DNA of 49,956 bases from a virus, in IMG/VR virus record IMGVR_UViG_3300034352_000091, positions 1 through 49,956 of that record; one strand, 5' to 3'. Made by a program: the position numbers and the translations under genes. Below, in pieces: positions 1 through 49,956 of the stretch (position 1 is the stretch's first letter; each line of letters starts with the position of its first letter). The notes beneath the pieces are model-generated. The model saw nothing but the letters and a program-made list of their open reading frames with translations. It searched no databases and had not been told where the DNA came from.

Positions 1-51
1 AATATATAGTATAATGTATGTATAAGTTAGTTAATAATTAGGAAATATATT

Positions 52-1083
52 ATGAGTAAAACAAAAGTAAGAGCAAAGTGGGCTTCAGATTCAATTGAAC
101 CTGAACTAAATGAAAATTATACACAAGGGGAACTGATATCAGTTCTTAACTGGTATAATGTAATGACTGATTCTAAGACCCTTGTTAAATATCTTAATAC
201 ATACCTTAAAGAGATTAAATCAGATAAGGTATTAACATCTTCTGTTTCACAGCAAACCGCAGGGGCTATAGCACGTCTGATTACTAGAGGTCTTGGAGAT
301 AAAAAACTTCAAGAATGGATGGATAATTGGGTAGCCCGATTAGATACTAAAGTTGTTGTACCTCCTGCTGTTAAAAAAGTTGTCTCTATTCAAGAACGAA
401 CTGCTATTAAACTTAATGATTATATTACGGGTTTAGACAATGCTTTTGAGAACTTTATTGAGTCTGATTTTAAGATGAAGTTCAATACTGAGAAATACTT
501 GGCAGACTCAAATGTTAAAGCATCTTATATTCGAGAGATTAATATGTGGGCATCAAATGTCCGTAACGAATATGTATTGTCTAAAACCCTCCCTATTATG
601 AAAGAAGGTTATTCAACCTATACTACACCACAAAAGAACAAGGTTATCAAATTTTTTGATAACATGATTGATTCATTAGAGAAGTATAAAGTAGCTGTAA
701 CACCTGCTCGTAAGAAGAAAGTAGTGCCTGCTTCTAAAGTTGTTTCAAAAGTGAAGTATGCTAAAGCATTCCCTGAACTTAAACTTAAATCTGTTGATCC
801 TGAGAAATTAATAGGTTCTAAAGAGGTTTGGTTATATAATACAGCAACTAAGATGCTTAGTTATTATACGTCTCTCGATGGAATGACTATTGGAGGGAGT
901 ACATTAAAGGGTTTTGATTTTTCAGAGCAAAGACGTTTAAGAACACCAGAAAAGCAGCTTAAACTTCTAACCTCTATGAGAAAGGGGCAATGGATTATCA
1001 GATTCACTACCATGGCTAAGACTGTTAGAACAAAAGGGTCAGGTAGACTAAATAACTCTACTATTATTTTAAAGGTATTCTAA
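52..1083 (+). CDS. Hypothetical protein upstream of gp33
   Basis: A 343-residue, Lys-rich protein that I do not recognise. The start ATG lies behind an AGGA ribosome-binding sequence, and a TATAAT box at 10-15 may be the -10 of its promoter, whose -35 would fall outside the window. No signal peptide, membrane segment or catalytic motif is visible. Two Lys/Val-rich linkers (about residues 99-112 and 218-237) divide it into an N-terminal helical part, a middle helical part and a C-terminal part of about 100 residues that looks more beta-rich. The stop codon overlaps the gp33 start by one base (TAATG), so it is probably translationally coupled with the replication/late-transcription genes that follow. 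A DNA-metabolism or transcription role would fit the position but is only inferred. Confidence 0.75.
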   Translation: MSKTKVRAKWASDSIEPELNENYTQGELISVLNWYNVMTDSKTLVKYLNTYLKEIKSDKVLTSSVSQQTAGAIARLITRGLGDKKLQEWMDNWVARLDTKVVVPPAVKKVVSIQERTAIKLNDYITGLDNAFENFIESDFKMKFNTEKYLADSNVKASYIREINMWASNVRNEYVLSKTLPIMKEGYSTYTTPQKNKVIKFFDNMIDSLEKYKVAVTPARKKKVVPASKVVSKVKYAKAFPELKLKSVDPEKLIGSKEVWLYNTATKMLSYYTSLDGMTIGGSTLKGFDFSEQRRLRTPEKQLKLLTSMRKGQWIIRFTTMAKTVRTKGSGRLNNSTIILKVF

Positions 1084-1331
1084 TGGCTAATATAATCGAA
1101 GCAGAACTTCAATCAAAACAAGTAAAACAAAAGCAGTTTTCTGACTCAACAGAAAAACTAATCATGTCTAATGGTGGAGATGTAATAGATGCGATTCTGA
1201 TGACATGTGAGAAGTACTCTATTGACCCATCAGATGTATCAAAATATCTATCAAAACCATTAAAATCTAAGTTTGAAGCATATGCAGCTAATCTTAGACT
1301 AATTCCTAAAGGAAATGAACTACCTATATGA
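1083..1331 (+). CDS. 33: Late promoter transcription accessory protein (gp33-like)
   Basis: An 82-residue protein of the T4 gp33 family, which bridges the phage late sigma factor gp55, host RNA polymerase (beta flap) and the sliding clamp gp45 to activate late transcription. The central motif DAILMTCEKYSIDPSDV followed by a helical C-terminus ending in NELPI matches the family pattern of a short acidic/helical protein with a D-A-I-x-x-x-C-E core. It starts one base inside the upstream stop and its last codons overlap the gp59 start by four bases (ATGA), the usual tight gp33-gp59 pairing. Its presence agrees with the TATAAATA late promoters seen elsewhere in the window. gp55 and gp45 are not in the window. 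Confidence 0.8.
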   Translation: MANIIEAELQSKQVKQKQFSDSTEKLIMSNGGDVIDAILMTCEKYSIDPSDVSKYLSKPLKSKFEAYAANLRLIPKGNELPI

Positions 1332-1981
1332 ATACCAATTTTGCCTATAACAAACCTGAGCGGGCACCTTTTACATCTGAGGCGGTGTACGAATCCTTTA
1401 AGATGTATCAGGCTCTCAAGTTACATTTTGACCCTAACTCTAACTATAACGCAGTTCGTTATAACTTTAAAACCCATGTATCACCTAAGGCCTTTATTAA
1501 GCGTAAGGATAAGTTTAAATATAATTATGCCATTAAACACCATACTAACAATATTAAAGAGTTCTACACCTATAACTTCTTAGAAGGTGTTAACTGGGTC
1601 GGAGATATGACCTCAATTAACTATGATAAGCATAATAAGGTCCGTGAGTCCTTACTATATACATTCAAAGAGGATATGTTTAGATTGTCTGAGATTGAGA
1701 CCTCCCTAGATGTTTGGTTACAATGTGGTGTAGAGGAGCGTAGAAAATCTAAATATGGTAAGAAGATCGCTATACCTCCTATTTTAAAGGAATCATCACC
1801 TGCACTTGAATCTATTGTTATCTTAAATAAGCTTACAGGATTTGTTGAAGCTACAGAAGTCGAATATGAAGATTATGCTGTATATAAATCCTTAGCTCAT
1901 AGAGTAAAACGATACTCAGACTTAATGAACGTTCATGATATTGATAAATATAAAGATGTGGTTTTAAACACATTCGAGTAA
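1328..1981 (+). CDS. 59: DNA helicase loader (gp59-like)
   Basis: A 217-residue homologue of T4 gp59, the all-helical protein that loads the gp41 helicase onto gp32-coated forked DNA. The length equals that of T4 gp59 (217). The N-terminal half shows the family pattern: a Y-x-x-F/Y-K-M-Y motif, NAVRYNFKTHVSPKAFIKRKDKF and a later W-V-G-D segment (about residues 90-94). The C-terminal half is helical and charged. It sits between gp33 and gp32, the conserved T4 order, and overlaps gp33 by four bases, so the three replication/transcription proteins are probably co-expressed. Confidence 0.85.
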   Translation: MNTNFAYNKPERAPFTSEAVYESFKMYQALKLHFDPNSNYNAVRYNFKTHVSPKAFIKRKDKFKYNYAIKHHTNNIKEFYTYNFLEGVNWVGDMTSINYDKHNKVRESLLYTFKEDMFRLSEIETSLDVWLQCGVEERRKSKYGKKIAIPPILKESSPALESIVILNKLTGFVEATEVEYEDYAVYKSLAHRVKRYSDLMNVHDIDKYKDVVLNTFE

Positions 1982-1986
1982 ACGAA

Positions 1987-2250
1987 ATGAATATACCAGG
2001 AATGCACAGCAATAAAGAGAAAATCGAAAGAGAAAAAGAACGCATAGAAATATATCGAGAATTTTTTGAGAAATGGAAAGTAGGAATAGGAACTAAGGTT
2101 CATGTTAAATATGATGAGCACCAATTTAAAACTACGGATCTAGGTATTATTAATGATATTATATCATCTGAATTAGCTCATATCAAATTCCCAGAAAAGA
2201 AAGGTGGTGGAGGGACATTTCATATGGAAAACCTAGTACTTGACATTTAG
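1987..2250 (+). CDS. Small hypothetical protein between gp59 and gp32
   Basis: An 87-residue protein I do not recognise, starting five bases after the gp59 stop. The first 40 residues are strongly charged and helical (Lys/Glu/Arg repeats), probably one long helix. The rest is likely a small beta fold, with a glycine run (GGGG near residue 75). No catalytic motif is visible. It lacks a clear ribosome-binding site, so coupling to gp59 translation is likely. Its last codons overlap the -35 box of the gp32 promoter. Confidence 0.65.
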   Translation: MNIPGMHSNKEKIEREKERIEIYREFFEKWKVGIGTKVHVKYDEHQFKTTDLGIINDIISSELAHIKFPEKKGGGGTFHMENLVLDI

Positions 2251-2268
2251 AGTAAAATAGTGTATAAT
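2240..2268 (+). promoter_or_regulatory. Sigma70-type promoter for gp32
   Basis: TTGACA (2240-2245), a 17-base spacer and TATAAT (2263-2268) form a full consensus host sigma70 promoter. Transcription would begin near 2275 and read gp32 at 2356 with a leader of about 80 bases. The -35 lies within the end of the preceding small gene. Confidence 0.75.
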
Positions 2269-2310
2269 ACATAGTATAGAAATTGAAGTTCGTCTTATCT
2301 TCTTTAAAAT

Positions 2311-2339
2311 TTGACAACATATTGTAATATAATTTAAAT
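2311..2339 (+). promoter_or_regulatory. Possible second sigma70-type promoter for gp32
   Basis: TTGACA (2311-2316) is followed after 17 bases by TTAAAT (2334-2339), a four-of-six match to the -10 box. A perfect TATAAT at 2328-2333 is too close (11 bases) to serve this -35. Weaker evidence than the promoter at 2240-2268. Confidence 0.4.
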
Positions 2340-2355
2340 ACGAAAGGAGAGTAAT

Positions 2356-3246
2356 ATGTCATTTTCAGCAATGAAAAAGAACAGAAAAGCACAGATTGAT
2401 GGTTTAGTTAAAGCAGCTGAGTCAGCATCTGGTAATAAGAATAATGATTGGGATAAGGATTCCGATAAGTATTGGAAACCTGTTGTTGATAAGTCAGGTA
2501 ATGGGTATGCAGTATTTCGTTTCTTACCAGCAGCAGAAGGTCAAGAGGTACCATGGGTACGCTATTGGGATCATGGATTCCAAGGACCTGGTGGATTATG
2601 GTACATTGAACGTTCTCTTACCTCTATAGGTAAGCAAGATCCATTATCAGAGATGAATACAGTTCTATGGAACTCTGGTCTTGATTCTGATAAAGAGTTA
2701 GTTCGTACGCGTAAGCGCCGTCTTCATTATGTGTCTAATATCTACATTGTATCGGATCCAGCAAATCCTGCTAATGAAGGTAAGACTTTTATGTATGTAT
2801 ATGGTAAGAAAATCTTTGACAAGTTAACTGAGGCTATGCAACCTGAGTTTCCTGATGATGTACCAGTTAACCCATTTGATTTTTGGGGTGGTGCAGATTT
2901 TAAATTGAAGATTCGTAAAGTTGAGGGTTATCGTAATTATGATCGTTCTGAGTTTGGTGATGTATCTGAATTCTTAGGTGGTGATGATGTTAAGTTAGAA
3001 GGAGTTTATAATTCTCTTTACGATCTTCAAGAATTTAACGGTGATTCACAGTATAAAACCTATGATGAGTTAAAGACTAAATTGGCACGTGTATTAGGAA
3101 CAACAGTTCCAAGAAATACAGCAGAGTCAGTTGAGTTGGATGAGGTCGCAGAACCTGCTGTAACATCAGAAGAGACCCCTGCACCAGCAGCTACTTCTAC
3201 GGATGATACGTTATCATACTTTGCTAAGTTAGCCCAAGAGGGTTAG
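2356..3246 (+). CDS. 32: Single-stranded DNA-binding protein (gp32-like)
   Basis: A 296-residue homologue of T4 gp32 (301 residues), the cooperative ssDNA-binding protein of replication and recombination. The basic N-terminus with the LAST-like KKNRKAQ segment, the OB-fold core (WVRYWDHGF, the RKRRLHY stretch, DPANPANEGK, YGKKIFDKL) and an acidic C-terminal tail rich in Glu/Asp/Ala/Thr are all present. T4 gp32 binds zinc through one His and three Cys. Here the His of DHGF is kept, but the segment that should carry the cysteines reads IERSLTSIGKQDPLSEMN, and I see no cysteine anywhere in the protein, so the zinc site is lost. A very strong ribosome-binding sequence (AAAGGAGAG, 2343-2351) precedes the ATG, consistent with high expression. 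Confidence 0.92.
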   Translation: MSFSAMKKNRKAQIDGLVKAAESASGNKNNDWDKDSDKYWKPVVDKSGNGYAVFRFLPAAEGQEVPWVRYWDHGFQGPGGLWYIERSLTSIGKQDPLSEMNTVLWNSGLDSDKELVRTRKRRLHYVSNIYIVSDPANPANEGKTFMYVYGKKIFDKLTEAMQPEFPDDVPVNPFDFWGGADFKLKIRKVEGYRNYDRSEFGDVSEFLGGDDVKLEGVYNSLYDLQEFNGDSQYKTYDELKTKLARVLGTTVPRNTAESVELDEVAEPAVTSEETPAPAATSTDDTLSYFAKLAQEG

Positions 3247-3248
3247 TT

Positions 3249-3281
3249 ATGTAATACTAAAGTTCAACTACAGTATTACAT
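3249..3281 (+). repeat. Inverted repeat just after gp32
   Basis: A perfect 10-base inverted repeat, ATGTAATACT (3249-3258) and AGTATTACAT (3272-3281), around a 13-base loop. It starts three bases after the gp32 stop and precedes the terminator hairpin. It may protect the gp32 mRNA 3' end or aid termination. Confidence 0.6.
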
Positions 3282-3283
3282 AG

Positions 3284-3311
3284 AAGGGGTCTTATAATTG
3301 ACCCCTTTTTT
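3284..3311 (+). terminator. Rho-independent terminator after gp32
   Basis: GGGGTC (3286-3291) pairs with GACCCC (3300-3305) around an eight-base loop, the stem extends by two A-T pairs, and six T follow (3306-3311). It separates plus-strand gp32 from the convergent minus-strand gene ending at 3316. Confidence 0.85.
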
Positions 3312-3315
3312 ATGC

Positions 3316-3609
3316 CTATCGATTCATGTATGCAGTGAATCCCATATAAGCACCTACTACAGACGCTTGACCCATATAAAAGAGTCCTAATAGATCACCG
3401 AGAGCATCAACACGTTCTACAGATACTAAAGGTGTAAACAGTATACCAGTGAATACAATCATACCGAACATAGACATCCATGCCATTTTCTTTTGTGAAT
3501 CAAGTTTCTCTTCTTTAAGTTCAATGTTCATTATACGTTCACGGCGATCGACTTCTGTCTTAGTTAATTTACCATCATTATCTATATCATACTTACTGAA
3601 TATTTCCAT
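3316..3609 (-). CDS. Small membrane protein with one EF-hand loop
   Basis: A 97-residue protein. Residues 8-19 read DIDNDGKLTKTE, a canonical 12-residue EF-hand calcium loop with Asp at positions 1, 3 and 5, Gly at 6 and Glu at 12. A charged helix (about 20-42) follows, then two hydrophobic segments likely to span the membrane (about 43-64 and 70-94) ending in YMNR. An AGGAG ribosome-binding sequence precedes the start by seven bases. It is the last gene of the minus-strand tail operon, eleven bases after the tape-measure-like gene. I do not know its function. A small two-segment membrane protein could be holin-like or act during DNA entry; calcium binding is suggested by the motif only. Confidence 0.75.
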   Translation of the reverse strand: MEIFSKYDIDNDGKLTKTEVDRRERIMNIELKEEKLDSQKKMAWMSMFGMIVFTGILFTPLVSVERVDALGDLLGLFYMGQASVVGAYMGFTAYMNR

Positions 3610-3620
3610 TTATCTACTCC

Positions 3621-5174
3621 TTATAGTGTAGAGGCTGTGCGCCATGAAAGATCATTATTACTCCGACTTTTTGCTTTTGGTTTTTCATTAACATTATATG
3701 TAAATTTCGTTGAGGAGTCTGAGATATTATGCTGATAGTTTTTAACCGCATCCGACCTAGATGCCTTGTCTTGGTCATATTCTTCTTGTAGTAATTTTTT
3801 ATTTTCAGCTTGTTTCTCTGATACAGAGTTCCTTTTAATAAATTTCGGACCTGTATGTCCTGGTGTACCCCAAAGAGGGTCAACCATAGTATCCGAATTA
3901 GTTGTTACTGTAGGTACTGACTTCTTATCTAACTGTTGTGTAGAAGTATCCATTGATACCTCATTCCATCCCATCATTTTTTTAATATCATCCGGTACAA
4001 GATAATCAAGAAGTAAGTTTTTTATAAGCTTCCATGCATCAAGAACAAAATTACCAAGGAAATTGACAATACCTCCTTTACCATCTAGTCCTATTAGAAT
4101 TTGTTTAATACCGTCCATCATTTTATCAGATGCTGTACCCATCTCCTCAGGTGTTTTTGCAGAAAAGAAACCAAAAAATCCATCAATAAAAGATACAAAT
4201 CCCAGAAATGTATCAGATATTGCCACAAGCCCATTAAGCAGAGTATTACCAAGGAAATCCCCTACATGAAGTGCAAACGTGTGGAGTCCACCGATAAACT
4301 CACCAAGATTTCTTGTAAAGTTGTCCCAATATTCTAGAGCCTTACCTTCTGAAAATCGTTTTTTAAGTTGTTCTATTTTTTCTCCAAATTGCCCTGCAGA
4401 TAAGAGTTCAAGAAATCCAGCTATAGCTAATACTCCAGTAACACCTGCAAGTAACGCAAGAATCCCTTTCCCACCCTTCATTAATCCTGCCTTAGATAAT
4501 TTGGAAGTCTTTCCGGGTGTACGATTAAGCTCACTTGTTGCATTAGCTAAATCATCACTTCTCTCATTTCTAAGACGGGTCATCCTTTCAGCGGTCCTCA
4601 ACCGGTCTTCTTTAATTTCACCAGTAAAGAATTTTCTGGCCATTCTATTAGTATCCCCTTCTTCATGAAGGGCTTTCTCACGAATTTTGTTAAATACTGT
4701 TATCTCATTAACATCCTGACCTGAAGCTGCTACCTCAATAAAAATGTTATCTAGTTTTCTCTCCTGTCTTTTTGTAAGATAACTTTTATAGTCTGCTTGT
4801 TTTAGACTAGTACCTGAAAAATTATTAAAGAGTTTACGGATATCTATTAGTACATCAGCAATAATGGAAAGATTCCTATCCATTTTAACTTGTCTTTTGT
4901 CATTCATCTCTCCAAATTTCTTGCTTAGTTCCTCAGTCGATTCGTCGTGTGAAAACTCCTTGCGCCAATTGTAAACCGTTGCACCTAAGTTCAAAAGATC
5001 TGTATTATGTCTTTTATCTTCTAATTCAAAAAGTTCCTTAGAATTTGCTATTTGCATTCTATCAAAGAACTCTATAGAATCAAATGAGCTTGAGAGTTCT
5101 TTAGAATAACTCAGTTGATTAGAATTTTGTGTCTTTAACTCGTCGATTACACTATCAAAAGTAGCATCTGCCAT
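3621..5174 (-). CDS. Tape-measure-like tail protein (gp29 position)
   Basis: A 517-residue protein placed immediately after gp26 and its probable frameshift extension, the position a tape measure gene takes after tail assembly chaperones. Residues 1-220 are highly charged and helical (probable coiled coils). A Gly/Leu/Ala-rich hydrophobic segment (about 236-260) and further hydrophobic stretches (about 290-400) follow, then a polar low-complexity C-terminus. This charged-helix plus buried hydrophobic layout is typical of tape measures. T4 gp29, which sets tail length, has about 590 residues, so a slightly shorter tail is implied. AGGAAG precedes the start, and the gene begins four bases after the stop of the small upstream ORF. 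Sequence identity to gp29 is not evident, so the name rests on position and architecture. Confidence 0.6.
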   Translation of the reverse strand: MADATFDSVIDELKTQNSNQLSYSKELSSSFDSIEFFDRMQIANSKELFELEDKRHNTDLLNLGATVYNWRKEFSHDESTEELSKKFGEMNDKRQVKMDRNLSIIADVLIDIRKLFNNFSGTSLKQADYKSYLTKRQERKLDNIFIEVAASGQDVNEITVFNKIREKALHEEGDTNRMARKFFTGEIKEDRLRTAERMTRLRNERSDDLANATSELNRTPGKTSKLSKAGLMKGGKGILALLAGVTGVLAIAGFLELLSAGQFGEKIEQLKKRFSEGKALEYWDNFTRNLGEFIGGLHTFALHVGDFLGNTLLNGLVAISDTFLGFVSFIDGFFGFFSAKTPEEMGTASDKMMDGIKQILIGLDGKGGIVNFLGNFVLDAWKLIKNLLLDYLVPDDIKKMMGWNEVSMDTSTQQLDKKSVPTVTTNSDTMVDPLWGTPGHTGPKFIKRNSVSEKQAENKKLLQEEYDQDKASRSDAVKNYQHNISDSSTKFTYNVNEKPKAKSRSNNDLSWRTASTL

Positions 5175-5178
5175 ATCT

Positions 5179-5304
5179 TTACTTCCTATTTAATCTTTCG
5201 TTTTCTTCTTCTATAAAATTAATAAGCATTTGTGTATATACTTCCCTTTCCCAAGGTATCATATTCTCTAACTCGGTTAAAGAATAGTTATAATGCTGCA
5301 TCAT
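5179..5304 (-). CDS. Small ORF downstream of gp26, probable T-like frameshift domain
   Basis: From the first ATG this frame encodes 41 residues, including SLTELENMIPWEREVYTQML and a Glu-rich helical end. The pattern of a Pro-Trp-Glu-Arg-Glu helix followed by an acidic helix resembles the T half of tail assembly chaperones. The ATG has no ribosome-binding sequence. The same frame stays open upstream without a stop to the eight-T run at the end of gp26, and a -1 shift there would add 59 residues to gp26 (291 in all). I therefore think it is mainly made as a gp26 fusion, followed directly by the tape-measure-like gene, as in lambda G/GT. The frame and the open extension are seen; the frameshift is inferred. 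Confidence 0.65.
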   Translation of the reverse strand: MMQHYNYSLTELENMIPWEREVYTQMLINFIEEENERLNRK

Positions 5305-5354
5305 AGCAAAATTTGTAGAATAATAATGCTGAAGTGATGTATGAGAAAGGGTTA

Positions 5355-6053
5355 TTAAAAAAAATTGTGAATACCTTCTAATACAACATCTTGCTTATCT
5401 TTACACTTATGACAAGTAAATGTCTTCTTTAATGTCGTTTTAGGGACATTAGCTAAAAATCCTGTAACCTTTTCAAACTGATCTGAGGAAAATGATTCAA
5501 CAAATTCCGTTAATTCCGTTTCTGATGTATCGGCCGATTCATATATAATATCCCCTTCATATATGTAATCGATACAATGTGTAAGTTTAGTTATAATATC
5601 AGAACTCTCTTCCATCTTTAAAACTTCTGTAATATTGGGATATTTTAATTTAACACCTATAGTATCAGATAATTTAATATCCTTATCCTCCATAATATCT
5701 AGATTAGACACAGCTATATCAGTTTCAAGGTTAAATTTTAATGGATTTGATTCATCACATGAGCCACACTTATATGATACTTCTGATGTCTCTCCAACCG
5801 ACTTTGCTTTTAGTTGGCTGTAAATATATTCAATATCAAACATTTTTAATGTTCTAGTAGATACTACGTTATCAATAAAACATCTATCAATAACATCTGT
5901 AATAGCTAATAACATAGAATTAACATTGTCGGATTCTAAAGCCAACATTAATATCTTTTCTTCCCCCACTAAGTATGGCCTAAATTTTACTGTAGCCCCT
6001 GTAGATGGTATAGTTAATGTATAAGTTGGTACTGCTAATTTAGGTAGTGCCAT
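5355..6053 (-). CDS. 26: Baseplate hub assembly protein (gp26-like)
   Basis: A 232-residue protein of the T4 gp26 family (T4_baseplate; T4 gp26 has 208 residues), needed for assembly of the baseplate hub. It opens with a beta-rich region (LTIPSTGATVKFRPYLVGEE), typical of the family, and carries two Cys-x-x-Cys pairs (C96/C99 in YKCGSC and C214/C217 in FTCHKC), probably one zinc ribbon. AAAGGTGAA precedes the ATG. The last codons are AAT TTT TTT TAA, so the gene ends on a slippery T run. By analogy with other tailed phages, the unshifted and shifted forms would act as tail assembly chaperones for the following tape-measure-like protein. Confidence 0.8.
   Translation of the reverse strand: MALPKLAVPTYTLTIPSTGATVKFRPYLVGEEKILMLALESDNVNSMLLAITDVIDRCFIDNVVSTRTLKMFDIEYIYSQLKAKSVGETSEVSYKCGSCDESNPLKFNLETDIAVSNLDIMEDKDIKLSDTIGVKLKYPNITEVLKMEESSDIITKLTHCIDYIYEGDIIYESADTSETELTEFVESFSSDQFEKVTGFLANVPKTTLKKTFTCHKCKDKQDVVLEGIHNFF
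5358..5364 (-). promoter_or_regulatory. Probable -1 ribosomal frameshift site
   Basis: On the minus strand the heptamer T TTT TTT spans the last Phe codons of gp26, two codons before the end, directly before TAA TAA. Slipping back one base gives Leu-Ile-Thr and 56 further codons before the next stop (5179-5181). I see no strong downstream stem-loop or pseudoknot. Confidence 0.6.
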
Positions 6054-6076
6054 TCAATTCACCTTTATTTCAATAT

Positions 6077-6775
6077 TTAAATTATGTTGCCTATTAGATT
6101 TGATGCAGTTCCAATCATACCATCCATTAAGCCTTCTTCTTCCCAATTGTCATATGTTACTGATACTGTACATCGTACTATATCATCAGATGTATTAGAT
6201 AATGTTATTGTATCAATAGCAGTAGGAAAAGCGTTCATTAACTTAACAGAATATGCTGGTATAAAATCACCTTCGGACATTTGTTGTATTTGTATATCTG
6301 TTGAATATACATTCTTATAATTCACTCTAAGTTCATCTAAATTATCAGATGGAGGTACAATTAAATCCATCCATGATTTAAAGTATTTAAGTATGTAATA
6401 ATCATTAGTTAAGAGAAATGTAAACTTAACAGTATCATCGGTAGCTAATCCATAAGGTATCTTAACAGATTTCATACCAGTTCTTCTTGTATACATATCA
6501 AAATTCCTACCTGGAATTGCACAGGATTCTGCTAGTAGATATATATCCCTAGGATCATTAAGAAATGATGTTGGTGAAAACCCTCCTCCAGTAACAACAG
6601 ATTTTAAACCTGTTTTAACTACAGATCCTATAGCATCTCCAAAAGAACCAGCACCCCCTGTAAGTAGATTTTGACCTGCGGGGTTATTCATATATATAGC
6701 AAACTTATTAGCGCGAGCTAATCCTCCTCTACGAGAGATAGTTGATTTTAATGTATCTATATTAGCTGGTAACAT
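6077..6775 (-). CDS. 54: Baseplate tail tube initiator (gp54-like)
   Basis: A 232-residue tail-tube-fold protein. RRGGLARANKFAIYM near residues 15-29, the CAIPGRNF segment, the FKSWMDLI helix and a final Y-D-N-W-E-E strand match the pattern shared by T4 tube proteins (gp19, gp54) and by the gp54 proteins of marine T4-like phages. gp54 starts tail tube polymerisation on the baseplate. A Gly/Ser-rich loop lies at about 36-66. AGAAGG precedes the start, which directly follows the stop of the upstream gene, so the two are coupled. A second copy of the main tube protein gp19 is the main alternative; placement beside gp26 and the tape-measure-like gene favours gp54. Confidence 0.7.
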   Translation of the reverse strand: MLPANIDTLKSTISRRGGLARANKFAIYMNNPAGQNLLTGGAGSFGDAIGSVVKTGLKSVVTGGGFSPTSFLNDPRDIYLLAESCAIPGRNFDMYTRRTGMKSVKIPYGLATDDTVKFTFLLTNDYYILKYFKSWMDLIVPPSDNLDELRVNYKNVYSTDIQIQQMSEGDFIPAYSVKLMNAFPTAIDTITLSNTSDDIVRCTVSVTYDNWEEEGLMDGMIGTASNLIGNII

Positions 6776-7366
6776 TTATATTGACCTTCTAGATTGTCCC
6801 CATACATGGGATTTTGATTTCTTCTTAAATGATTCTGTTTTGAGAAATATTGCTATTTCCCATTCAGGTGCTTCTACCATAGCAATATTTGAATTAACAT
6901 TAGGTGTCAAGTAATGTTTAAAACATGGTGCAAATTCTTTTAATTTAGCAACTGATTTTAACATAGAATAGTTAATTGATATCTTTGTTGACTCATCAAA
7001 CTTTCTATTATTAGTATTATCCATTAACTTATCAAGAAACTTAGCTCTTAATACAGGGGATAAGTAATGCAAGTTTAACCCATAAAATCCACCTTTAGCT
7101 CTCTCTACTGCAATGATTAAAGGAAAGGCATCATAATACGGTAATGTCTTACGATGCTTAGGATCATAAAAGAACATATACATTGACCCTGACCTAAAAC
7201 CAGACTTTTGTATTAATGCTTTGTCTGCTAATACTTTATGCCCATTAACATTACCAAGTTCTTGTACTTTTTGTCGAAACCACTGCCTAGAAGCGTCTGA
7301 CCTGGCTTGTATACCTGATCTAAATGCTTCCTTTTCTAATGTATCGAATAATGATTGTTCTGCCAT
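6776..7366 (-). CDS. Conserved T4-like phage protein at the gene 2/3 position
   Basis: A 196-residue basic protein beginning MAEQSLFDTLEKEAFRSG. The core has SGSMYMFFYDPKHRKTLPYY, a Phe-Pro-Leu step, then GFYGLNLHYLSPVLRAKFLD, a combination I associate with a conserved protein of T4-like phages. It lies beside gp4, and in T4 genes 3 and 2 lie beside gene 4, so the DNA end protector gp2 is a candidate. I cannot confirm this, because I do not see a convincing match to T4 gp2, and T4 gp2 is longer. Lysines and arginines are spread throughout, consistent with nucleic acid contact. A TATAAATA box sits exactly six bases before the start codon, so its late transcript may have no leader. Confidence 0.75.
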   Translation of the reverse strand: MAEQSLFDTLEKEAFRSGIQARSDASRQWFRQKVQELGNVNGHKVLADKALIQKSGFRSGSMYMFFYDPKHRKTLPYYDAFPLIIAVERAKGGFYGLNLHYLSPVLRAKFLDKLMDNTNNRKFDESTKISINYSMLKSVAKLKEFAPCFKHYLTPNVNSNIAMVEAPEWEIAIFLKTESFKKKSKSHVWGQSRRSI

Positions 7367-7371
7367 ATATG

Positions 7372-7379
7372 TATTTATA
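7372..7379 (-). promoter_or_regulatory. T4-type late promoter, leaderless spacing
   Basis: TATAAATA on the minus strand. Late transcription starts about six bases downstream, which falls on the A of the ATG at 7366. It is intergenic and correctly oriented for the conserved gene at 6776-7366 and the tail operon behind it. Confidence 0.65.
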
Positions 7380-7389
7380 TACCTATGTC

Positions 7390-7418
7390 TTGACTTTTAC
7401 TTAAAAATGTGTTATAAT
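7390..7418 (+). promoter_or_regulatory. Plus-strand sigma70-type promoter antisense to gp4
   Basis: TTGACT (7390-7395), a 17-base spacer and TATAAT (7413-7418). The predicted start near 7425 would make RNA running against gp4 toward gp48. It lies in the 85-base gap between two minus-strand genes. No plus-strand gene directly follows; the region 7429-7458 holds two short potential hairpins. Confidence 0.55.
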
Positions 7419-7451
7419 ATTACTAGTGATGCGGAAGCCGGGGAAAGTACA

Positions 7452-7898
7452 TTAGTACGTGAGTAGTTTAATACCCATCCCCTTTAATGTATGCTCAGTC
7501 CATATACAAAACTCACAGTCATTGAGTTCAGCAAAGTCACGTGCAGCTTCCCATTTAGACTGGTTCTTTACATAAGTCAAAGCCTCTTTAATATATCGTT
7601 TAGTCTTTCTGGTTCCTGTCGGAGGTTTAGTTTGCTTATCTGGTTTAATCTCTATTAGGTATTTCTTACCAGCACGAGTCTTAAAGTAAACATCAATAAA
7701 GTAACGATGCATCTTATTATCTGTTTGACACCGATAAGGTATTACCACTTCTTCAGAATTCCATTCTACTATATCAGACTGATTGTCAATCCATTTAAAG
7801 GTTTGACGTTCCCACATAGATCTATACGTTATCTTCTGAGCATCACCTCTATATTTTTTTAGATTTTTAGGTGTGAACTTCCCTTTATATGTTTTCAT
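7452..7898 (-). CDS. 4: Head completion protein (gp4-like)
   Basis: A homologue of T4 gp4 (also called gp50/65), which closes filled heads so that tails can attach. Near the N-terminus, KGKFTPKNLKKYRGD, then YRSMWERQTFKWID, DIVEWNSEEVVIPYR and HRYFIDVYFK...YLIEIKP follow the family pattern. The D-x-Y, then E-I-K arrangement is that of a PD-(D/E)XK-type nuclease fold. I chose the ATG at 7898 (MKTYKGKF, 148 residues): it matches the family start, and a further upstream start at 7925 would put the late promoter inside the coding region. A minus-strand TATAAATA at 7927-7934 gives a leader of about 20 bases. Confidence 0.85.
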   Translation of the reverse strand: MKTYKGKFTPKNLKKYRGDAQKITYRSMWERQTFKWIDNQSDIVEWNSEEVVIPYRCQTDNKMHRYFIDVYFKTRAGKKYLIEIKPDKQTKPPTGTRKTKRYIKEALTYVKNQSKWEAARDFAELNDCEFCIWTEHTLKGMGIKLLTY

Positions 7899-7904
7899 AA
7901 TTAG

Positions 7905-7912
7905 TATAAATA
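7905..7912 (+). promoter_or_regulatory. T4-type late promoter for gp48
   Basis: TATAAATA on the plus strand, 36 bases before the gp48 start at 7949. The start site near 7918 gives a leader of about 30 bases. It lies 14 bases from the minus-strand late promoter of gp4, forming a divergent pair. Confidence 0.7.
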
Positions 7913-7926
7913 TAATATAATACACA

Positions 7927-7934
7927 TATTTATA
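7927..7934 (-). promoter_or_regulatory. T4-type late promoter for gp4
   Basis: TATAAATA on the minus strand, with its start site near 7921 and gp4 at 7898. It is partner to the plus-strand late promoter at 7905-7912. Confidence 0.7.
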
Positions 7935-7948
7935 AGGCTAGAAATCAC

Positions 7949-8815
7949 ATGGGATTAGTAAGCGCAGCTGCGGACGCGGTAGGATTATCATTCGGTGACG
8001 CTAAAAAAGATTTATTATCAGACAAGGTTGCCGGTAAAATTTTAAGATATCCTTTAGGGATTGGTGATAATAAATCACCTGTTATAGTATTTCATATCCA
8101 TAAGGCTCAATATTCTCTTAGAGGAGTGTGTACTACTGTAGGATCACACATAGCTCTTCATATGGTTAAGGGGTTTCAAGTAGGAGATTCTCTTAATTAC
8201 ACAGATAGACAATCCGGTATGGCTGGATCAGTAATGATGAATGGGTTACCTTCATCAGAGGAAGCCAAAAAGTCACTAAGTGCTATGCTTGGGGAAGAAT
8301 CTTTTAAAGACGTTACTTCGCTTGCAGGTACAGCAGCTGGTGGTATGATTGGAGGTGCTGGTGGTGCTATTATAGGTAATATAGTATCCCAATCTTTAGG
8401 GAATATAGCAGTGGAACAATTAAAGAATACACAGCAGGTATTTACTGAAAACCCATTTATAACATTTCAGGGTGTTAACCTCCGGAGTTGGGCATTTCCA
8501 TGGACATTTCACCCGTCATCTAAAGAGGAATCACAAGCAGTAAAACAAATCATTCAGAGATTTCGTGAAGCTATGTATCCGGCAAGAACTAATAATGGAT
8601 TAACTCTTCAATTTCCTATGGTGTTTAATATAGAAATATTAAACGCAAATCTTCCTAAAATGCCTGAAGTAGCTCTTGTTAGTTTAAATGTAACTTATAA
8701 CGGCACATCAAATTCGTATTTCTTAGATACAGATGAACCTACAGAAGTAGCTCTTAATTTAGAATTTAAGGAATTAATGCCTATCTATAAAAATCATGTT
8801 AAAGAAGGATATTAA
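7949..8815 (+). CDS. 48: Baseplate tail tube cap (gp48-like)
   Basis: A 288-residue protein of the gp48/gp54 group, which tops the baseplate and links it to the first tube ring. The KILRYPL segment (about residues 30-36), the central FITFQGVNLRSWAFPWTFHP, the Q-I-I-Q-R-F-R helix, YPARTNNGLTLQFPMVFNIE and the Y-N-G-T-S-N-S-Y-F ending follow the gp48-type tube fold. A glycine-rich hydrophobic stretch lies at about 128-150. T4 gp48 is longer (364). It has its own late promoter and leads the plus-strand baseplate operon with gp53 five bases downstream. gp54 is a paralogue, so the names of this gene and the one at 6077-6775 could be exchanged, though the arrangement given fits best. Confidence 0.72.
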   Translation: MGLVSAAADAVGLSFGDAKKDLLSDKVAGKILRYPLGIGDNKSPVIVFHIHKAQYSLRGVCTTVGSHIALHMVKGFQVGDSLNYTDRQSGMAGSVMMNGLPSSEEAKKSLSAMLGEESFKDVTSLAGTAAGGMIGGAGGAIIGNIVSQSLGNIAVEQLKNTQQVFTENPFITFQGVNLRSWAFPWTFHPSSKEESQAVKQIIQRFREAMYPARTNNGLTLQFPMVFNIEILNANLPKMPEVALVSLNVTYNGTSNSYFLDTDEPTEVALNLEFKELMPIYKNHVKEGY

Positions 8816-8820
8816 ACGTT

Positions 8821-9759
8821 ATGCATTATTTTAAGTATTTTCCAACTGTAACATGGGAAGATTTCATTGATGGGGTTCATGAAAAAAAGACAGTAGTTAA
8901 TTTAACAGCCTATACTACAATTGCATCTAAATTAATAGATGACGTTTCATATTATTCTTATGTTACAATACCTCAAGGTGACAGGCCTGACAATTTATCA
9001 TACTCTCTGTATGGTACTACGGATTACTATTGGACATTTTTTGTAATTAATAATCACCTAAGAAATCTGTATACAGACTGGCCAATGACAGATTCTCAAT
9101 TAATGGATTGGATTGAATCAAAATATCCAGGTATCGCTATATACCCTCAACAGGTTGGGCCAACAGATTTTTCTCATTCTTTTTTTAATTTAGATATAGG
9201 TGATATCCTTTCTTCATATTTTGATAAAAATTCAACTGATACTGAAATAGACCAAAAAATATCTGTTGAAGTTAAAAAACTCTTTCCTACCAGTGGGTGG
9301 ATTCAAGCTGAATATATAGATCCTTCGAAGGGTCAATTTAAATTTGGTGATCACCCGGTTATCGCGCAAGCCCAGGTTGCAAAAATAGATGCTTCTACTA
9401 ATAAATCGGATATAGGTGAATCTTTTCTAATATCTAAAATATCAAAAGCGTATGATGCACCTCATCATTATGAAAATGAAGAAGGTGAGGTTGTAACTAC
9501 TAATCCTGAACTAGATGACGAGGGTAATCGAGTCCCGCTTACTTCTTCATCAAAAGACACCACACTAAATTTTTTATCCCAGGTGGGTATAGATTCAGCA
9601 GATATTAAGAAACCTCTTCCAAAAATCCGTCCTGTATCATTTGTTGAATATGAGAAACGGGCGAACATTGACAGATCATATATAAGAGTAATCAAGCCGG
9701 AATTTATAAAGGAAGTCACAGAGAAGTTTAGATTAGCAATGAAAGAGCAACAAGAATGA
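8821..9759 (+). CDS. 53: Baseplate wedge subunit (gp53-like)
   Basis: A 312-residue homologue of T4 gp53 (196 residues), the wedge protein that joins the wedges around the hub. The N-terminal half holds the family core: FKYFPTV, a Y-Y-x-Y-V-T-I segment, then RPDNLSYSLYGTTDYYWTFF and NNHLRNLYTDWPM. The C-terminal half (about 150-312) has no T4 counterpart and is rich in acidic residues. AGAAGGA lies upstream. The stop overlaps the next gene's ATG by four bases (ATGA). The extra domain may contact the hub or the unusual spike. Confidence 0.85.
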   Translation: MHYFKYFPTVTWEDFIDGVHEKKTVVNLTAYTTIASKLIDDVSYYSYVTIPQGDRPDNLSYSLYGTTDYYWTFFVINNHLRNLYTDWPMTDSQLMDWIESKYPGIAIYPQQVGPTDFSHSFFNLDIGDILSSYFDKNSTDTEIDQKISVEVKKLFPTSGWIQAEYIDPSKGQFKFGDHPVIAQAQVAKIDASTNKSDIGESFLISKISKAYDAPHHYENEEGEVVTTNPELDDEGNRVPLTSSSKDTTLNFLSQVGIDSADIKKPLPKIRPVSFVEYEKRANIDRSYIRVIKPEFIKEVTEKFRLAMKEQQE

Positions 9760-11057
9760 GCCGTAGAGTAAATCATGACGTACAGACTGAGGTTAAACCC
9801 GATTCGTTAGTTAATTCGTATGATAATTTTAAAGTAATTCTTACAACGGTTAACTCTAATTCTATAGATATATCATCTAACGTCATCACTGTTGAGATAT
9901 ATGAATCTATCGACTCCCCGTACTTAAATGCCACTCTTACAATGATGGATGATTCTGGTCTAATCTCTGGTGCCCCTCTTATTGGTCAGGAAACAATTGA
10001 AATACAATTTACCAAAGATTCATCTAAAAAACAGTTATTCTTTAAAATTAATGGATTTAATAATCTTGAATATTTAGATGATAATATAGTCCATTTTGAT
10101 CTTGAATTAGTTTCAGATATTGAAATGCTTAATTCAACAAAAGCCTTTTCTAAAGCTTTTTCTGGTTCAACAACTTCGATAATTGAAATGATTTATGATC
10201 AGTATCTTAAAGAAGACATAGAAATTATTGATAAATCGGCAGATGACATATCAATAGTATTCCCTTTTATTAAACCTTTTCAGGCTATAGGTAAGTTACT
10301 TTCCCAAACCTTCGATAAAAATGGGTTTCCTTTATTTCTCTTTGAGACTCTAAACGGATCTTCTATTAAATTAATATCTCTAGCTACCTTAAGATCAGAA
10401 AAACCTAAATATACACTTTCTAAATCACCTATTCTAAATACCGGTGATCTTGGGTCATCTTTAAGAGGTGCTCATAAGCTGAGACATAAGATTCATACAT
10501 TAAGTCTAGAAGATTCTTATGACACACTAAAACTAATAAGAACCGGTTCATTTTCTTCTAGATCTGAAGTAGCTGATATATCACAAAAAACAGTATATTC
10601 TAATCTATTTGGTTATGAAGGTCTTAGTCCTCTTGAATATGAATATATTTCACCCATTCATCAGATATCGTCACCTTCTATACCCCCATCTAAATCTTTT
10701 ACCTCACTTATAAGTGAACGAAGATTCAATTTAAAAGCCTACGAGCGAAATTCAAATTATAATACTCTTCAAATTAATAAAATTAATATGATGAAATCCT
10801 ATTATCATAGAATGAACCTTGTTAAGATAAATGTAGAATGTGACCCTATTCAGTCCATTGAGTCAGGTGATATAATTAACCTAATAATACCAAAGAATAT
10901 ACCTAAGATTTCAGAAACTGATAATGATCTTTTTCTTTCCGGAAAGTATATGATTCATGCGATAAACCATAGATTCCATAAAGGAGAATATAAAATGTAT
11001 ATTGATTTAATTGGGGATTCTATTGGAACTGAACATACTTTGAGTGCTGTAGAATGA
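9756..11057 (+). CDS. 27: Baseplate central hub protein (gp27-like)
   Basis: A 433-residue protein with the gp27/VgrG-N hub layout: an N-terminal beta domain (VILTTVNSNSIDISSNVITV), a pore-like middle part and a C-terminal strand cluster with LSGKYMIHAINHRFHKGEYK before a final strand. gp27 forms the trimeric ring that holds the spike protein gp5 and joins it to the tail tube. Direct pairing with gp5 (four-base overlap, ATGA) and the preceding gp53 support this. T4 gp27 has 391 residues. Identity to T4 itself is low, so the assignment relies on fold pattern and neighbours. Confidence 0.72.
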   Translation: MSRRVNHDVQTEVKPDSLVNSYDNFKVILTTVNSNSIDISSNVITVEIYESIDSPYLNATLTMMDDSGLISGAPLIGQETIEIQFTKDSSKKQLFFKINGFNNLEYLDDNIVHFDLELVSDIEMLNSTKAFSKAFSGSTTSIIEMIYDQYLKEDIEIIDKSADDISIVFPFIKPFQAIGKLLSQTFDKNGFPLFLFETLNGSSIKLISLATLRSEKPKYTLSKSPILNTGDLGSSLRGAHKLRHKIHTLSLEDSYDTLKLIRTGSFSSRSEVADISQKTVYSNLFGYEGLSPLEYEYISPIHQISSPSIPPSKSFTSLISERRFNLKAYERNSNYNTLQINKINMMKSYYHRMNLVKINVECDPIQSIESGDIINLIIPKNIPKISETDNDLFLSGKYMIHAINHRFHKGEYKMYIDLIGDSIGTEHTLSAVE

Positions 11058-12331
11058 TGCAAGTCGAATTAGGTGTTGTTGAAGATAGAATGGACCCTGA
11101 AGAAATGGGTAGAGTAAGAGTTCGTATACTCGGTAAACATACTTCCAATTTAAACGATATACCTACAACTTCATTACCATGGGCTACAGTTATGTTACCT
11201 AACACATCACCTTCTACTTCTGGTGTAGGGCATACACCATTCTTAGTTGAGGGTTCATGGGTTGTTGTGGCATGGTATGACGATTTTATGCAAGATCCTA
11301 TTGTACTAGGATCTATAGCATCTATATCCGCAATGAGACCTAATATATCCGAAGGGTTTAATGACCCTAAAGGAAAATTTCCATGGGAGTACAATATTGG
11401 TCAACCGGACTATAATAGATTAGGACGTGGACTTAATGCGGAAGATAATATAATGCTACAGCAGCGTAGAGGTTTAAAATTATCTGATATTCCGAAAGCC
11501 ACTAAACCTAATGTAAAATCAACAGAGACTGTTAAGCCGGATGATAGAACAACATGGGATGAGCCAGATCCTAAATCAAATACATATTCACAGTATCCTT
11601 ATAATCATGTGTATGAATCAGAAGCAGGTCATATTATAGAAGTGGATGATTCTCCTGATGGTGAACGTTTAATGACTCAACATAAGTCAGGTACATTTGA
11701 AGAAATACATCCTACAGGAGACAAAGTTGTTCATATTGTAAGAGATCAATATGAGATAACAATGGGTAAAAAACAAGTATTCATTAAAGGATCATGTGAT
11801 ATTACTGTAGATGGTACAGTTCGTCAACTTATTAAAGGTGATTATATTCTTGAAGTTGAAGGGGATATGACTACTAAAGTACATAGGAATAGATATACTA
11901 AGATAGGTGCTCGCGGTGATGAGAAGGGTGGTGGTAATGATGCTTTTGAAATCATAGGAAATCGTACAGGTAATATAGCTAAAGGAGAGATATTATCAAT
12001 ACATGAGAATTCTTCTATTACAACTATGAAAAATCATAAACATACTATTAATGGTGATTGGGATCAGACTATACTGGGTAATACAGGTATTAATAACAGT
12101 TATGACTATAAACTTACTATTATGGGTAATTATGGTACATATACTGTCGGAAATACGTCACTAAAAGTTTCCGGTAACTTAGAGTTTGATATAGCAGGGA
12201 AAAATACATATGTTGTTGGTACTACATTAGCTATCTCTTCAGGAAAATTAATGACAATTAAAACAGGATCTGAGAATATCGAGATTGATTCTGGTAAGCA
12301 TATCCATTTAAATAAATCAAAAACAGAATAA
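11054..12331 (+). CDS. 5: Baseplate spike protein (gp5-like, no lysozyme domain)
   Basis: A 425-residue homologue of T4 gp5. Residues 1-95 form the OB-fold (GVVEDRMDPEEMGRVRVRIL, then VVVAWYDDFMQDPIVLGSI). A linker follows with the F-x-D-P-x-G-x-F-P-W motif. The part from about residue 190 is a run of short repeats with alternating Gly/Asn and beta residues (for example the I-x-G-x-x repeats), as expected for the triple-stranded beta-helix needle. T4 gp5 (575 residues) carries a lysozyme between these parts; here the linker is about 90 residues, too short for it, and no lysozyme catalytic pattern is seen. It overlaps the hub gene by four bases. Confidence 0.85.
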   Translation: MMQVELGVVEDRMDPEEMGRVRVRILGKHTSNLNDIPTTSLPWATVMLPNTSPSTSGVGHTPFLVEGSWVVVAWYDDFMQDPIVLGSIASISAMRPNISEGFNDPKGKFPWEYNIGQPDYNRLGRGLNAEDNIMLQQRRGLKLSDIPKATKPNVKSTETVKPDDRTTWDEPDPKSNTYSQYPYNHVYESEAGHIIEVDDSPDGERLMTQHKSGTFEEIHPTGDKVVHIVRDQYEITMGKKQVFIKGSCDITVDGTVRQLIKGDYILEVEGDMTTKVHRNRYTKIGARGDEKGGGNDAFEIIGNRTGNIAKGEILSIHENSSITTMKNHKHTINGDWDQTILGNTGINNSYDYKLTIMGNYGTYTVGNTSLKVSGNLEFDIAGKNTYVVGTTLAISSGKLMTIKTGSENIEIDSGKHIHLNKSKTE

Positions 12332-12345
12332 TAGAGGATATATAG

Positions 12346-13590
12346 ATGCCATGTGGACTAGATGTTGATGCCTTATTAGGTGGTCTTCAGAAAGAATTAG
12401 ACGATGCTAAAGAGTTAGCGTTGAAGTACATTACTTCACCTATTGATAAAGTTTCTAAATGGGCGGATGAAAAACAAGAAGAAATGGAAGGTATGATTCG
12501 TGACTGGATGCCACCAATGCCTGAACCCCCTAAATTACCAAAAATACCAATGCAAATTGCTATGGCTCAAAAGGCAATGATGATTGCAAAAGAAATGGAA
12601 AAACTAGCTGGCGGAAATATCCCACCTGAAGTTCGAGCGGCCGCCATGAAGAAAATAAAAGAAATTAAAGAATCTTTTAAAAAAGAATGGGGGGATGCAC
12701 TAGATGAAAATGGGTTTGATATGGAGGAAATTTTTAAGCAATTAGACGCTCTTAAAGATTTAGACCCTTGTATGCTTATACCTAATATAAAGAAAGACCC
12801 GGCTACAGGAAAGGCTAAGTTAGAAGTAGAAACACCAGTGTTTCCTACTAAGTTACCTGAGGCAGAAGAGCCATCAAAACCCTCAGCGTCTGCAGAAAAA
12901 TCTAAAGAGGCTATAGAGTCTACAGATCTTATTGTAGCAGCAAATGTAGCAGCTGTTGCAAAAGAGGTAGAGTCAGCTCCTGATGATGCTACTATAAAAA
13001 AAGCAGTAACGAATAAAACACCTTCAGGGAATAAACAAATTAAAGGAGCATCTGTAATATATGATAGGTCTGGTAAAGAAGTAACATATACTGGAGTTGA
13101 TCTATTCTATGAATTCCTAGTGGAAAACCCAAATGTGAAAAGAGAAGATTTTAAACATACATGGCAATATAATAGTGCTAAATGGGACACTTTAGATGAG
13201 TCTACAATTATAAAATACCAATCAAGATTTGATGCTAAAATAACAGGTAATAATTATAAAATAGGAACTCTATTTCAGGATAATATTTCTTTTAAAACCT
13301 ATGATCGAGGTAAGTATGTACGCTCAATGAGAGGGGTAGAAGATAAAAACCTCATACTAAACTATAATTTAAAATCTCATATAAAACAAATTGAAGAAAA
13401 ATTAGGGGTTGTTTATGTCTCAACAGTACAATTTCCTATTGAAATTGCTCTATATAGCCGTTTGGGTACATATACAGGACTTGAGAAAATGATGACACCT
13501 TTCAGTTGGAAATCAAATGAATTTGCATGGAAAGAACCTGCATATACTATAGAATACGATAAAGCCTCTATCAGATTTAGATATAAATAG
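12346..13590 (+). CDS. Unknown baseplate-operon protein between gp5 and gp25
   Basis: A 414-residue protein I do not recognise, behind a good AGAGGA ribosome-binding sequence. Residues 1-160 are helical, with a Pro/Met-rich stretch (WMPPMPEPPKLPKIP) and charged coiled-coil-like helices. Residues 160-235 are an Ala/Glu/Lys/Pro linker. The C-terminal domain (about 235-414) is more globular and beta-rich, ending RFRYK. Position between spike and wedge genes suggests a virion protein of the hub or its periphery. Since gp5 lacks its lysozyme, this could supply a separate hub function, but no peptidoglycan hydrolase motif is visible. The last codons form the TATAAATA box before gp25. Confidence 0.75.
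   Translation: MPCGLDVDALLGGLQKELDDAKELALKYITSPIDKVSKWADEKQEEMEGMIRDWMPPMPEPPKLPKIPMQIAMAQKAMMIAKEMEKLAGGNIPPEVRAAAMKKIKEIKESFKKEWGDALDENGFDMEEIFKQLDALKDLDPCMLIPNIKKDPATGKAKLEVETPVFPTKLPEAEEPSKPSASAEKSKEAIESTDLIVAANVAAVAKEVESAPDDATIKKAVTNKTPSGNKQIKGASVIYDRSGKEVTYTGVDLFYEFLVENPNVKREDFKHTWQYNSAKWDTLDESTIIKYQSRFDAKITGNNYKIGTLFQDNISFKTYDRGKYVRSMRGVEDKNLILNYNLKSHIKQIEEKLGVVYVSTVQFPIEIALYSRLGTYTGLEKMMTPFSWKSNEFAWKEPAYTIEYDKASIRFRYK
13582..13589 (+). promoter_or_regulatory. T4-type late promoter at gp25, leaderless spacing
   Basis: TATAAATA spans the last codons (Tyr-Lys-stop) of the preceding gene and lies exactly six bases before the gp25 ATG. With the usual late start distance, the transcript would begin on the ATG itself. 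The same spacing occurs on the minus strand at 7366-7379. Confidence 0.5.
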
Positions 13591-13594
13591 TAAT

Positions 13595-14008
13595 ATGTCA
13601 TATACAAACACAATAAATTCTAGAGAAGTTATATATTCGGACTTAAACTATAAGTTTCGTATACTTCCTAATATAAAAGATTTAGCAATTAAAAAGGATG
13701 TGGAAGCTGTAAAACAATCAGTTATGAACATTCTTTTGACTAATAGGGGTGAAAAACCATTTGAACCTTTGTATGGAGGATCTCTTAGAGATTATCTATT
13801 TGAGAATTTTGACATGATAACTGCAGCTGCTATAAGAGAAAGGATTCGCACATCAATAGCTAATTATGAACCTAGAGTAGAAATCATATCAATTGAACTT
13901 AATGATTATATGGATAGAAATGCCCTAAGAATAAAACTAGAATTAAAAATTATATCACCTGAGGATTCAATTACCTCATTAGACTTCATAGTAGAGAGAC
14001 TCCGTTAA
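13595..14008 (+). CDS. 25: Baseplate wedge subunit (gp25-like)
   Basis: A 137-residue homologue of T4 gp25 (132 residues), the most widely conserved wedge protein of contractile tails, also found in type VI secretion. The core shows the family pattern: TNRGEKPFEPLYGGSLRDYL followed by FEN, and the invariant Glu-Pro-Arg in IANYEPRVEI. gp25 seeds sheath assembly on the baseplate together with gp6 and gp53. There is no ribosome-binding sequence before the ATG. It is either read by coupling from the gene ending four bases upstream or from a leaderless late transcript. Its stop overlaps the gp6 start by one base (TAATG). Confidence 0.92.
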   Translation: MSYTNTINSREVIYSDLNYKFRILPNIKDLAIKKDVEAVKQSVMNILLTNRGEKPFEPLYGGSLRDYLFENFDMITAAAIRERIRTSIANYEPRVEIISIELNDYMDRNALRIKLELKIISPEDSITSLDFIVERLR

Positions 14009-15951
14009 TGGCCATTCTAAATAACTTCAAAGTATCAGAATTAGATTTTGATCAGATTAAATCTAATTTACTAGAGTTCCTTCAGTCACAGGATGAACTA
14101 GCTGATTATAATTTTGAGGGTTCTGTATTAAACACATTAGTAGATCTAATGGCATACACTACTCATTATAATGCATTTAATGCTAACATGGCCCTAAATG
14201 AGTCTTTTCTAGATACTGCACAATTAAGATCATCAGTAGTATCACATGCTAAATTATTAGGATATACTCCACGATCCGCATTAGCTGCACGCGCGATGGT
14301 TGATATTGAAGTATATAACCCTTTCCCTGAAGAAAATGCTACAGAACATAGTACATGGCAAAAAAATGAAATTGACGATAATATATGGAAAACTTTAGAA
14401 CTTGCAAGAGGAACTCAATTTTCAACTTCCATTCATAATAAAGACTATACCTACCTTGTCACAGAATCATTAGTTCATGAACACAATACTGACACATCAG
14501 ATGGAGCTCCTGATTATAAATTCAATAATGTTATGTTAACACAAGGTGAATATAGAACAGTTAAGTATGTATATACAAAACAATCTTCTGAGTTATATAT
14601 AATACCATTTGAAAATGCAGTCACATCTACTATAAAAGTGACAGTCCAGAAGAATAAAAGTTCTACCCCATTTGAATATTACCATCCAGCATCAAATATT
14701 GTAAATATAACCCACAAATCAAAAATATATTGGATTCAGGAATCAAGAGAGGGATTTTACGAATTAACATTCGGTGATGGTATTATCGGTCAGTCATTGT
14801 CTGATGGTAATATTATTAATATAGAATGTATAGTAGCCTCTAATCCGGCGGATATTTCTAATGGAGCATCAGGATTTTCTATACATCAGGATTTAGTTAG
14901 TTCTAATAAAGTTACGGTTACAACTACAATGAATGCTATCGGCGGAGCTCCTCGCGAAGATATTGATTCAATTAAATATACTGCTCCTGTTGAGTATATA
15001 GCGCAGAACAGAGCTGTAACTCCTGAAGATTATAAGGCTATTATCTTAACAGACTTTCCGGATATTCGTGCTATTAATGTTTGGGGTGGAGAAGATAATA
15101 TACCGCCTGATTACGGTAAAGTTTATATATGTATTGCACCTCTATTTAAAGAAGATACTGCTAATAATGGTATTGGTATACCTACATTATCTTTTCAGCA
15201 AAAGGACTATATTAAAAGAACAATTTTAAAACCTAAGAATATTGTTTCAATTACACCCGAATTTACAGATCCTTCATACACATATATATCCCTTAGTATT
15301 TCGTTTAAATACAATTCTAATATTACTAAAAAGAATTCTGTAGAATTATCAACTATAGTTAAGAGTAACATTTTAGAGTACTATGATCTTAAATTAAGAC
15401 ATTTTGATGGTGTTTTTAGGTATTCTAACTTACTTACCTTAATAGATAACACTGATCCTGCTATATCTAACTCCACGGCTAATGTATATATTAAAAAACT
15501 CGTTGAGCTTCGTGAAGAGACTGATAATAAATACATAATACAATTTCCTGCAGCTCTTTTAAATTCTAATCAAGAAACTATTGTTTACTCTAACTCCTTT
15601 GTATTTTCTGGTCTAGAGTGTATCTTTAAAGATATTCTAAGAGCTGATGGGAAAAGAATAGTATATATAATATCACTTGTTGATTCTAATAAGCTTCGAC
15701 AAATTGGTTCAGTAGATGCTTCACGGGGTCTTGTAACTCTTGAAGATTTTAATCCTCTTGCTATGATGGATAGAGATAAGAGATATTTTGAAATAACAGG
15801 GATTCCTAATTCATACGATCTTGCTCCTAATAGAAATGAATTATTAACAATTCTATCAGCTGATATTATAGTAAGTGGTGAAATAGATTCAATGTTAACA
15901 GGTACAACTAATGCAGGTATAGATTATATAACTGCATCTAAAGGAACATAG
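14008..15951 (+). CDS. 6: Baseplate wedge subunit (gp6-like)
   Basis: A 647-residue homologue of T4 gp6 (660 residues), the wedge protein that forms the continuous ring around the inner baseplate (Baseplate_J-like fold). The N-terminus has the family features: LDFDQIKSNLLEFLQSQ, then DYNFEGSVLNTLVDLMAYTT and HAKLLGYTPRS. The central FYELTFGDGIIGQSL motif and the DIRAINVWGGEDN segment near residues 350-362 are also typical. It overlaps gp25 by one base and leads into gp7 three bases after its stop. Confidence 0.92.
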   Translation: MAILNNFKVSELDFDQIKSNLLEFLQSQDELADYNFEGSVLNTLVDLMAYTTHYNAFNANMALNESFLDTAQLRSSVVSHAKLLGYTPRSALAARAMVDIEVYNPFPEENATEHSTWQKNEIDDNIWKTLELARGTQFSTSIHNKDYTYLVTESLVHEHNTDTSDGAPDYKFNNVMLTQGEYRTVKYVYTKQSSELYIIPFENAVTSTIKVTVQKNKSSTPFEYYHPASNIVNITHKSKIYWIQESREGFYELTFGDGIIGQSLSDGNIINIECIVASNPADISNGASGFSIHQDLVSSNKVTVTTTMNAIGGAPREDIDSIKYTAPVEYIAQNRAVTPEDYKAIILTDFPDIRAINVWGGEDNIPPDYGKVYICIAPLFKEDTANNGIGIPTLSFQQKDYIKRTILKPKNIVSITPEFTDPSYTYISLSISFKYNSNITKKNSVELSTIVKSNILEYYDLKLRHFDGVFRYSNLLTLIDNTDPAISNSTANVYIKKLVELREETDNKYIIQFPAALLNSNQETIVYSNSFVFSGLECIFKDILRADGKRIVYIISLVDSNKLRQIGSVDASRGLVTLEDFNPLAMMDRDKRYFEITGIPNSYDLAPNRNELLTILSADIIVSGEIDSMLTGTTNAGIDYITASKGT

Positions 15952-15954
15952 AAC

Positions 15955-18900
15955 ATGTCACTAAATCATAAAAGGTTTAATGTATCTTCTCAGATATCTT
16001 CTTTATTACCTGATCATATTCAATACGATAATAAAGAGATTAATGTATTTGTTGAGAAGTTTATAGAATTTTTAGAAAGGGAGAATCAGTCTCTTTATTA
16101 TCTGAATACTGTATCAAACCATAGAGATATTGACGCTACTGATGACCATTTTATAGATAGACTTCAAAAAGAATTGGCCGTACCTATTCCACGGAAATAC
16201 ACTGCTAATCCTAGACTTCTATACAAACATTTAAATGATATCTATATATCCCGAGGTACTAAAGATTCTATTAAGAATTTTTTCCACATTCTTTTTAATG
16301 ATAATGTAGAAATTTATTACCCCTCTGACGACATACTTAATGTTTCTGATGGTAATTGGTTCTTAAAGCGTAACCAGGAATATGATAGTACTCGAGTTTT
16401 CCAACATCTTAAAGCATCTAATGAAAACGAAAGATCAAAAACTTTAAATCTTTCTGATAGTCTTCCTGATGCTATAACTGTATGGCATCAGTCTTCTTAT
16501 ATAACTCTAGTTACACCAGCTAATGTAGCTTTATCAGGTACTTTAATTGAAGGATCACTTAGAGTACCGTCTCTTAATGATATTGAGAATATTCAGGCTC
16601 TTCAGGGTGAAACTGTAGATCAATTAGCCACTAGGACTCAAAAATATAAAGATGCTAGAGAAAACCTATTAACCACTTTTGTTAAAACTTATATTAGCCC
16701 CGGTGCTAAAGATGTTAATTATGGTCAGATTGGTATTGTCTTAAATTCTAATTTTAAAAGAGATGTAGTATCTAATGTTGGGTCATCAGAAAAAGTCTCT
16801 AGAATAGTTAAATTTTCTGAATCTTCTGTAGTCACTTATACAGAAGATAATCTTATAGTTCTTCCCAAATCTACATTCTATAAATTAAATAGGTCTGACT
16901 ATTCTGTACAGTCAAGAACAGTTTCTCGTACGTCCTCTGAAATACAACCTTTTATTAGCTTTAAAGATGATGTACTAAGAACAACTGATTCTATTCATTG
17001 TATACCTAATGGTAATTCTCTATCAAATTCCGGCTATTTAAATAATAAGAAGTTTATTCAAGATTCTTATTACTGGCAAAAGTTCTCTTATGTTCTTCGT
17101 ACAGGTGTTGATTTTGAGACATGGGCATCTTCGTACAATAGGTTAATACATCCTGCTGGATTTAAACATTTTGGTGAAGTTTTAATAGCTATATTTTTTA
17201 CAGGTGAAGGTCCTTTTAATAATGTATTTCAATGGCTTTACGGACCTAAAGATGTAAGATCCCTAGAACTTAAAGATTTTACTAACTACTCGGAGGAAAA
17301 CCGACTAGACTTTGTTAGTACTGATTTTATACATCGTGATGGTCGCCCCCTTATTGGACATCCACTCTATTCCTTTTTAGCTAAGAATCCTGAAGGACTT
17401 GAGTTTAAGTACCACTTAATAGATGGATTACAAAGAGAATTCCCACTTATAAGAATTAATGTACCTTCTGTAGATGTCTTTCATGATCCTAATTTATCTA
17501 ATTTTACTTTACTGGATTTAAAGTTTAAAAAAATTACTACTTCGTCATCCAGATTAATTACTCAGTCTGAATATAGAGAGCTAGATCTACTTAATTTTAT
17601 ATTCCTATATGAGAAGAATTTAGGTAATGTAACTCACTCACATAAAACTCTTATAAGAGATACAGATAATTATAGAACATGGGTTGATGAGACAATTGTT
17701 CCTGGATCCTTAAGAATACCTACTGATGAGGATATTAATAATTCTAATTCTGGTGTTACACAGGAAATGATTGATTTAGGAATTCAAGGAATTGAATTTG
17801 ATATTCCTACATATAGAAAAAATGGTCTTTATGATAATAATTTAACAAAATTTGAAAAGATTATAGGTGAGGGTAAGTCACTTTTAACTAAAATAATATC
17901 TGCTGAATTTGAGATTCAGCAGATATCTGAAATAATAGAATCCTTAAAATTACACACACCAACCAATTTACAATCAATAAAGGATGAGCTAGTACTAACA
18001 CGAGACAACTTACCTTCCTATTTTAATAATATTAAAAACCCAGCTGGGTATACAGATGCCCTTAGTAATATTACTTCGAAGATAGACTTTCTTAAGGCTC
18101 TTATTGTTGATGAAGAAGCGACCAATGATTTTCAAACTAAATTAGAGACTGATTTAGATAATAATAATAAAAATCTTGAAACATACATATCTGATTTTGA
18201 AATAGAGAATGTTGCTTTTCAGTCTTTATGGCGTTTTAATCATGTAGGATCAAATTCATTTGTTAAAGGTGTATTCGGTTCTACACAGACCCTAACACGC
18301 AGAGAACCTTCATTTGTGGCGTTTAGTAATGCTTTTACAAGGATGTTAACTATAATATCACTCTTTAAAGTATCCAAACTGGATATACCAGACACAGGTA
18401 GTATAGCCTACTTGTCTAATTCTGATCCGGAGGATCTAACATGGGATCAAGCGCAATTATTGACTTCGTTAAGGGACCTTAATTTGACAGGAGAATATAA
18501 CAACTTATCTAAGTTGTCGGAATGGTTTTTGGACGAGAAAGTAGTAGAATATAATGGCCCCAACGGAGTAAGTAGACCAATTTACAGATACGAAGCATAT
18601 CTTGGGGTTTCACTCAATCAAGATCTGTATCTGGATTTACTGCGCATTCTTGCAGGTATTGAACCTATACCTACAACTCCAACTGGATTTTTCACAAGTA
18701 TATTCACTACACCCATTGATCCTAATGGACCAAAATCATTTTCAGAACTTATTTCTGAAGCATATAACGACGAGAGATGGAAAAGTCTTAAAACTTTACA
18801 TAATCTAGAAAGGATTAAGACTCTAACAAATACTCTAAATAGTGATAATCGATCAGAGTATGAACTTCTTTACAATGAAGTAGGGGGGCTTAACCAACAG

Positions 18901-20157
18901 GAACTTGCTGTTAGGGGTATGCTTGGTAGATATGATGTAATTAATATCACCCCATCGGCCCGTTTAAGAACATATCATTCTTCACTCCTTGTTGATCTTA
19001 AACCACAGTCACATACGCCCGATACTGTATTTGGTATGGGTGAATATTTTGAAAGACGTAAATTTCAGTATAAATCAGGAATGTATGTATGGAAAGATAT
19101 TGTAATTGAGTCTATAACATCTAAAAAGTTTGGTGCTAATATAGACTCTGAGGTGATACAATCACCTAGACATGATAGTTTTCATACTAATACCTATACA
19201 TTTACATCTTTATACGATCCTGGTACTGGCTCACAACAAGACCCAATTGATAGTCATGGATATTCAATAATGGCTTACCGAACTCTTTCAGGTTCAGACA
19301 CTGCAGTGGCATTAACTTTTAGTTATAATGGTGGACCGGCAACGGAGCGGATGGCTAGCTCTGATGGAATGTTCCTAGCTGGAACATGGCCACCGTATAA
19401 CAACCTTAGTCACTCAACTGCATTCAATGATTTTTCTGGTACTGAAAATGCGGTTGAATATAAAGACTATGTTTTTCAGTTTAGCTTACCAGATGAAGTT
19501 CATCATAAGATTATTACACAACAAGCTGATGCATATGGAGATGTATTATCTGTAGGTCATCTTAATTGGAGTGCCGGAAATGGACCTTCAACTGCAGATG
19601 GTAGAGCTCAAGAAGTTAAAGTATATTTTGATCGTATTTATGCGGACAGTACTATTCCTACAGTAACTACTGAATTAACAGAGGTTCCTATTAACTGGGC
19701 AGGAACCTTTGATAATCAGCATACTGATCCTAGTTCGCTAGAGAATAGACGATGGGATTGGTATTACAACCCTAACGATAACTGTATATATCTCGCTTAT
19801 GAAACAGCATACTTACTCGAGAATCGGGCTGTGGTATTGGCGGATTATGATGAAGACATTGAGTATACAACTAATAGACATAATGTGGGCCTATACTACC
19901 ATGGTCTGGCCGGTTCCGAATATCAACAGAATGTTGATATGTTAGGAACCTACAGAAACTTTGACGGATGGTTGTATGGTAAAAATAACGTTTACAAAGC
20001 AGCTGCTGATCATTTGGATACTACAGGCAATTCTTTTAATATTCGAATTACTTTAAATTCTAATCTACATTATGATGCTGACGGGAACCTTGCTACCGAA
20101 CTTATAGGTATCGATATTGAATTAGGTGCTGATATGACATCATGGGATACCGTATGA
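15955..20157 (+). CDS. 7: Baseplate wedge initiator (gp7-like), enlarged
   Basis: A 1400-residue protein in the gp7 position directly after gp6. The first ~150 residues carry the phage pattern of this family, with LPDHIQYDNKEINVFVEKFI, a segment LYKHLNDIYISRGTKDSIKN and FFHILFNDNVEIYYPSDDIL. T4 gp7 has 1032 residues and starts wedge assembly with gp10 and gp8. The middle part alternates compact domains with helical stretches (about 655-760, probably coiled coil). The last ~370 residues (from about 1030) are Gly/Asn/Trp/Tyr-rich, look like an added beta-sandwich domain and would account for most of the extra length; they could bind a glycan or another fibre. A strong hairpin-forming inverted repeat lies inside the gene at 17896-17926. 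Confidence 0.78.
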   Translation: MSLNHKRFNVSSQISSLLPDHIQYDNKEINVFVEKFIEFLERENQSLYYLNTVSNHRDIDATDDHFIDRLQKELAVPIPRKYTANPRLLYKHLNDIYISRGTKDSIKNFFHILFNDNVEIYYPSDDILNVSDGNWFLKRNQEYDSTRVFQHLKASNENERSKTLNLSDSLPDAITVWHQSSYITLVTPANVALSGTLIEGSLRVPSLNDIENIQALQGETVDQLATRTQKYKDARENLLTTFVKTYISPGAKDVNYGQIGIVLNSNFKRDVVSNVGSSEKVSRIVKFSESSVVTYTEDNLIVLPKSTFYKLNRSDYSVQSRTVSRTSSEIQPFISFKDDVLRTTDSIHCIPNGNSLSNSGYLNNKKFIQDSYYWQKFSYVLRTGVDFETWASSYNRLIHPAGFKHFGEVLIAIFFTGEGPFNNVFQWLYGPKDVRSLELKDFTNYSEENRLDFVSTDFIHRDGRPLIGHPLYSFLAKNPEGLEFKYHLIDGLQREFPLIRINVPSVDVFHDPNLSNFTLLDLKFKKITTSSSRLITQSEYRELDLLNFIFLYEKNLGNVTHSHKTLIRDTDNYRTWVDETIVPGSLRIPTDEDINNSNSGVTQEMIDLGIQGIEFDIPTYRKNGLYDNNLTKFEKIIGEGKSLLTKIISAEFEIQQISEIIESLKLHTPTNLQSIKDELVLTRDNLPSYFNNIKNPAGYTDALSNITSKIDFLKALIVDEEATNDFQTKLETDLDNNNKNLETYISDFEIENVAFQSLWRFNHVGSNSFVKGVFGSTQTLTRREPSFVAFSNAFTRMLTIISLFKVSKLDIPDTGSIAYLSNSDPEDLTWDQAQLLTSLRDLNLTGEYNNLSKLSEWFLDEKVVEYNGPNGVSRPIYRYEAYLGVSLNQDLYLDLLRILAGIEPIPTTPTGFFTSIFTTPIDPNGPKSFSELISEAYNDERWKSLKTLHNLERIKTLTNTLNSDNRSEYELLYNEVGGLNQQELAVRGMLGRYDVINITPSARLRTYHSSLLVDLKPQSHTPDTVFGMGEYFERRKFQYKSGMYVWKDIVIESITSKKFGANIDSEVIQSPRHDSFHTNTYTFTSLYDPGTGSQQDPIDSHGYSIMAYRTLSGSDTAVALTFSYNGGPATERMASSDGMFLAGTWPPYNNLSHSTAFNDFSGTENAVEYKDYVFQFSLPDEVHHKIITQQADAYGDVLSVGHLNWSAGNGPSTADGRAQEVKVYFDRIYADSTIPTVTTELTEVPINWAGTFDNQHTDPSSLENRRWDWYYNPNDNCIYLAYETAYLLENRAVVLADYDEDIEYTTNRHNVGLYYHGLAGSEYQQNVDMLGTYRNFDGWLYGKNNVYKAAADHLDTTGNSFNIRITLNSNLHYDADGNLATELIGIDIELGADMTSWDTV
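17896..17926. repeat. Perfect inverted repeat within gp7
   Basis: ATATCTGCTGAAT (17896-17908) is followed after five bases (TTGAG) by its exact reverse complement (17914-17926). It lies within the predicted coiled-coil coding segment. There is no T run, so it is not an obvious terminator. Confidence 0.8.
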
Positions 20158-20167
20158 TAATAAACTA

Positions 20168-20175
20168 TATAAATA
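20168..20175 (+). promoter_or_regulatory. T4-type late promoter for gp8
   Basis: TATAAATA in the 72-base gap between gp7 and gp8. Transcription would start near 20181, giving a leader of about 50 bases that contains an AAAGG ribosome-binding sequence at 20216-20220. Confidence 0.75.
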
Positions 20176-20229
20176 TATTAAATACAACAACAACAAGTTA
20201 ATTATAAATTTTTTAAAAGGTCAAAACAA

Positions 20230-21978
20230 ATGCCGGCAATTATAACAAGTCAATTTAGATTAGATGTAGCGAAGAAAGTATTAAGAGATATTCGCACAAA
20301 TAATTATTACCTAACCCTAGGTCGGTCTAATCCATGGCCTTTAAATGCGGAAAGTTCCGAACAACCCGAACCTCCATATGATAATCATCAGTACTCTATT
20401 ACAGATTTATACCAGAATACTCATACTATGGTTAGTATATCGGAACCTGTAGGAGGTACATCATCATGTGGGGCAATGTTAATGGCTCCTCTAGTTCAGT
20501 GGCAGTCAGGTATGATGTATAGAGCTTATGACCCCTATGATATAAATTTTGAAGCTCAAAGTCTTGGTAGTTACTATGTAGTGACTGAAACAAATCAAGT
20601 ATATATTTGCTTAAAAGCTCCTACTAGCAACACAAGTTCCACTTATAATCCTGAATCTTCTATAGGTGGTGCTGTTGGTGCCCATAAAATAGAGGATGGT
20701 TACATTTGGCAGTATTTATACACTATATCTACTGATATGTTTGAGAAATTTATGACTGCAGAATTCTTTCCTGTTCCTTATACAGCAGGGTTTTTTTCTA
20801 ATAGTCAAGAAGGAGGTATTGGTGCTACACACTTACAGTGGTCTGATACCACACCAGTAACTGGTAGTAGCCCGGTCAATCTTTTTACTTATGCTAATGC
20901 AACATCGCAGCGATTATTAGGGGAAGAAGATGCTAGAGTGGCGTGGAACAAAACTGATGATGCATGGAATCAGCTTGTAGTTGCCACAACAGCAAAGACT
21001 TATCCAAATGCACTATTTAATATTAAAATCAATGGTCTAGGATTACAATTTAATTCTGTTGTTTTACCCGATGCCAATGATTCAGCCCCAATGATTATAA
21101 TTAAGGACCTTGCAGAAAGTCACTCTACTGCTCAAAATTTAATTAATCCTGAAAATGATTTATTAATAACTTCTGACTTTATTACAGTCAACAACGGTAA
21201 AATAACAGACATTGAAATACCATCAACTATGGTGTCTGGTACAGGCATATTTAAACTAAACAACACCAATTTTAAAGAACCAGCAGTTTTTATGAAAACC
21301 ACTAATGCTGGCGCGGATACAGCTGTGTATGAGCAACAATTTGATGCTATTGCTATTAAAGGACCAGTTGGTGGTTTTGGAGCTGACCCTCGTAATGAGT
21401 TAAGAGCTCATTATGTAGGAATATATAGAAGTCTTCAGGGTATTGATACTTCTGATAACTTACCAGATCAGGGTTCTTTTAGACAATTGGGTATCATAAA
21501 AGATGTTACATTAAATCCTGATACGACTAGTAATCATGCAGACACTTTGCGCATTTCTAAACAAATGATATTTGAGCCTAGCATCCCAGCCTCAATAGTT
21601 GCAGGTATGCAGATAGAACAAACAATAACTAATAACTCTACTAATATTGTAGTTAATCAGGCGATAGGTTATGTAGATGAAGTTATATCAAACGTAAATA
21701 CACATTATATTTCTTATCATCAAACTGACGATTTAGGATTGCAGCCATTTAGATCCATAAGCGAATCATCTGAGACAGATAGTTGGAGTACCAGATCTGT
21801 TCTCCAAGAAGGTGGTTATGGGGAAAAAACGACAGTAGCATCAGTACCCACTTTAACAATGGTAAATGCTCCGGATGTAATAACAGATTCTGGTGATGTT
21901 ATTTTTCTAGAAAATAGACATAAAGTTACTCGTACTAATGAACAGACAGAAAGAATTAAAATAGTAATAGAACTATAA
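20230..21978 (+). CDS. 8: Baseplate wedge subunit (gp8-like)
   Basis: A 582-residue homologue of T4 gp8 (334 residues). The start (MPAIITSQFRLDVAKKVL), the YYLTLGRSNPW motif, the Y-D-N-x-x-Y-S-I-T-D-L-Y segment and the DGYIWQYLYTI motif near residues 155-165 match the family, in which the gp8 dimer bridges gp7 and gp10 in each wedge. The protein is about 250 residues longer than in T4, the extra sequence lying mainly in the middle and C-terminal parts. It has its own late promoter and ribosome-binding sequence and is followed 18 bases later by the giant DUF4815-type gene. Confidence 0.87.
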   Translation: MPAIITSQFRLDVAKKVLRDIRTNNYYLTLGRSNPWPLNAESSEQPEPPYDNHQYSITDLYQNTHTMVSISEPVGGTSSCGAMLMAPLVQWQSGMMYRAYDPYDINFEAQSLGSYYVVTETNQVYICLKAPTSNTSSTYNPESSIGGAVGAHKIEDGYIWQYLYTISTDMFEKFMTAEFFPVPYTAGFFSNSQEGGIGATHLQWSDTTPVTGSSPVNLFTYANATSQRLLGEEDARVAWNKTDDAWNQLVVATTAKTYPNALFNIKINGLGLQFNSVVLPDANDSAPMIIIKDLAESHSTAQNLINPENDLLITSDFITVNNGKITDIEIPSTMVSGTGIFKLNNTNFKEPAVFMKTTNAGADTAVYEQQFDAIAIKGPVGGFGADPRNELRAHYVGIYRSLQGIDTSDNLPDQGSFRQLGIIKDVTLNPDTTSNHADTLRISKQMIFEPSIPASIVAGMQIEQTITNNSTNIVVNQAIGYVDEVISNVNTHYISYHQTDDLGLQPFRSISESSETDSWSTRSVLQEGGYGEKTTVASVPTLTMVNAPDVITDSGDVIFLENRHKVTRTNEQTERIKIVIEL

Positions 21979-21996
21979 AAAATTAAGGATTAAAGA

Positions 21997-24900
21997 ATGT
22001 CAATCAATTTTAATGTACCACCCTATTTCGATGATTTTGAATCAGTTTCTGAATTTGACGGATCCGACGGTTTATCTCCAAAAGATAAATATCATAAATT
22101 ACTATTCAGACCATCATATGCAGTTCAGGCACGGGAATTAACACAACTCCAATCTGTTCTTCAAAATCAAATCACTAATCTTGGACATCATTTATTTGTA
22201 GAAGGGTCCTTAGTAATACCCGGTGATGTATCATTCTCTAATGATATAGACTATATTAAAGTTGAGATGGGGTCTATTCCGGACGTTAATGCAGATATAA
22301 ATTATATAATGTCAAATCTGGATGACTCAGATTCTACTGGCCTTAAAGGAAAGTACTTAGTCCGTGCTACGGACCTTAACTTGTCCGGAAATATAACTCT
22401 CACGGAACCTACATTATCAGCTAAAATTTTAAAAGTAGTACCTGCTACAGGTACTGATCCGGCTGTACTATACATTCAATATTATGCAGCCTCTGCAGAG
22501 ACAACTGTAGATACTGGAGTTAATGTTAATGTTAATAAATTTAGACCGTCTGATGAACTTAAAGTTATTGATAAAATGCCTTCAGTTTATGGTAGTGGTA
22601 GTGGTAACCCAGCTCCAACTGCTTTAACACTTCAATTTCATCAGGCTGTACTAAAGATTCCTTCTGAATTAAAACAATCTGCTATTGGTAAAGCGTCCCT
22701 AGCATTTGTTGAAGAAGGTGTTTATTTTATAAAAGGTAACTTTGTACAGGTTCAAAATTCAACACTTATAGTTGCTCCTTTCTCAACTTCGGCATCTGCA
22801 GATATTGGATTTAGAATTAAAGAATCTATTATATCTTCTGCAGAAGATCCTGCATTAAGTGATAATGCTACAGGATCACCTAACTTTGCGGCACCTGGGG
22901 CACACCGATATGAAATAAAAACAGAACTTATTGCTCTTGATATTAATACAGATATTGAAGGAACTGATGACGATTTTCTTTTGCTTTGTAGGGTAGATGA
23001 ATCCGCTGTTAAATGGAAAGTTAAGAGAACTGATTATAATATTATAGAAGATGAATTTGCTCGAAGAACGTTTGACGAGTCGGGTAACTATACAGTAAGA
23101 CCCTTTCATATTGATATAACAGAAGATAAAGACAATGTAGATTTATTTCAAGCCCAGCTAGAGCCATCAAAGGCATATGTACAAGGATATGAAATTGAAA
23201 CATTATCCTCTATAAATGTTCCTATTGAAAAGGCGAGAAGAGCTGAAGATACAGATGCAAAAGAGTCCGTTACAGTATCTATAGGTGTAGGTAATTATAT
23301 ACTTGTATCACCTGATAATGTTTCTAATTCTCTTTCTTCTGGTATAATACCACCTATAGATACTTTTAGTAGGGTCGACTTAAAGAACTCTGATAACTCA
23401 ACTATAGGGTATACTAGAATTAGATCTGTAACTCGTATTTCACCTGGATATGTTCAAGACGGGTCGGGTATTATTACCCGTGATACATCTTCGGATATTT
23501 ATAAATTATATCTATTTGATGTATTTCTTAATGAATTTCAAAATTTTTCTTCTGTAGCTTCATTGTTATACTCATCGAATAATCACACATTTGATGTAAA
23601 ATTGGTATCAACTCCTGCCGTTATAAAGGAAACTGATAAAAATTCACTTGTATATAAACTACCTTATGATCGTGTTAAAACATGCTCTATAGCTAAATTA
23701 AATGCGACTGAAGAAGCAGATTATAATTACAGATTCAGAACTATTAAAATGTTTTCTCCTACTCATGGAAATGGTAACTTTATTAATGCTACTGTTAATA
23801 ATACGGAAACTGAATCTTTTGGTGCATTTAACCAATCAGATTGGATTCTTGAAAAGTTCACTTCTTCTGGAAGCACTACAATTATACCACTTACGTCAGC
23901 TATGGTAGGAGCAGCTGTTAGTGGGGATATGACATCAATTGCAATTAATTTAACATCATGGTCTGGTGATGTTGGAGGTGGGAGATATAGATTATGCGCA
24001 CCTGTAGACTCCACAGCTATACATAGAACTAAGGAAGTACATGATATAGAGTCAGAAAGATGGGAATATGACCAGTACGTTACTGCTGACAGTACTGCAT
24101 ATAATTCTGCACACCATTATAATGTTATTACACTAGCTAATATCGACGTATTTAAAATTAATTTTGTTAAAGAATATATAGGTACTTCTGACACCGCCGG
24201 CGTGGGCAGCGCAATTTATATACGAAACAATCCGGATCAATTTAAAGATATCACAGAGCATTATATACTAGATACTGGGATGACTGATAATTATTATGAC
24301 AATTCTAAACTTCGTTTAAGGACTGATTCAAATTATATACCTTCAAATGATATATTCTGTTCTTATAAATATTTTCACCACTACCCTGGTGATTTCTTTT
24401 CTATAGATTCATACCCTCCAGAAATGTATGATAATATTCCTGTATTTAATTCGGTTAATCAGGGTAAATTAATAGAATTAAGATCCTCTATAGATTTTAG
24501 ACAAAATAAAAGTATTGATGGTAAAACAGGTACATGTCCTCACCCTAATTCTAAATTCCAAACTGATCTTGAGTATTATCTTCCAAGAAAGGATATTATA
24601 ATAGTTGATGCTAAAGGTGATTTTAAATGTATTAAAGGTGTTTCTTCCTTAACACCTACATTACCTGCAACTCCATCTAACTCAATGGTTCTATATAATT
24701 TACATCTTCAGGCATATACCTTTACTCCGTCTGAAATTCAATATGAAATGATTGACAATAAACGCTATACAATGCGTGATATTGGTAAAATACAAAAAAG
24801 AGTAGATAATTTAGAATATTATACTTCATTATCTCTTTTAGAATCGGAAGCTTCTAATAAAATAGTAGTAGATTCTGAGGGGTTTTTAAGATCTAAAGCA

Positions 24901-26739
24901 GGATTTGTTGTTGATTCATTTAAAAACCATTCAATAGGTAACACATTATCACCTGAATATAGATGTGCAATTGACCGTAAAAGACGTACAATAAGACCTA
25001 TCTTTCATGAGAATTCTATAGGATTACAGTACGTCCCATCAACTTCTGAAATCAACCCTGCTGTATCAAGTCATGTTCAGAAAACAGGGGATCTTATTAC
25101 ACTTCCATGGTCTCCTGTAGAATTGTTCTCACAAGGGAAAGCCTCATCGACTATTAACATAAACCCTTACGATGTATTTACATGGACAGGTTCTGTTAAA
25201 CTTTCACCATCTCAAGATGACTGGAAAGATACAACTCATGTACCCGAATTAATAGTTAATCAGACAGGTATATATGACGCCATGATGTCCATTGTAGATG
25301 CGACAGATGCTCTCGGTACTGACTGGGATGAATGGTCAACAACTTTCTTTGGTTCTGAATCGACTTCATGGGTATCCGGATCAGGACGTAATTGGCGAAC
25401 AACTACTACTGAAACAAACACTACTGAAGATCAAGCAAGAGATGGTATTTTAACTGTTAATAACCCTTTTGTTAATTATACAGAGCTAGGTGAGCGAGTA
25501 ATAGAAATAGGGTTTGCTCCGTTTATAAGGGGTAGAAGAGTATCATTCTCTGCAGAGAGGCTTAAACCCAATACTATAATGTATCCTTTTATTGATAGTA
25601 GTAATATATCAGAATATACAGTTAAGGATAATATATTTGTTGATTACTCAGCTTCAGATGATGAGATTTTTAATCAGATGGTTGAAAATTATGGTACACA
25701 TCCATTTGATACTGAACGACTGTCTCCAATGTTTTATTCAGATAAGTGGAACCCAGCTACTGGAAAAGGCACACACCCATATAGATTTGATGTGGACTCT
25801 CATGAAACTACTGCATGGAAATTGTACGGAGGAGTTGCCCCGACATATGATAATATGGCAAATATGTATCCTAATACAGAATTAAAAACAGATGCTGCCG
25901 GTAGATTAACAGGGTCTTTTTGGTTTCCTAATGATGCTTATTTAAGATTTAAAACCGGTACTCGTACTTTCAGATTATCGGATTCACCTATTTCTGTAAA
26001 TAGAGATGAAGAAACTACTTTTGCACAAACACAATATCACGCAAAAGGATTACTAGAAACAAAAGAAAATTTGACAATAGCTACTAAACTTCCTATGTTA
26101 TCACAGACACAGGTATTTGATGAAAGAACAATATATAATACTTCTAGAACAAACTCTACTAGATGGTGGGATCCTTTAGCTCAATCATTCCTAATAGATA
26201 TTGATAAGCAACCACAAGGGGCTTTTATTACATCTATAGACTTATATTTTGCTAAAATATCAGAAACTATACCAGTAGTTCTTCAGATTAGAGAAGTTAT
26301 AGTAGGTCTTCCATCTGCTGTTATTGTCCCACACTCAACCGTAACATTATATCCTTCTGATATTAATGTAGATTCTGATAAAGGTCTGGCTGCTACTAAA
26401 TTTGAATTTGAATCACCTGTCTATCTAGGGTCTGGTAAATCATACGCATTTGTTATTTTTGCTGATACTATTGATTATGAGGTCTGGATGGCACGTACAC
26501 AGGAAATAGATGTAGTTACTGATGCTGCTATTTCTAAAAATGTATTTGCGGGTGTATTATTTAAATCACAGAACGGTTCGACATGGTCTCCTGACCATAA
26601 CGCAGATCTTAAATTTGCTATACATCGTGCAAAATATGACATTTCACGGCCAGGAAACCTAATTTTAGCTAATAAAGAATTACCATTAAAAAGATTAAGA
26701 AATCATCCGTTCACAACTACTGAAACTAATGAGTTATAA
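21997..26739 (+). CDS. DUF4815-type giant virion protein, part before the in-frame stop
   Basis: A 1580-residue reading frame opening with the DUF4815 pattern: VPPYFDDFESVSEFDG, then YHKLLFRPSYAVQARELTQL, LQNQITNLGHHLFVEGSLV and IPG. Proteins of this type are large baseplate or proximal fibre proteins in marine T4-like phages and take the gp9/gp10 position. The region around residues 1390-1560 (WDPLAQSFLIDI, TSIDLYFAKI, GSGKSYAFVIF, DYEVWMART) is also typical. AAGGA precedes the ATG. The frame ends at TAA 26737-26739, but the same frame continues openly for another 2723 codons with the rest of the family's conserved sequence, so I regard this as the first third of one interrupted gene. Confidence 0.85.
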   Translation: MSINFNVPPYFDDFESVSEFDGSDGLSPKDKYHKLLFRPSYAVQARELTQLQSVLQNQITNLGHHLFVEGSLVIPGDVSFSNDIDYIKVEMGSIPDVNADINYIMSNLDDSDSTGLKGKYLVRATDLNLSGNITLTEPTLSAKILKVVPATGTDPAVLYIQYYAASAETTVDTGVNVNVNKFRPSDELKVIDKMPSVYGSGSGNPAPTALTLQFHQAVLKIPSELKQSAIGKASLAFVEEGVYFIKGNFVQVQNSTLIVAPFSTSASADIGFRIKESIISSAEDPALSDNATGSPNFAAPGAHRYEIKTELIALDINTDIEGTDDDFLLLCRVDESAVKWKVKRTDYNIIEDEFARRTFDESGNYTVRPFHIDITEDKDNVDLFQAQLEPSKAYVQGYEIETLSSINVPIEKARRAEDTDAKESVTVSIGVGNYILVSPDNVSNSLSSGIIPPIDTFSRVDLKNSDNSTIGYTRIRSVTRISPGYVQDGSGIITRDTSSDIYKLYLFDVFLNEFQNFSSVASLLYSSNNHTFDVKLVSTPAVIKETDKNSLVYKLPYDRVKTCSIAKLNATEEADYNYRFRTIKMFSPTHGNGNFINATVNNTETESFGAFNQSDWILEKFTSSGSTTIIPLTSAMVGAAVSGDMTSIAINLTSWSGDVGGGRYRLCAPVDSTAIHRTKEVHDIESERWEYDQYVTADSTAYNSAHHYNVITLANIDVFKINFVKEYIGTSDTAGVGSAIYIRNNPDQFKDITEHYILDTGMTDNYYDNSKLRLRTDSNYIPSNDIFCSYKYFHHYPGDFFSIDSYPPEMYDNIPVFNSVNQGKLIELRSSIDFRQNKSIDGKTGTCPHPNSKFQTDLEYYLPRKDIIIVDAKGDFKCIKGVSSLTPTLPATPSNSMVLYNLHLQAYTFTPSEIQYEMIDNKRYTMRDIGKIQKRVDNLEYYTSLSLLESEASNKIVVDSEGFLRSKAGFVVDSFKNHSIGNTLSPEYRCAIDRKRRTIRPIFHENSIGLQYVPSTSEINPAVSSHVQKTGDLITLPWSPVELFSQGKASSTININPYDVFTWTGSVKLSPSQDDWKDTTHVPELIVNQTGIYDAMMSIVDATDALGTDWDEWSTTFFGSESTSWVSGSGRNWRTTTTETNTTEDQARDGILTVNNPFVNYTELGERVIEIGFAPFIRGRRVSFSAERLKPNTIMYPFIDSSNISEYTVKDNIFVDYSASDDEIFNQMVENYGTHPFDTERLSPMFYSDKWNPATGKGTHPYRFDVDSHETTAWKLYGGVAPTYDNMANMYPNTELKTDAAGRLTGSFWFPNDAYLRFKTGTRTFRLSDSPISVNRDEETTFAQTQYHAKGLLETKENLTIATKLPMLSQTQVFDERTIYNTSRTNSTRWWDPLAQSFLIDIDKQPQGAFITSIDLYFAKISETIPVVLQIREVIVGLPSAVIVPHSTVTLYPSDINVDSDKGLAATKFEFESPVYLGSGKSYAFVIFADTIDYEVWMARTQEIDVVTDAAISKNVFAGVLFKSQNGSTWSPDHNADLKFAIHRAKYDISRPGNLILANKELPLKRLRNHPFTTTETNEL
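26737..26739 (+). other. Single in-frame TAA splitting the giant DUF4815 gene
   Basis: The codons read AAT GAG TTA TAA GTA TAT CAT AAA. Reading on in the same frame gives VYHKNHGFVES, which continues the family's alignment without a gap. One base change (AAA, CAA or GAA to TAA) would explain it. TAA serves as an ordinary stop elsewhere here, so general recoding is excluded. Confidence 0.85.
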
Positions 26740-29700
26740 GTATATCATAAAAATCATGGTTTTGTTGAAAGTCCTTATAGACAATCTTATGTTTCATTTT
26801 CGGGTATAGAGCGTAATCATACTGGTGTCCCTACAACAGCTAATTTATATGGTATTGATGCCAATAAAATTAATGCTATTTCTGAACACCCTTACTATGA
26901 GGGATCAACTTTTACTAATCCAGATGGTGCTGGAGTTTTCCCTGTATTTGATGTAACACAAGACACATATTCTGTTAGACTTAAAATTGATGAAAATAAT
27001 GATGCTACTGTTGAGGGTGGTAATGGTGGTCGAACTCAATTTGGGATCGGTGGTGGAAACACAATTGAAGCTTCTGAGAATTATACATTCTCCACGTGGT
27101 ATCATCATGCGGCTATAGTAAACCTACCAACTACTAATATAACTTGGGGGGCTAAAACTACTAACCTTGGGACTATCGGGGCTAACAATACAACGGTATA
27201 TAGAAAATCAACTAACTATAAGGCCTATGTTCCGAATACTAACATACATGAATCTTTTCCACAAGTTATAACCTCAGCTGATAACCAATTGCATAATGTT
27301 GATGTACACGATAACTTACCAAATAAATCGTTTGAGGTTATGGGACAACTAACATCTAATTCAGATTATGTTTCCCCTTCTGTTGATATAGAACGATGTT
27401 CTGTAGTATGTATCCAGAATAGAATAGGTAACTTCAACGGATATGGTGAATTAACCTCAGTTAATTTTAACCCTACTACACCAGAGTTAACAGGTCTAGG
27501 AAGGTTTAATGCAGGATTATATCAATTTGATATTGGATCTGTAGGTAATGATGTTGGCCAAGGTGGTATACTTAACCTATCTATTGAAGGAAAAGGTCCT
27601 ATCTTATCTATAGATCATTTTATCTCATCTTCTAATAAAACATTATTTGAGACAAATAAAGATTACTTAATGATAATAGAAAACCCTTCTATTTCTGATG
27701 AGACAAATAAAAATGTAGGAGTAATGAAGCTTAAGATTAGTAAGTCAGATTCTGGAGCTGTAGTATTTAAAGATATTAAACTTAACAGTGCTTCTGCACC
27801 TATTGCGAAATATGTTCCAGGTGTTTATGACTTTACAATTTTTGATAATAAGTCTAGATTTGGAGAAACTAATCCTACTGGTACAAGACCTTTCGGTTAT
27901 CAACATTTTAACTCCGGCTTTTCGGATGTTGAATATGCAGCCAAAATAAGAGTAAGGGTAGATGCAGCCACATCAACAATTAACTGGACTGATGAAGATG
28001 GAGATAATAACTACAATAATATTAAAGTCTTAGATGATGGCTCGTCTGATTCTAAATTTCCTGTAGATATTGGCCCGCAACCCGCAACCATTACACAAGA
28101 TATTGCTTACTCACAGGCTCAAAAGTTAGGTATCCTATTTGATGGATCTAAAACTTACGCACAGGATGAGACTGCTATAATATTCGCTAGTGGTAAATCG
28201 GTAGCTTATAAGAGAAACGGCAGTCTTGCAGAAAATAGTTATCCATACCCAACAGATCCAACTTATTGGGATCAAGTCTCAGGACAGGACGTAAGCGTTG
28301 ATGTTGAGGCTTCAAACAGATTGTTTAAAAATACACCAAGTTCAACAGGAGTAGGTGCTAAATTTAAAATTAAAGAACCGGGTTCGGGTATTGTTTCTGG
28401 TGAATATGTAGCGGATGTAGAACAAGTAGATGTATATAATATACTACCCCTACCCCATGATGATAATAAGCAGTATATTCCTTATAATGATAATCTGTTG
28501 GGGAGTAATGAAGAGGTGTCTTTACTGGTTAACCCACAATCAACTGCAGTTGATGGTACTCACGACTGGACTTTCAATTTAAAGGTAATAGTGAATTACA
28601 ACACGCTGACACCGACAGCAAGTAGATTTGTCACATTTAACATTAATGATATTTACATGTCAACTTTTATGGGTATGCTTAAAAATGATCTGGGCCAGAC
28701 CAGCATTCCAGCGTTATCCGATACTTATTCTAGTTTTACCCTTACCCCTGATTCTTTTAAAGAAGTCTCAAATAATCAATCAGATGCTTTAACTACCTGG
28801 CTTAATGATCTTGTAGTAGATAGATGGCGATCTATACAAGCTTGGGCAATTTCATTAGTGGGCAATGAAGACCTTAGTATTGCCGGTAATTTAACTGGTG
28901 ATGGTGCCTATATCGACCCTACTCTTTCAAACGGAGTGGCTGGAGATATCCTTAACATACACATAGCTAACGATAAGGATTCATCAACTCTACAGCTTTC
29001 AAGTACAGGTACCACGATATCTATGGTACATGATTATGATAAGATAGGTATTTTTCTAGAAGATACTTGGAGTACTGCAAATCTTATATACTGGAATGTA
29101 TCACCAGATGGAGTTTACAATTCTGTATTAACAACTGAGGAATCTCCTACTACAATGACCCTGGTGGATGGATCTCAAACCATTTATGTTCTTAATGTAT
29201 GTTTTAGTACACCATCAAGTAGTAATGGATGGGACAACGCAGATGCTAATCATAAAGCGGGTAAAGTTAAAATTACCGTTAAATCAGACGCTTCATTAAA
29301 AGGAGCTGCACTTCTTAATAACATCCACACGAATGCGTATGCTAATGTTATGGGGTATAATGTGGCACCATTATCAGTGGCCACTAACAAATGGTCATTT
29401 TACATTAATCAGTGGAAACATGTAAACGGTGGGGATGTACATACTGTTACACTAACACCAAAGGGTACATATGCGTTGGATTTAGCTTCGGTGGATATAT
29501 GGGTTGATCCATATCTTGAACTCGGAAAGATGGAACAAGATGCAGATGTAGCTACTCAATCTGCTAATAATCTACTTCAACCAGTAAAATGGAGATGGGG
29601 TTATGACAAATCCCTCGATCCTGGATTTAATTATACTCAGATTGATGAAGATTTCCCAGAAGACATTAGTAGTTCGATTCCTAACGGTTATTATTATAAT

Positions 29701-32700
29701 TGTATGATACCAGCTTATAATGTAGTTCCTTTATATCAGGCGTCTGACATTACACCATTTTTTAATGCTCATGCTCAACATTCCAATAGTGTCTATACTA
29801 CCGATCCTACTGGTATACCAATTAATGTACCTATTACAAAGTCTACTGCAGGAACTAGAAAAAAAGTTAATAATATCGATACAGAAGCTAATTGGTTAAA
29901 AGGACTGCTTAAATATAGTTATTCGGAGTCCGCTGTGCAGTTCAAATTTACAAAATACGTCCCTTCTTCAAGAAGGATAGTTACTCAAGAAGATATTACA
30001 AATGAAGCTAAATATATTGAAAAGTCGTATTCTGCTACCAATTCAACAATTGAAACATATCTTTCAATTCCAATTACTGATTGGCAGAATGGAGAAATAC
30101 GAACTGTAGAATCATATGAGTACGAATATAGTCCAGCATCAATTTCAGAAGGAGACATTGTATATTACCAAGATCCTATTGAAAAAACGTTTTCGTTTTA
30201 TGAATGTACAGAGCCTAGTGGTGATTTAACAACAGACAATGATTTAATTAACGGTTTCTTGAATGAGAATGTGCACTGGCAGACAGTTTATGACTATAAT
30301 AAAATACTTAATTTCCTAAATTATAATTTAATTACATATACAGTAAAACCAGTAGAAGGTAAATTTCTAGCCTATGATACACTTAAAGTAAGAAAAGCAC
30401 TTACTTTAGCCTCTACCTTTCAATATGAATCTAAGGAAGTGAATGTACAAAGATTGAATTACAGTTTCTCTACGGAAGGTTCGTTGGCAACTCCAGCCTT
30501 TAGTGGATTATCACCAACATCAGAGAAACTATTACAGCTCGAATATAATGGACAATTGGATACGGGTGGAAGTAACTGGAATACTGAACGATTTGATGAA
30601 GCTTCAAGTTTAACCGTCTTTGCTAATCCTTCTATAATTAAAATACAATTAAAAAATTCACATCTCCCAAGTCACCATAGATTAAGAAAGATAGTTGACG
30701 AAGACTCAGGCAACACTGAATACAATATTATAATTAATAATAAAGTAACAGTATACGCAGATGCAGTTGAAGATGCAGAAATGCCTACTCTTTATTATCA
30801 GGAAGGTATGTTTTTCTTAGAATCACCTGATAACTCTAATAAGTTAACTTCGGAGAATAGAATAGACTTTTTACCTCCACAGTCACCATACACTACCAAA
30901 ACTACCGGACTCCCTGCTGATTATAACTCCTGCTTTTCACTTCATACAAATGGGGCATCAGCAGCGTCTACTTTTAACACGCAAACAAATAGAGCTGCAT
31001 TTACAGAAGATGCATATGGTATAGCTAAAAATTTAAGAAATGCAAATGTATCAGACTTTCTTACTAATAAAGATGATAATCGTATTCCTGATCTTCATGA
31101 ATCTGGAACTATAAAAATAAGTCCATTAGAAGGGATAGAGGGTAATATAACACGTGATGGTGCTATTGTTCACTCAATAAATAGACCAAATGATGTAATG
31201 GTAAATGCTGTAAATTATACTAAAGAAGACTGTAGACTATATGATAACGGTCTTAGAGTAAATCTTCATCCTTATATAACTAACTTTGCGTTAAGGTCAT
31301 TTTTTCTTGATCTAAAGACTTCTAGTTTGATTAATTACGTTGAAAATTGGCGATCTGAACAGACTGATATTGGAACATGGGAGACGCATGACGACAATGA
31401 CTATTATAGATATAATATAGACTCTATAACCACTAACGCTAACGATAGAATTGATGGTATACTTGGTAGTGCAGCAAAAATTATTTTCCCTAAACTAGAT
31501 GTGGATACCTCAGGTACAATAAACCACTATCGTTCTGATGAGAGTAGTATTATTGGTGATGTAGTTATTGATGGAAACACTGAAGAGACTAATATTGAAT
31601 GGATGACAGTAAGCTCAAATTTTGTTATTCCTGATGCTATATTAAGTTGTACAGGGACAATGCAATTTTGGGATAAGGCTAATAATACGGATCCTACGGC
31701 ACCGGATAAGATAACAACTGTTGACGGTTATTGGCCTCGTAAAGGGGACAATTATTCGAATATGCATTCAGGCGGACAAATTGATCCATCTAAATACTTG
31801 TTTGATTGGGATAAACTAAAAGACGATGCGGCAGACATTAATATTAAATGGAATACTCATCAATACATAGAAGGGTTATACAATCAACCGGATTTGTTAT
31901 CTAATGATAGAAAATTATTAAGACGTGAATTCCCTTATAATTATAACATATTACAGAACACTATCGGAACAACAAATACTGTTGACTATAATGAAACTAG
32001 ATATTCTGAAGTTGATTCTTGGGGTGAGCTTATGTTATCTGCTCACCCAACTTCAGGATCTAATGTATACGGATCACCAACGACTGCCAGAGCATGGACA
32101 TTCGGAGCTCGAGTAACAACGACATCAGAGGTGTTTAATGATATAGTAAAAATTGACCCATTAACATCTTGTACAAGCATATCTCATACTACTGGGAGCA
32201 TATCTTATACTTCAGTTGATTCTAATGCAAACACTAGCATTAGAATAAAGATACCCCATAATAAGATTCATAAATGGGTACACATGGCGTTGACAAATCA
32301 ATCAATAGTCAACAATCCAGAAACAACTGCCTTTGATGATAATAATAGTTCAACTGAGTATAGACGATTACGTGATCCTGACATGTTTAATTTTAATTCA
32401 TTCTTTACATTTGAAAATTCAACTGAACTAGGAATAATAACCTCAAAACTTATATATCTTTCCAATAGTATGTTTAATACTGCTACTTTTGAATCGAAAT
32501 TTAAGGTAACCCCTGATATTGAGGTTGAATATCGGATTTGGTATCCTAATAGTGATGATCCTAACAGCACTAGTGGTTTTTTGGCAGCGGGTGATAACAT
32601 TATTGTAGAGATAATAATACCAGATAGTACGGGGGGTGTTGGTTTTAGAGATTCATTAGTATCAGTTTCATTTACCCATTATCAGAATCTTCATGTAGAA

Positions 32701-34911
32701 TCTTCGAATGACACCGGTAGTAGTGTTTCATCAGCCGCGGCTGAAGCTTGTGGATTTGGAGCACGGCATATTATTTCATCTCCAACTGCGGCAGTTGGAG
32801 ATGACCTAGATTACCATGGTAAATTCAAAGATTCTAACGGACTCTCATGGACAGATGAAAAATATAAACTAGAAGAGTATAGACTATCCGACGACGCAGT
32901 TAACTCTGATATTAAGTATAATAATACCACTTTATTATACTTACCATCAGACGCTGCAGCAGTCGTTAAAACAATTACTCAATTTTCTGGAGTATCAACC
33001 TTAAAATTTACTGAGATTGGTAATAACCCATATGAGTACTTTAAAGGTATTATTACTGATATACAACTCACCGACCCTGGATTTGGGTATACAACTGCTA
33101 CGGCTGCAGATTCTGGTGGTTCACAAATTCAAATACAACCAAATTGGGATGAAATGGTAAGTAGTGGTCACGAAGCTCCTAACATATCATTTACTGCGTC
33201 CAACACGGGTACTGTATCTATATTTGAGGTATATAAACCTGATAACGCTTTATCCAGCAACATTAACCCAGACTTTCAGGATCCTATGGGTTATTGGGTA
33301 GGACAAAATTACAATATAGGGGAATTTGATGATCGACATTTAAGTGTTAACTGGTCTACAATTTATGATGTTAAGAATGCTACCAACACAGGACTAAAAT
33401 TTACTACTGATTCTGTAACTGAAAAGTCTTTACCATCTTTACAGTTTAGTGCAGATGGGACTAATGGTAAAATAACTAAAATTACAAACAGTGACGGTGT
33501 GGATACTAGCTTCTATGTATGGAATCAGTCAGCTAGTAATAGTTCAGGGACATTTGGACTTGGTATATGGGGTTTAACACTCAGTCTGAATCAGGATACA
33601 AGTAAAACAATTAGGAATTCCGGTGGAGTTAAACCCGATTTTGAAGTTGAAGAAAACTCGATTGGAGCATCTATAAGTGCTGTGCATATTTTAAAAGCAG
33701 GATACGGATATTCTAGTACTACCGGTGGGAGCAGCTCAATACTCACACAGAGCTCATACCAGTCTTCTATAGCACTACAAGAGATACTTAGTTTCGAAGA
33801 TGTAGTTGCACAAGGAATGATATACTCCCCGACCGGTGTTACTGCAGCTAATTGGGATGGAGGAACGTGGCACAGCACCAGTGGTGTAGTTTCGCATGAT
33901 TTGGTAGATATCAAGTTTATATCAGATATTGCACCAATGGTTAAATCTAATGTGACAGGCCTGAATAATGTAGAATTAGAACTCTTATATGATGGAGGAC
34001 CGGACGCCGTTTTTACAAATAATGGTTCTTCGTTCTTTGAAGCTATAGATGGTAATAAACATATTACATTTGTTAGTTATAATAATGGCACCGGTGGGTA
34101 CAGCGATACTCGAATTAAGGATATTCGAGACACTATTAATACTATAGCTCAGGACTCACGAACAACTATGGAGACAAAATTTTTAAATTGGTACAGCGAT
34201 GAAAGTAGTACGGGTATACAAAACCCAGCTGATTTGTTTAATTGGAGTTCCTTCAATAACGTATCAATTAAGTCTATTTTTCAGAACGATGTATCCTTTC
34301 TTCAGTTAGTTGATAATGCAAGTGGTGTATTAGACTCAAACTCTGATGTATGGCTAGAAGCTTCAGGAAATGCTTACTCTTCAGATAATATTGTTCTTAA
34401 TCCAATTGGAGGTAATAGCACGTCGGATCATGGTGCGTTAGCACTTCACCTAAAAGAGTTTATAGCACTTGATTTTAATTATATTGATAACACAGACGAT
34501 GCTGATAATTTATCTACTCAGTTTATAGCTGAACTCCATCCTTCTAAAGGTACAGCTTTAAACAAATATGTTACAAGGAATATTAAGTTAAAGAACTCTT
34601 CTAATTTATTGAATATATTTTTAGATACTAACAGACCTTTTGGAACAGATATTGAAGTATATTACAGAACACATACAGAAGATGATATGATTGATGAGTC
34701 AAATTGGATTCTTGGTGAACCTGTAGGGGGCACAGACATACCATTTAATGATAATCCTAATGTTTTTACAGAGACTGAGTATTATATAGATAATGTTATT
34801 TCCACTAATAATATGTTCACAACATTTGCTATAAAAATAGTATTTAAATCCGCTAATAGTTCTGTTATACCTCAAGTTAGAGACTTAAGAGCAATTGCAC
34901 TAAATGTATAG
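26740..34911 (+). CDS. Continuation of the giant DUF4815-type virion protein
   Basis: An open frame of 2723 codons in the same phase as the preceding gene. No ATG occurs in frame until 27340; a TTG at 27289 is the first possible start, yet the sequence before it is clearly coding. Residues just after the stop (VYHKNHGFVES, then about 200 residues to SPSVDIERCSVVCIQNRI) continue the family's conserved middle. The last ~140 residues (ALNKYVTRNIKLKNSSNL, LDTNRPFGTDIEVYYRT, FAIKIVFKSA, VPQVRDLRAIALNV-like end) match its conserved C-terminus. Between them lie about 2300 residues of Asn/Ser/Thr-rich beta-type sequence without recognised domains, probably an inserted receptor-binding region. Whether full-length protein is made depends on the TAA at 26737. 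Confidence 0.75.
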   Translation, partial: VYHKNHGFVESPYRQSYVSFSGIERNHTGVPTTANLYGIDANKINAISEHPYYEGSTFTNPDGAGVFPVFDVTQDTYSVRLKIDENNDATVEGGNGGRTQFGIGGGNTIEASENYTFSTWYHHAAIVNLPTTNITWGAKTTNLGTIGANNTTVYRKSTNYKAYVPNTNIHESFPQVITSADNQLHNVDVHDNLPNKSFEVMGQLTSNSDYVSPSVDIERCSVVCIQNRIGNFNGYGELTSVNFNPTTPELTGLGRFNAGLYQFDIGSVGNDVGQGGILNLSIEGKGPILSIDHFISSSNKTLFETNKDYLMIIENPSISDETNKNVGVMKLKISKSDSGAVVFKDIKLNSASAPIAKYVPGVYDFTIFDNKSRFGETNPTGTRPFGYQHFNSGFSDVEYAAKIRVRVDAATSTINWTDEDGDNNYNNIKVLDDGSSDSKFPVDIGPQPATITQDIAYSQAQKLGILFDGSKTYAQDETAIIFASGKSVAYKRNGSLAENSYPYPTDPTYWDQVSGQDVSVDVEASNRLFKNTPSSTGVGAKFKIKEPGSGIVSGEYVADVEQVDVYNILPLPHDDNKQYIPYNDNLLGSNEEVSLLVNPQSTAVDGTHDWTFNLKVIVNYNTLTPTASRFVTFNINDIYMSTFMGMLKNDLGQTSIPALSDTYSSFTLTPDSFKEVSNNQSDALTTWLNDLVVDRWRSIQAWAISLVGNEDLSIAGNLTGDGAYIDPTLSNGVAGDILNIHIANDKDSSTLQLSSTGTTISMVHDYDKIGIFLEDTWSTANLIYWNVSPDGVYNSVLTTEESPTTMTLVDGSQTIYVLNVCFSTPSSSNGWDNADANHKAGKVKITVKSDASLKGAALLNNIHTNAYANVMGYNVAPLSVATNKWSFYINQWKHVNGGDVHTVTLTPKGTYALDLASVDIWVDPYLELGKMEQDADVATQSANNLLQPVKWRWGYDKSLDPGFNYTQIDEDFPEDISSSIPNGYYYNCMIPAYNVVPLYQASDITPFFNAHAQHSNSVYTTDPTGIPINVPITKSTAGTRKKVNNIDTEANWLKGLLKYSYSESAVQFKFTKYVPSSRRIVTQEDITNEAKYIEKSYSATNSTIETYLSIPITDWQNGEIRTVESYEYEYSPASISEGDIVYYQDPIEKTFSFYECTEPSGDLTTDNDLINGFLNENVHWQTVYDYNKILNFLNYNLITYTVKPVEGKFLAYDTLKVRKALTLASTFQYESKEVNVQRLNYSFSTEGSLATPAFSGLSPTSEKLLQLEYNGQLDTGGSNWNTERFDEASSLTVFANPSIIKIQLKNSHLPSHHRLRKIVDEDSGNTEYNIIINNKVTVYADAVEDAEMPTLYYQEGMFFLESPDNSNKLTSENRIDFLPPQSPYTTKTTGLPADYNSCFSLHTNGASAASTFNTQTNRAAFTEDAYGIAKNLRNANVSDFLTNKDDNRIPDLHESGTIKISPLEGIEGNITRDGAIVHSINRPNDVMVNAVNYTKEDCRLYDNGLRVNLHPYITNFALRSFFLDLKTSSLINYVENWRSEQTDIGTWETHDDNDYYRYNIDSITTNANDRIDGILGSAAKIIFPKLDVDTSGTINHYRSDESSIIGDVVIDGNTEETNIEWMTVSSNFVIPDAILSCTGTMQFWDKANNTDPTAPDKITTVDGYWPRKGDNYSNMHSGGQIDPSKYLFDWDKLKDDAADINIKWNTHQYIEGLYNQPDLLSNDRKLLRREFPYNYNILQNTIGTTNTVDYNETRYSEVDSWGELMLSAHPTSGSNVYGSPTTARAWTFGARVTTTSEVFNDIVKIDPLTSCTSISHTTGSISYTSVDSNANTSIRIKIPHNKIHKWVHMALTNQSIVNNPETTAFDDNNSSTEYRRLRDPDMFNFNSFFTFENSTELGIITSKLIYLSNSMFNTATFESKFKVTPDIEVEYRIWYPNSDDPNSTSGFLAAGDNIIVEIIIPDSTGGVGFRDSLVSVSFTHYQNLHVESSNDTGSSVSSAAAEACGFGARHIISSPTAAVGDDLDYHGKFKDSNGLSWTDEKYKLEEYRLSDDAVNSDIKYNNTTLLYLPSDAAAVVKTITQFSGVSTLKFTEIGNNPYEYFKGIITDIQLTDPGFGYTTATAADSGGSQIQIQPNWDEMVSSGHEAPNISFTASNTGTVSIFEVYKPDNALSSNINPDFQDPMGYWVGQNYNIGEFDDRHLSVNWSTIYDVKNATNTGLKFTTDSVTEKSLPSLQFSADGTNGKITKITNSDGVDTSFYVWNQSASNSSGTFGLGIWGLTLSLNQDTSKTIRNSGGVKPDFEVEENSIGASISAVHILKAGYGYSSTTGGSSSILTQSSYQSSIALQEILSFEDVVAQGMIYSPTGVTAANWDGGTWHSTSGVVSHDLVDIKFISDIAPMVKSNVTGLNNVELELLYDGGPDAVFTNNGSSFFEAIDGNKHITFVSYNNGTGGYSDTRIKDIRDTINTIAQDSRTTMETKFLNWYSDESSTGIQNPADLFNWSSFNNVSIKSIFQNDVSFLQLVDNASGVLDSNSDVWLEASGNAYSSDNIVLNPIGGNSTSDHGALALHLKEFIALDFNYIDNTDDADNLSTQFIAELHPSKGTALNKYVTRNIKLKNSSNLLNIFLDTNRPFGTDIEVYYRTHTEDDMIDESNWILGEPVGGTDIPFNDNPNVFTETEYYIDNVISTNNMFTTFAIKIVFKSANSSVIPQVRDLRAIALNV
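32776..32804. repeat. 29-base palindrome in the giant virion gene
   Basis: TCATCTCCAACTGC (32776-32789), one central G, then the exact reverse complement (32791-32804). The coding sense is Ser-Ser-Pro-Thr-Ala-Ala-Val-Gly-Asp-Asp. There is no T run after it. Confidence 0.85.
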
Positions 34912-34923
34912 AGGTTAAAGGTT

Positions 34924-35136
34924 ATGGGAAATTTAATACCCGTTAAAGGTCATTCAGGGTTATATAGAGATTCGAACACAATGGCCATTATAAATACTAA
35001 CAACACTTCTACTACTGATAGTAATATCAGATCAGCTAAAAGTAAGATGAAACAGAGGGATGATGATATTAAAACATTACAGTCAGATGTTTCTGAAATT
35101 AAACATATTTTAAAACAGTTATTGGAGCTAAGATAA
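34924..35136 (+). CDS. Small coiled-coil virion-associated protein
   Basis: A 70-residue protein. The start, NLIPVKGHSGLYRDSNTMAI followed by INTNN, is a pattern I know from small genes near structural genes of marine T4-like phages; the second half (about 36-70) is a heptad-like helix ending EIKHILKQLLELR. AAAGG precedes the ATG, and it lies 12 bases after the giant gene and just before another fibre gene, so it may be a small linker or assembly factor for fibres. The function is not known. Confidence 0.75.
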   Translation: MGNLIPVKGHSGLYRDSNTMAIINTNNTSTTDSNIRSAKSKMKQRDDDIKTLQSDVSEIKHILKQLLELR

Positions 35137-35139
35137 GAA

Positions 35140-38100
35140 ATGTCACATATCCTAGATAAATCAACAAGAATTAATGTCACAGAATCAGACACATTTAATG
35201 AATGGCGTTTAAAAACAAATGAAATAGGCTCCTTTATTGGTGATAAGCACCATATTGCTAGATATTCTACTATAAATTATGATTGGGTTCCTTTATGGAC
35301 TGATGCAGAACTTTTAAGTGGGAATGACGAGAATAGAAAAAACTCTGACAAAGTCCCTTACAGGAAAGCTTTGGTAAGAATTAAAATTGAGGGTATGCAT
35401 GCTCTAGAGTCAACCTTGGCCGAAGATTGGGTCGCTCTCAAGACTCCTGTTACCCAATCGATTATCAAACAAGAAATTGACTTTGGGGGTATGCTCACAG
35501 AAGAAAATATCAGAGTTACTATTACAATGCATCAGCCGGATGAAAAGAACGATGATGGTGAGAATTACTATGGGATTCTAGGTACTGATTACCCTTATGG
35601 CTACGCTGATGGTGACATTTTAACTATTCGTGGATCGTCTATAGGTGGTGTAGATGGGATAAATAATCTTAAGGTTAAGGTGACAAATACTCTGTTTCAC
35701 GACATCTCTGGTGTAACCTATTTCTATATTAGTAATGTAAAAATTTCAGGTCAGGTTGTGAACGAAGCTGACTATGGACCAGACTACATAACTCTGGCAT
35801 TAGCTAAATTACCTCCGGCCGCCATATATAACGAACTTCATCAGATTAGGTCCGATTTAGCCGGCGAACAGGAAAATCCGGACTTTATTCCTTTTACAAA
35901 ATTAACAACTAACGCACAGACTATAGCACTAGCTATTAATGAAGTTAATGCAAAAATTCAAGGTACACAAGGTAATGTAACATTACTTAAAACTATTGAT
36001 GACGATTTACAATCAATACCTTGGTCTAAATTTTATAAACAATATACGATTGGAGAAAATGGTACTACTAGTACTGATGGTTATAAAATAGGTGATATTG
36101 TCTATGTAGACCCAACGACTATAAATAAACTCGATAATTTTAATGGTTTTGATTTAGGAACTACATATTTTAAATCTATTGCTGAGGAAAATACAGTCAA
36201 CCCTGTAGCATATCATACTTCAGCTGAAGATGAGCTTTCCTGGACCCATAGTTTAAGTGAAAACCAACAAACTATCCTTACCAACTTTTCTGCTGATGGG
36301 TCCCCTGTTAATACAAACATAAAATGGCTTGAAGTTGACGGTGCTGTATATTCCTCGATGTCATTAAATCAAGTATTAAATGAGGTTAATCTTAGTCTTG
36401 GTATTACTAGTGATAACACACTAACTGCATTAAAAAATAACCACCCTGACCATATAACTGGTCTACAAAATACTGTATATCATTCCCTAAGAAATATTGA
36501 TTCTTATATAGGTAATTACTTAGGACTTAAATCTCAAGTATATAATAGATATGTTAACCCATACCGTACAGAATCATTAGATGGAGTCGAGACTAATGAT
36601 AAACTCTATGGTAGTATAGGAACCGTATACGGTACTATAGAATTACCTACAGGTATGTCGCTTAGTCAGACCTTTCCGGATCCGAATGACTTGACATATG
36701 ATTTCTCGAATGATACTGACAGCAATGGCCTATATGCGCAATGGACTAATTTTGTAACCGAACCCTATCAGTTATACACTAAATCTTATCATCCTGATAC
36801 CGGCGTCTTTGAGTTTAGTGAAGCAGAGGATGACAACATTGTAGTAGCTTTAACTAAGCTTAGGTTAAGAGTAGATATGCTCACAGAAGAGATATATCTA
36901 ACCAATCGTGTCAATGATGGTACGGCGGCATGGCAATGGGCTCAGAGAATTACTAAGAATGATCAATTTGAGAATAACTTTTCCGGAATGCACGGTATTA
37001 TTAATATTCTTAAGGAACTAGAAGATCTTGTATCTCCGATTACAGGAGATTCTCTGGATAGAGGGAAACTATCACGTTCTGGGTTTAAAACAGAGTTGTT
37101 TCATACCTCAACTTGGGATCAGGCTAGGCCAACTGGTTCTAAACAAGAGCAGGAACTAACTGACACTTTGTCTGGTTATGAAGATTATGACTCTTCTCAT
37201 GTAGAAGGTCCTTTATGGGCTGGCTCCACTGATTCTAATAATATGCCATTAGGTATTATTGCAGGTAGTATTACACGAATATTAGATTCTACCGGGGATG
37301 GTGTTTATAAACCTCAATACTCATCTGATCCTCTAATACTAAGAACTGCAGGGGTAACTCCTGATCCTACTGACCCCAATACTAATATTGATTTTCCAGT
37401 TATTGATGGTACGGTAGATGGCTATGGGGTATCTAAATCGGCCGATATTAGGAAATTATACCCAGAACGAATAGTTATTAATAACGGTAGTGAAACACAA
37501 GTAGCTATAGGTTACACTGAAACTGATCGAAATGTAACTAATTTCTGGACTAATAACGACAACTCATTTATTGGCCAAATAGGTTGGGTCTGGAAAACCT
37601 CCTCTGGACTAAGCTTACTTCAGCAGACAGTTACAGACCAACCAATGAACCTGGATGTTAAGGGGGATATAAGAGCAACTAATAAGATATATATTGGACC
37701 TTCTGATAACATAAAGTCAATTGACGATTTATACTTATCAACAGGTATTAGAGAAAAGGAAGCTAGTACTCCCGATAAACCTATAGCTGCACCTGTTCAA
37801 AATATATATACTAAACCTATTTTCAGGGAAGGTTTAGTAGTCCACTCTGAAAAACCAATGAATGATTGGTATACCTATGTCGCAACTGATGAAAATCCAA
37901 TAAGAATACAGCCTGATGCTCAACCTCTACAGAGGGAAATAGAGGATGTTGTAGGGGCTATGGTTACTGATAAAATCTCTGTAACCGGTACCCCAAGCAC
38001 TCTTAATATGGAATCTGGGTTAAACGTTCGGTATGACAGTCTTAAAGCAGAGGACAGTAATGGTGTAAGGTCTTCACATCAAGCAACTTTAAACTTTGAG

Positions 38101-39738
38101 GTTCATTCACCTGATATTTTAATTACAGGAGATATGTTAGGAAACACCAAGATGATGAGTTTATCCGATGTAGTAATTGATACTCATATCAATAAAGACT
38201 CAACGTATATCAAAAAAGTAGTTAAAGAACTTGTATATGACTCTTTAAATCCAGCTCATTGGGATACAACCGTTACAAACAAACATCATGAAGGAATATC
38301 GGTCACTGATGCTCATGGTGGGGTTGCTTCAAATAAATACTATCGTGCTATGAAAATGGAACTTCTAGATGGGTTTGTATCTGGTGATACTCTGACATTT
38401 CATTACCATGACGGAGTGAATTTAAAAACTATTCCCATTTTAGTTCCGAATAATGAATCAACTGGTTTAAATGAAAGGGGTATATATCCGGCCGGAGTAA
38501 TATCACAGGATCAATACGAGGCTAATCCTGAATGGAAAAAAACAGCACGGTTTGGTGCTTCTAAATGGTTATCTCAAAAACTTAAAACAAATACTACCTT
38601 TAACAGCTATTGGGATGTAACCTTCGCAACATACTATAACGGTGATGTTGATGTTGTTCCTGTTATAGTATTTACAGAGAAAAACCCTCTTTCTGTCAGT
38701 AATACAACAAATGAACCTGACGATTCGTCACAATTGTGGAAACTTGGTCTGGAGTCTACTAGTGCTGGCACTATCGCCTCTGGATATTTTGACAATAGCA
38801 ATACTGACTCAGTAGCATATAATGAGAAATGGCACAGAGATGGTATATACGATGAAGAATTTAGTCAATTTGATATATCAAACGCAACTTCGGGGGGAAT
38901 CTATACAAACAACGCCACACCTCACTTAGTAGACAATTATATAACATCAATAGTAGATGTGAAAATTTCTGCACCTGAAATTATTAAAGATGATTTATCA
39001 GATACTCCTAGATTATCTTTAAATATGGTAGGTTCGGCGGCGGAGACTACATTAGGGACTTTCACACCATCAATATCTATTAATTCAACAACCGGTCAGG
39101 CAGCATTATCCATTGGTCTTAGTGGGCATAAGACACCTTGGACTAACAATTCCTACCTTACTTCTTGCCCAACTGGCAATAATGTGTATACGGCAAGCGC
39201 TGCCGGTCATATGACCAAAGACTCAACTGATAATCGGAGCGGGGCGTTTAGTACAGATGCCGATCCTGGTACAGCATCTGACTTAAAAGAAGGTCAAATT
39301 ATTTCTCGTAATAGTAATGGTGACTTCTATGCTAATATTATGTATGGTACAGCAACTAAAGCCCGATATGCAGATTTAGCGGAAAACTATGTTGCTGATA
39401 AACAATATGAAGTTGGTACAGTATTATCCTTAGGTGGTGAATTTGAGGTTACAGAATCAGATAGGATAATGGATTCTAGAATCGTAGGAGTCGTTTCTGA
39501 AAATCCTGCATACTTAATGAATTCTGGTTGTTCAGGTGAATTTATAGCTACTGTAGCACTAAGAGGAAGAGTACCTGTTAAAGTAGAAGGACCAGTTGAT
39601 AAAGGTGACATTATTATATCATCTGGGAGAGGTACAGGAGTTTCTAATAATAACCCTTCATTTGGTTCTATTATAGGAAAGGCTGTAGTATCTAAAACTT
39701 CTGAAGGTACTGAGTTAATAGAGGTAGTTATCACCTAA
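35140..39738 (+). CDS. Large tail fibre-like structural protein
   Basis: A 1532-residue protein. The N-terminus has the T-x-x-D-T-F-N-E-W-R-x-x-T-N-x-I pattern (residues 15-32) that begins several marine T4-like fibre proteins. The body is a run of beta-rich and helical repeats with pieces such as IVVALTKLRLRVDML. The C-terminus (about 1380-1532) carries YGTATKARYADLAENYV, then VGTVLSLGGEFEVT, NPAYLMNSG and LRGRVPVKVEGPVDKGD, a conserved head domain related to Peptidase_G2-type fibre ends; self-cleavage is possible but not shown. It ends one base inside the next gene (TAATG), so the accessory island begins in the same transcript. Confidence 0.75.
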   Translation: MSHILDKSTRINVTESDTFNEWRLKTNEIGSFIGDKHHIARYSTINYDWVPLWTDAELLSGNDENRKNSDKVPYRKALVRIKIEGMHALESTLAEDWVALKTPVTQSIIKQEIDFGGMLTEENIRVTITMHQPDEKNDDGENYYGILGTDYPYGYADGDILTIRGSSIGGVDGINNLKVKVTNTLFHDISGVTYFYISNVKISGQVVNEADYGPDYITLALAKLPPAAIYNELHQIRSDLAGEQENPDFIPFTKLTTNAQTIALAINEVNAKIQGTQGNVTLLKTIDDDLQSIPWSKFYKQYTIGENGTTSTDGYKIGDIVYVDPTTINKLDNFNGFDLGTTYFKSIAEENTVNPVAYHTSAEDELSWTHSLSENQQTILTNFSADGSPVNTNIKWLEVDGAVYSSMSLNQVLNEVNLSLGITSDNTLTALKNNHPDHITGLQNTVYHSLRNIDSYIGNYLGLKSQVYNRYVNPYRTESLDGVETNDKLYGSIGTVYGTIELPTGMSLSQTFPDPNDLTYDFSNDTDSNGLYAQWTNFVTEPYQLYTKSYHPDTGVFEFSEAEDDNIVVALTKLRLRVDMLTEEIYLTNRVNDGTAAWQWAQRITKNDQFENNFSGMHGIINILKELEDLVSPITGDSLDRGKLSRSGFKTELFHTSTWDQARPTGSKQEQELTDTLSGYEDYDSSHVEGPLWAGSTDSNNMPLGIIAGSITRILDSTGDGVYKPQYSSDPLILRTAGVTPDPTDPNTNIDFPVIDGTVDGYGVSKSADIRKLYPERIVINNGSETQVAIGYTETDRNVTNFWTNNDNSFIGQIGWVWKTSSGLSLLQQTVTDQPMNLDVKGDIRATNKIYIGPSDNIKSIDDLYLSTGIREKEASTPDKPIAAPVQNIYTKPIFREGLVVHSEKPMNDWYTYVATDENPIRIQPDAQPLQREIEDVVGAMVTDKISVTGTPSTLNMESGLNVRYDSLKAEDSNGVRSSHQATLNFEVHSPDILITGDMLGNTKMMSLSDVVIDTHINKDSTYIKKVVKELVYDSLNPAHWDTTVTNKHHEGISVTDAHGGVASNKYYRAMKMELLDGFVSGDTLTFHYHDGVNLKTIPILVPNNESTGLNERGIYPAGVISQDQYEANPEWKKTARFGASKWLSQKLKTNTTFNSYWDVTFATYYNGDVDVVPVIVFTEKNPLSVSNTTNEPDDSSQLWKLGLESTSAGTIASGYFDNSNTDSVAYNEKWHRDGIYDEEFSQFDISNATSGGIYTNNATPHLVDNYITSIVDVKISAPEIIKDDLSDTPRLSLNMVGSAAETTLGTFTPSISINSTTGQAALSIGLSGHKTPWTNNSYLTSCPTGNNVYTASAAGHMTKDSTDNRSGAFSTDADPGTASDLKEGQIISRNSNGDFYANIMYGTATKARYADLAENYVADKQYEVGTVLSLGGEFEVTESDRIMDSRIVGVVSENPAYLMNSGCSGEFIATVALRGRVPVKVEGPVDKGDIIISSGRGTGVSNNNPSFGSIIGKAVVSKTSEGTELIEVVIT

Positions 39739-40484
39739 TGATTGGTATTCTTGGTTATGGTTTTGTTGGGAAAGCAGTTGATAAAGGGTTCACAAAAACA
39801 GATAAAATAATATCGGACCCTTTATATAATGATGTATCTATCGAGGATATGATGGATACAGAATGTATATTTGTATGCCTCCCAACACCTACAGTAAACG
39901 GTAAAATAGAAGCAACAATACTATTAAATGCACTTGAGAATCTAAAAGAACTTGAGTACTCTGGTCTTATAATAATAAAATCTACTGTTCTTCCAGACCT
40001 AATTAAAGGGTACTCTAATAATATAGTATGTGTACCGGAATTCTTATCTAGAGCAACAGCTCACCATGATTTCATTAACCCTCATGTATTAATAATAGGA
40101 TCAAATTCTATTGTTACATCACAGCATACTTTAGCTATATTTAAGAAATATTCTGAGGTTTCCACAAAGAATGTACATCTAACAGATATAAAAACAGCTT
40201 GTATATTAAAGTATACTATGAACACCTTCAACGCCCTAAAAATAACATATTTAAACGAGATATATAAAGTATGTGGGATAGAGGGTATAGATTACAAAGA
40301 AATAGTATCTGTACTAGAGCAAGTACCACGGATGGGTACAGGTCTTTTTGATGTTCCTGGTCCAGATGGTAAGTATGGATTTGGTGGACCGTGTCTTCCT
40401 AAAGATGCTGAGTCTTTTGCCTCTACATACTCTATGGATTTAGTAAAAAGTATATTAGAGGTTAATTCGTTATTAAGACATTAA
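39738..40484 (+). CDS. Shortened nucleotide-sugar dehydrogenase
   Basis: A 248-residue member of the UDP-glucose/GDP-mannose 6-dehydrogenase family. The NAD-binding G-x-x-G-x-G-x-x-G motif is at residues 3-11, the PEFLSRATAHHDF motif near 100-112, the K-Y-x-x-N-x-F-x-A-x-K central helix near 158-168, and FGGPCLPKD with the catalytic Cys at 219. The family normally has about 390-450 residues. This protein stops just after the catalytic motif and lacks the C-terminal sugar-nucleotide-binding domain. It overlaps the upstream fibre gene by one base and the next gene (from its proposed ATT start) by 13 bases. It may act on a different substrate, work with a partner that supplies the missing domain, or be a remnant; the intact motifs argue for activity. 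Confidence 0.82.
   Translation: MIGILGYGFVGKAVDKGFTKTDKIISDPLYNDVSIEDMMDTECIFVCLPTPTVNGKIEATILLNALENLKELEYSGLIIIKSTVLPDLIKGYSNNIVCVPEFLSRATAHHDFINPHVLIIGSNSIVTSQHTLAIFKKYSEVSTKNVHLTDIKTACILKYTMNTFNALKITYLNEIYKVCGIEGIDYKEIVSVLEQVPRMGTGLFDVPGPDGKYGFGGPCLPKDAESFASTYSMDLVKSILEVNSLLRH
40457..40461 (+). promoter_or_regulatory. Ribosome-binding site deciding an ATT start
   Basis: AGAGG ten bases before ATT at 40472. It supports initiation of the first radical SAM gene at a non-standard codon, because no ATG, GTG or TTG lies upstream of its essential cysteine motif. Confidence 0.5.
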
Positions 40485-41461
40485 ATGTTCTATTATCAGA
40501 AGGGTGTAATTTAAACTGCTCATATTGTGGAATGGATAAGTGGTCTAAAACCACTATATCTCAAGATTCTGTAATAAATAGATTCAAAGAACTTAGACTT
40601 GAGTACCCTAATGATCGTATACGAATAGACTTTTTTGGAGGTGAACCTCTTCTCCAAATGAAGATGGTTAAGTCAATTATATTAAAGATGAAGAAAGTTG
40701 ATGATAATTATGCCTTAGCTATGCCTACTAATGGGATATCTCTAACACCTGGAATACTAGATTACCTAAAAAAAGAAAAAGTCTCTGTATCTCTCTCATT
40801 CGATGGCTTATGGCAAAACGATAGGAGACCTATTAGAGATTCCAATCTATCTTCTTTAAATGTACTGTACGCTAAACGAGAGCTGTTTTCTGGATTAAAA
40901 TGTCATTCTATGATATCCGGATCTGACTATAATTTACTAGAAAATCATTTATATATAACTCAAAATTTTGGGATGAATCCTGAACTAACATTAGTTAGGG
41001 ATAGAGGGACATGGACACCAGAATCAGTTAAACTTCTTCAGATCGGTATTAACGAAATTTATGAGTGGTACAAAAATAATCTCTCTGAAGATATGCCTAA
41101 TTTTATATTATTCTGGCTTCGCGATATATTAAGATATCATTATAAAGGATTTACAGTTGAAGGATGTGGTGTAGGAAGAGATCTTCATGCATTAACAGAG
41201 ACTGGAGAGTCCGTTACATGTGACAGATTTGCTGGGGATAAAGAAGCAGTTGAGAAGATAAATGAGTTTTACTCTATGCCTGAATGCTCAACTTGTCGTG
41301 TAAAGAATTATTGTCATAAAGGTTGTATGTATGAGCAAATTAAGTCGAATGGTCCAATACCCGAACTTTGTGATATATATAAATATTGTTATGATAAGAC
41401 AAAAGAAATACTACCCGTGATACCTAAAGATATAATAAGGAGAGAATTGAATGATTCATGA
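40472..41461 (+). CDS. Radical SAM/SPASM protein 1
   Basis: A radical SAM enzyme with a full SPASM C-terminal domain. The SAM-cluster motif GCNLNCSYC lies at residues 11-19 when translation starts at the ATT at 40472 (329 residues); starting at the first ATG (40532) would remove it, so the earlier start must be right. A GGEP motif (FFGGEPL) follows. The C-terminus has Cys-x12-Gly-x4-Cys (CGVGRDLHALTETGESVTC), then CSTCRVKNYCHKGC (C-x2-C-x5-C-x3-C) and a last Cys in ELCDIYKYC, the classic SPASM arrangement for two auxiliary [4Fe-4S] clusters. Such enzymes mostly modify peptides or proteins (anSME, PqqE, ranthipeptide maturases). It overlaps the genes on both sides. Confidence 0.87.
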   Translation: MKTLNVLLSEGCNLNCSYCGMDKWSKTTISQDSVINRFKELRLEYPNDRIRIDFFGGEPLLQMKMVKSIILKMKKVDDNYALAMPTNGISLTPGILDYLKKEKVSVSLSFDGLWQNDRRPIRDSNLSSLNVLYAKRELFSGLKCHSMISGSDYNLLENHLYITQNFGMNPELTLVRDRGTWTPESVKLLQIGINEIYEWYKNNLSEDMPNFILFWLRDILRYHYKGFTVEGCGVGRDLHALTETGESVTCDRFAGDKEAVEKINEFYSMPECSTCRVKNYCHKGCMYEQIKSNGPIPELCDIYKYCYDKTKEILPVIPKDIIRRELNDS

Positions 41462-41681
41462 TATTACTGATATTAATCAGATTAATACAAGATTATTAAA
41501 GACTGTTACACACCTATTAGATGCGTCTAAATATCTTTCGGATATACCAGAATTTCAAGAAGAATCCTATAAAATTGCTCTTCTGGCAAAATGTTTTATT
41601 GATGTAGTCGAACCTCAAAAAGAAAAAATTACAGAAGAAACAATTAATTCTATACTAGATGAGATATTAAATGCTCAATAA
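41451..41681 (+). CDS. Small helical protein between two radical SAM genes
   Basis: A 76-residue, nearly all-helical protein I do not recognise, with a strong AAGGAGAG ribosome-binding sequence. It overlaps the preceding radical SAM gene by 11 bases and the next by 11 bases. One cysteine (CFIDVVE) is present. It does not show the beta-rich winged-helix pattern of PqqD-like RiPP recognition elements. Its place between two SPASM genes suggests a partner or chaperone role, which is inference only. Confidence 0.72.
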   Translation: MIHDITDINQINTRLLKTVTHLLDASKYLSDIPEFQEESYKIALLAKCFIDVVEPQKEKITEETINSILDEILNAQ

Positions 41682-42807
41682 TAAAAGACAACAATTTACG
41701 TTTGAAATTACAACTACTGCTCTCTGTAATATGAATTGTACATATTGCTTTGAAGGTCTAAAAACAGATAAGCGTACTTTAAACAATGTACAGGTTTCTG
41801 TATTAAAGTCTAAAATAGAGGAAATATTAAAATCCAATTGGTTTTTAAGAGATTATGGAGTCCTTAATATATCATTTTGGGGTGGAGAACCTACATTAAA
41901 TGGACCATTAATTGTTGATATGATGAATACATTCGAGCTAAATGATTCTGTAACCTATCACATATATACTAATGGACTAGATAGAAAGAAACTTGATTAT
42001 GTACTTGATTCAGTATCTACAGATAAACTTGCAATTCAGGTATCTTGGGATGGTGATGTCATTAATAAAAAGTATAGAGTTCAGGGAGTAGATAAAGATA
42101 CAACTGCACGAGTACTTAATAATTTAGAGTATCTAATAGAAAGGGGTATAAACGTCTCAATGAAAGCTACAATACCTCTAGAGTCTATGGACGATATTGA
42201 AGAAACATGGGATTCATACAAAACTTTATATGACAAATTAGGGTCTAGAGCTAATATATCTTATGCCCCTACAATAGATTATGTAAATGAATTACCTGAG
42301 GAGACCCAAGAAGCTTCAATAGCTACATTTAGATCAGCTATGATTAGAGTAGCAAAAAAGGAATTAGAATTTTATAAAGAGCATAATCATTTTTTATGCT
42401 CTTGGTTTGATGGTAATGAGCAGAAAGTACATTGTTCCTCGGGTGCTAATATGGTTGCTATAGATGTAACGGGTAAGTCTTATGCGTGTCATGGTTCATT
42501 ATATTCTCCTAATAAAGAATCAATGGGTTCAGGATCTATAACAGATGCTGAGTGGGTTAAGAATTTAGGTTCTGAAACTAAAAAATATAAAAAGGCTATT
42601 AAAACTGTACCTGAAACATGTGTAGATTGTGTTGCAACAACTTGTATGATTTGCCCTGTATCTTCCTTAGATAATTCAAAAAAATCAGATTTTATGGTTA
42701 GGTGGACTGATAGATATATAAATAATATGTGTGGGTATTTTAAAACATTTGGTGAAATAGACCGAGCAGTTGTAACCAAAATAGACAGAGAAAGAGAAGA
42801 GGCATAG
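41671..42807 (+). CDS. Radical SAM/SPASM protein 2
   Basis: A 378-residue radical SAM protein. The SAM-cluster motif is CNMNCTYC (C19, C23, C26), followed by a GGEP motif (FWGGEPTLNG) and the Y-T-N-G strand. The C-terminus has a SPASM-type set: CSSGANMVAIDVTGKSYAC (Cys, 12 residues, Gly, four residues, Cys), then CVDCVATTCMIC and a last Cys in NNMCGYF. The second set is C-x2-C-x4-C-x2-C rather than the classic C-x2-C-x5-C-x3-C. By family, it should act on a peptide or protein. It ends four bases before the cysteine-tailed protein, whose ribosome-binding sequence lies inside this gene, so the two are probably co-translated. Confidence 0.87.
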   Translation: MLNNKRQQFTFEITTTALCNMNCTYCFEGLKTDKRTLNNVQVSVLKSKIEEILKSNWFLRDYGVLNISFWGGEPTLNGPLIVDMMNTFELNDSVTYHIYTNGLDRKKLDYVLDSVSTDKLAIQVSWDGDVINKKYRVQGVDKDTTARVLNNLEYLIERGINVSMKATIPLESMDDIEETWDSYKTLYDKLGSRANISYAPTIDYVNELPEETQEASIATFRSAMIRVAKKELEFYKEHNHFLCSWFDGNEQKVHCSSGANMVAIDVTGKSYACHGSLYSPNKESMGSGSITDAEWVKNLGSETKKYKKAIKTVPETCVDCVATTCMICPVSSLDNSKKSDFMVRWTDRYINNMCGYFKTFGEIDRAVVTKIDREREEA

Positions 42808-42810
42808 ACT

Positions 42811-43599
42811 ATGGCAAATACATACGGAACATCAACCTTTAAACCAGAAGATATGTGGCATACATCTTCGACCGGTGGAAACGTTTATAAAACAGTCAGT
42901 TCTACATGTAGCGGTCATAGAGCTAATAATTCCCACACCGATGTAGACTGGAACCTATTTGGGACTGACACAATAATCAGTGCAGATGATTATAATACTA
43001 TATACGATGCTGTTCAGGCAGAACTAGACGAATGGTTAGCGTTTAAAGACTACAAAGGTACAAAGGCATATAATGATCTTATAAGTTACAAAATGATAGG
43101 CTCCAGAAAAACAAAAAATAGCGTAATAGACGATCGAGATCTTGAATCTATCCATTCTATATTAGAGGCTATGCTTGGAGAAAGAGGAGCAAAACATACA
43201 AACACTAATTATGGAAATAGCGGTCAAGCTAACCGAATAGGTACAGGATGGAAAGACAAAAATCAAAATTCACCCACATCACAAAAGACAAGTGCTAATA
43301 GAGTTAAAAGGACTAATTCTACCTCTACTGCCATTAAACAAGGTGCTGTTAAAGGGGCGGGGCTGATTGAAAAAACCTATAGTTCACAATTTGGTAATAA
43401 TATAGAAGGTACGCTTATTCAAAACGAATTCTACAATCCAACTGGTGCAGGTAAGTTTGATGCAACAACACTCTGGTCAGACAATTCCATTGAGGAAAAA
43501 TTTAACCGATGTCGTAGTAATTGTATTTGCGATTCTGATTGTGCCTGTAATGCTGTTTGTAATTGTAACAATAACTGTGATTGTAATTATACTCAATAG
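42811..43599 (+). CDS. Protein with a C-terminal cysteine hexad repeat, candidate radical SAM substrate
   Basis: A 262-residue protein I do not recognise. Residues 1-130 look globular (TDVDWNLFGTDTIISADDYN, then helices). Residues 130-195 are Asn/Thr/Ser/Lys-rich and probably flexible. A short structured part follows, then the tail: nine of the ten cysteines lie in the last 29 residues, at 234, 238, 240, 244, 246, 250, 252, 256 and 258. Four successive hexads follow C-x-C-[D/N]-x-x (CICDSD, CACNAV, CNCNNN, CDCNYT). AGAGG precedes the ATG. It sits directly after SPASM gene 2. I infer a modified substrate, as in cysteine-rich RiPPs of the ranthipeptide kind. A metal-binding tail (metallothionein-like C-x-C) or an iron-binding fibre tip are alternatives. 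Confidence 0.82.
   Translation: MANTYGTSTFKPEDMWHTSSTGGNVYKTVSSTCSGHRANNSHTDVDWNLFGTDTIISADDYNTIYDAVQAELDEWLAFKDYKGTKAYNDLISYKMIGSRKTKNSVIDDRDLESIHSILEAMLGERGAKHTNTNYGNSGQANRIGTGWKDKNQNSPTSQKTSANRVKRTNSTSTAIKQGAVKGAGLIEKTYSSQFGNNIEGTLIQNEFYNPTGAGKFDATTLWSDNSIEEKFNRCRSNCICDSDCACNAVCNCNNNCDCNYTQ
43510..43584 (+). repeat. 18-base coding repeat of Cys-x-Cys hexads
   Basis: The coding sequence of residues 234-258 repeats with a six-codon period around TGT-NNN-TGT-AAT/GAT. The bases differ between units while the amino acid pattern holds, which points to selection on the protein rather than recent DNA duplication. Confidence 0.75.
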
Positions 43600-43611
43600 G
43601 AGATGAAATAA

Positions 43612-44226
43612 ATGATGATATATAATATGGCACTAGTGACAGATAAAGGAACACATTTTGAGATAAATGGGGTTACAACTAACGTAGCCTCTAATATAAA
43701 AAACAAAGAAGAGCACTATCTTAATCTTTCTTCAAAAGCAGCAGAAATTATTAAGGAAGCATTAAACTCTGGTAATAATAGAATTAATGTCTATAAACCA
43801 TTAAAGTCTATGGAAGTTTTACCGGGAGAAGTTATTATAGAGGATATAGATCCAGAAGATATCAGAAATGTTAAATCGTCAGAGATTAAAAGAATCAGGG
43901 TCCTAATAACACCCGAACTCGCTTCCATTTCAGGTATAGCACTCTATTCATGGATTATGCTTAATAATGAACTAAATTCTAAAGGATACTTTATATATGA
44001 TGGTAATAGAGAAGAAGTATACCTAAGTATATTAGAAACTGGTGATGATGTTTTAATTACTAAATTAGAAGAATATTTAAATTATAAAGATGAGATTGCT
44101 AGAGTAGCTCAATTAAATTCTAAATTTTCTAATATTATTAAAGAAATAATGACTCTTACAGATAAAGATGAGATTATTGAGAAAGCTAACAAATTTATAG
44201 AAAATTATATGAAGTTAAATGATTAA
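43612..44226 (+). CDS. Hypothetical protein after the cysteine-tailed protein
   Basis: A 204-residue protein I do not recognise. AGGAG precedes the start by seven bases. The N-terminal third mixes beta strands and one helix, the middle contains a Pro-rich acidic stretch (VIIEDIDPEDIRNV), and the C-terminal third is helical and charged (KDEIIEKANKFIENYMK). No cysteines, membrane segments or catalytic motifs are seen. It lies between the candidate substrate and the glycosyltransferase-like pair, so a partner or scaffold role is possible but not shown. Confidence 0.72.
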   Translation: MMIYNMALVTDKGTHFEINGVTTNVASNIKNKEEHYLNLSSKAAEIIKEALNSGNNRINVYKPLKSMEVLPGEVIIEDIDPEDIRNVKSSEIKRIRVLITPELASISGIALYSWIMLNNELNSKGYFIYDGNREEVYLSILETGDDVLITKLEEYLNYKDEIARVAQLNSKFSNIIKEIMTLTDKDEIIEKANKFIENYMKLND

Positions 44227-44240
44227 TAATGTAATTTATA

Positions 44241-45011
44241 ATGAGCAAGCGAATTGGTGTAGTATATAAATGGCAAATACATAATAAGATAAATGGATCT
44301 TTATTCTATGCATTTGAGTATGCAGTATACCTCAAAACTGAGCTATACATAGTAGGAATCACAAAAGAAGATTTAAATTTAGTTAACAATATCTTCAGAG
44401 CAAAATACTCTATTTCTCTGAAGAATATCAAATCAATTAATGTAACTAATTTATATAGTCTTGATCTCCAGAAAACTCTATTAGTTGATATTAAATCGTT
44501 CTATGCAGTAAAAGAATTTCTTTCTGGTGATAGTCATGTATTTTCTAATGAACCTCACTCTATGTTCAGATATAAGAACAATAGAAAAGTGACATACTAC
44601 GGTTCATATGATTATCAGAATTATGATATATTCAATTATCTTAAATTAAACTTTTCTATATTTAAAGAGATACAAAGGTCAGGAAACAAGACTTTTGTAT
44701 CTGGTCCTCTGGACGGTCTATCTGAGTATTCATCTACGGATAACGTTATAAAAAAGGAACATCATTCTGGTCGTGGCGATCTATTCGAATTAATATCTTC
44801 ATTAGTATATGTACACACCTCAAGAGATACTAATAATCGAATAATCCCTGAAGCCTTTTACTATAATAAGAAAATTAATATTATTGAGCAAGCATCTAAT
44901 ATAATAGATTCCGTAACACTTAGATATAATGATATTAAAGACAAAGGTCTTTTTAATTATACATTATCCCGTGATGATATGATGATACAAGGAATGTTAA
45001 ATAATGAGTAA
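44241..45011 (+). CDS. Glycosyltransferase-like protein A
   Basis: A 256-residue protein. Near residues 194-213 it has DTNNRIIPEAFYYNKKI, which matches DCSPRFIAECKHYNKQV in the next gene. This D-x-x-x-R-x-I-x-E-x-x-x-Y-N-K pattern resembles the end of the nucleotide-sugar-binding half of GT-B glycosyltransferases, where an acidic residue holds the sugar nucleotide. The N-terminus (GVVYKWQIHNKINGSLFYAF) could be the first strand and glycine loop of such a fold. The function is inferred from this limited resemblance. No ribosome-binding sequence is visible. It overlaps the next gene by eight bases. Confidence 0.6.
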   Translation: MSKRIGVVYKWQIHNKINGSLFYAFEYAVYLKTELYIVGITKEDLNLVNNIFRAKYSISLKNIKSINVTNLYSLDLQKTLLVDIKSFYAVKEFLSGDSHVFSNEPHSMFRYKNNRKVTYYGSYDYQNYDIFNYLKLNFSIFKEIQRSGNKTFVSGPLDGLSEYSSTDNVIKKEHHSGRGDLFELISSLVYVHTSRDTNNRIIPEAFYYNKKINIIEQASNIIDSVTLRYNDIKDKGLFNYTLSRDDMMIQGMLNNE

Positions 45012-45960
45012 AATATTACAATTACCTAAAGAATATGAATTATGGTTGACTTATTCATGGAGTAATAACAACCACGGCATATGTGGTCATACTTTTGAAG
45101 TCATTGATTACTACCATATATTAAAAAACCATTTTAAAGTTGGTATATTATTAGCTGAAGATATAGATATGAATATGTTTGTTCAGGCTATTCAAGAGAA
45201 ATACGATTTTAATACTAATGAACTTGAAGATATAAAGCGAGATACTCTTTTTAAAAAGAGACCTAGACTAGTATCAGGATCTAATATTATCTTTACTGAT
45301 GGTGGTGTATTATCAACAAAGGATAGTACATTACTATTTGATAATATCTTTCATATGGCTTGTGGTGATAAAGAAATAAAAGATAATACAAAAGAAAATG
45401 TGTGGATACTTCAAGATGATAGAGTTTATGATCCAGTAGTTCTCAATGGTATTAATTACAAAAAGAAGATACTATTTTCTAGATTAAAACGACTTAAACG
45501 GCCTGCATTATTCCCTGGCTGGTTAAGAACTATTATGCTATATTCTACTAAGAATTGTCGTAATATCCCAGAAGCTCAAATTAAAAAAATATCTAATAAG
45601 TATAAAGGATATCATATAATGGTGCTTACTAACTCAGAAAATAGAGGTGAAGATTCTGAGTGGATTAAATATTATGAAGTACCTATAAAGGACTTATTTA
45701 ATCGGTTTATTATGTATTATTATACACCAATAGAAAGAAAACATGATTGTTCTCCTAGGTTTATAGCTGAGTGTAAGCATTATAATAAACAAGTTGTATA
45801 TGATTCTAAAATAAACGATGAGTATCTTAAAGAGGACTTAGGGTTAAAGTATAGAATGCAAGATATTGAAGAGGACTTTGATTCATTAAACCTAGAGGAA
45901 AATGATGACATAATTAATATTATTAAGAATATTATATATAATGAGCCCAATAAACTATAA
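45004..45960 (+). CDS. Glycosyltransferase-like protein B
   Basis: A 318-residue protein related to the preceding one by overall layout and the shared D-x-x-x-R-x-I-x-E-x-x-x-Y-N-K motif (about residues 254-272). The N-terminal part (SWSNNNHGICGHTFEVIDYY) resembles the glycine-loop region of GT-B enzymes, and the C-terminus is acidic and helical. No transmembrane segment is present. It starts inside the stop region of the previous gene and overlaps the next radical SAM gene by 20 bases. A glycosyltransferase role for a virion target or a sugar-peptide is plausible. Confidence 0.6.
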   Translation: MSKILQLPKEYELWLTYSWSNNNHGICGHTFEVIDYYHILKNHFKVGILLAEDIDMNMFVQAIQEKYDFNTNELEDIKRDTLFKKRPRLVSGSNIIFTDGGVLSTKDSTLLFDNIFHMACGDKEIKDNTKENVWILQDDRVYDPVVLNGINYKKKILFSRLKRLKRPALFPGWLRTIMLYSTKNCRNIPEAQIKKISNKYKGYHIMVLTNSENRGEDSEWIKYYEVPIKDLFNRFIMYYYTPIERKHDCSPRFIAECKHYNKQVVYDSKINDEYLKEDLGLKYRMQDIEEDFDSLNLEENDDIINIIKNIIYNEPNKL

Positions 45961-46987
45961 CATTGTATCACATCATAAGATTCAGTCTGAAAATAAAGAC
46001 AAACTCTGTACAAGAGCTAAGTTAGACACAGGTACTCATTGTAATTATGACTGTGAGTTCTGCTATTACGGAGAACAACTACTCATTCGTACTGATACTG
46101 ATGTTATAAAGAAACGTATTGATTATATCTGGGATACCGGTATGGAAGAAATAGACTTTTCTGGTGGTGAATCTTCTATACATAAAGACTTCTTTGCTCT
46201 AATAAAGTATGCTAAAGATAAAGGCTTTTCTAGTATATCTACATTATCTAACGGACATAAATTCTCTAAGATTGACTTCATGCGTAAAGCTTATAATGCA
46301 GGTCTAACAGAAATATTATTTTCTGTTCACGGTTCTAATGGAAGTATACATGATAAAATAGTAAGACGATCAGGGGCATTTAAACGTATTGTTAAAGCTA
46401 TTAATCTCTGTAGAGAAGTAGGTATTAAAGTTCGTATCAATACTACTGTTACTATGGAAAACTTTACTGCTTTATCAGAATTCTCTACACTAATTCAAAG
46501 TCTTGATGCTCATGTATTTGAGGTTAATTACTTACCCCTAAATCATTGGGATGACGCTAAGTCACAGATACCTTTAGATTATAATGTAGTATGTACTGAA
46601 ATAAAAAAGTCTATTGACATACTTAAATCAGCAGTTAAAATAATTAATGTTAGATATACTCCATACTGTTATATGGAGGGATATGAGAAATATGTATGCT
46701 CTACATATCAACATATATGGGATGTCTATGATTGGAATATTGGAGTATATGATTACTCTGTTAATCCTCAGGTATATAAAGAAGATCCTTTAAAACATCT
46801 ACTACTAGTAGCTAAAGAAAATAGAAATCAAACATATATGAAACCTAAATCATGTATGGGATGTAAGTATTTTTTTATATGTGATGGTATTGAGACTGAA
46901 AATAACTCTACTCTACCCTTAGCAATAAAAGGTGAATTGATATATAATCCTATACATTATCGTAAAGGATATTATGAATCTATTTGA
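45941..46987 (+). CDS. Radical SAM protein 3
   Basis: A 348-residue radical SAM protein. The SAM-cluster motif CNYDCEFC is at residues 34-41, followed by DFSGGESSIHKD (Ser in place of the usual Pro of GGEP), STLSNG and a typical barrel region (LFSVHGSNGSIHDKIVRRSG). The C-terminus holds extra cysteines: C in YTPYCYM, C in YVCST, and SCMGCKYFFICDG, a C-x2-C-x5-C set that could bind a SPASM- or twitch-type auxiliary cluster. The start overlaps the previous gene by 20 bases without a ribosome-binding sequence, so translation is probably coupled. The substrate is unknown. Confidence 0.85.
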   Translation: MSPINYNIVSHHKIQSENKDKLCTRAKLDTGTHCNYDCEFCYYGEQLLIRTDTDVIKKRIDYIWDTGMEEIDFSGGESSIHKDFFALIKYAKDKGFSSISTLSNGHKFSKIDFMRKAYNAGLTEILFSVHGSNGSIHDKIVRRSGAFKRIVKAINLCREVGIKVRINTTVTMENFTALSEFSTLIQSLDAHVFEVNYLPLNHWDDAKSQIPLDYNVVCTEIKKSIDILKSAVKIINVRYTPYCYMEGYEKYVCSTYQHIWDVYDWNIGVYDYSVNPQVYKEDPLKHLLLVAKENRNQTYMKPKSCMGCKYFFICDGIETENNSTLPLAIKGELIYNPIHYRKGYYESI

Positions 46988-48035
46988 ATTAATACCAACA
47001 GATGAGTATCCTACATTCGACTTTAAAGTTACATTAAAACCCTCATTTAGATGTAATCAAGCCTGTTGGTTCTGTACTGAATATGATAATAATTCGTATG
47101 AATGGTCAAAAGAGGATTGTAATAAAGTATTAGATAAGCTTGATAATGTATTAAAACCATATCAATCAATCTTTATATATTTCTATGGTGGTGAGCCTAC
47201 TCTATCTAAGCATTATGAGTATCTACATTATGAGATTACTAGAAGACACAGACATAAAAAATTATTTATACAGACACAAACTAATGGTTCTATGAAGACT
47301 GAGAGGTTAATAACTTTTCTTAATACATTAGAATTATATAAAGATCATACACTAGATATATCAACTTCAGTACATCTTAATAAACAGAAGATTGGAGATC
47401 TAATAGATAAGCTTAAAATATTAAGAGAGTATAATGTATTGGGTATTATATTCCCGTCTACTGAATACCTGAATGAAAAACAGTTTATGGAAGAGCTTAA
47501 CTTACTGATTTCAAATTTCCCTGATAAAGTTAAAATGAGATTTACTGAAGTAGGTTCTGCAGCTATTAATACTACGGAGGGACAATTATACCCTACAGAT
47601 CAAGGTGATATTAAATCATTTGAATTTAGATATTTTACACAGAAATATCCTTTCCTACTTAATTATCTTGAAGAAGGGTTCAATTTTCAAGTAGATGATA
47701 AAGTTGTTAACTTTTCTTATGTATCAGCTAATGATATACATAAACAAGTGAGATTTATGAAGTGTGAGTGCGGCACTAAGAATCTTGTTATAGACCATAA
47801 CCTAAAGATGTATAGGTGTAATGACGACTTTAAAAATAATATAGGTATACAAGAGATATCAGAAGATATAGAGATAAAGAATAAGTATTGTCTTAACAAA
47901 GTATGTTATGATGGACTAGAGTTTAAGAAATGGAAAGAAGTTATAGTATATCAAGAAAAAGAAATACCTGAGATATGCATGCCATGCTCATCATCATATT
48001 GTTCGTATAATTGTAAGAGGGATAATAATGAATAA
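46974..48035 (+). CDS. Radical SAM protein 4
   Basis: A 353-residue radical SAM protein. The SAM-cluster motif CNQACWFC is at residues 27-34, with a GGEP motif in FYGGEPTLSKHYEYLH and the QTNGS strand after it. The C-terminus is rich in cysteine: CECGTKNLVIDHNLKMYRC, a Y-C-L-N-K-V-C pair, and CMPCSSSYCSYNC near the end (C-x2-C-x4-C-x3-C), a SPASM-like arrangement of auxiliary cluster ligands. AAAGGA precedes the start, and the gene overlaps both neighbours (14 and 8 bases). The low similarity to the other radical SAM proteins here suggests a different reaction or target residue. Confidence 0.85.
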   Translation: MNLFELIPTDEYPTFDFKVTLKPSFRCNQACWFCTEYDNNSYEWSKEDCNKVLDKLDNVLKPYQSIFIYFYGGEPTLSKHYEYLHYEITRRHRHKKLFIQTQTNGSMKTERLITFLNTLELYKDHTLDISTSVHLNKQKIGDLIDKLKILREYNVLGIIFPSTEYLNEKQFMEELNLLISNFPDKVKMRFTEVGSAAINTTEGQLYPTDQGDIKSFEFRYFTQKYPFLLNYLEEGFNFQVDDKVVNFSYVSANDIHKQVRFMKCECGTKNLVIDHNLKMYRCNDDFKNNIGIQEISEDIEIKNKYCLNKVCYDGLEFKKWKEVIVYQEKEIPEICMPCSSSYCSYNCKRDNNE

Positions 48036-48873
48036 AGATTGTATTGATACACTAGAAATTGATGTAATTGATGCCTGTAACCTATCATGCCCTTTATGTA
48101 ATAGGAATGTATTAAAGTCTAAAGATGGTTATATCCCTCTAGAGGACTGGATCTCTATTCTTGATCAGTACAAATATCTAAGGGCTATATACCTCATTGG
48201 AACTAGATCTGAACACACATTATATCCAGAATTTTTAAACCTCATGAGGTACTTTAAGAGTAGAGGATTATCAATTATTATATCGACTAATGGTTGTACT
48301 AATAAATTAAATTTTTGGTCTGAATTAAAAGATATACTACAAGTCGAAGATGAAGTTCGATTCGCCGTTGATGGTATTACCCAAGATATATATGAGCAAT
48401 ATAGAGTTGGTGGTAATCTAGAAAAATTAATGAATAATCATAAAGCTTTTAAATCAGAGAAAGATAATGATATAATGCAATATATTAGATTTGAGCATAA
48501 TCAACATGAAGACATTACTGAGTTCCTTCAGCAGTTCTCTGGATTAAGAACTATTAATTCCTCTTTTGAAGGTAACCATGACGGTTCTACTGTTAAACAA
48601 ACTCCTAAGGATTCTAAGAAATATGACTTAATTACAAAAGTTATACGGAATAGAAAACCAAATATAAGCTGTGTAACTAAGGGTAATATGCACTTTATTA
48701 ACCACAGAGGTCAGACTTCTCCTTGTTGTCATTATAATGAAGATGTTGTACTTCAGGGGGGTGAATGGGATGGGACATATGAAGATATTGAAGCAGCTAA
48801 ATTTGACTTTTGTACAATAATATGTGATAAGTTTTGTACGAATCTGTTAAAGTCGTTAGATATAGAATTATGA
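48028..48873 (+). CDS. Radical SAM protein 5
   Basis: A 281-residue radical SAM protein. The SAM-cluster motif CNLSCPLC is at residues 17-24. It lacks a GGEP motif; the corresponding strand reads IYLIGTRSEHTLYPEF, while IIISTNGC keeps the next conserved strand. The C-terminus has INHRGQTSPCC and FCTIICDKFC, a short SPASM-type cysteine set. An AGAGGG sequence precedes the start and the gene overlaps radical SAM 4 by eight bases. Its stop (TGA) overlaps the next ATG by four bases. The substrate is unknown. Confidence 0.82.
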   Translation: MNKDCIDTLEIDVIDACNLSCPLCNRNVLKSKDGYIPLEDWISILDQYKYLRAIYLIGTRSEHTLYPEFLNLMRYFKSRGLSIIISTNGCTNKLNFWSELKDILQVEDEVRFAVDGITQDIYEQYRVGGNLEKLMNNHKAFKSEKDNDIMQYIRFEHNQHEDITEFLQQFSGLRTINSSFEGNHDGSTVKQTPKDSKKYDLITKVIRNRKPNISCVTKGNMHFINHRGQTSPCCHYNEDVVLQGGEWDGTYEDIEAAKFDFCTIICDKFCTNLLKSLDIEL

Positions 48874-49433
48874 GGGTATCTATATTAATACTAACACATA
48901 ATAGACCTCTCTTATTTAAGCGGTGTATTTCATCAGTATTATTAAATAAACCAGAGAATGTAGAAATATTAGTTAATAATGATTCAAAAGATATAAAGGA
49001 GATTGCTGGTGTAACATATTATTATAAAACTCATTCGGATCTAAGTGATACTTATAAGTATCTATTTAATAAGGCCTCAGGTGAATTTATATATTTTTTA
49101 GAAGACGATGATTATGTATCTCCTGACTTTTGGAAGATACTATCTCAGGTTAAAGAGAATACAATATTTAGATATATCCCCGAGAAGAGTATTAAGTTAT
49201 ACTATGAATACTTTATACATAACCCTTCATTTGAAGAACATTTTCAATTAGGGCAACTGGTATTTAAAAAGAAATCATTAACCTCCTTTCCAAAAGGTAA
49301 TAATATACACAATGATTATCAACTATATAAATCTCTTTCGGGTCCGATAATGAATGACCGAAGACCAATTTATACACAAACTACTGATGGTAACGACAAT
49401 ATAAGTTTTGATGAATATCCAGAAACAATATGA
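48870..49433 (+). CDS. GT2-family glycosyltransferase
   Basis: A small GT-A glycosyltransferase of family 2, 187 residues from the ATG at 48870. It opens with MRVSILILTHNRPLLFKRC, has the VEILVNNDS strand and loop, and an acidic EDDDYVSPDFW motif (DxD-type) that binds the metal and the nucleotide sugar. I chose 48870 over 48834 because it starts directly at the conserved first strand and forms an ATGA overlap with the preceding gene. It lacks membrane segments, so a soluble enzyme acting on a phage protein or free sugar is likely. Its length is short for the family. Confidence 0.82.
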   Translation: MRVSILILTHNRPLLFKRCISSVLLNKPENVEILVNNDSKDIKEIAGVTYYYKTHSDLSDTYKYLFNKASGEFIYFLEDDDYVSPDFWKILSQVKENTIFRYIPEKSIKLYYEYFIHNPSFEEHFQLGQLVFKKKSLTSFPKGNNIHNDYQLYKSLSGPIMNDRRPIYTQTTDGNDNISFDEYPETI

Positions 49434-49446
49434 TGTAAAGCATAAA

Positions 49447-49956
49447 ATGCAAAGACTCTATGTACATTGGGATGTATCTACTCAATGTCAATTAGAGTGT
49501 TCGTATTGTTATGCCATAAAAGACTATGGTTCAGAGTGGGGTAATATTGATTCATGGGTACGTCAAAAGTTAGTAATTAGAAATATAGCCCACTCAACTC
49601 TTCCTGTCTTTCTTGGCCTCCTAGGAGGAGAACCTACAATACATCCTCGTTATAATGAGTTAGTAGCTCTTTGCCATGAAGCTATATCTAAACACAAAGA
49701 TGGTAGACTATATATTACTACTAATGGTTTAAATCCTACTCGTTGGTTTGAGAAATTAAAGTACTATGATAATATGTATTTCTTATGGTCAGCTCATTTC
49801 GAATATGAAGATAAATATGGTACTGGGTTTCAAAGGATTATAGATAATATAAAGGTGGTAACAGACAAAGGTTTTAGATCTAAGATAAATGTAATGTTAA
49901 ATCCTGACCCAAAAACTTGGTCTAAGATACATGCTCTGGTAGACCAATTAGAAAAG
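49447..49956 (+). CDS. Radical SAM protein 6 (cut by the window end)
   Basis: The first 170 residues of a radical SAM protein; the frame is open to the last base. The SAM-cluster motif CQLECSYC is at residues 14-21, followed by LLGGEPTIHPRYNEL (GGEP motif), LYITTNG and a barrel region. The C-terminal part, where a SPASM domain would lie, is outside the window. It begins 13 bases after the GT2 gene's stop and is probably part of the same operon. Confidence 0.85.
   Translation, partial: MQRLYVHWDVSTQCQLECSYCYAIKDYGSEWGNIDSWVRQKLVIRNIAHSTLPVFLGLLGGEPTIHPRYNELVALCHEAISKHKDGRLYITTNGLNPTRWFEKLKYYDNMYFLWSAHFEYEDKYGTGFQRIIDNIKVVTDKGFRSKINVMLNPDPKTWSKIHALVDQLEK

Follow-up and report, generated by a model that had tools for sequence, protein, structure and literature searches.

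In the viral DNA analysed here, a 49,956-bp fragment of a marine T4-like virus from IMG/VR that is referred to as the window, the gene resembling T4 gene 26 very probably gives rise to two tail assembly chaperones, with gp26 itself acting as the short chaperone, while a minority of ribosomes would slip by -1 on the heptamer T TTT TTT at its end and thereby yield a long chaperone of 291 residues. The locus is a newly found and unannotated member of a kind that has already been published. A 2016 review treated T4 as the exception ("except T4") to a G-T frameshift that is otherwise conserved widely among long-tailed phages (PMC5009743). Tail assembly chaperones of T4-like phages have since been identified by Vladimirov, Gautam and Davidson (2022, Virology 566:9-15; as cited in PMC12846349 and PMC10885494), and the passage in which PRFect credits that study refers to T4-like phages in which a short chaperone gene is accompanied by a fused long one (PMC10885494). 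The T4-like chaperone frameshift is known in kind, its main points having been published in 2022, while the upstream Shine-Dalgarno-like stimulator described below may be one detail not reported before.

The gp26 gene (5355..6053, minus strand) encodes the short tail assembly chaperone (TAC-N) of 232 aa, and its 3' end reads ...GTA TTA GAA GGT ATT CAC AAT TTT TTT TAA TAA on the minus strand, with the zero-frame stop TAA at 5357-5355. The eight-T run at this end (5364-5357), the only run of at least eight T's on either strand of the window, contains the slippery heptamer T TTT TTT (5358..5364, minus strand), which follows the X XXY YYZ pattern and is assigned as the -1 slip site from its sequence and the conservation of its register. 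As the original prediction had read it, gp26 ends AAT TTT TTT TAA on this run, and a -1 slip enters an open frame that continues as LITLSHTSLQHYYSTNFAMMQHYNYSLTELENMIPWEREVYTQMLINFIEEENERLNRK for 59 codons (5358-5182) before the stop TAA at 5181-5179. This extension (5179..5358, minus strand) is assigned as a gp51-like TAC-C domain based on its matches to phrog_634 and to the C-terminus of phrog_150, its conservation and its helical model. The fused product of gp26 and the extension, the long form (TAC-NC), would comprise 291 aa, with GIHNFFLITLSH as the predicted junction peptide spanning the slip. An open -1 frame in one AT-rich window is weak evidence when taken alone, the probability of 59 open codons being ~0.009 in this single window, yet the extension goes beyond chance because of its homology to gp51 and its conservation in 113 loci.

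Family searches place both parts of the fusion among T4 baseplate proteins. gp26 matches PF12322 T4_baseplate in Pfam (E=4e-56, 190.5 bits, cut-off 24.5) and phrog_150 "baseplate hub" in PHROG (E=3e-58). The 59-residue extension by itself hits gp51 in PHROG (phrog_634 "baseplate hub assembly catalyst", E=2.5e-24) as well as the C-terminus of phrog_150 (E=4e-4), and its profile aligns to the C-terminus of T4 gp51 at 91% probability. The tape-measure-like gene that follows (3621..5174, minus strand; 517 aa) has its own Shine-Dalgarno sequence and an ATG at 5174; the extension does end just before it, as had been claimed, yet the gap from the extension stop is four bases and not five; in every other respect the earlier description of the site proved accurate. 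No Pfam match above the cut-off and no PHROG match was found for the 517-aa product, and its tape-measure identity therefore rests on its position, third in the order gp26, extension, 517-aa gene. The same place directly after gp26/gp51 is seen in P-SSM2, P-HM1 and R10Z, while in phiM12 similarity to tape measure proteins is annotated for a gene that lies one ORF beyond this place. Just upstream of gp26 lies a gene for a tail tube protein (gp19/gp54-like; 6077..6775, minus strand; phrog_45 E=1e-29, PF23849 E=1e-6), and further neighbours include a DNA end protector (gp2) and a gene in the gp4 position at 7452-7925, which together place the locus in a T4-like tail cluster. No near DNA match to the window was found among GenBank phages. 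Just past the tape-measure-like gene, a 97-aa ORF (3316-3609, minus strand) displays two hydrophobic stretches and an EF-hand-like calcium-binding loop, DIDNDGKLTKTE, with a Pfam EF-hand match below the cut-off (E=1e-4).

Structural prediction using AlphaFold2, with 63 aligned sequences from the window and IMG/VR as input, produced a gp26 model with a pLDDT of 94. In a structural comparison of gp26 residues 1-95, the top rows were 3fgx (Z 8.3), the HK97 chaperone 2ob9 (Z 7.2, the match spanning residues 1-86) and B. subtilis YqbN 3klu (Z 7.1), and the next row fell to Z 3.8. Both 3fgx and YqbN are presumably prophage proteins of the XkdN-like chaperone type. While Z scores of 7-8 are middling taken singly, all three top rows are of chaperone type and stand well above the rest, and gp26 is on this account predicted to have the tail-assembly-chaperone fold of the HK97 gp13 type. 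Residues 88-228 weakly resemble zinc ribbons (Z 3.8), and the extension is predicted to be helical (pLDDT 81). Foldseek by itself listed 2ob9 at E=0.25; the GTP cyclohydrolase matches from the PDB that topped Foldseek were discarded as meaningless, their rmsd being near 20. A sequence search against solved structures returned no homologue of gp26 or of the extension.

The slippery run is conserved far beyond the window. A scan with gp26 gave 26 IMG/VR loci, and a second one with the extension alignment yielded 80 from a pool of at least 599 relatives, 79 of which had not been obtained before; with eight named phages added, the extension was located in 113 loci. The named phages are Prochlorococcus P-SSM2 and P-HM1, Synechococcus S-WAM1 and ACG-2014e, Vibrio R10Z (Schizotequatrovirus), Sinorhizobium phiM12 and phiM9, and Methylophilales phage Melnitz-3. 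The second scan looked for two conserved peptides of the extension and hence did not select for the T run. In all 113 loci, TTTTTT encodes the Phe-Phe start of the extension in the -1 register, and the expectation that related phages keep the run together with the -1 frame is thus borne out. The heptamer is TTTTTTC in 59, TTTTTTT in 19, TTTTTTA in 11 and TTTTTTG in 2 of the 91 loci in the non-redundant set (at most 90% identity, a cut that only approximates independence of the loci), and the zero-frame stop lies 0-2 codons past the heptamer in 85 of them. In addition, a T run with an open -1 frame is found in Stenotrophomonas Moby, Aeromonas CC2, Rhizobium RL2RES and Acinetobacter SH-Ab 15599.

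The first Phe codon is always TTT and the codon before it always ends in T, whereas in the remainder of the same genes TTT makes up 68% of Phe codons and T occupies 72% of such third positions. Judged by these frequencies, the T run is retained beyond amino-acid need, and the conserved register would arise by chance with a log10 P of ~-31 from codon use elsewhere, if the loci are independent. Substitutions in the -1 frame concentrate at codon position 3 (2617, 1625 and 4707 at positions 1, 2 and 3) even in the 17 codons that precede the usual first ATG, a pattern by which the -1 frame is taken to be coding from the slip onwards. The frameshift is absent from the GenBank records inspected, none of which joins gp26 to a second ORF, the latter being listed separately or absent; the surmise that it is not a standard annotation for T4-like gp26 was correct.

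The same fusion would also be obtained if the polymerase, and not the ribosome, slipped on the eight-T run and left mixed mRNAs. Eight T's suffice for polymerase slippage in some systems, and the run is unique in the window. Yet in most relatives the T's number only six, with C, A or G as the next base (59+11+2 of 91), the X XXY YYZ register is exact, as slipping by tandem tRNAs requires, and a Shine-Dalgarno-like stimulator acts on ribosomes, not on polymerase, making transcriptional slippage a very unlikely source of the fusion.

About as improbable is an independent small gene gp51 with an internal start in the -1 frame and translation coupled to the end of gp26, although a separate gp51 CDS is annotated in P-SSM2, P-HM1, R10Z, phiM12, Melnitz-3 and phiM9, and the window does have a pair of ATGs at 5304/5301. 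These first ATGs of the -1 frame are situated 20-21 codons into the extension, and the conserved domain starts ~18 residues before them. As had been noted for the ATG of the downstream ORF, no ribosome-binding sequence accompanies them: pairing energies in the window reveal no Shine-Dalgarno sequence at 5304/5301 (+3.4 and +1.4 kcal/mol), compared to -6.9 for gp26 and -4.7 for the tape-measure-like gene. No ATG, GTG or TTG precedes extension residue 8 in 67 of the 91 loci, leaving 24 with some possible early start codon, and in 69 the frame reaches its first ATG at residue 20 or 21. For the first ATG from residue 8 onwards, the anti-Shine-Dalgarno energy averages 0.08 kcal/mol, whereas random positions average -1.51 and gp26 -4.53. 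Based on these start-codon and Shine-Dalgarno counts, an independent internal start for the extension was rejected as a candidate. Moreover, no gp51 CDS is present in the GenBank records of S-WAM1, ACG-2014e and CC2, and a separate gene would leave the slippery run kept in 113/113 loci without a reason. Run-less relatives with an independently started small gene account for none of the 113 loci, and T4, which does lack the run, has a full-length gp51 that is itself an in-frame fusion. Finally, while homopolymers are error-prone and T4 gp51 is an in-frame long form, the probability that a sequencing or assembly error has broken a single long gp26 gene is negligible, as it is already refuted by 113 loci, drawn from isolates as well as metagenomes and mostly carrying TTTTTTC, that show the identical break.

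Sequences that may promote ribosomal -1 slipping were sought on both sides of the heptamer. Upstream, the Shine-Dalgarno-like AGAAGGTA (5372..5379, minus strand; -4.2 kcal/mol in the window) ends 7 nt before the heptamer and is a likely stimulator. In E. coli dnaX, -1 frameshifting is known to be stimulated by an element of this type. Across the loci, the mean anti-Shine-Dalgarno energy reaches its minimum, -5.3, where the 8-mers end 7 nt upstream of the heptamer. The best pairing upstream of the slip is -5.59, compared to -4.43 +- 0.14 for synonymous redraws drawn from each gene's own codons, with 0 of 200 redraws as strong, while five control stretches of the gp26 gene displayed no Shine-Dalgarno-like excess over such redraws. 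Downstream, neither a common RNA structure across the loci nor a stable one in the window (0.0 kcal/mol) was found. A conserved downstream stem-loop or pseudoknot was accordingly rejected as the stimulator; the comparison with synonymous shuffles reached only P=0.03, and a control region gave P=0.003. Strong hairpins directly past the slip site are seen in P-SSM2, P-HM1 and one further locus (L028, L031 and L024; -15.6, -12.0 and -13.8 kcal/mol, respectively), whereas the window has none. Stimulators may differ by lineage. It could be speculated, at slightly less than even probability, that in single-gene T4-like phages the conserved internal Shine-Dalgarno-like sequence ending ~7 nt upstream of T TTT TTN, and not a common downstream RNA structure, tunes the frameshift and sets the short:long ratio, while T4-type phages duplicated the gene and erased the slippery run.

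As proposed here, gp26 would be the short tail assembly chaperone, equivalent to lambda gpG. In a minority of ribosomes, the P- and A-site tRNA-Phe on TTT TTT would slip back one base, probably aided by the nearby upstream AGAAGGTA and by the stop codon that adjoins the heptamer, and these ribosomes would read 59 more codons to produce the 291-residue long chaperone, equivalent to lambda gpGT. By analogy with lambda, the common part may bind the tape measure protein encoded next, while the extension may recruit tail tube subunits; the short:long ratio and the partners of the chaperone forms are likewise argued from lambda. We infer the slip, how often it happens and what the two forms do from the anatomy, homology and conservation of the locus and from the predicted fold of the short form. 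The initial suggestion of a G/GT-type order of chaperone, extension and tape measure gains support from the gp51 homology, the run and -1 frame in 113/113 loci, the lack of a plausible internal start in most loci, the Shine-Dalgarno-like signal and the gp26 fold.

Elsewhere in the window, five radical-SAM-like proteins are encoded on the plus strand within 40532-48873 (40532-41461, 41671-42807, 45941-46987, 46974-48035 and 48028-48873), with Pfam Radical_SAM E-values from 7e-6 to 7e-20. Their best NCBIfam models, every one scoring far below cut-off, include peptide maturases such as those of PapB and HxsC type. A 262-aa protein flanked by radical-SAM genes (42811-43599) has a Cys-rich tail, CRSNCICDSDCACNAVCNCNNNCDCNYTQ, and no family match. 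The radical-SAM genes are bracketed by genes for a short nucleotide-sugar dehydrogenase-like protein (39738-40484, plus strand; TIGR03026 E=3e-35, below cut-off, 248 aa compared to 413) and a family 2 glycosyltransferase (48834-49433, plus strand). The region 40532-48873 resembles a cluster for maturing modified (RiPP-like) peptides, here carried by a T4-like phage.

With the frameshift, the lambda-type rule of a short and a frameshifted long chaperone before the tape measure would extend to marine T4-like phages. It would also account for cyanophage records in which "gp51" has no good start or is missing, and would allow genes 26 and 51 of T4, long assigned to hub assembly, to be read directly as short and long tape-measure chaperones. 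The earlier study of T4-like chaperones reportedly names T4 genes 26 and 51 and is said to find frameshifting kept in several T4-like groups. The practical value lies in annotation and in a stimulator that can be tested.

Compared to lambda, the window differs in its slippery site, which is T TTT TTN and not the G GGA AAG of lambda. As in lambda gpG/gpGT, HK97 gp13 and other -1 frameshifted tail chaperones (Xu, Hendrix and Duda 2004), a short form with a predicted -1 extension immediately precedes a putative tape measure gene, and the HK97 chaperone fold is common to the N-terminal part of gp26 in its predicted structure (Z 7.2). Unlike the lambda and HK97 chaperones, the gp26 of the window has an extra C-terminal half that is weakly zinc-ribbon-like. 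The T4-like tail assembly chaperones of Vladimirov, Gautam and Davidson (2022) are the same kind of gene as that of the window. Ackermannviridae phages (PhaxI, phiMAM1) and Vibrio phage K356 also have a comparable -1 frame after gp26, yet the run is only TTTTC (ATT TTC, GTT TTC, CTT TTC) and not T TTT TTN, making it a less standard slippery site. The stretches that show this gp51-like -1 frame after gp26 in the Ackermannviridae and the Vibrio relative are 1501-2262 (L119), 1339-2079 (L121) and 1501-2307 (L123).

In T4, gp26 (208 aa) and gp51 (249 aa) are paralogs that both belong to PF12322, and their genes, 26 (short) and 51 (long), are separate and on opposite strands, whereas the window has one gene with a -1 extension. 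Only one gp26-like place was found in the window, and no second full-length copy with an in-frame extension occurs within the 49,956-bp fragment. T4 gp51 carries the extension in frame (phrog_634 E=1e-23); in the alignment, T4 gp26 ends where the short form ends (GLKEFFELL), while T4 gp51 tracks the frameshifted form through YSL...MIP.ER. Where the window has the slippery run, T4 gp26 reads GAG TTC TTT GAG, and Citrobacter CF1 is like T4. With 26 and 51 being separate paralogs and the run being absent, T4-type phages appear, from these alignments, to have replaced the frameshift by gene duplication. If the G/GT interpretation is right, T4 encodes as the paralogs 26 and 51, without the run, the two products that the window would make from a single gene by a -1 shift.
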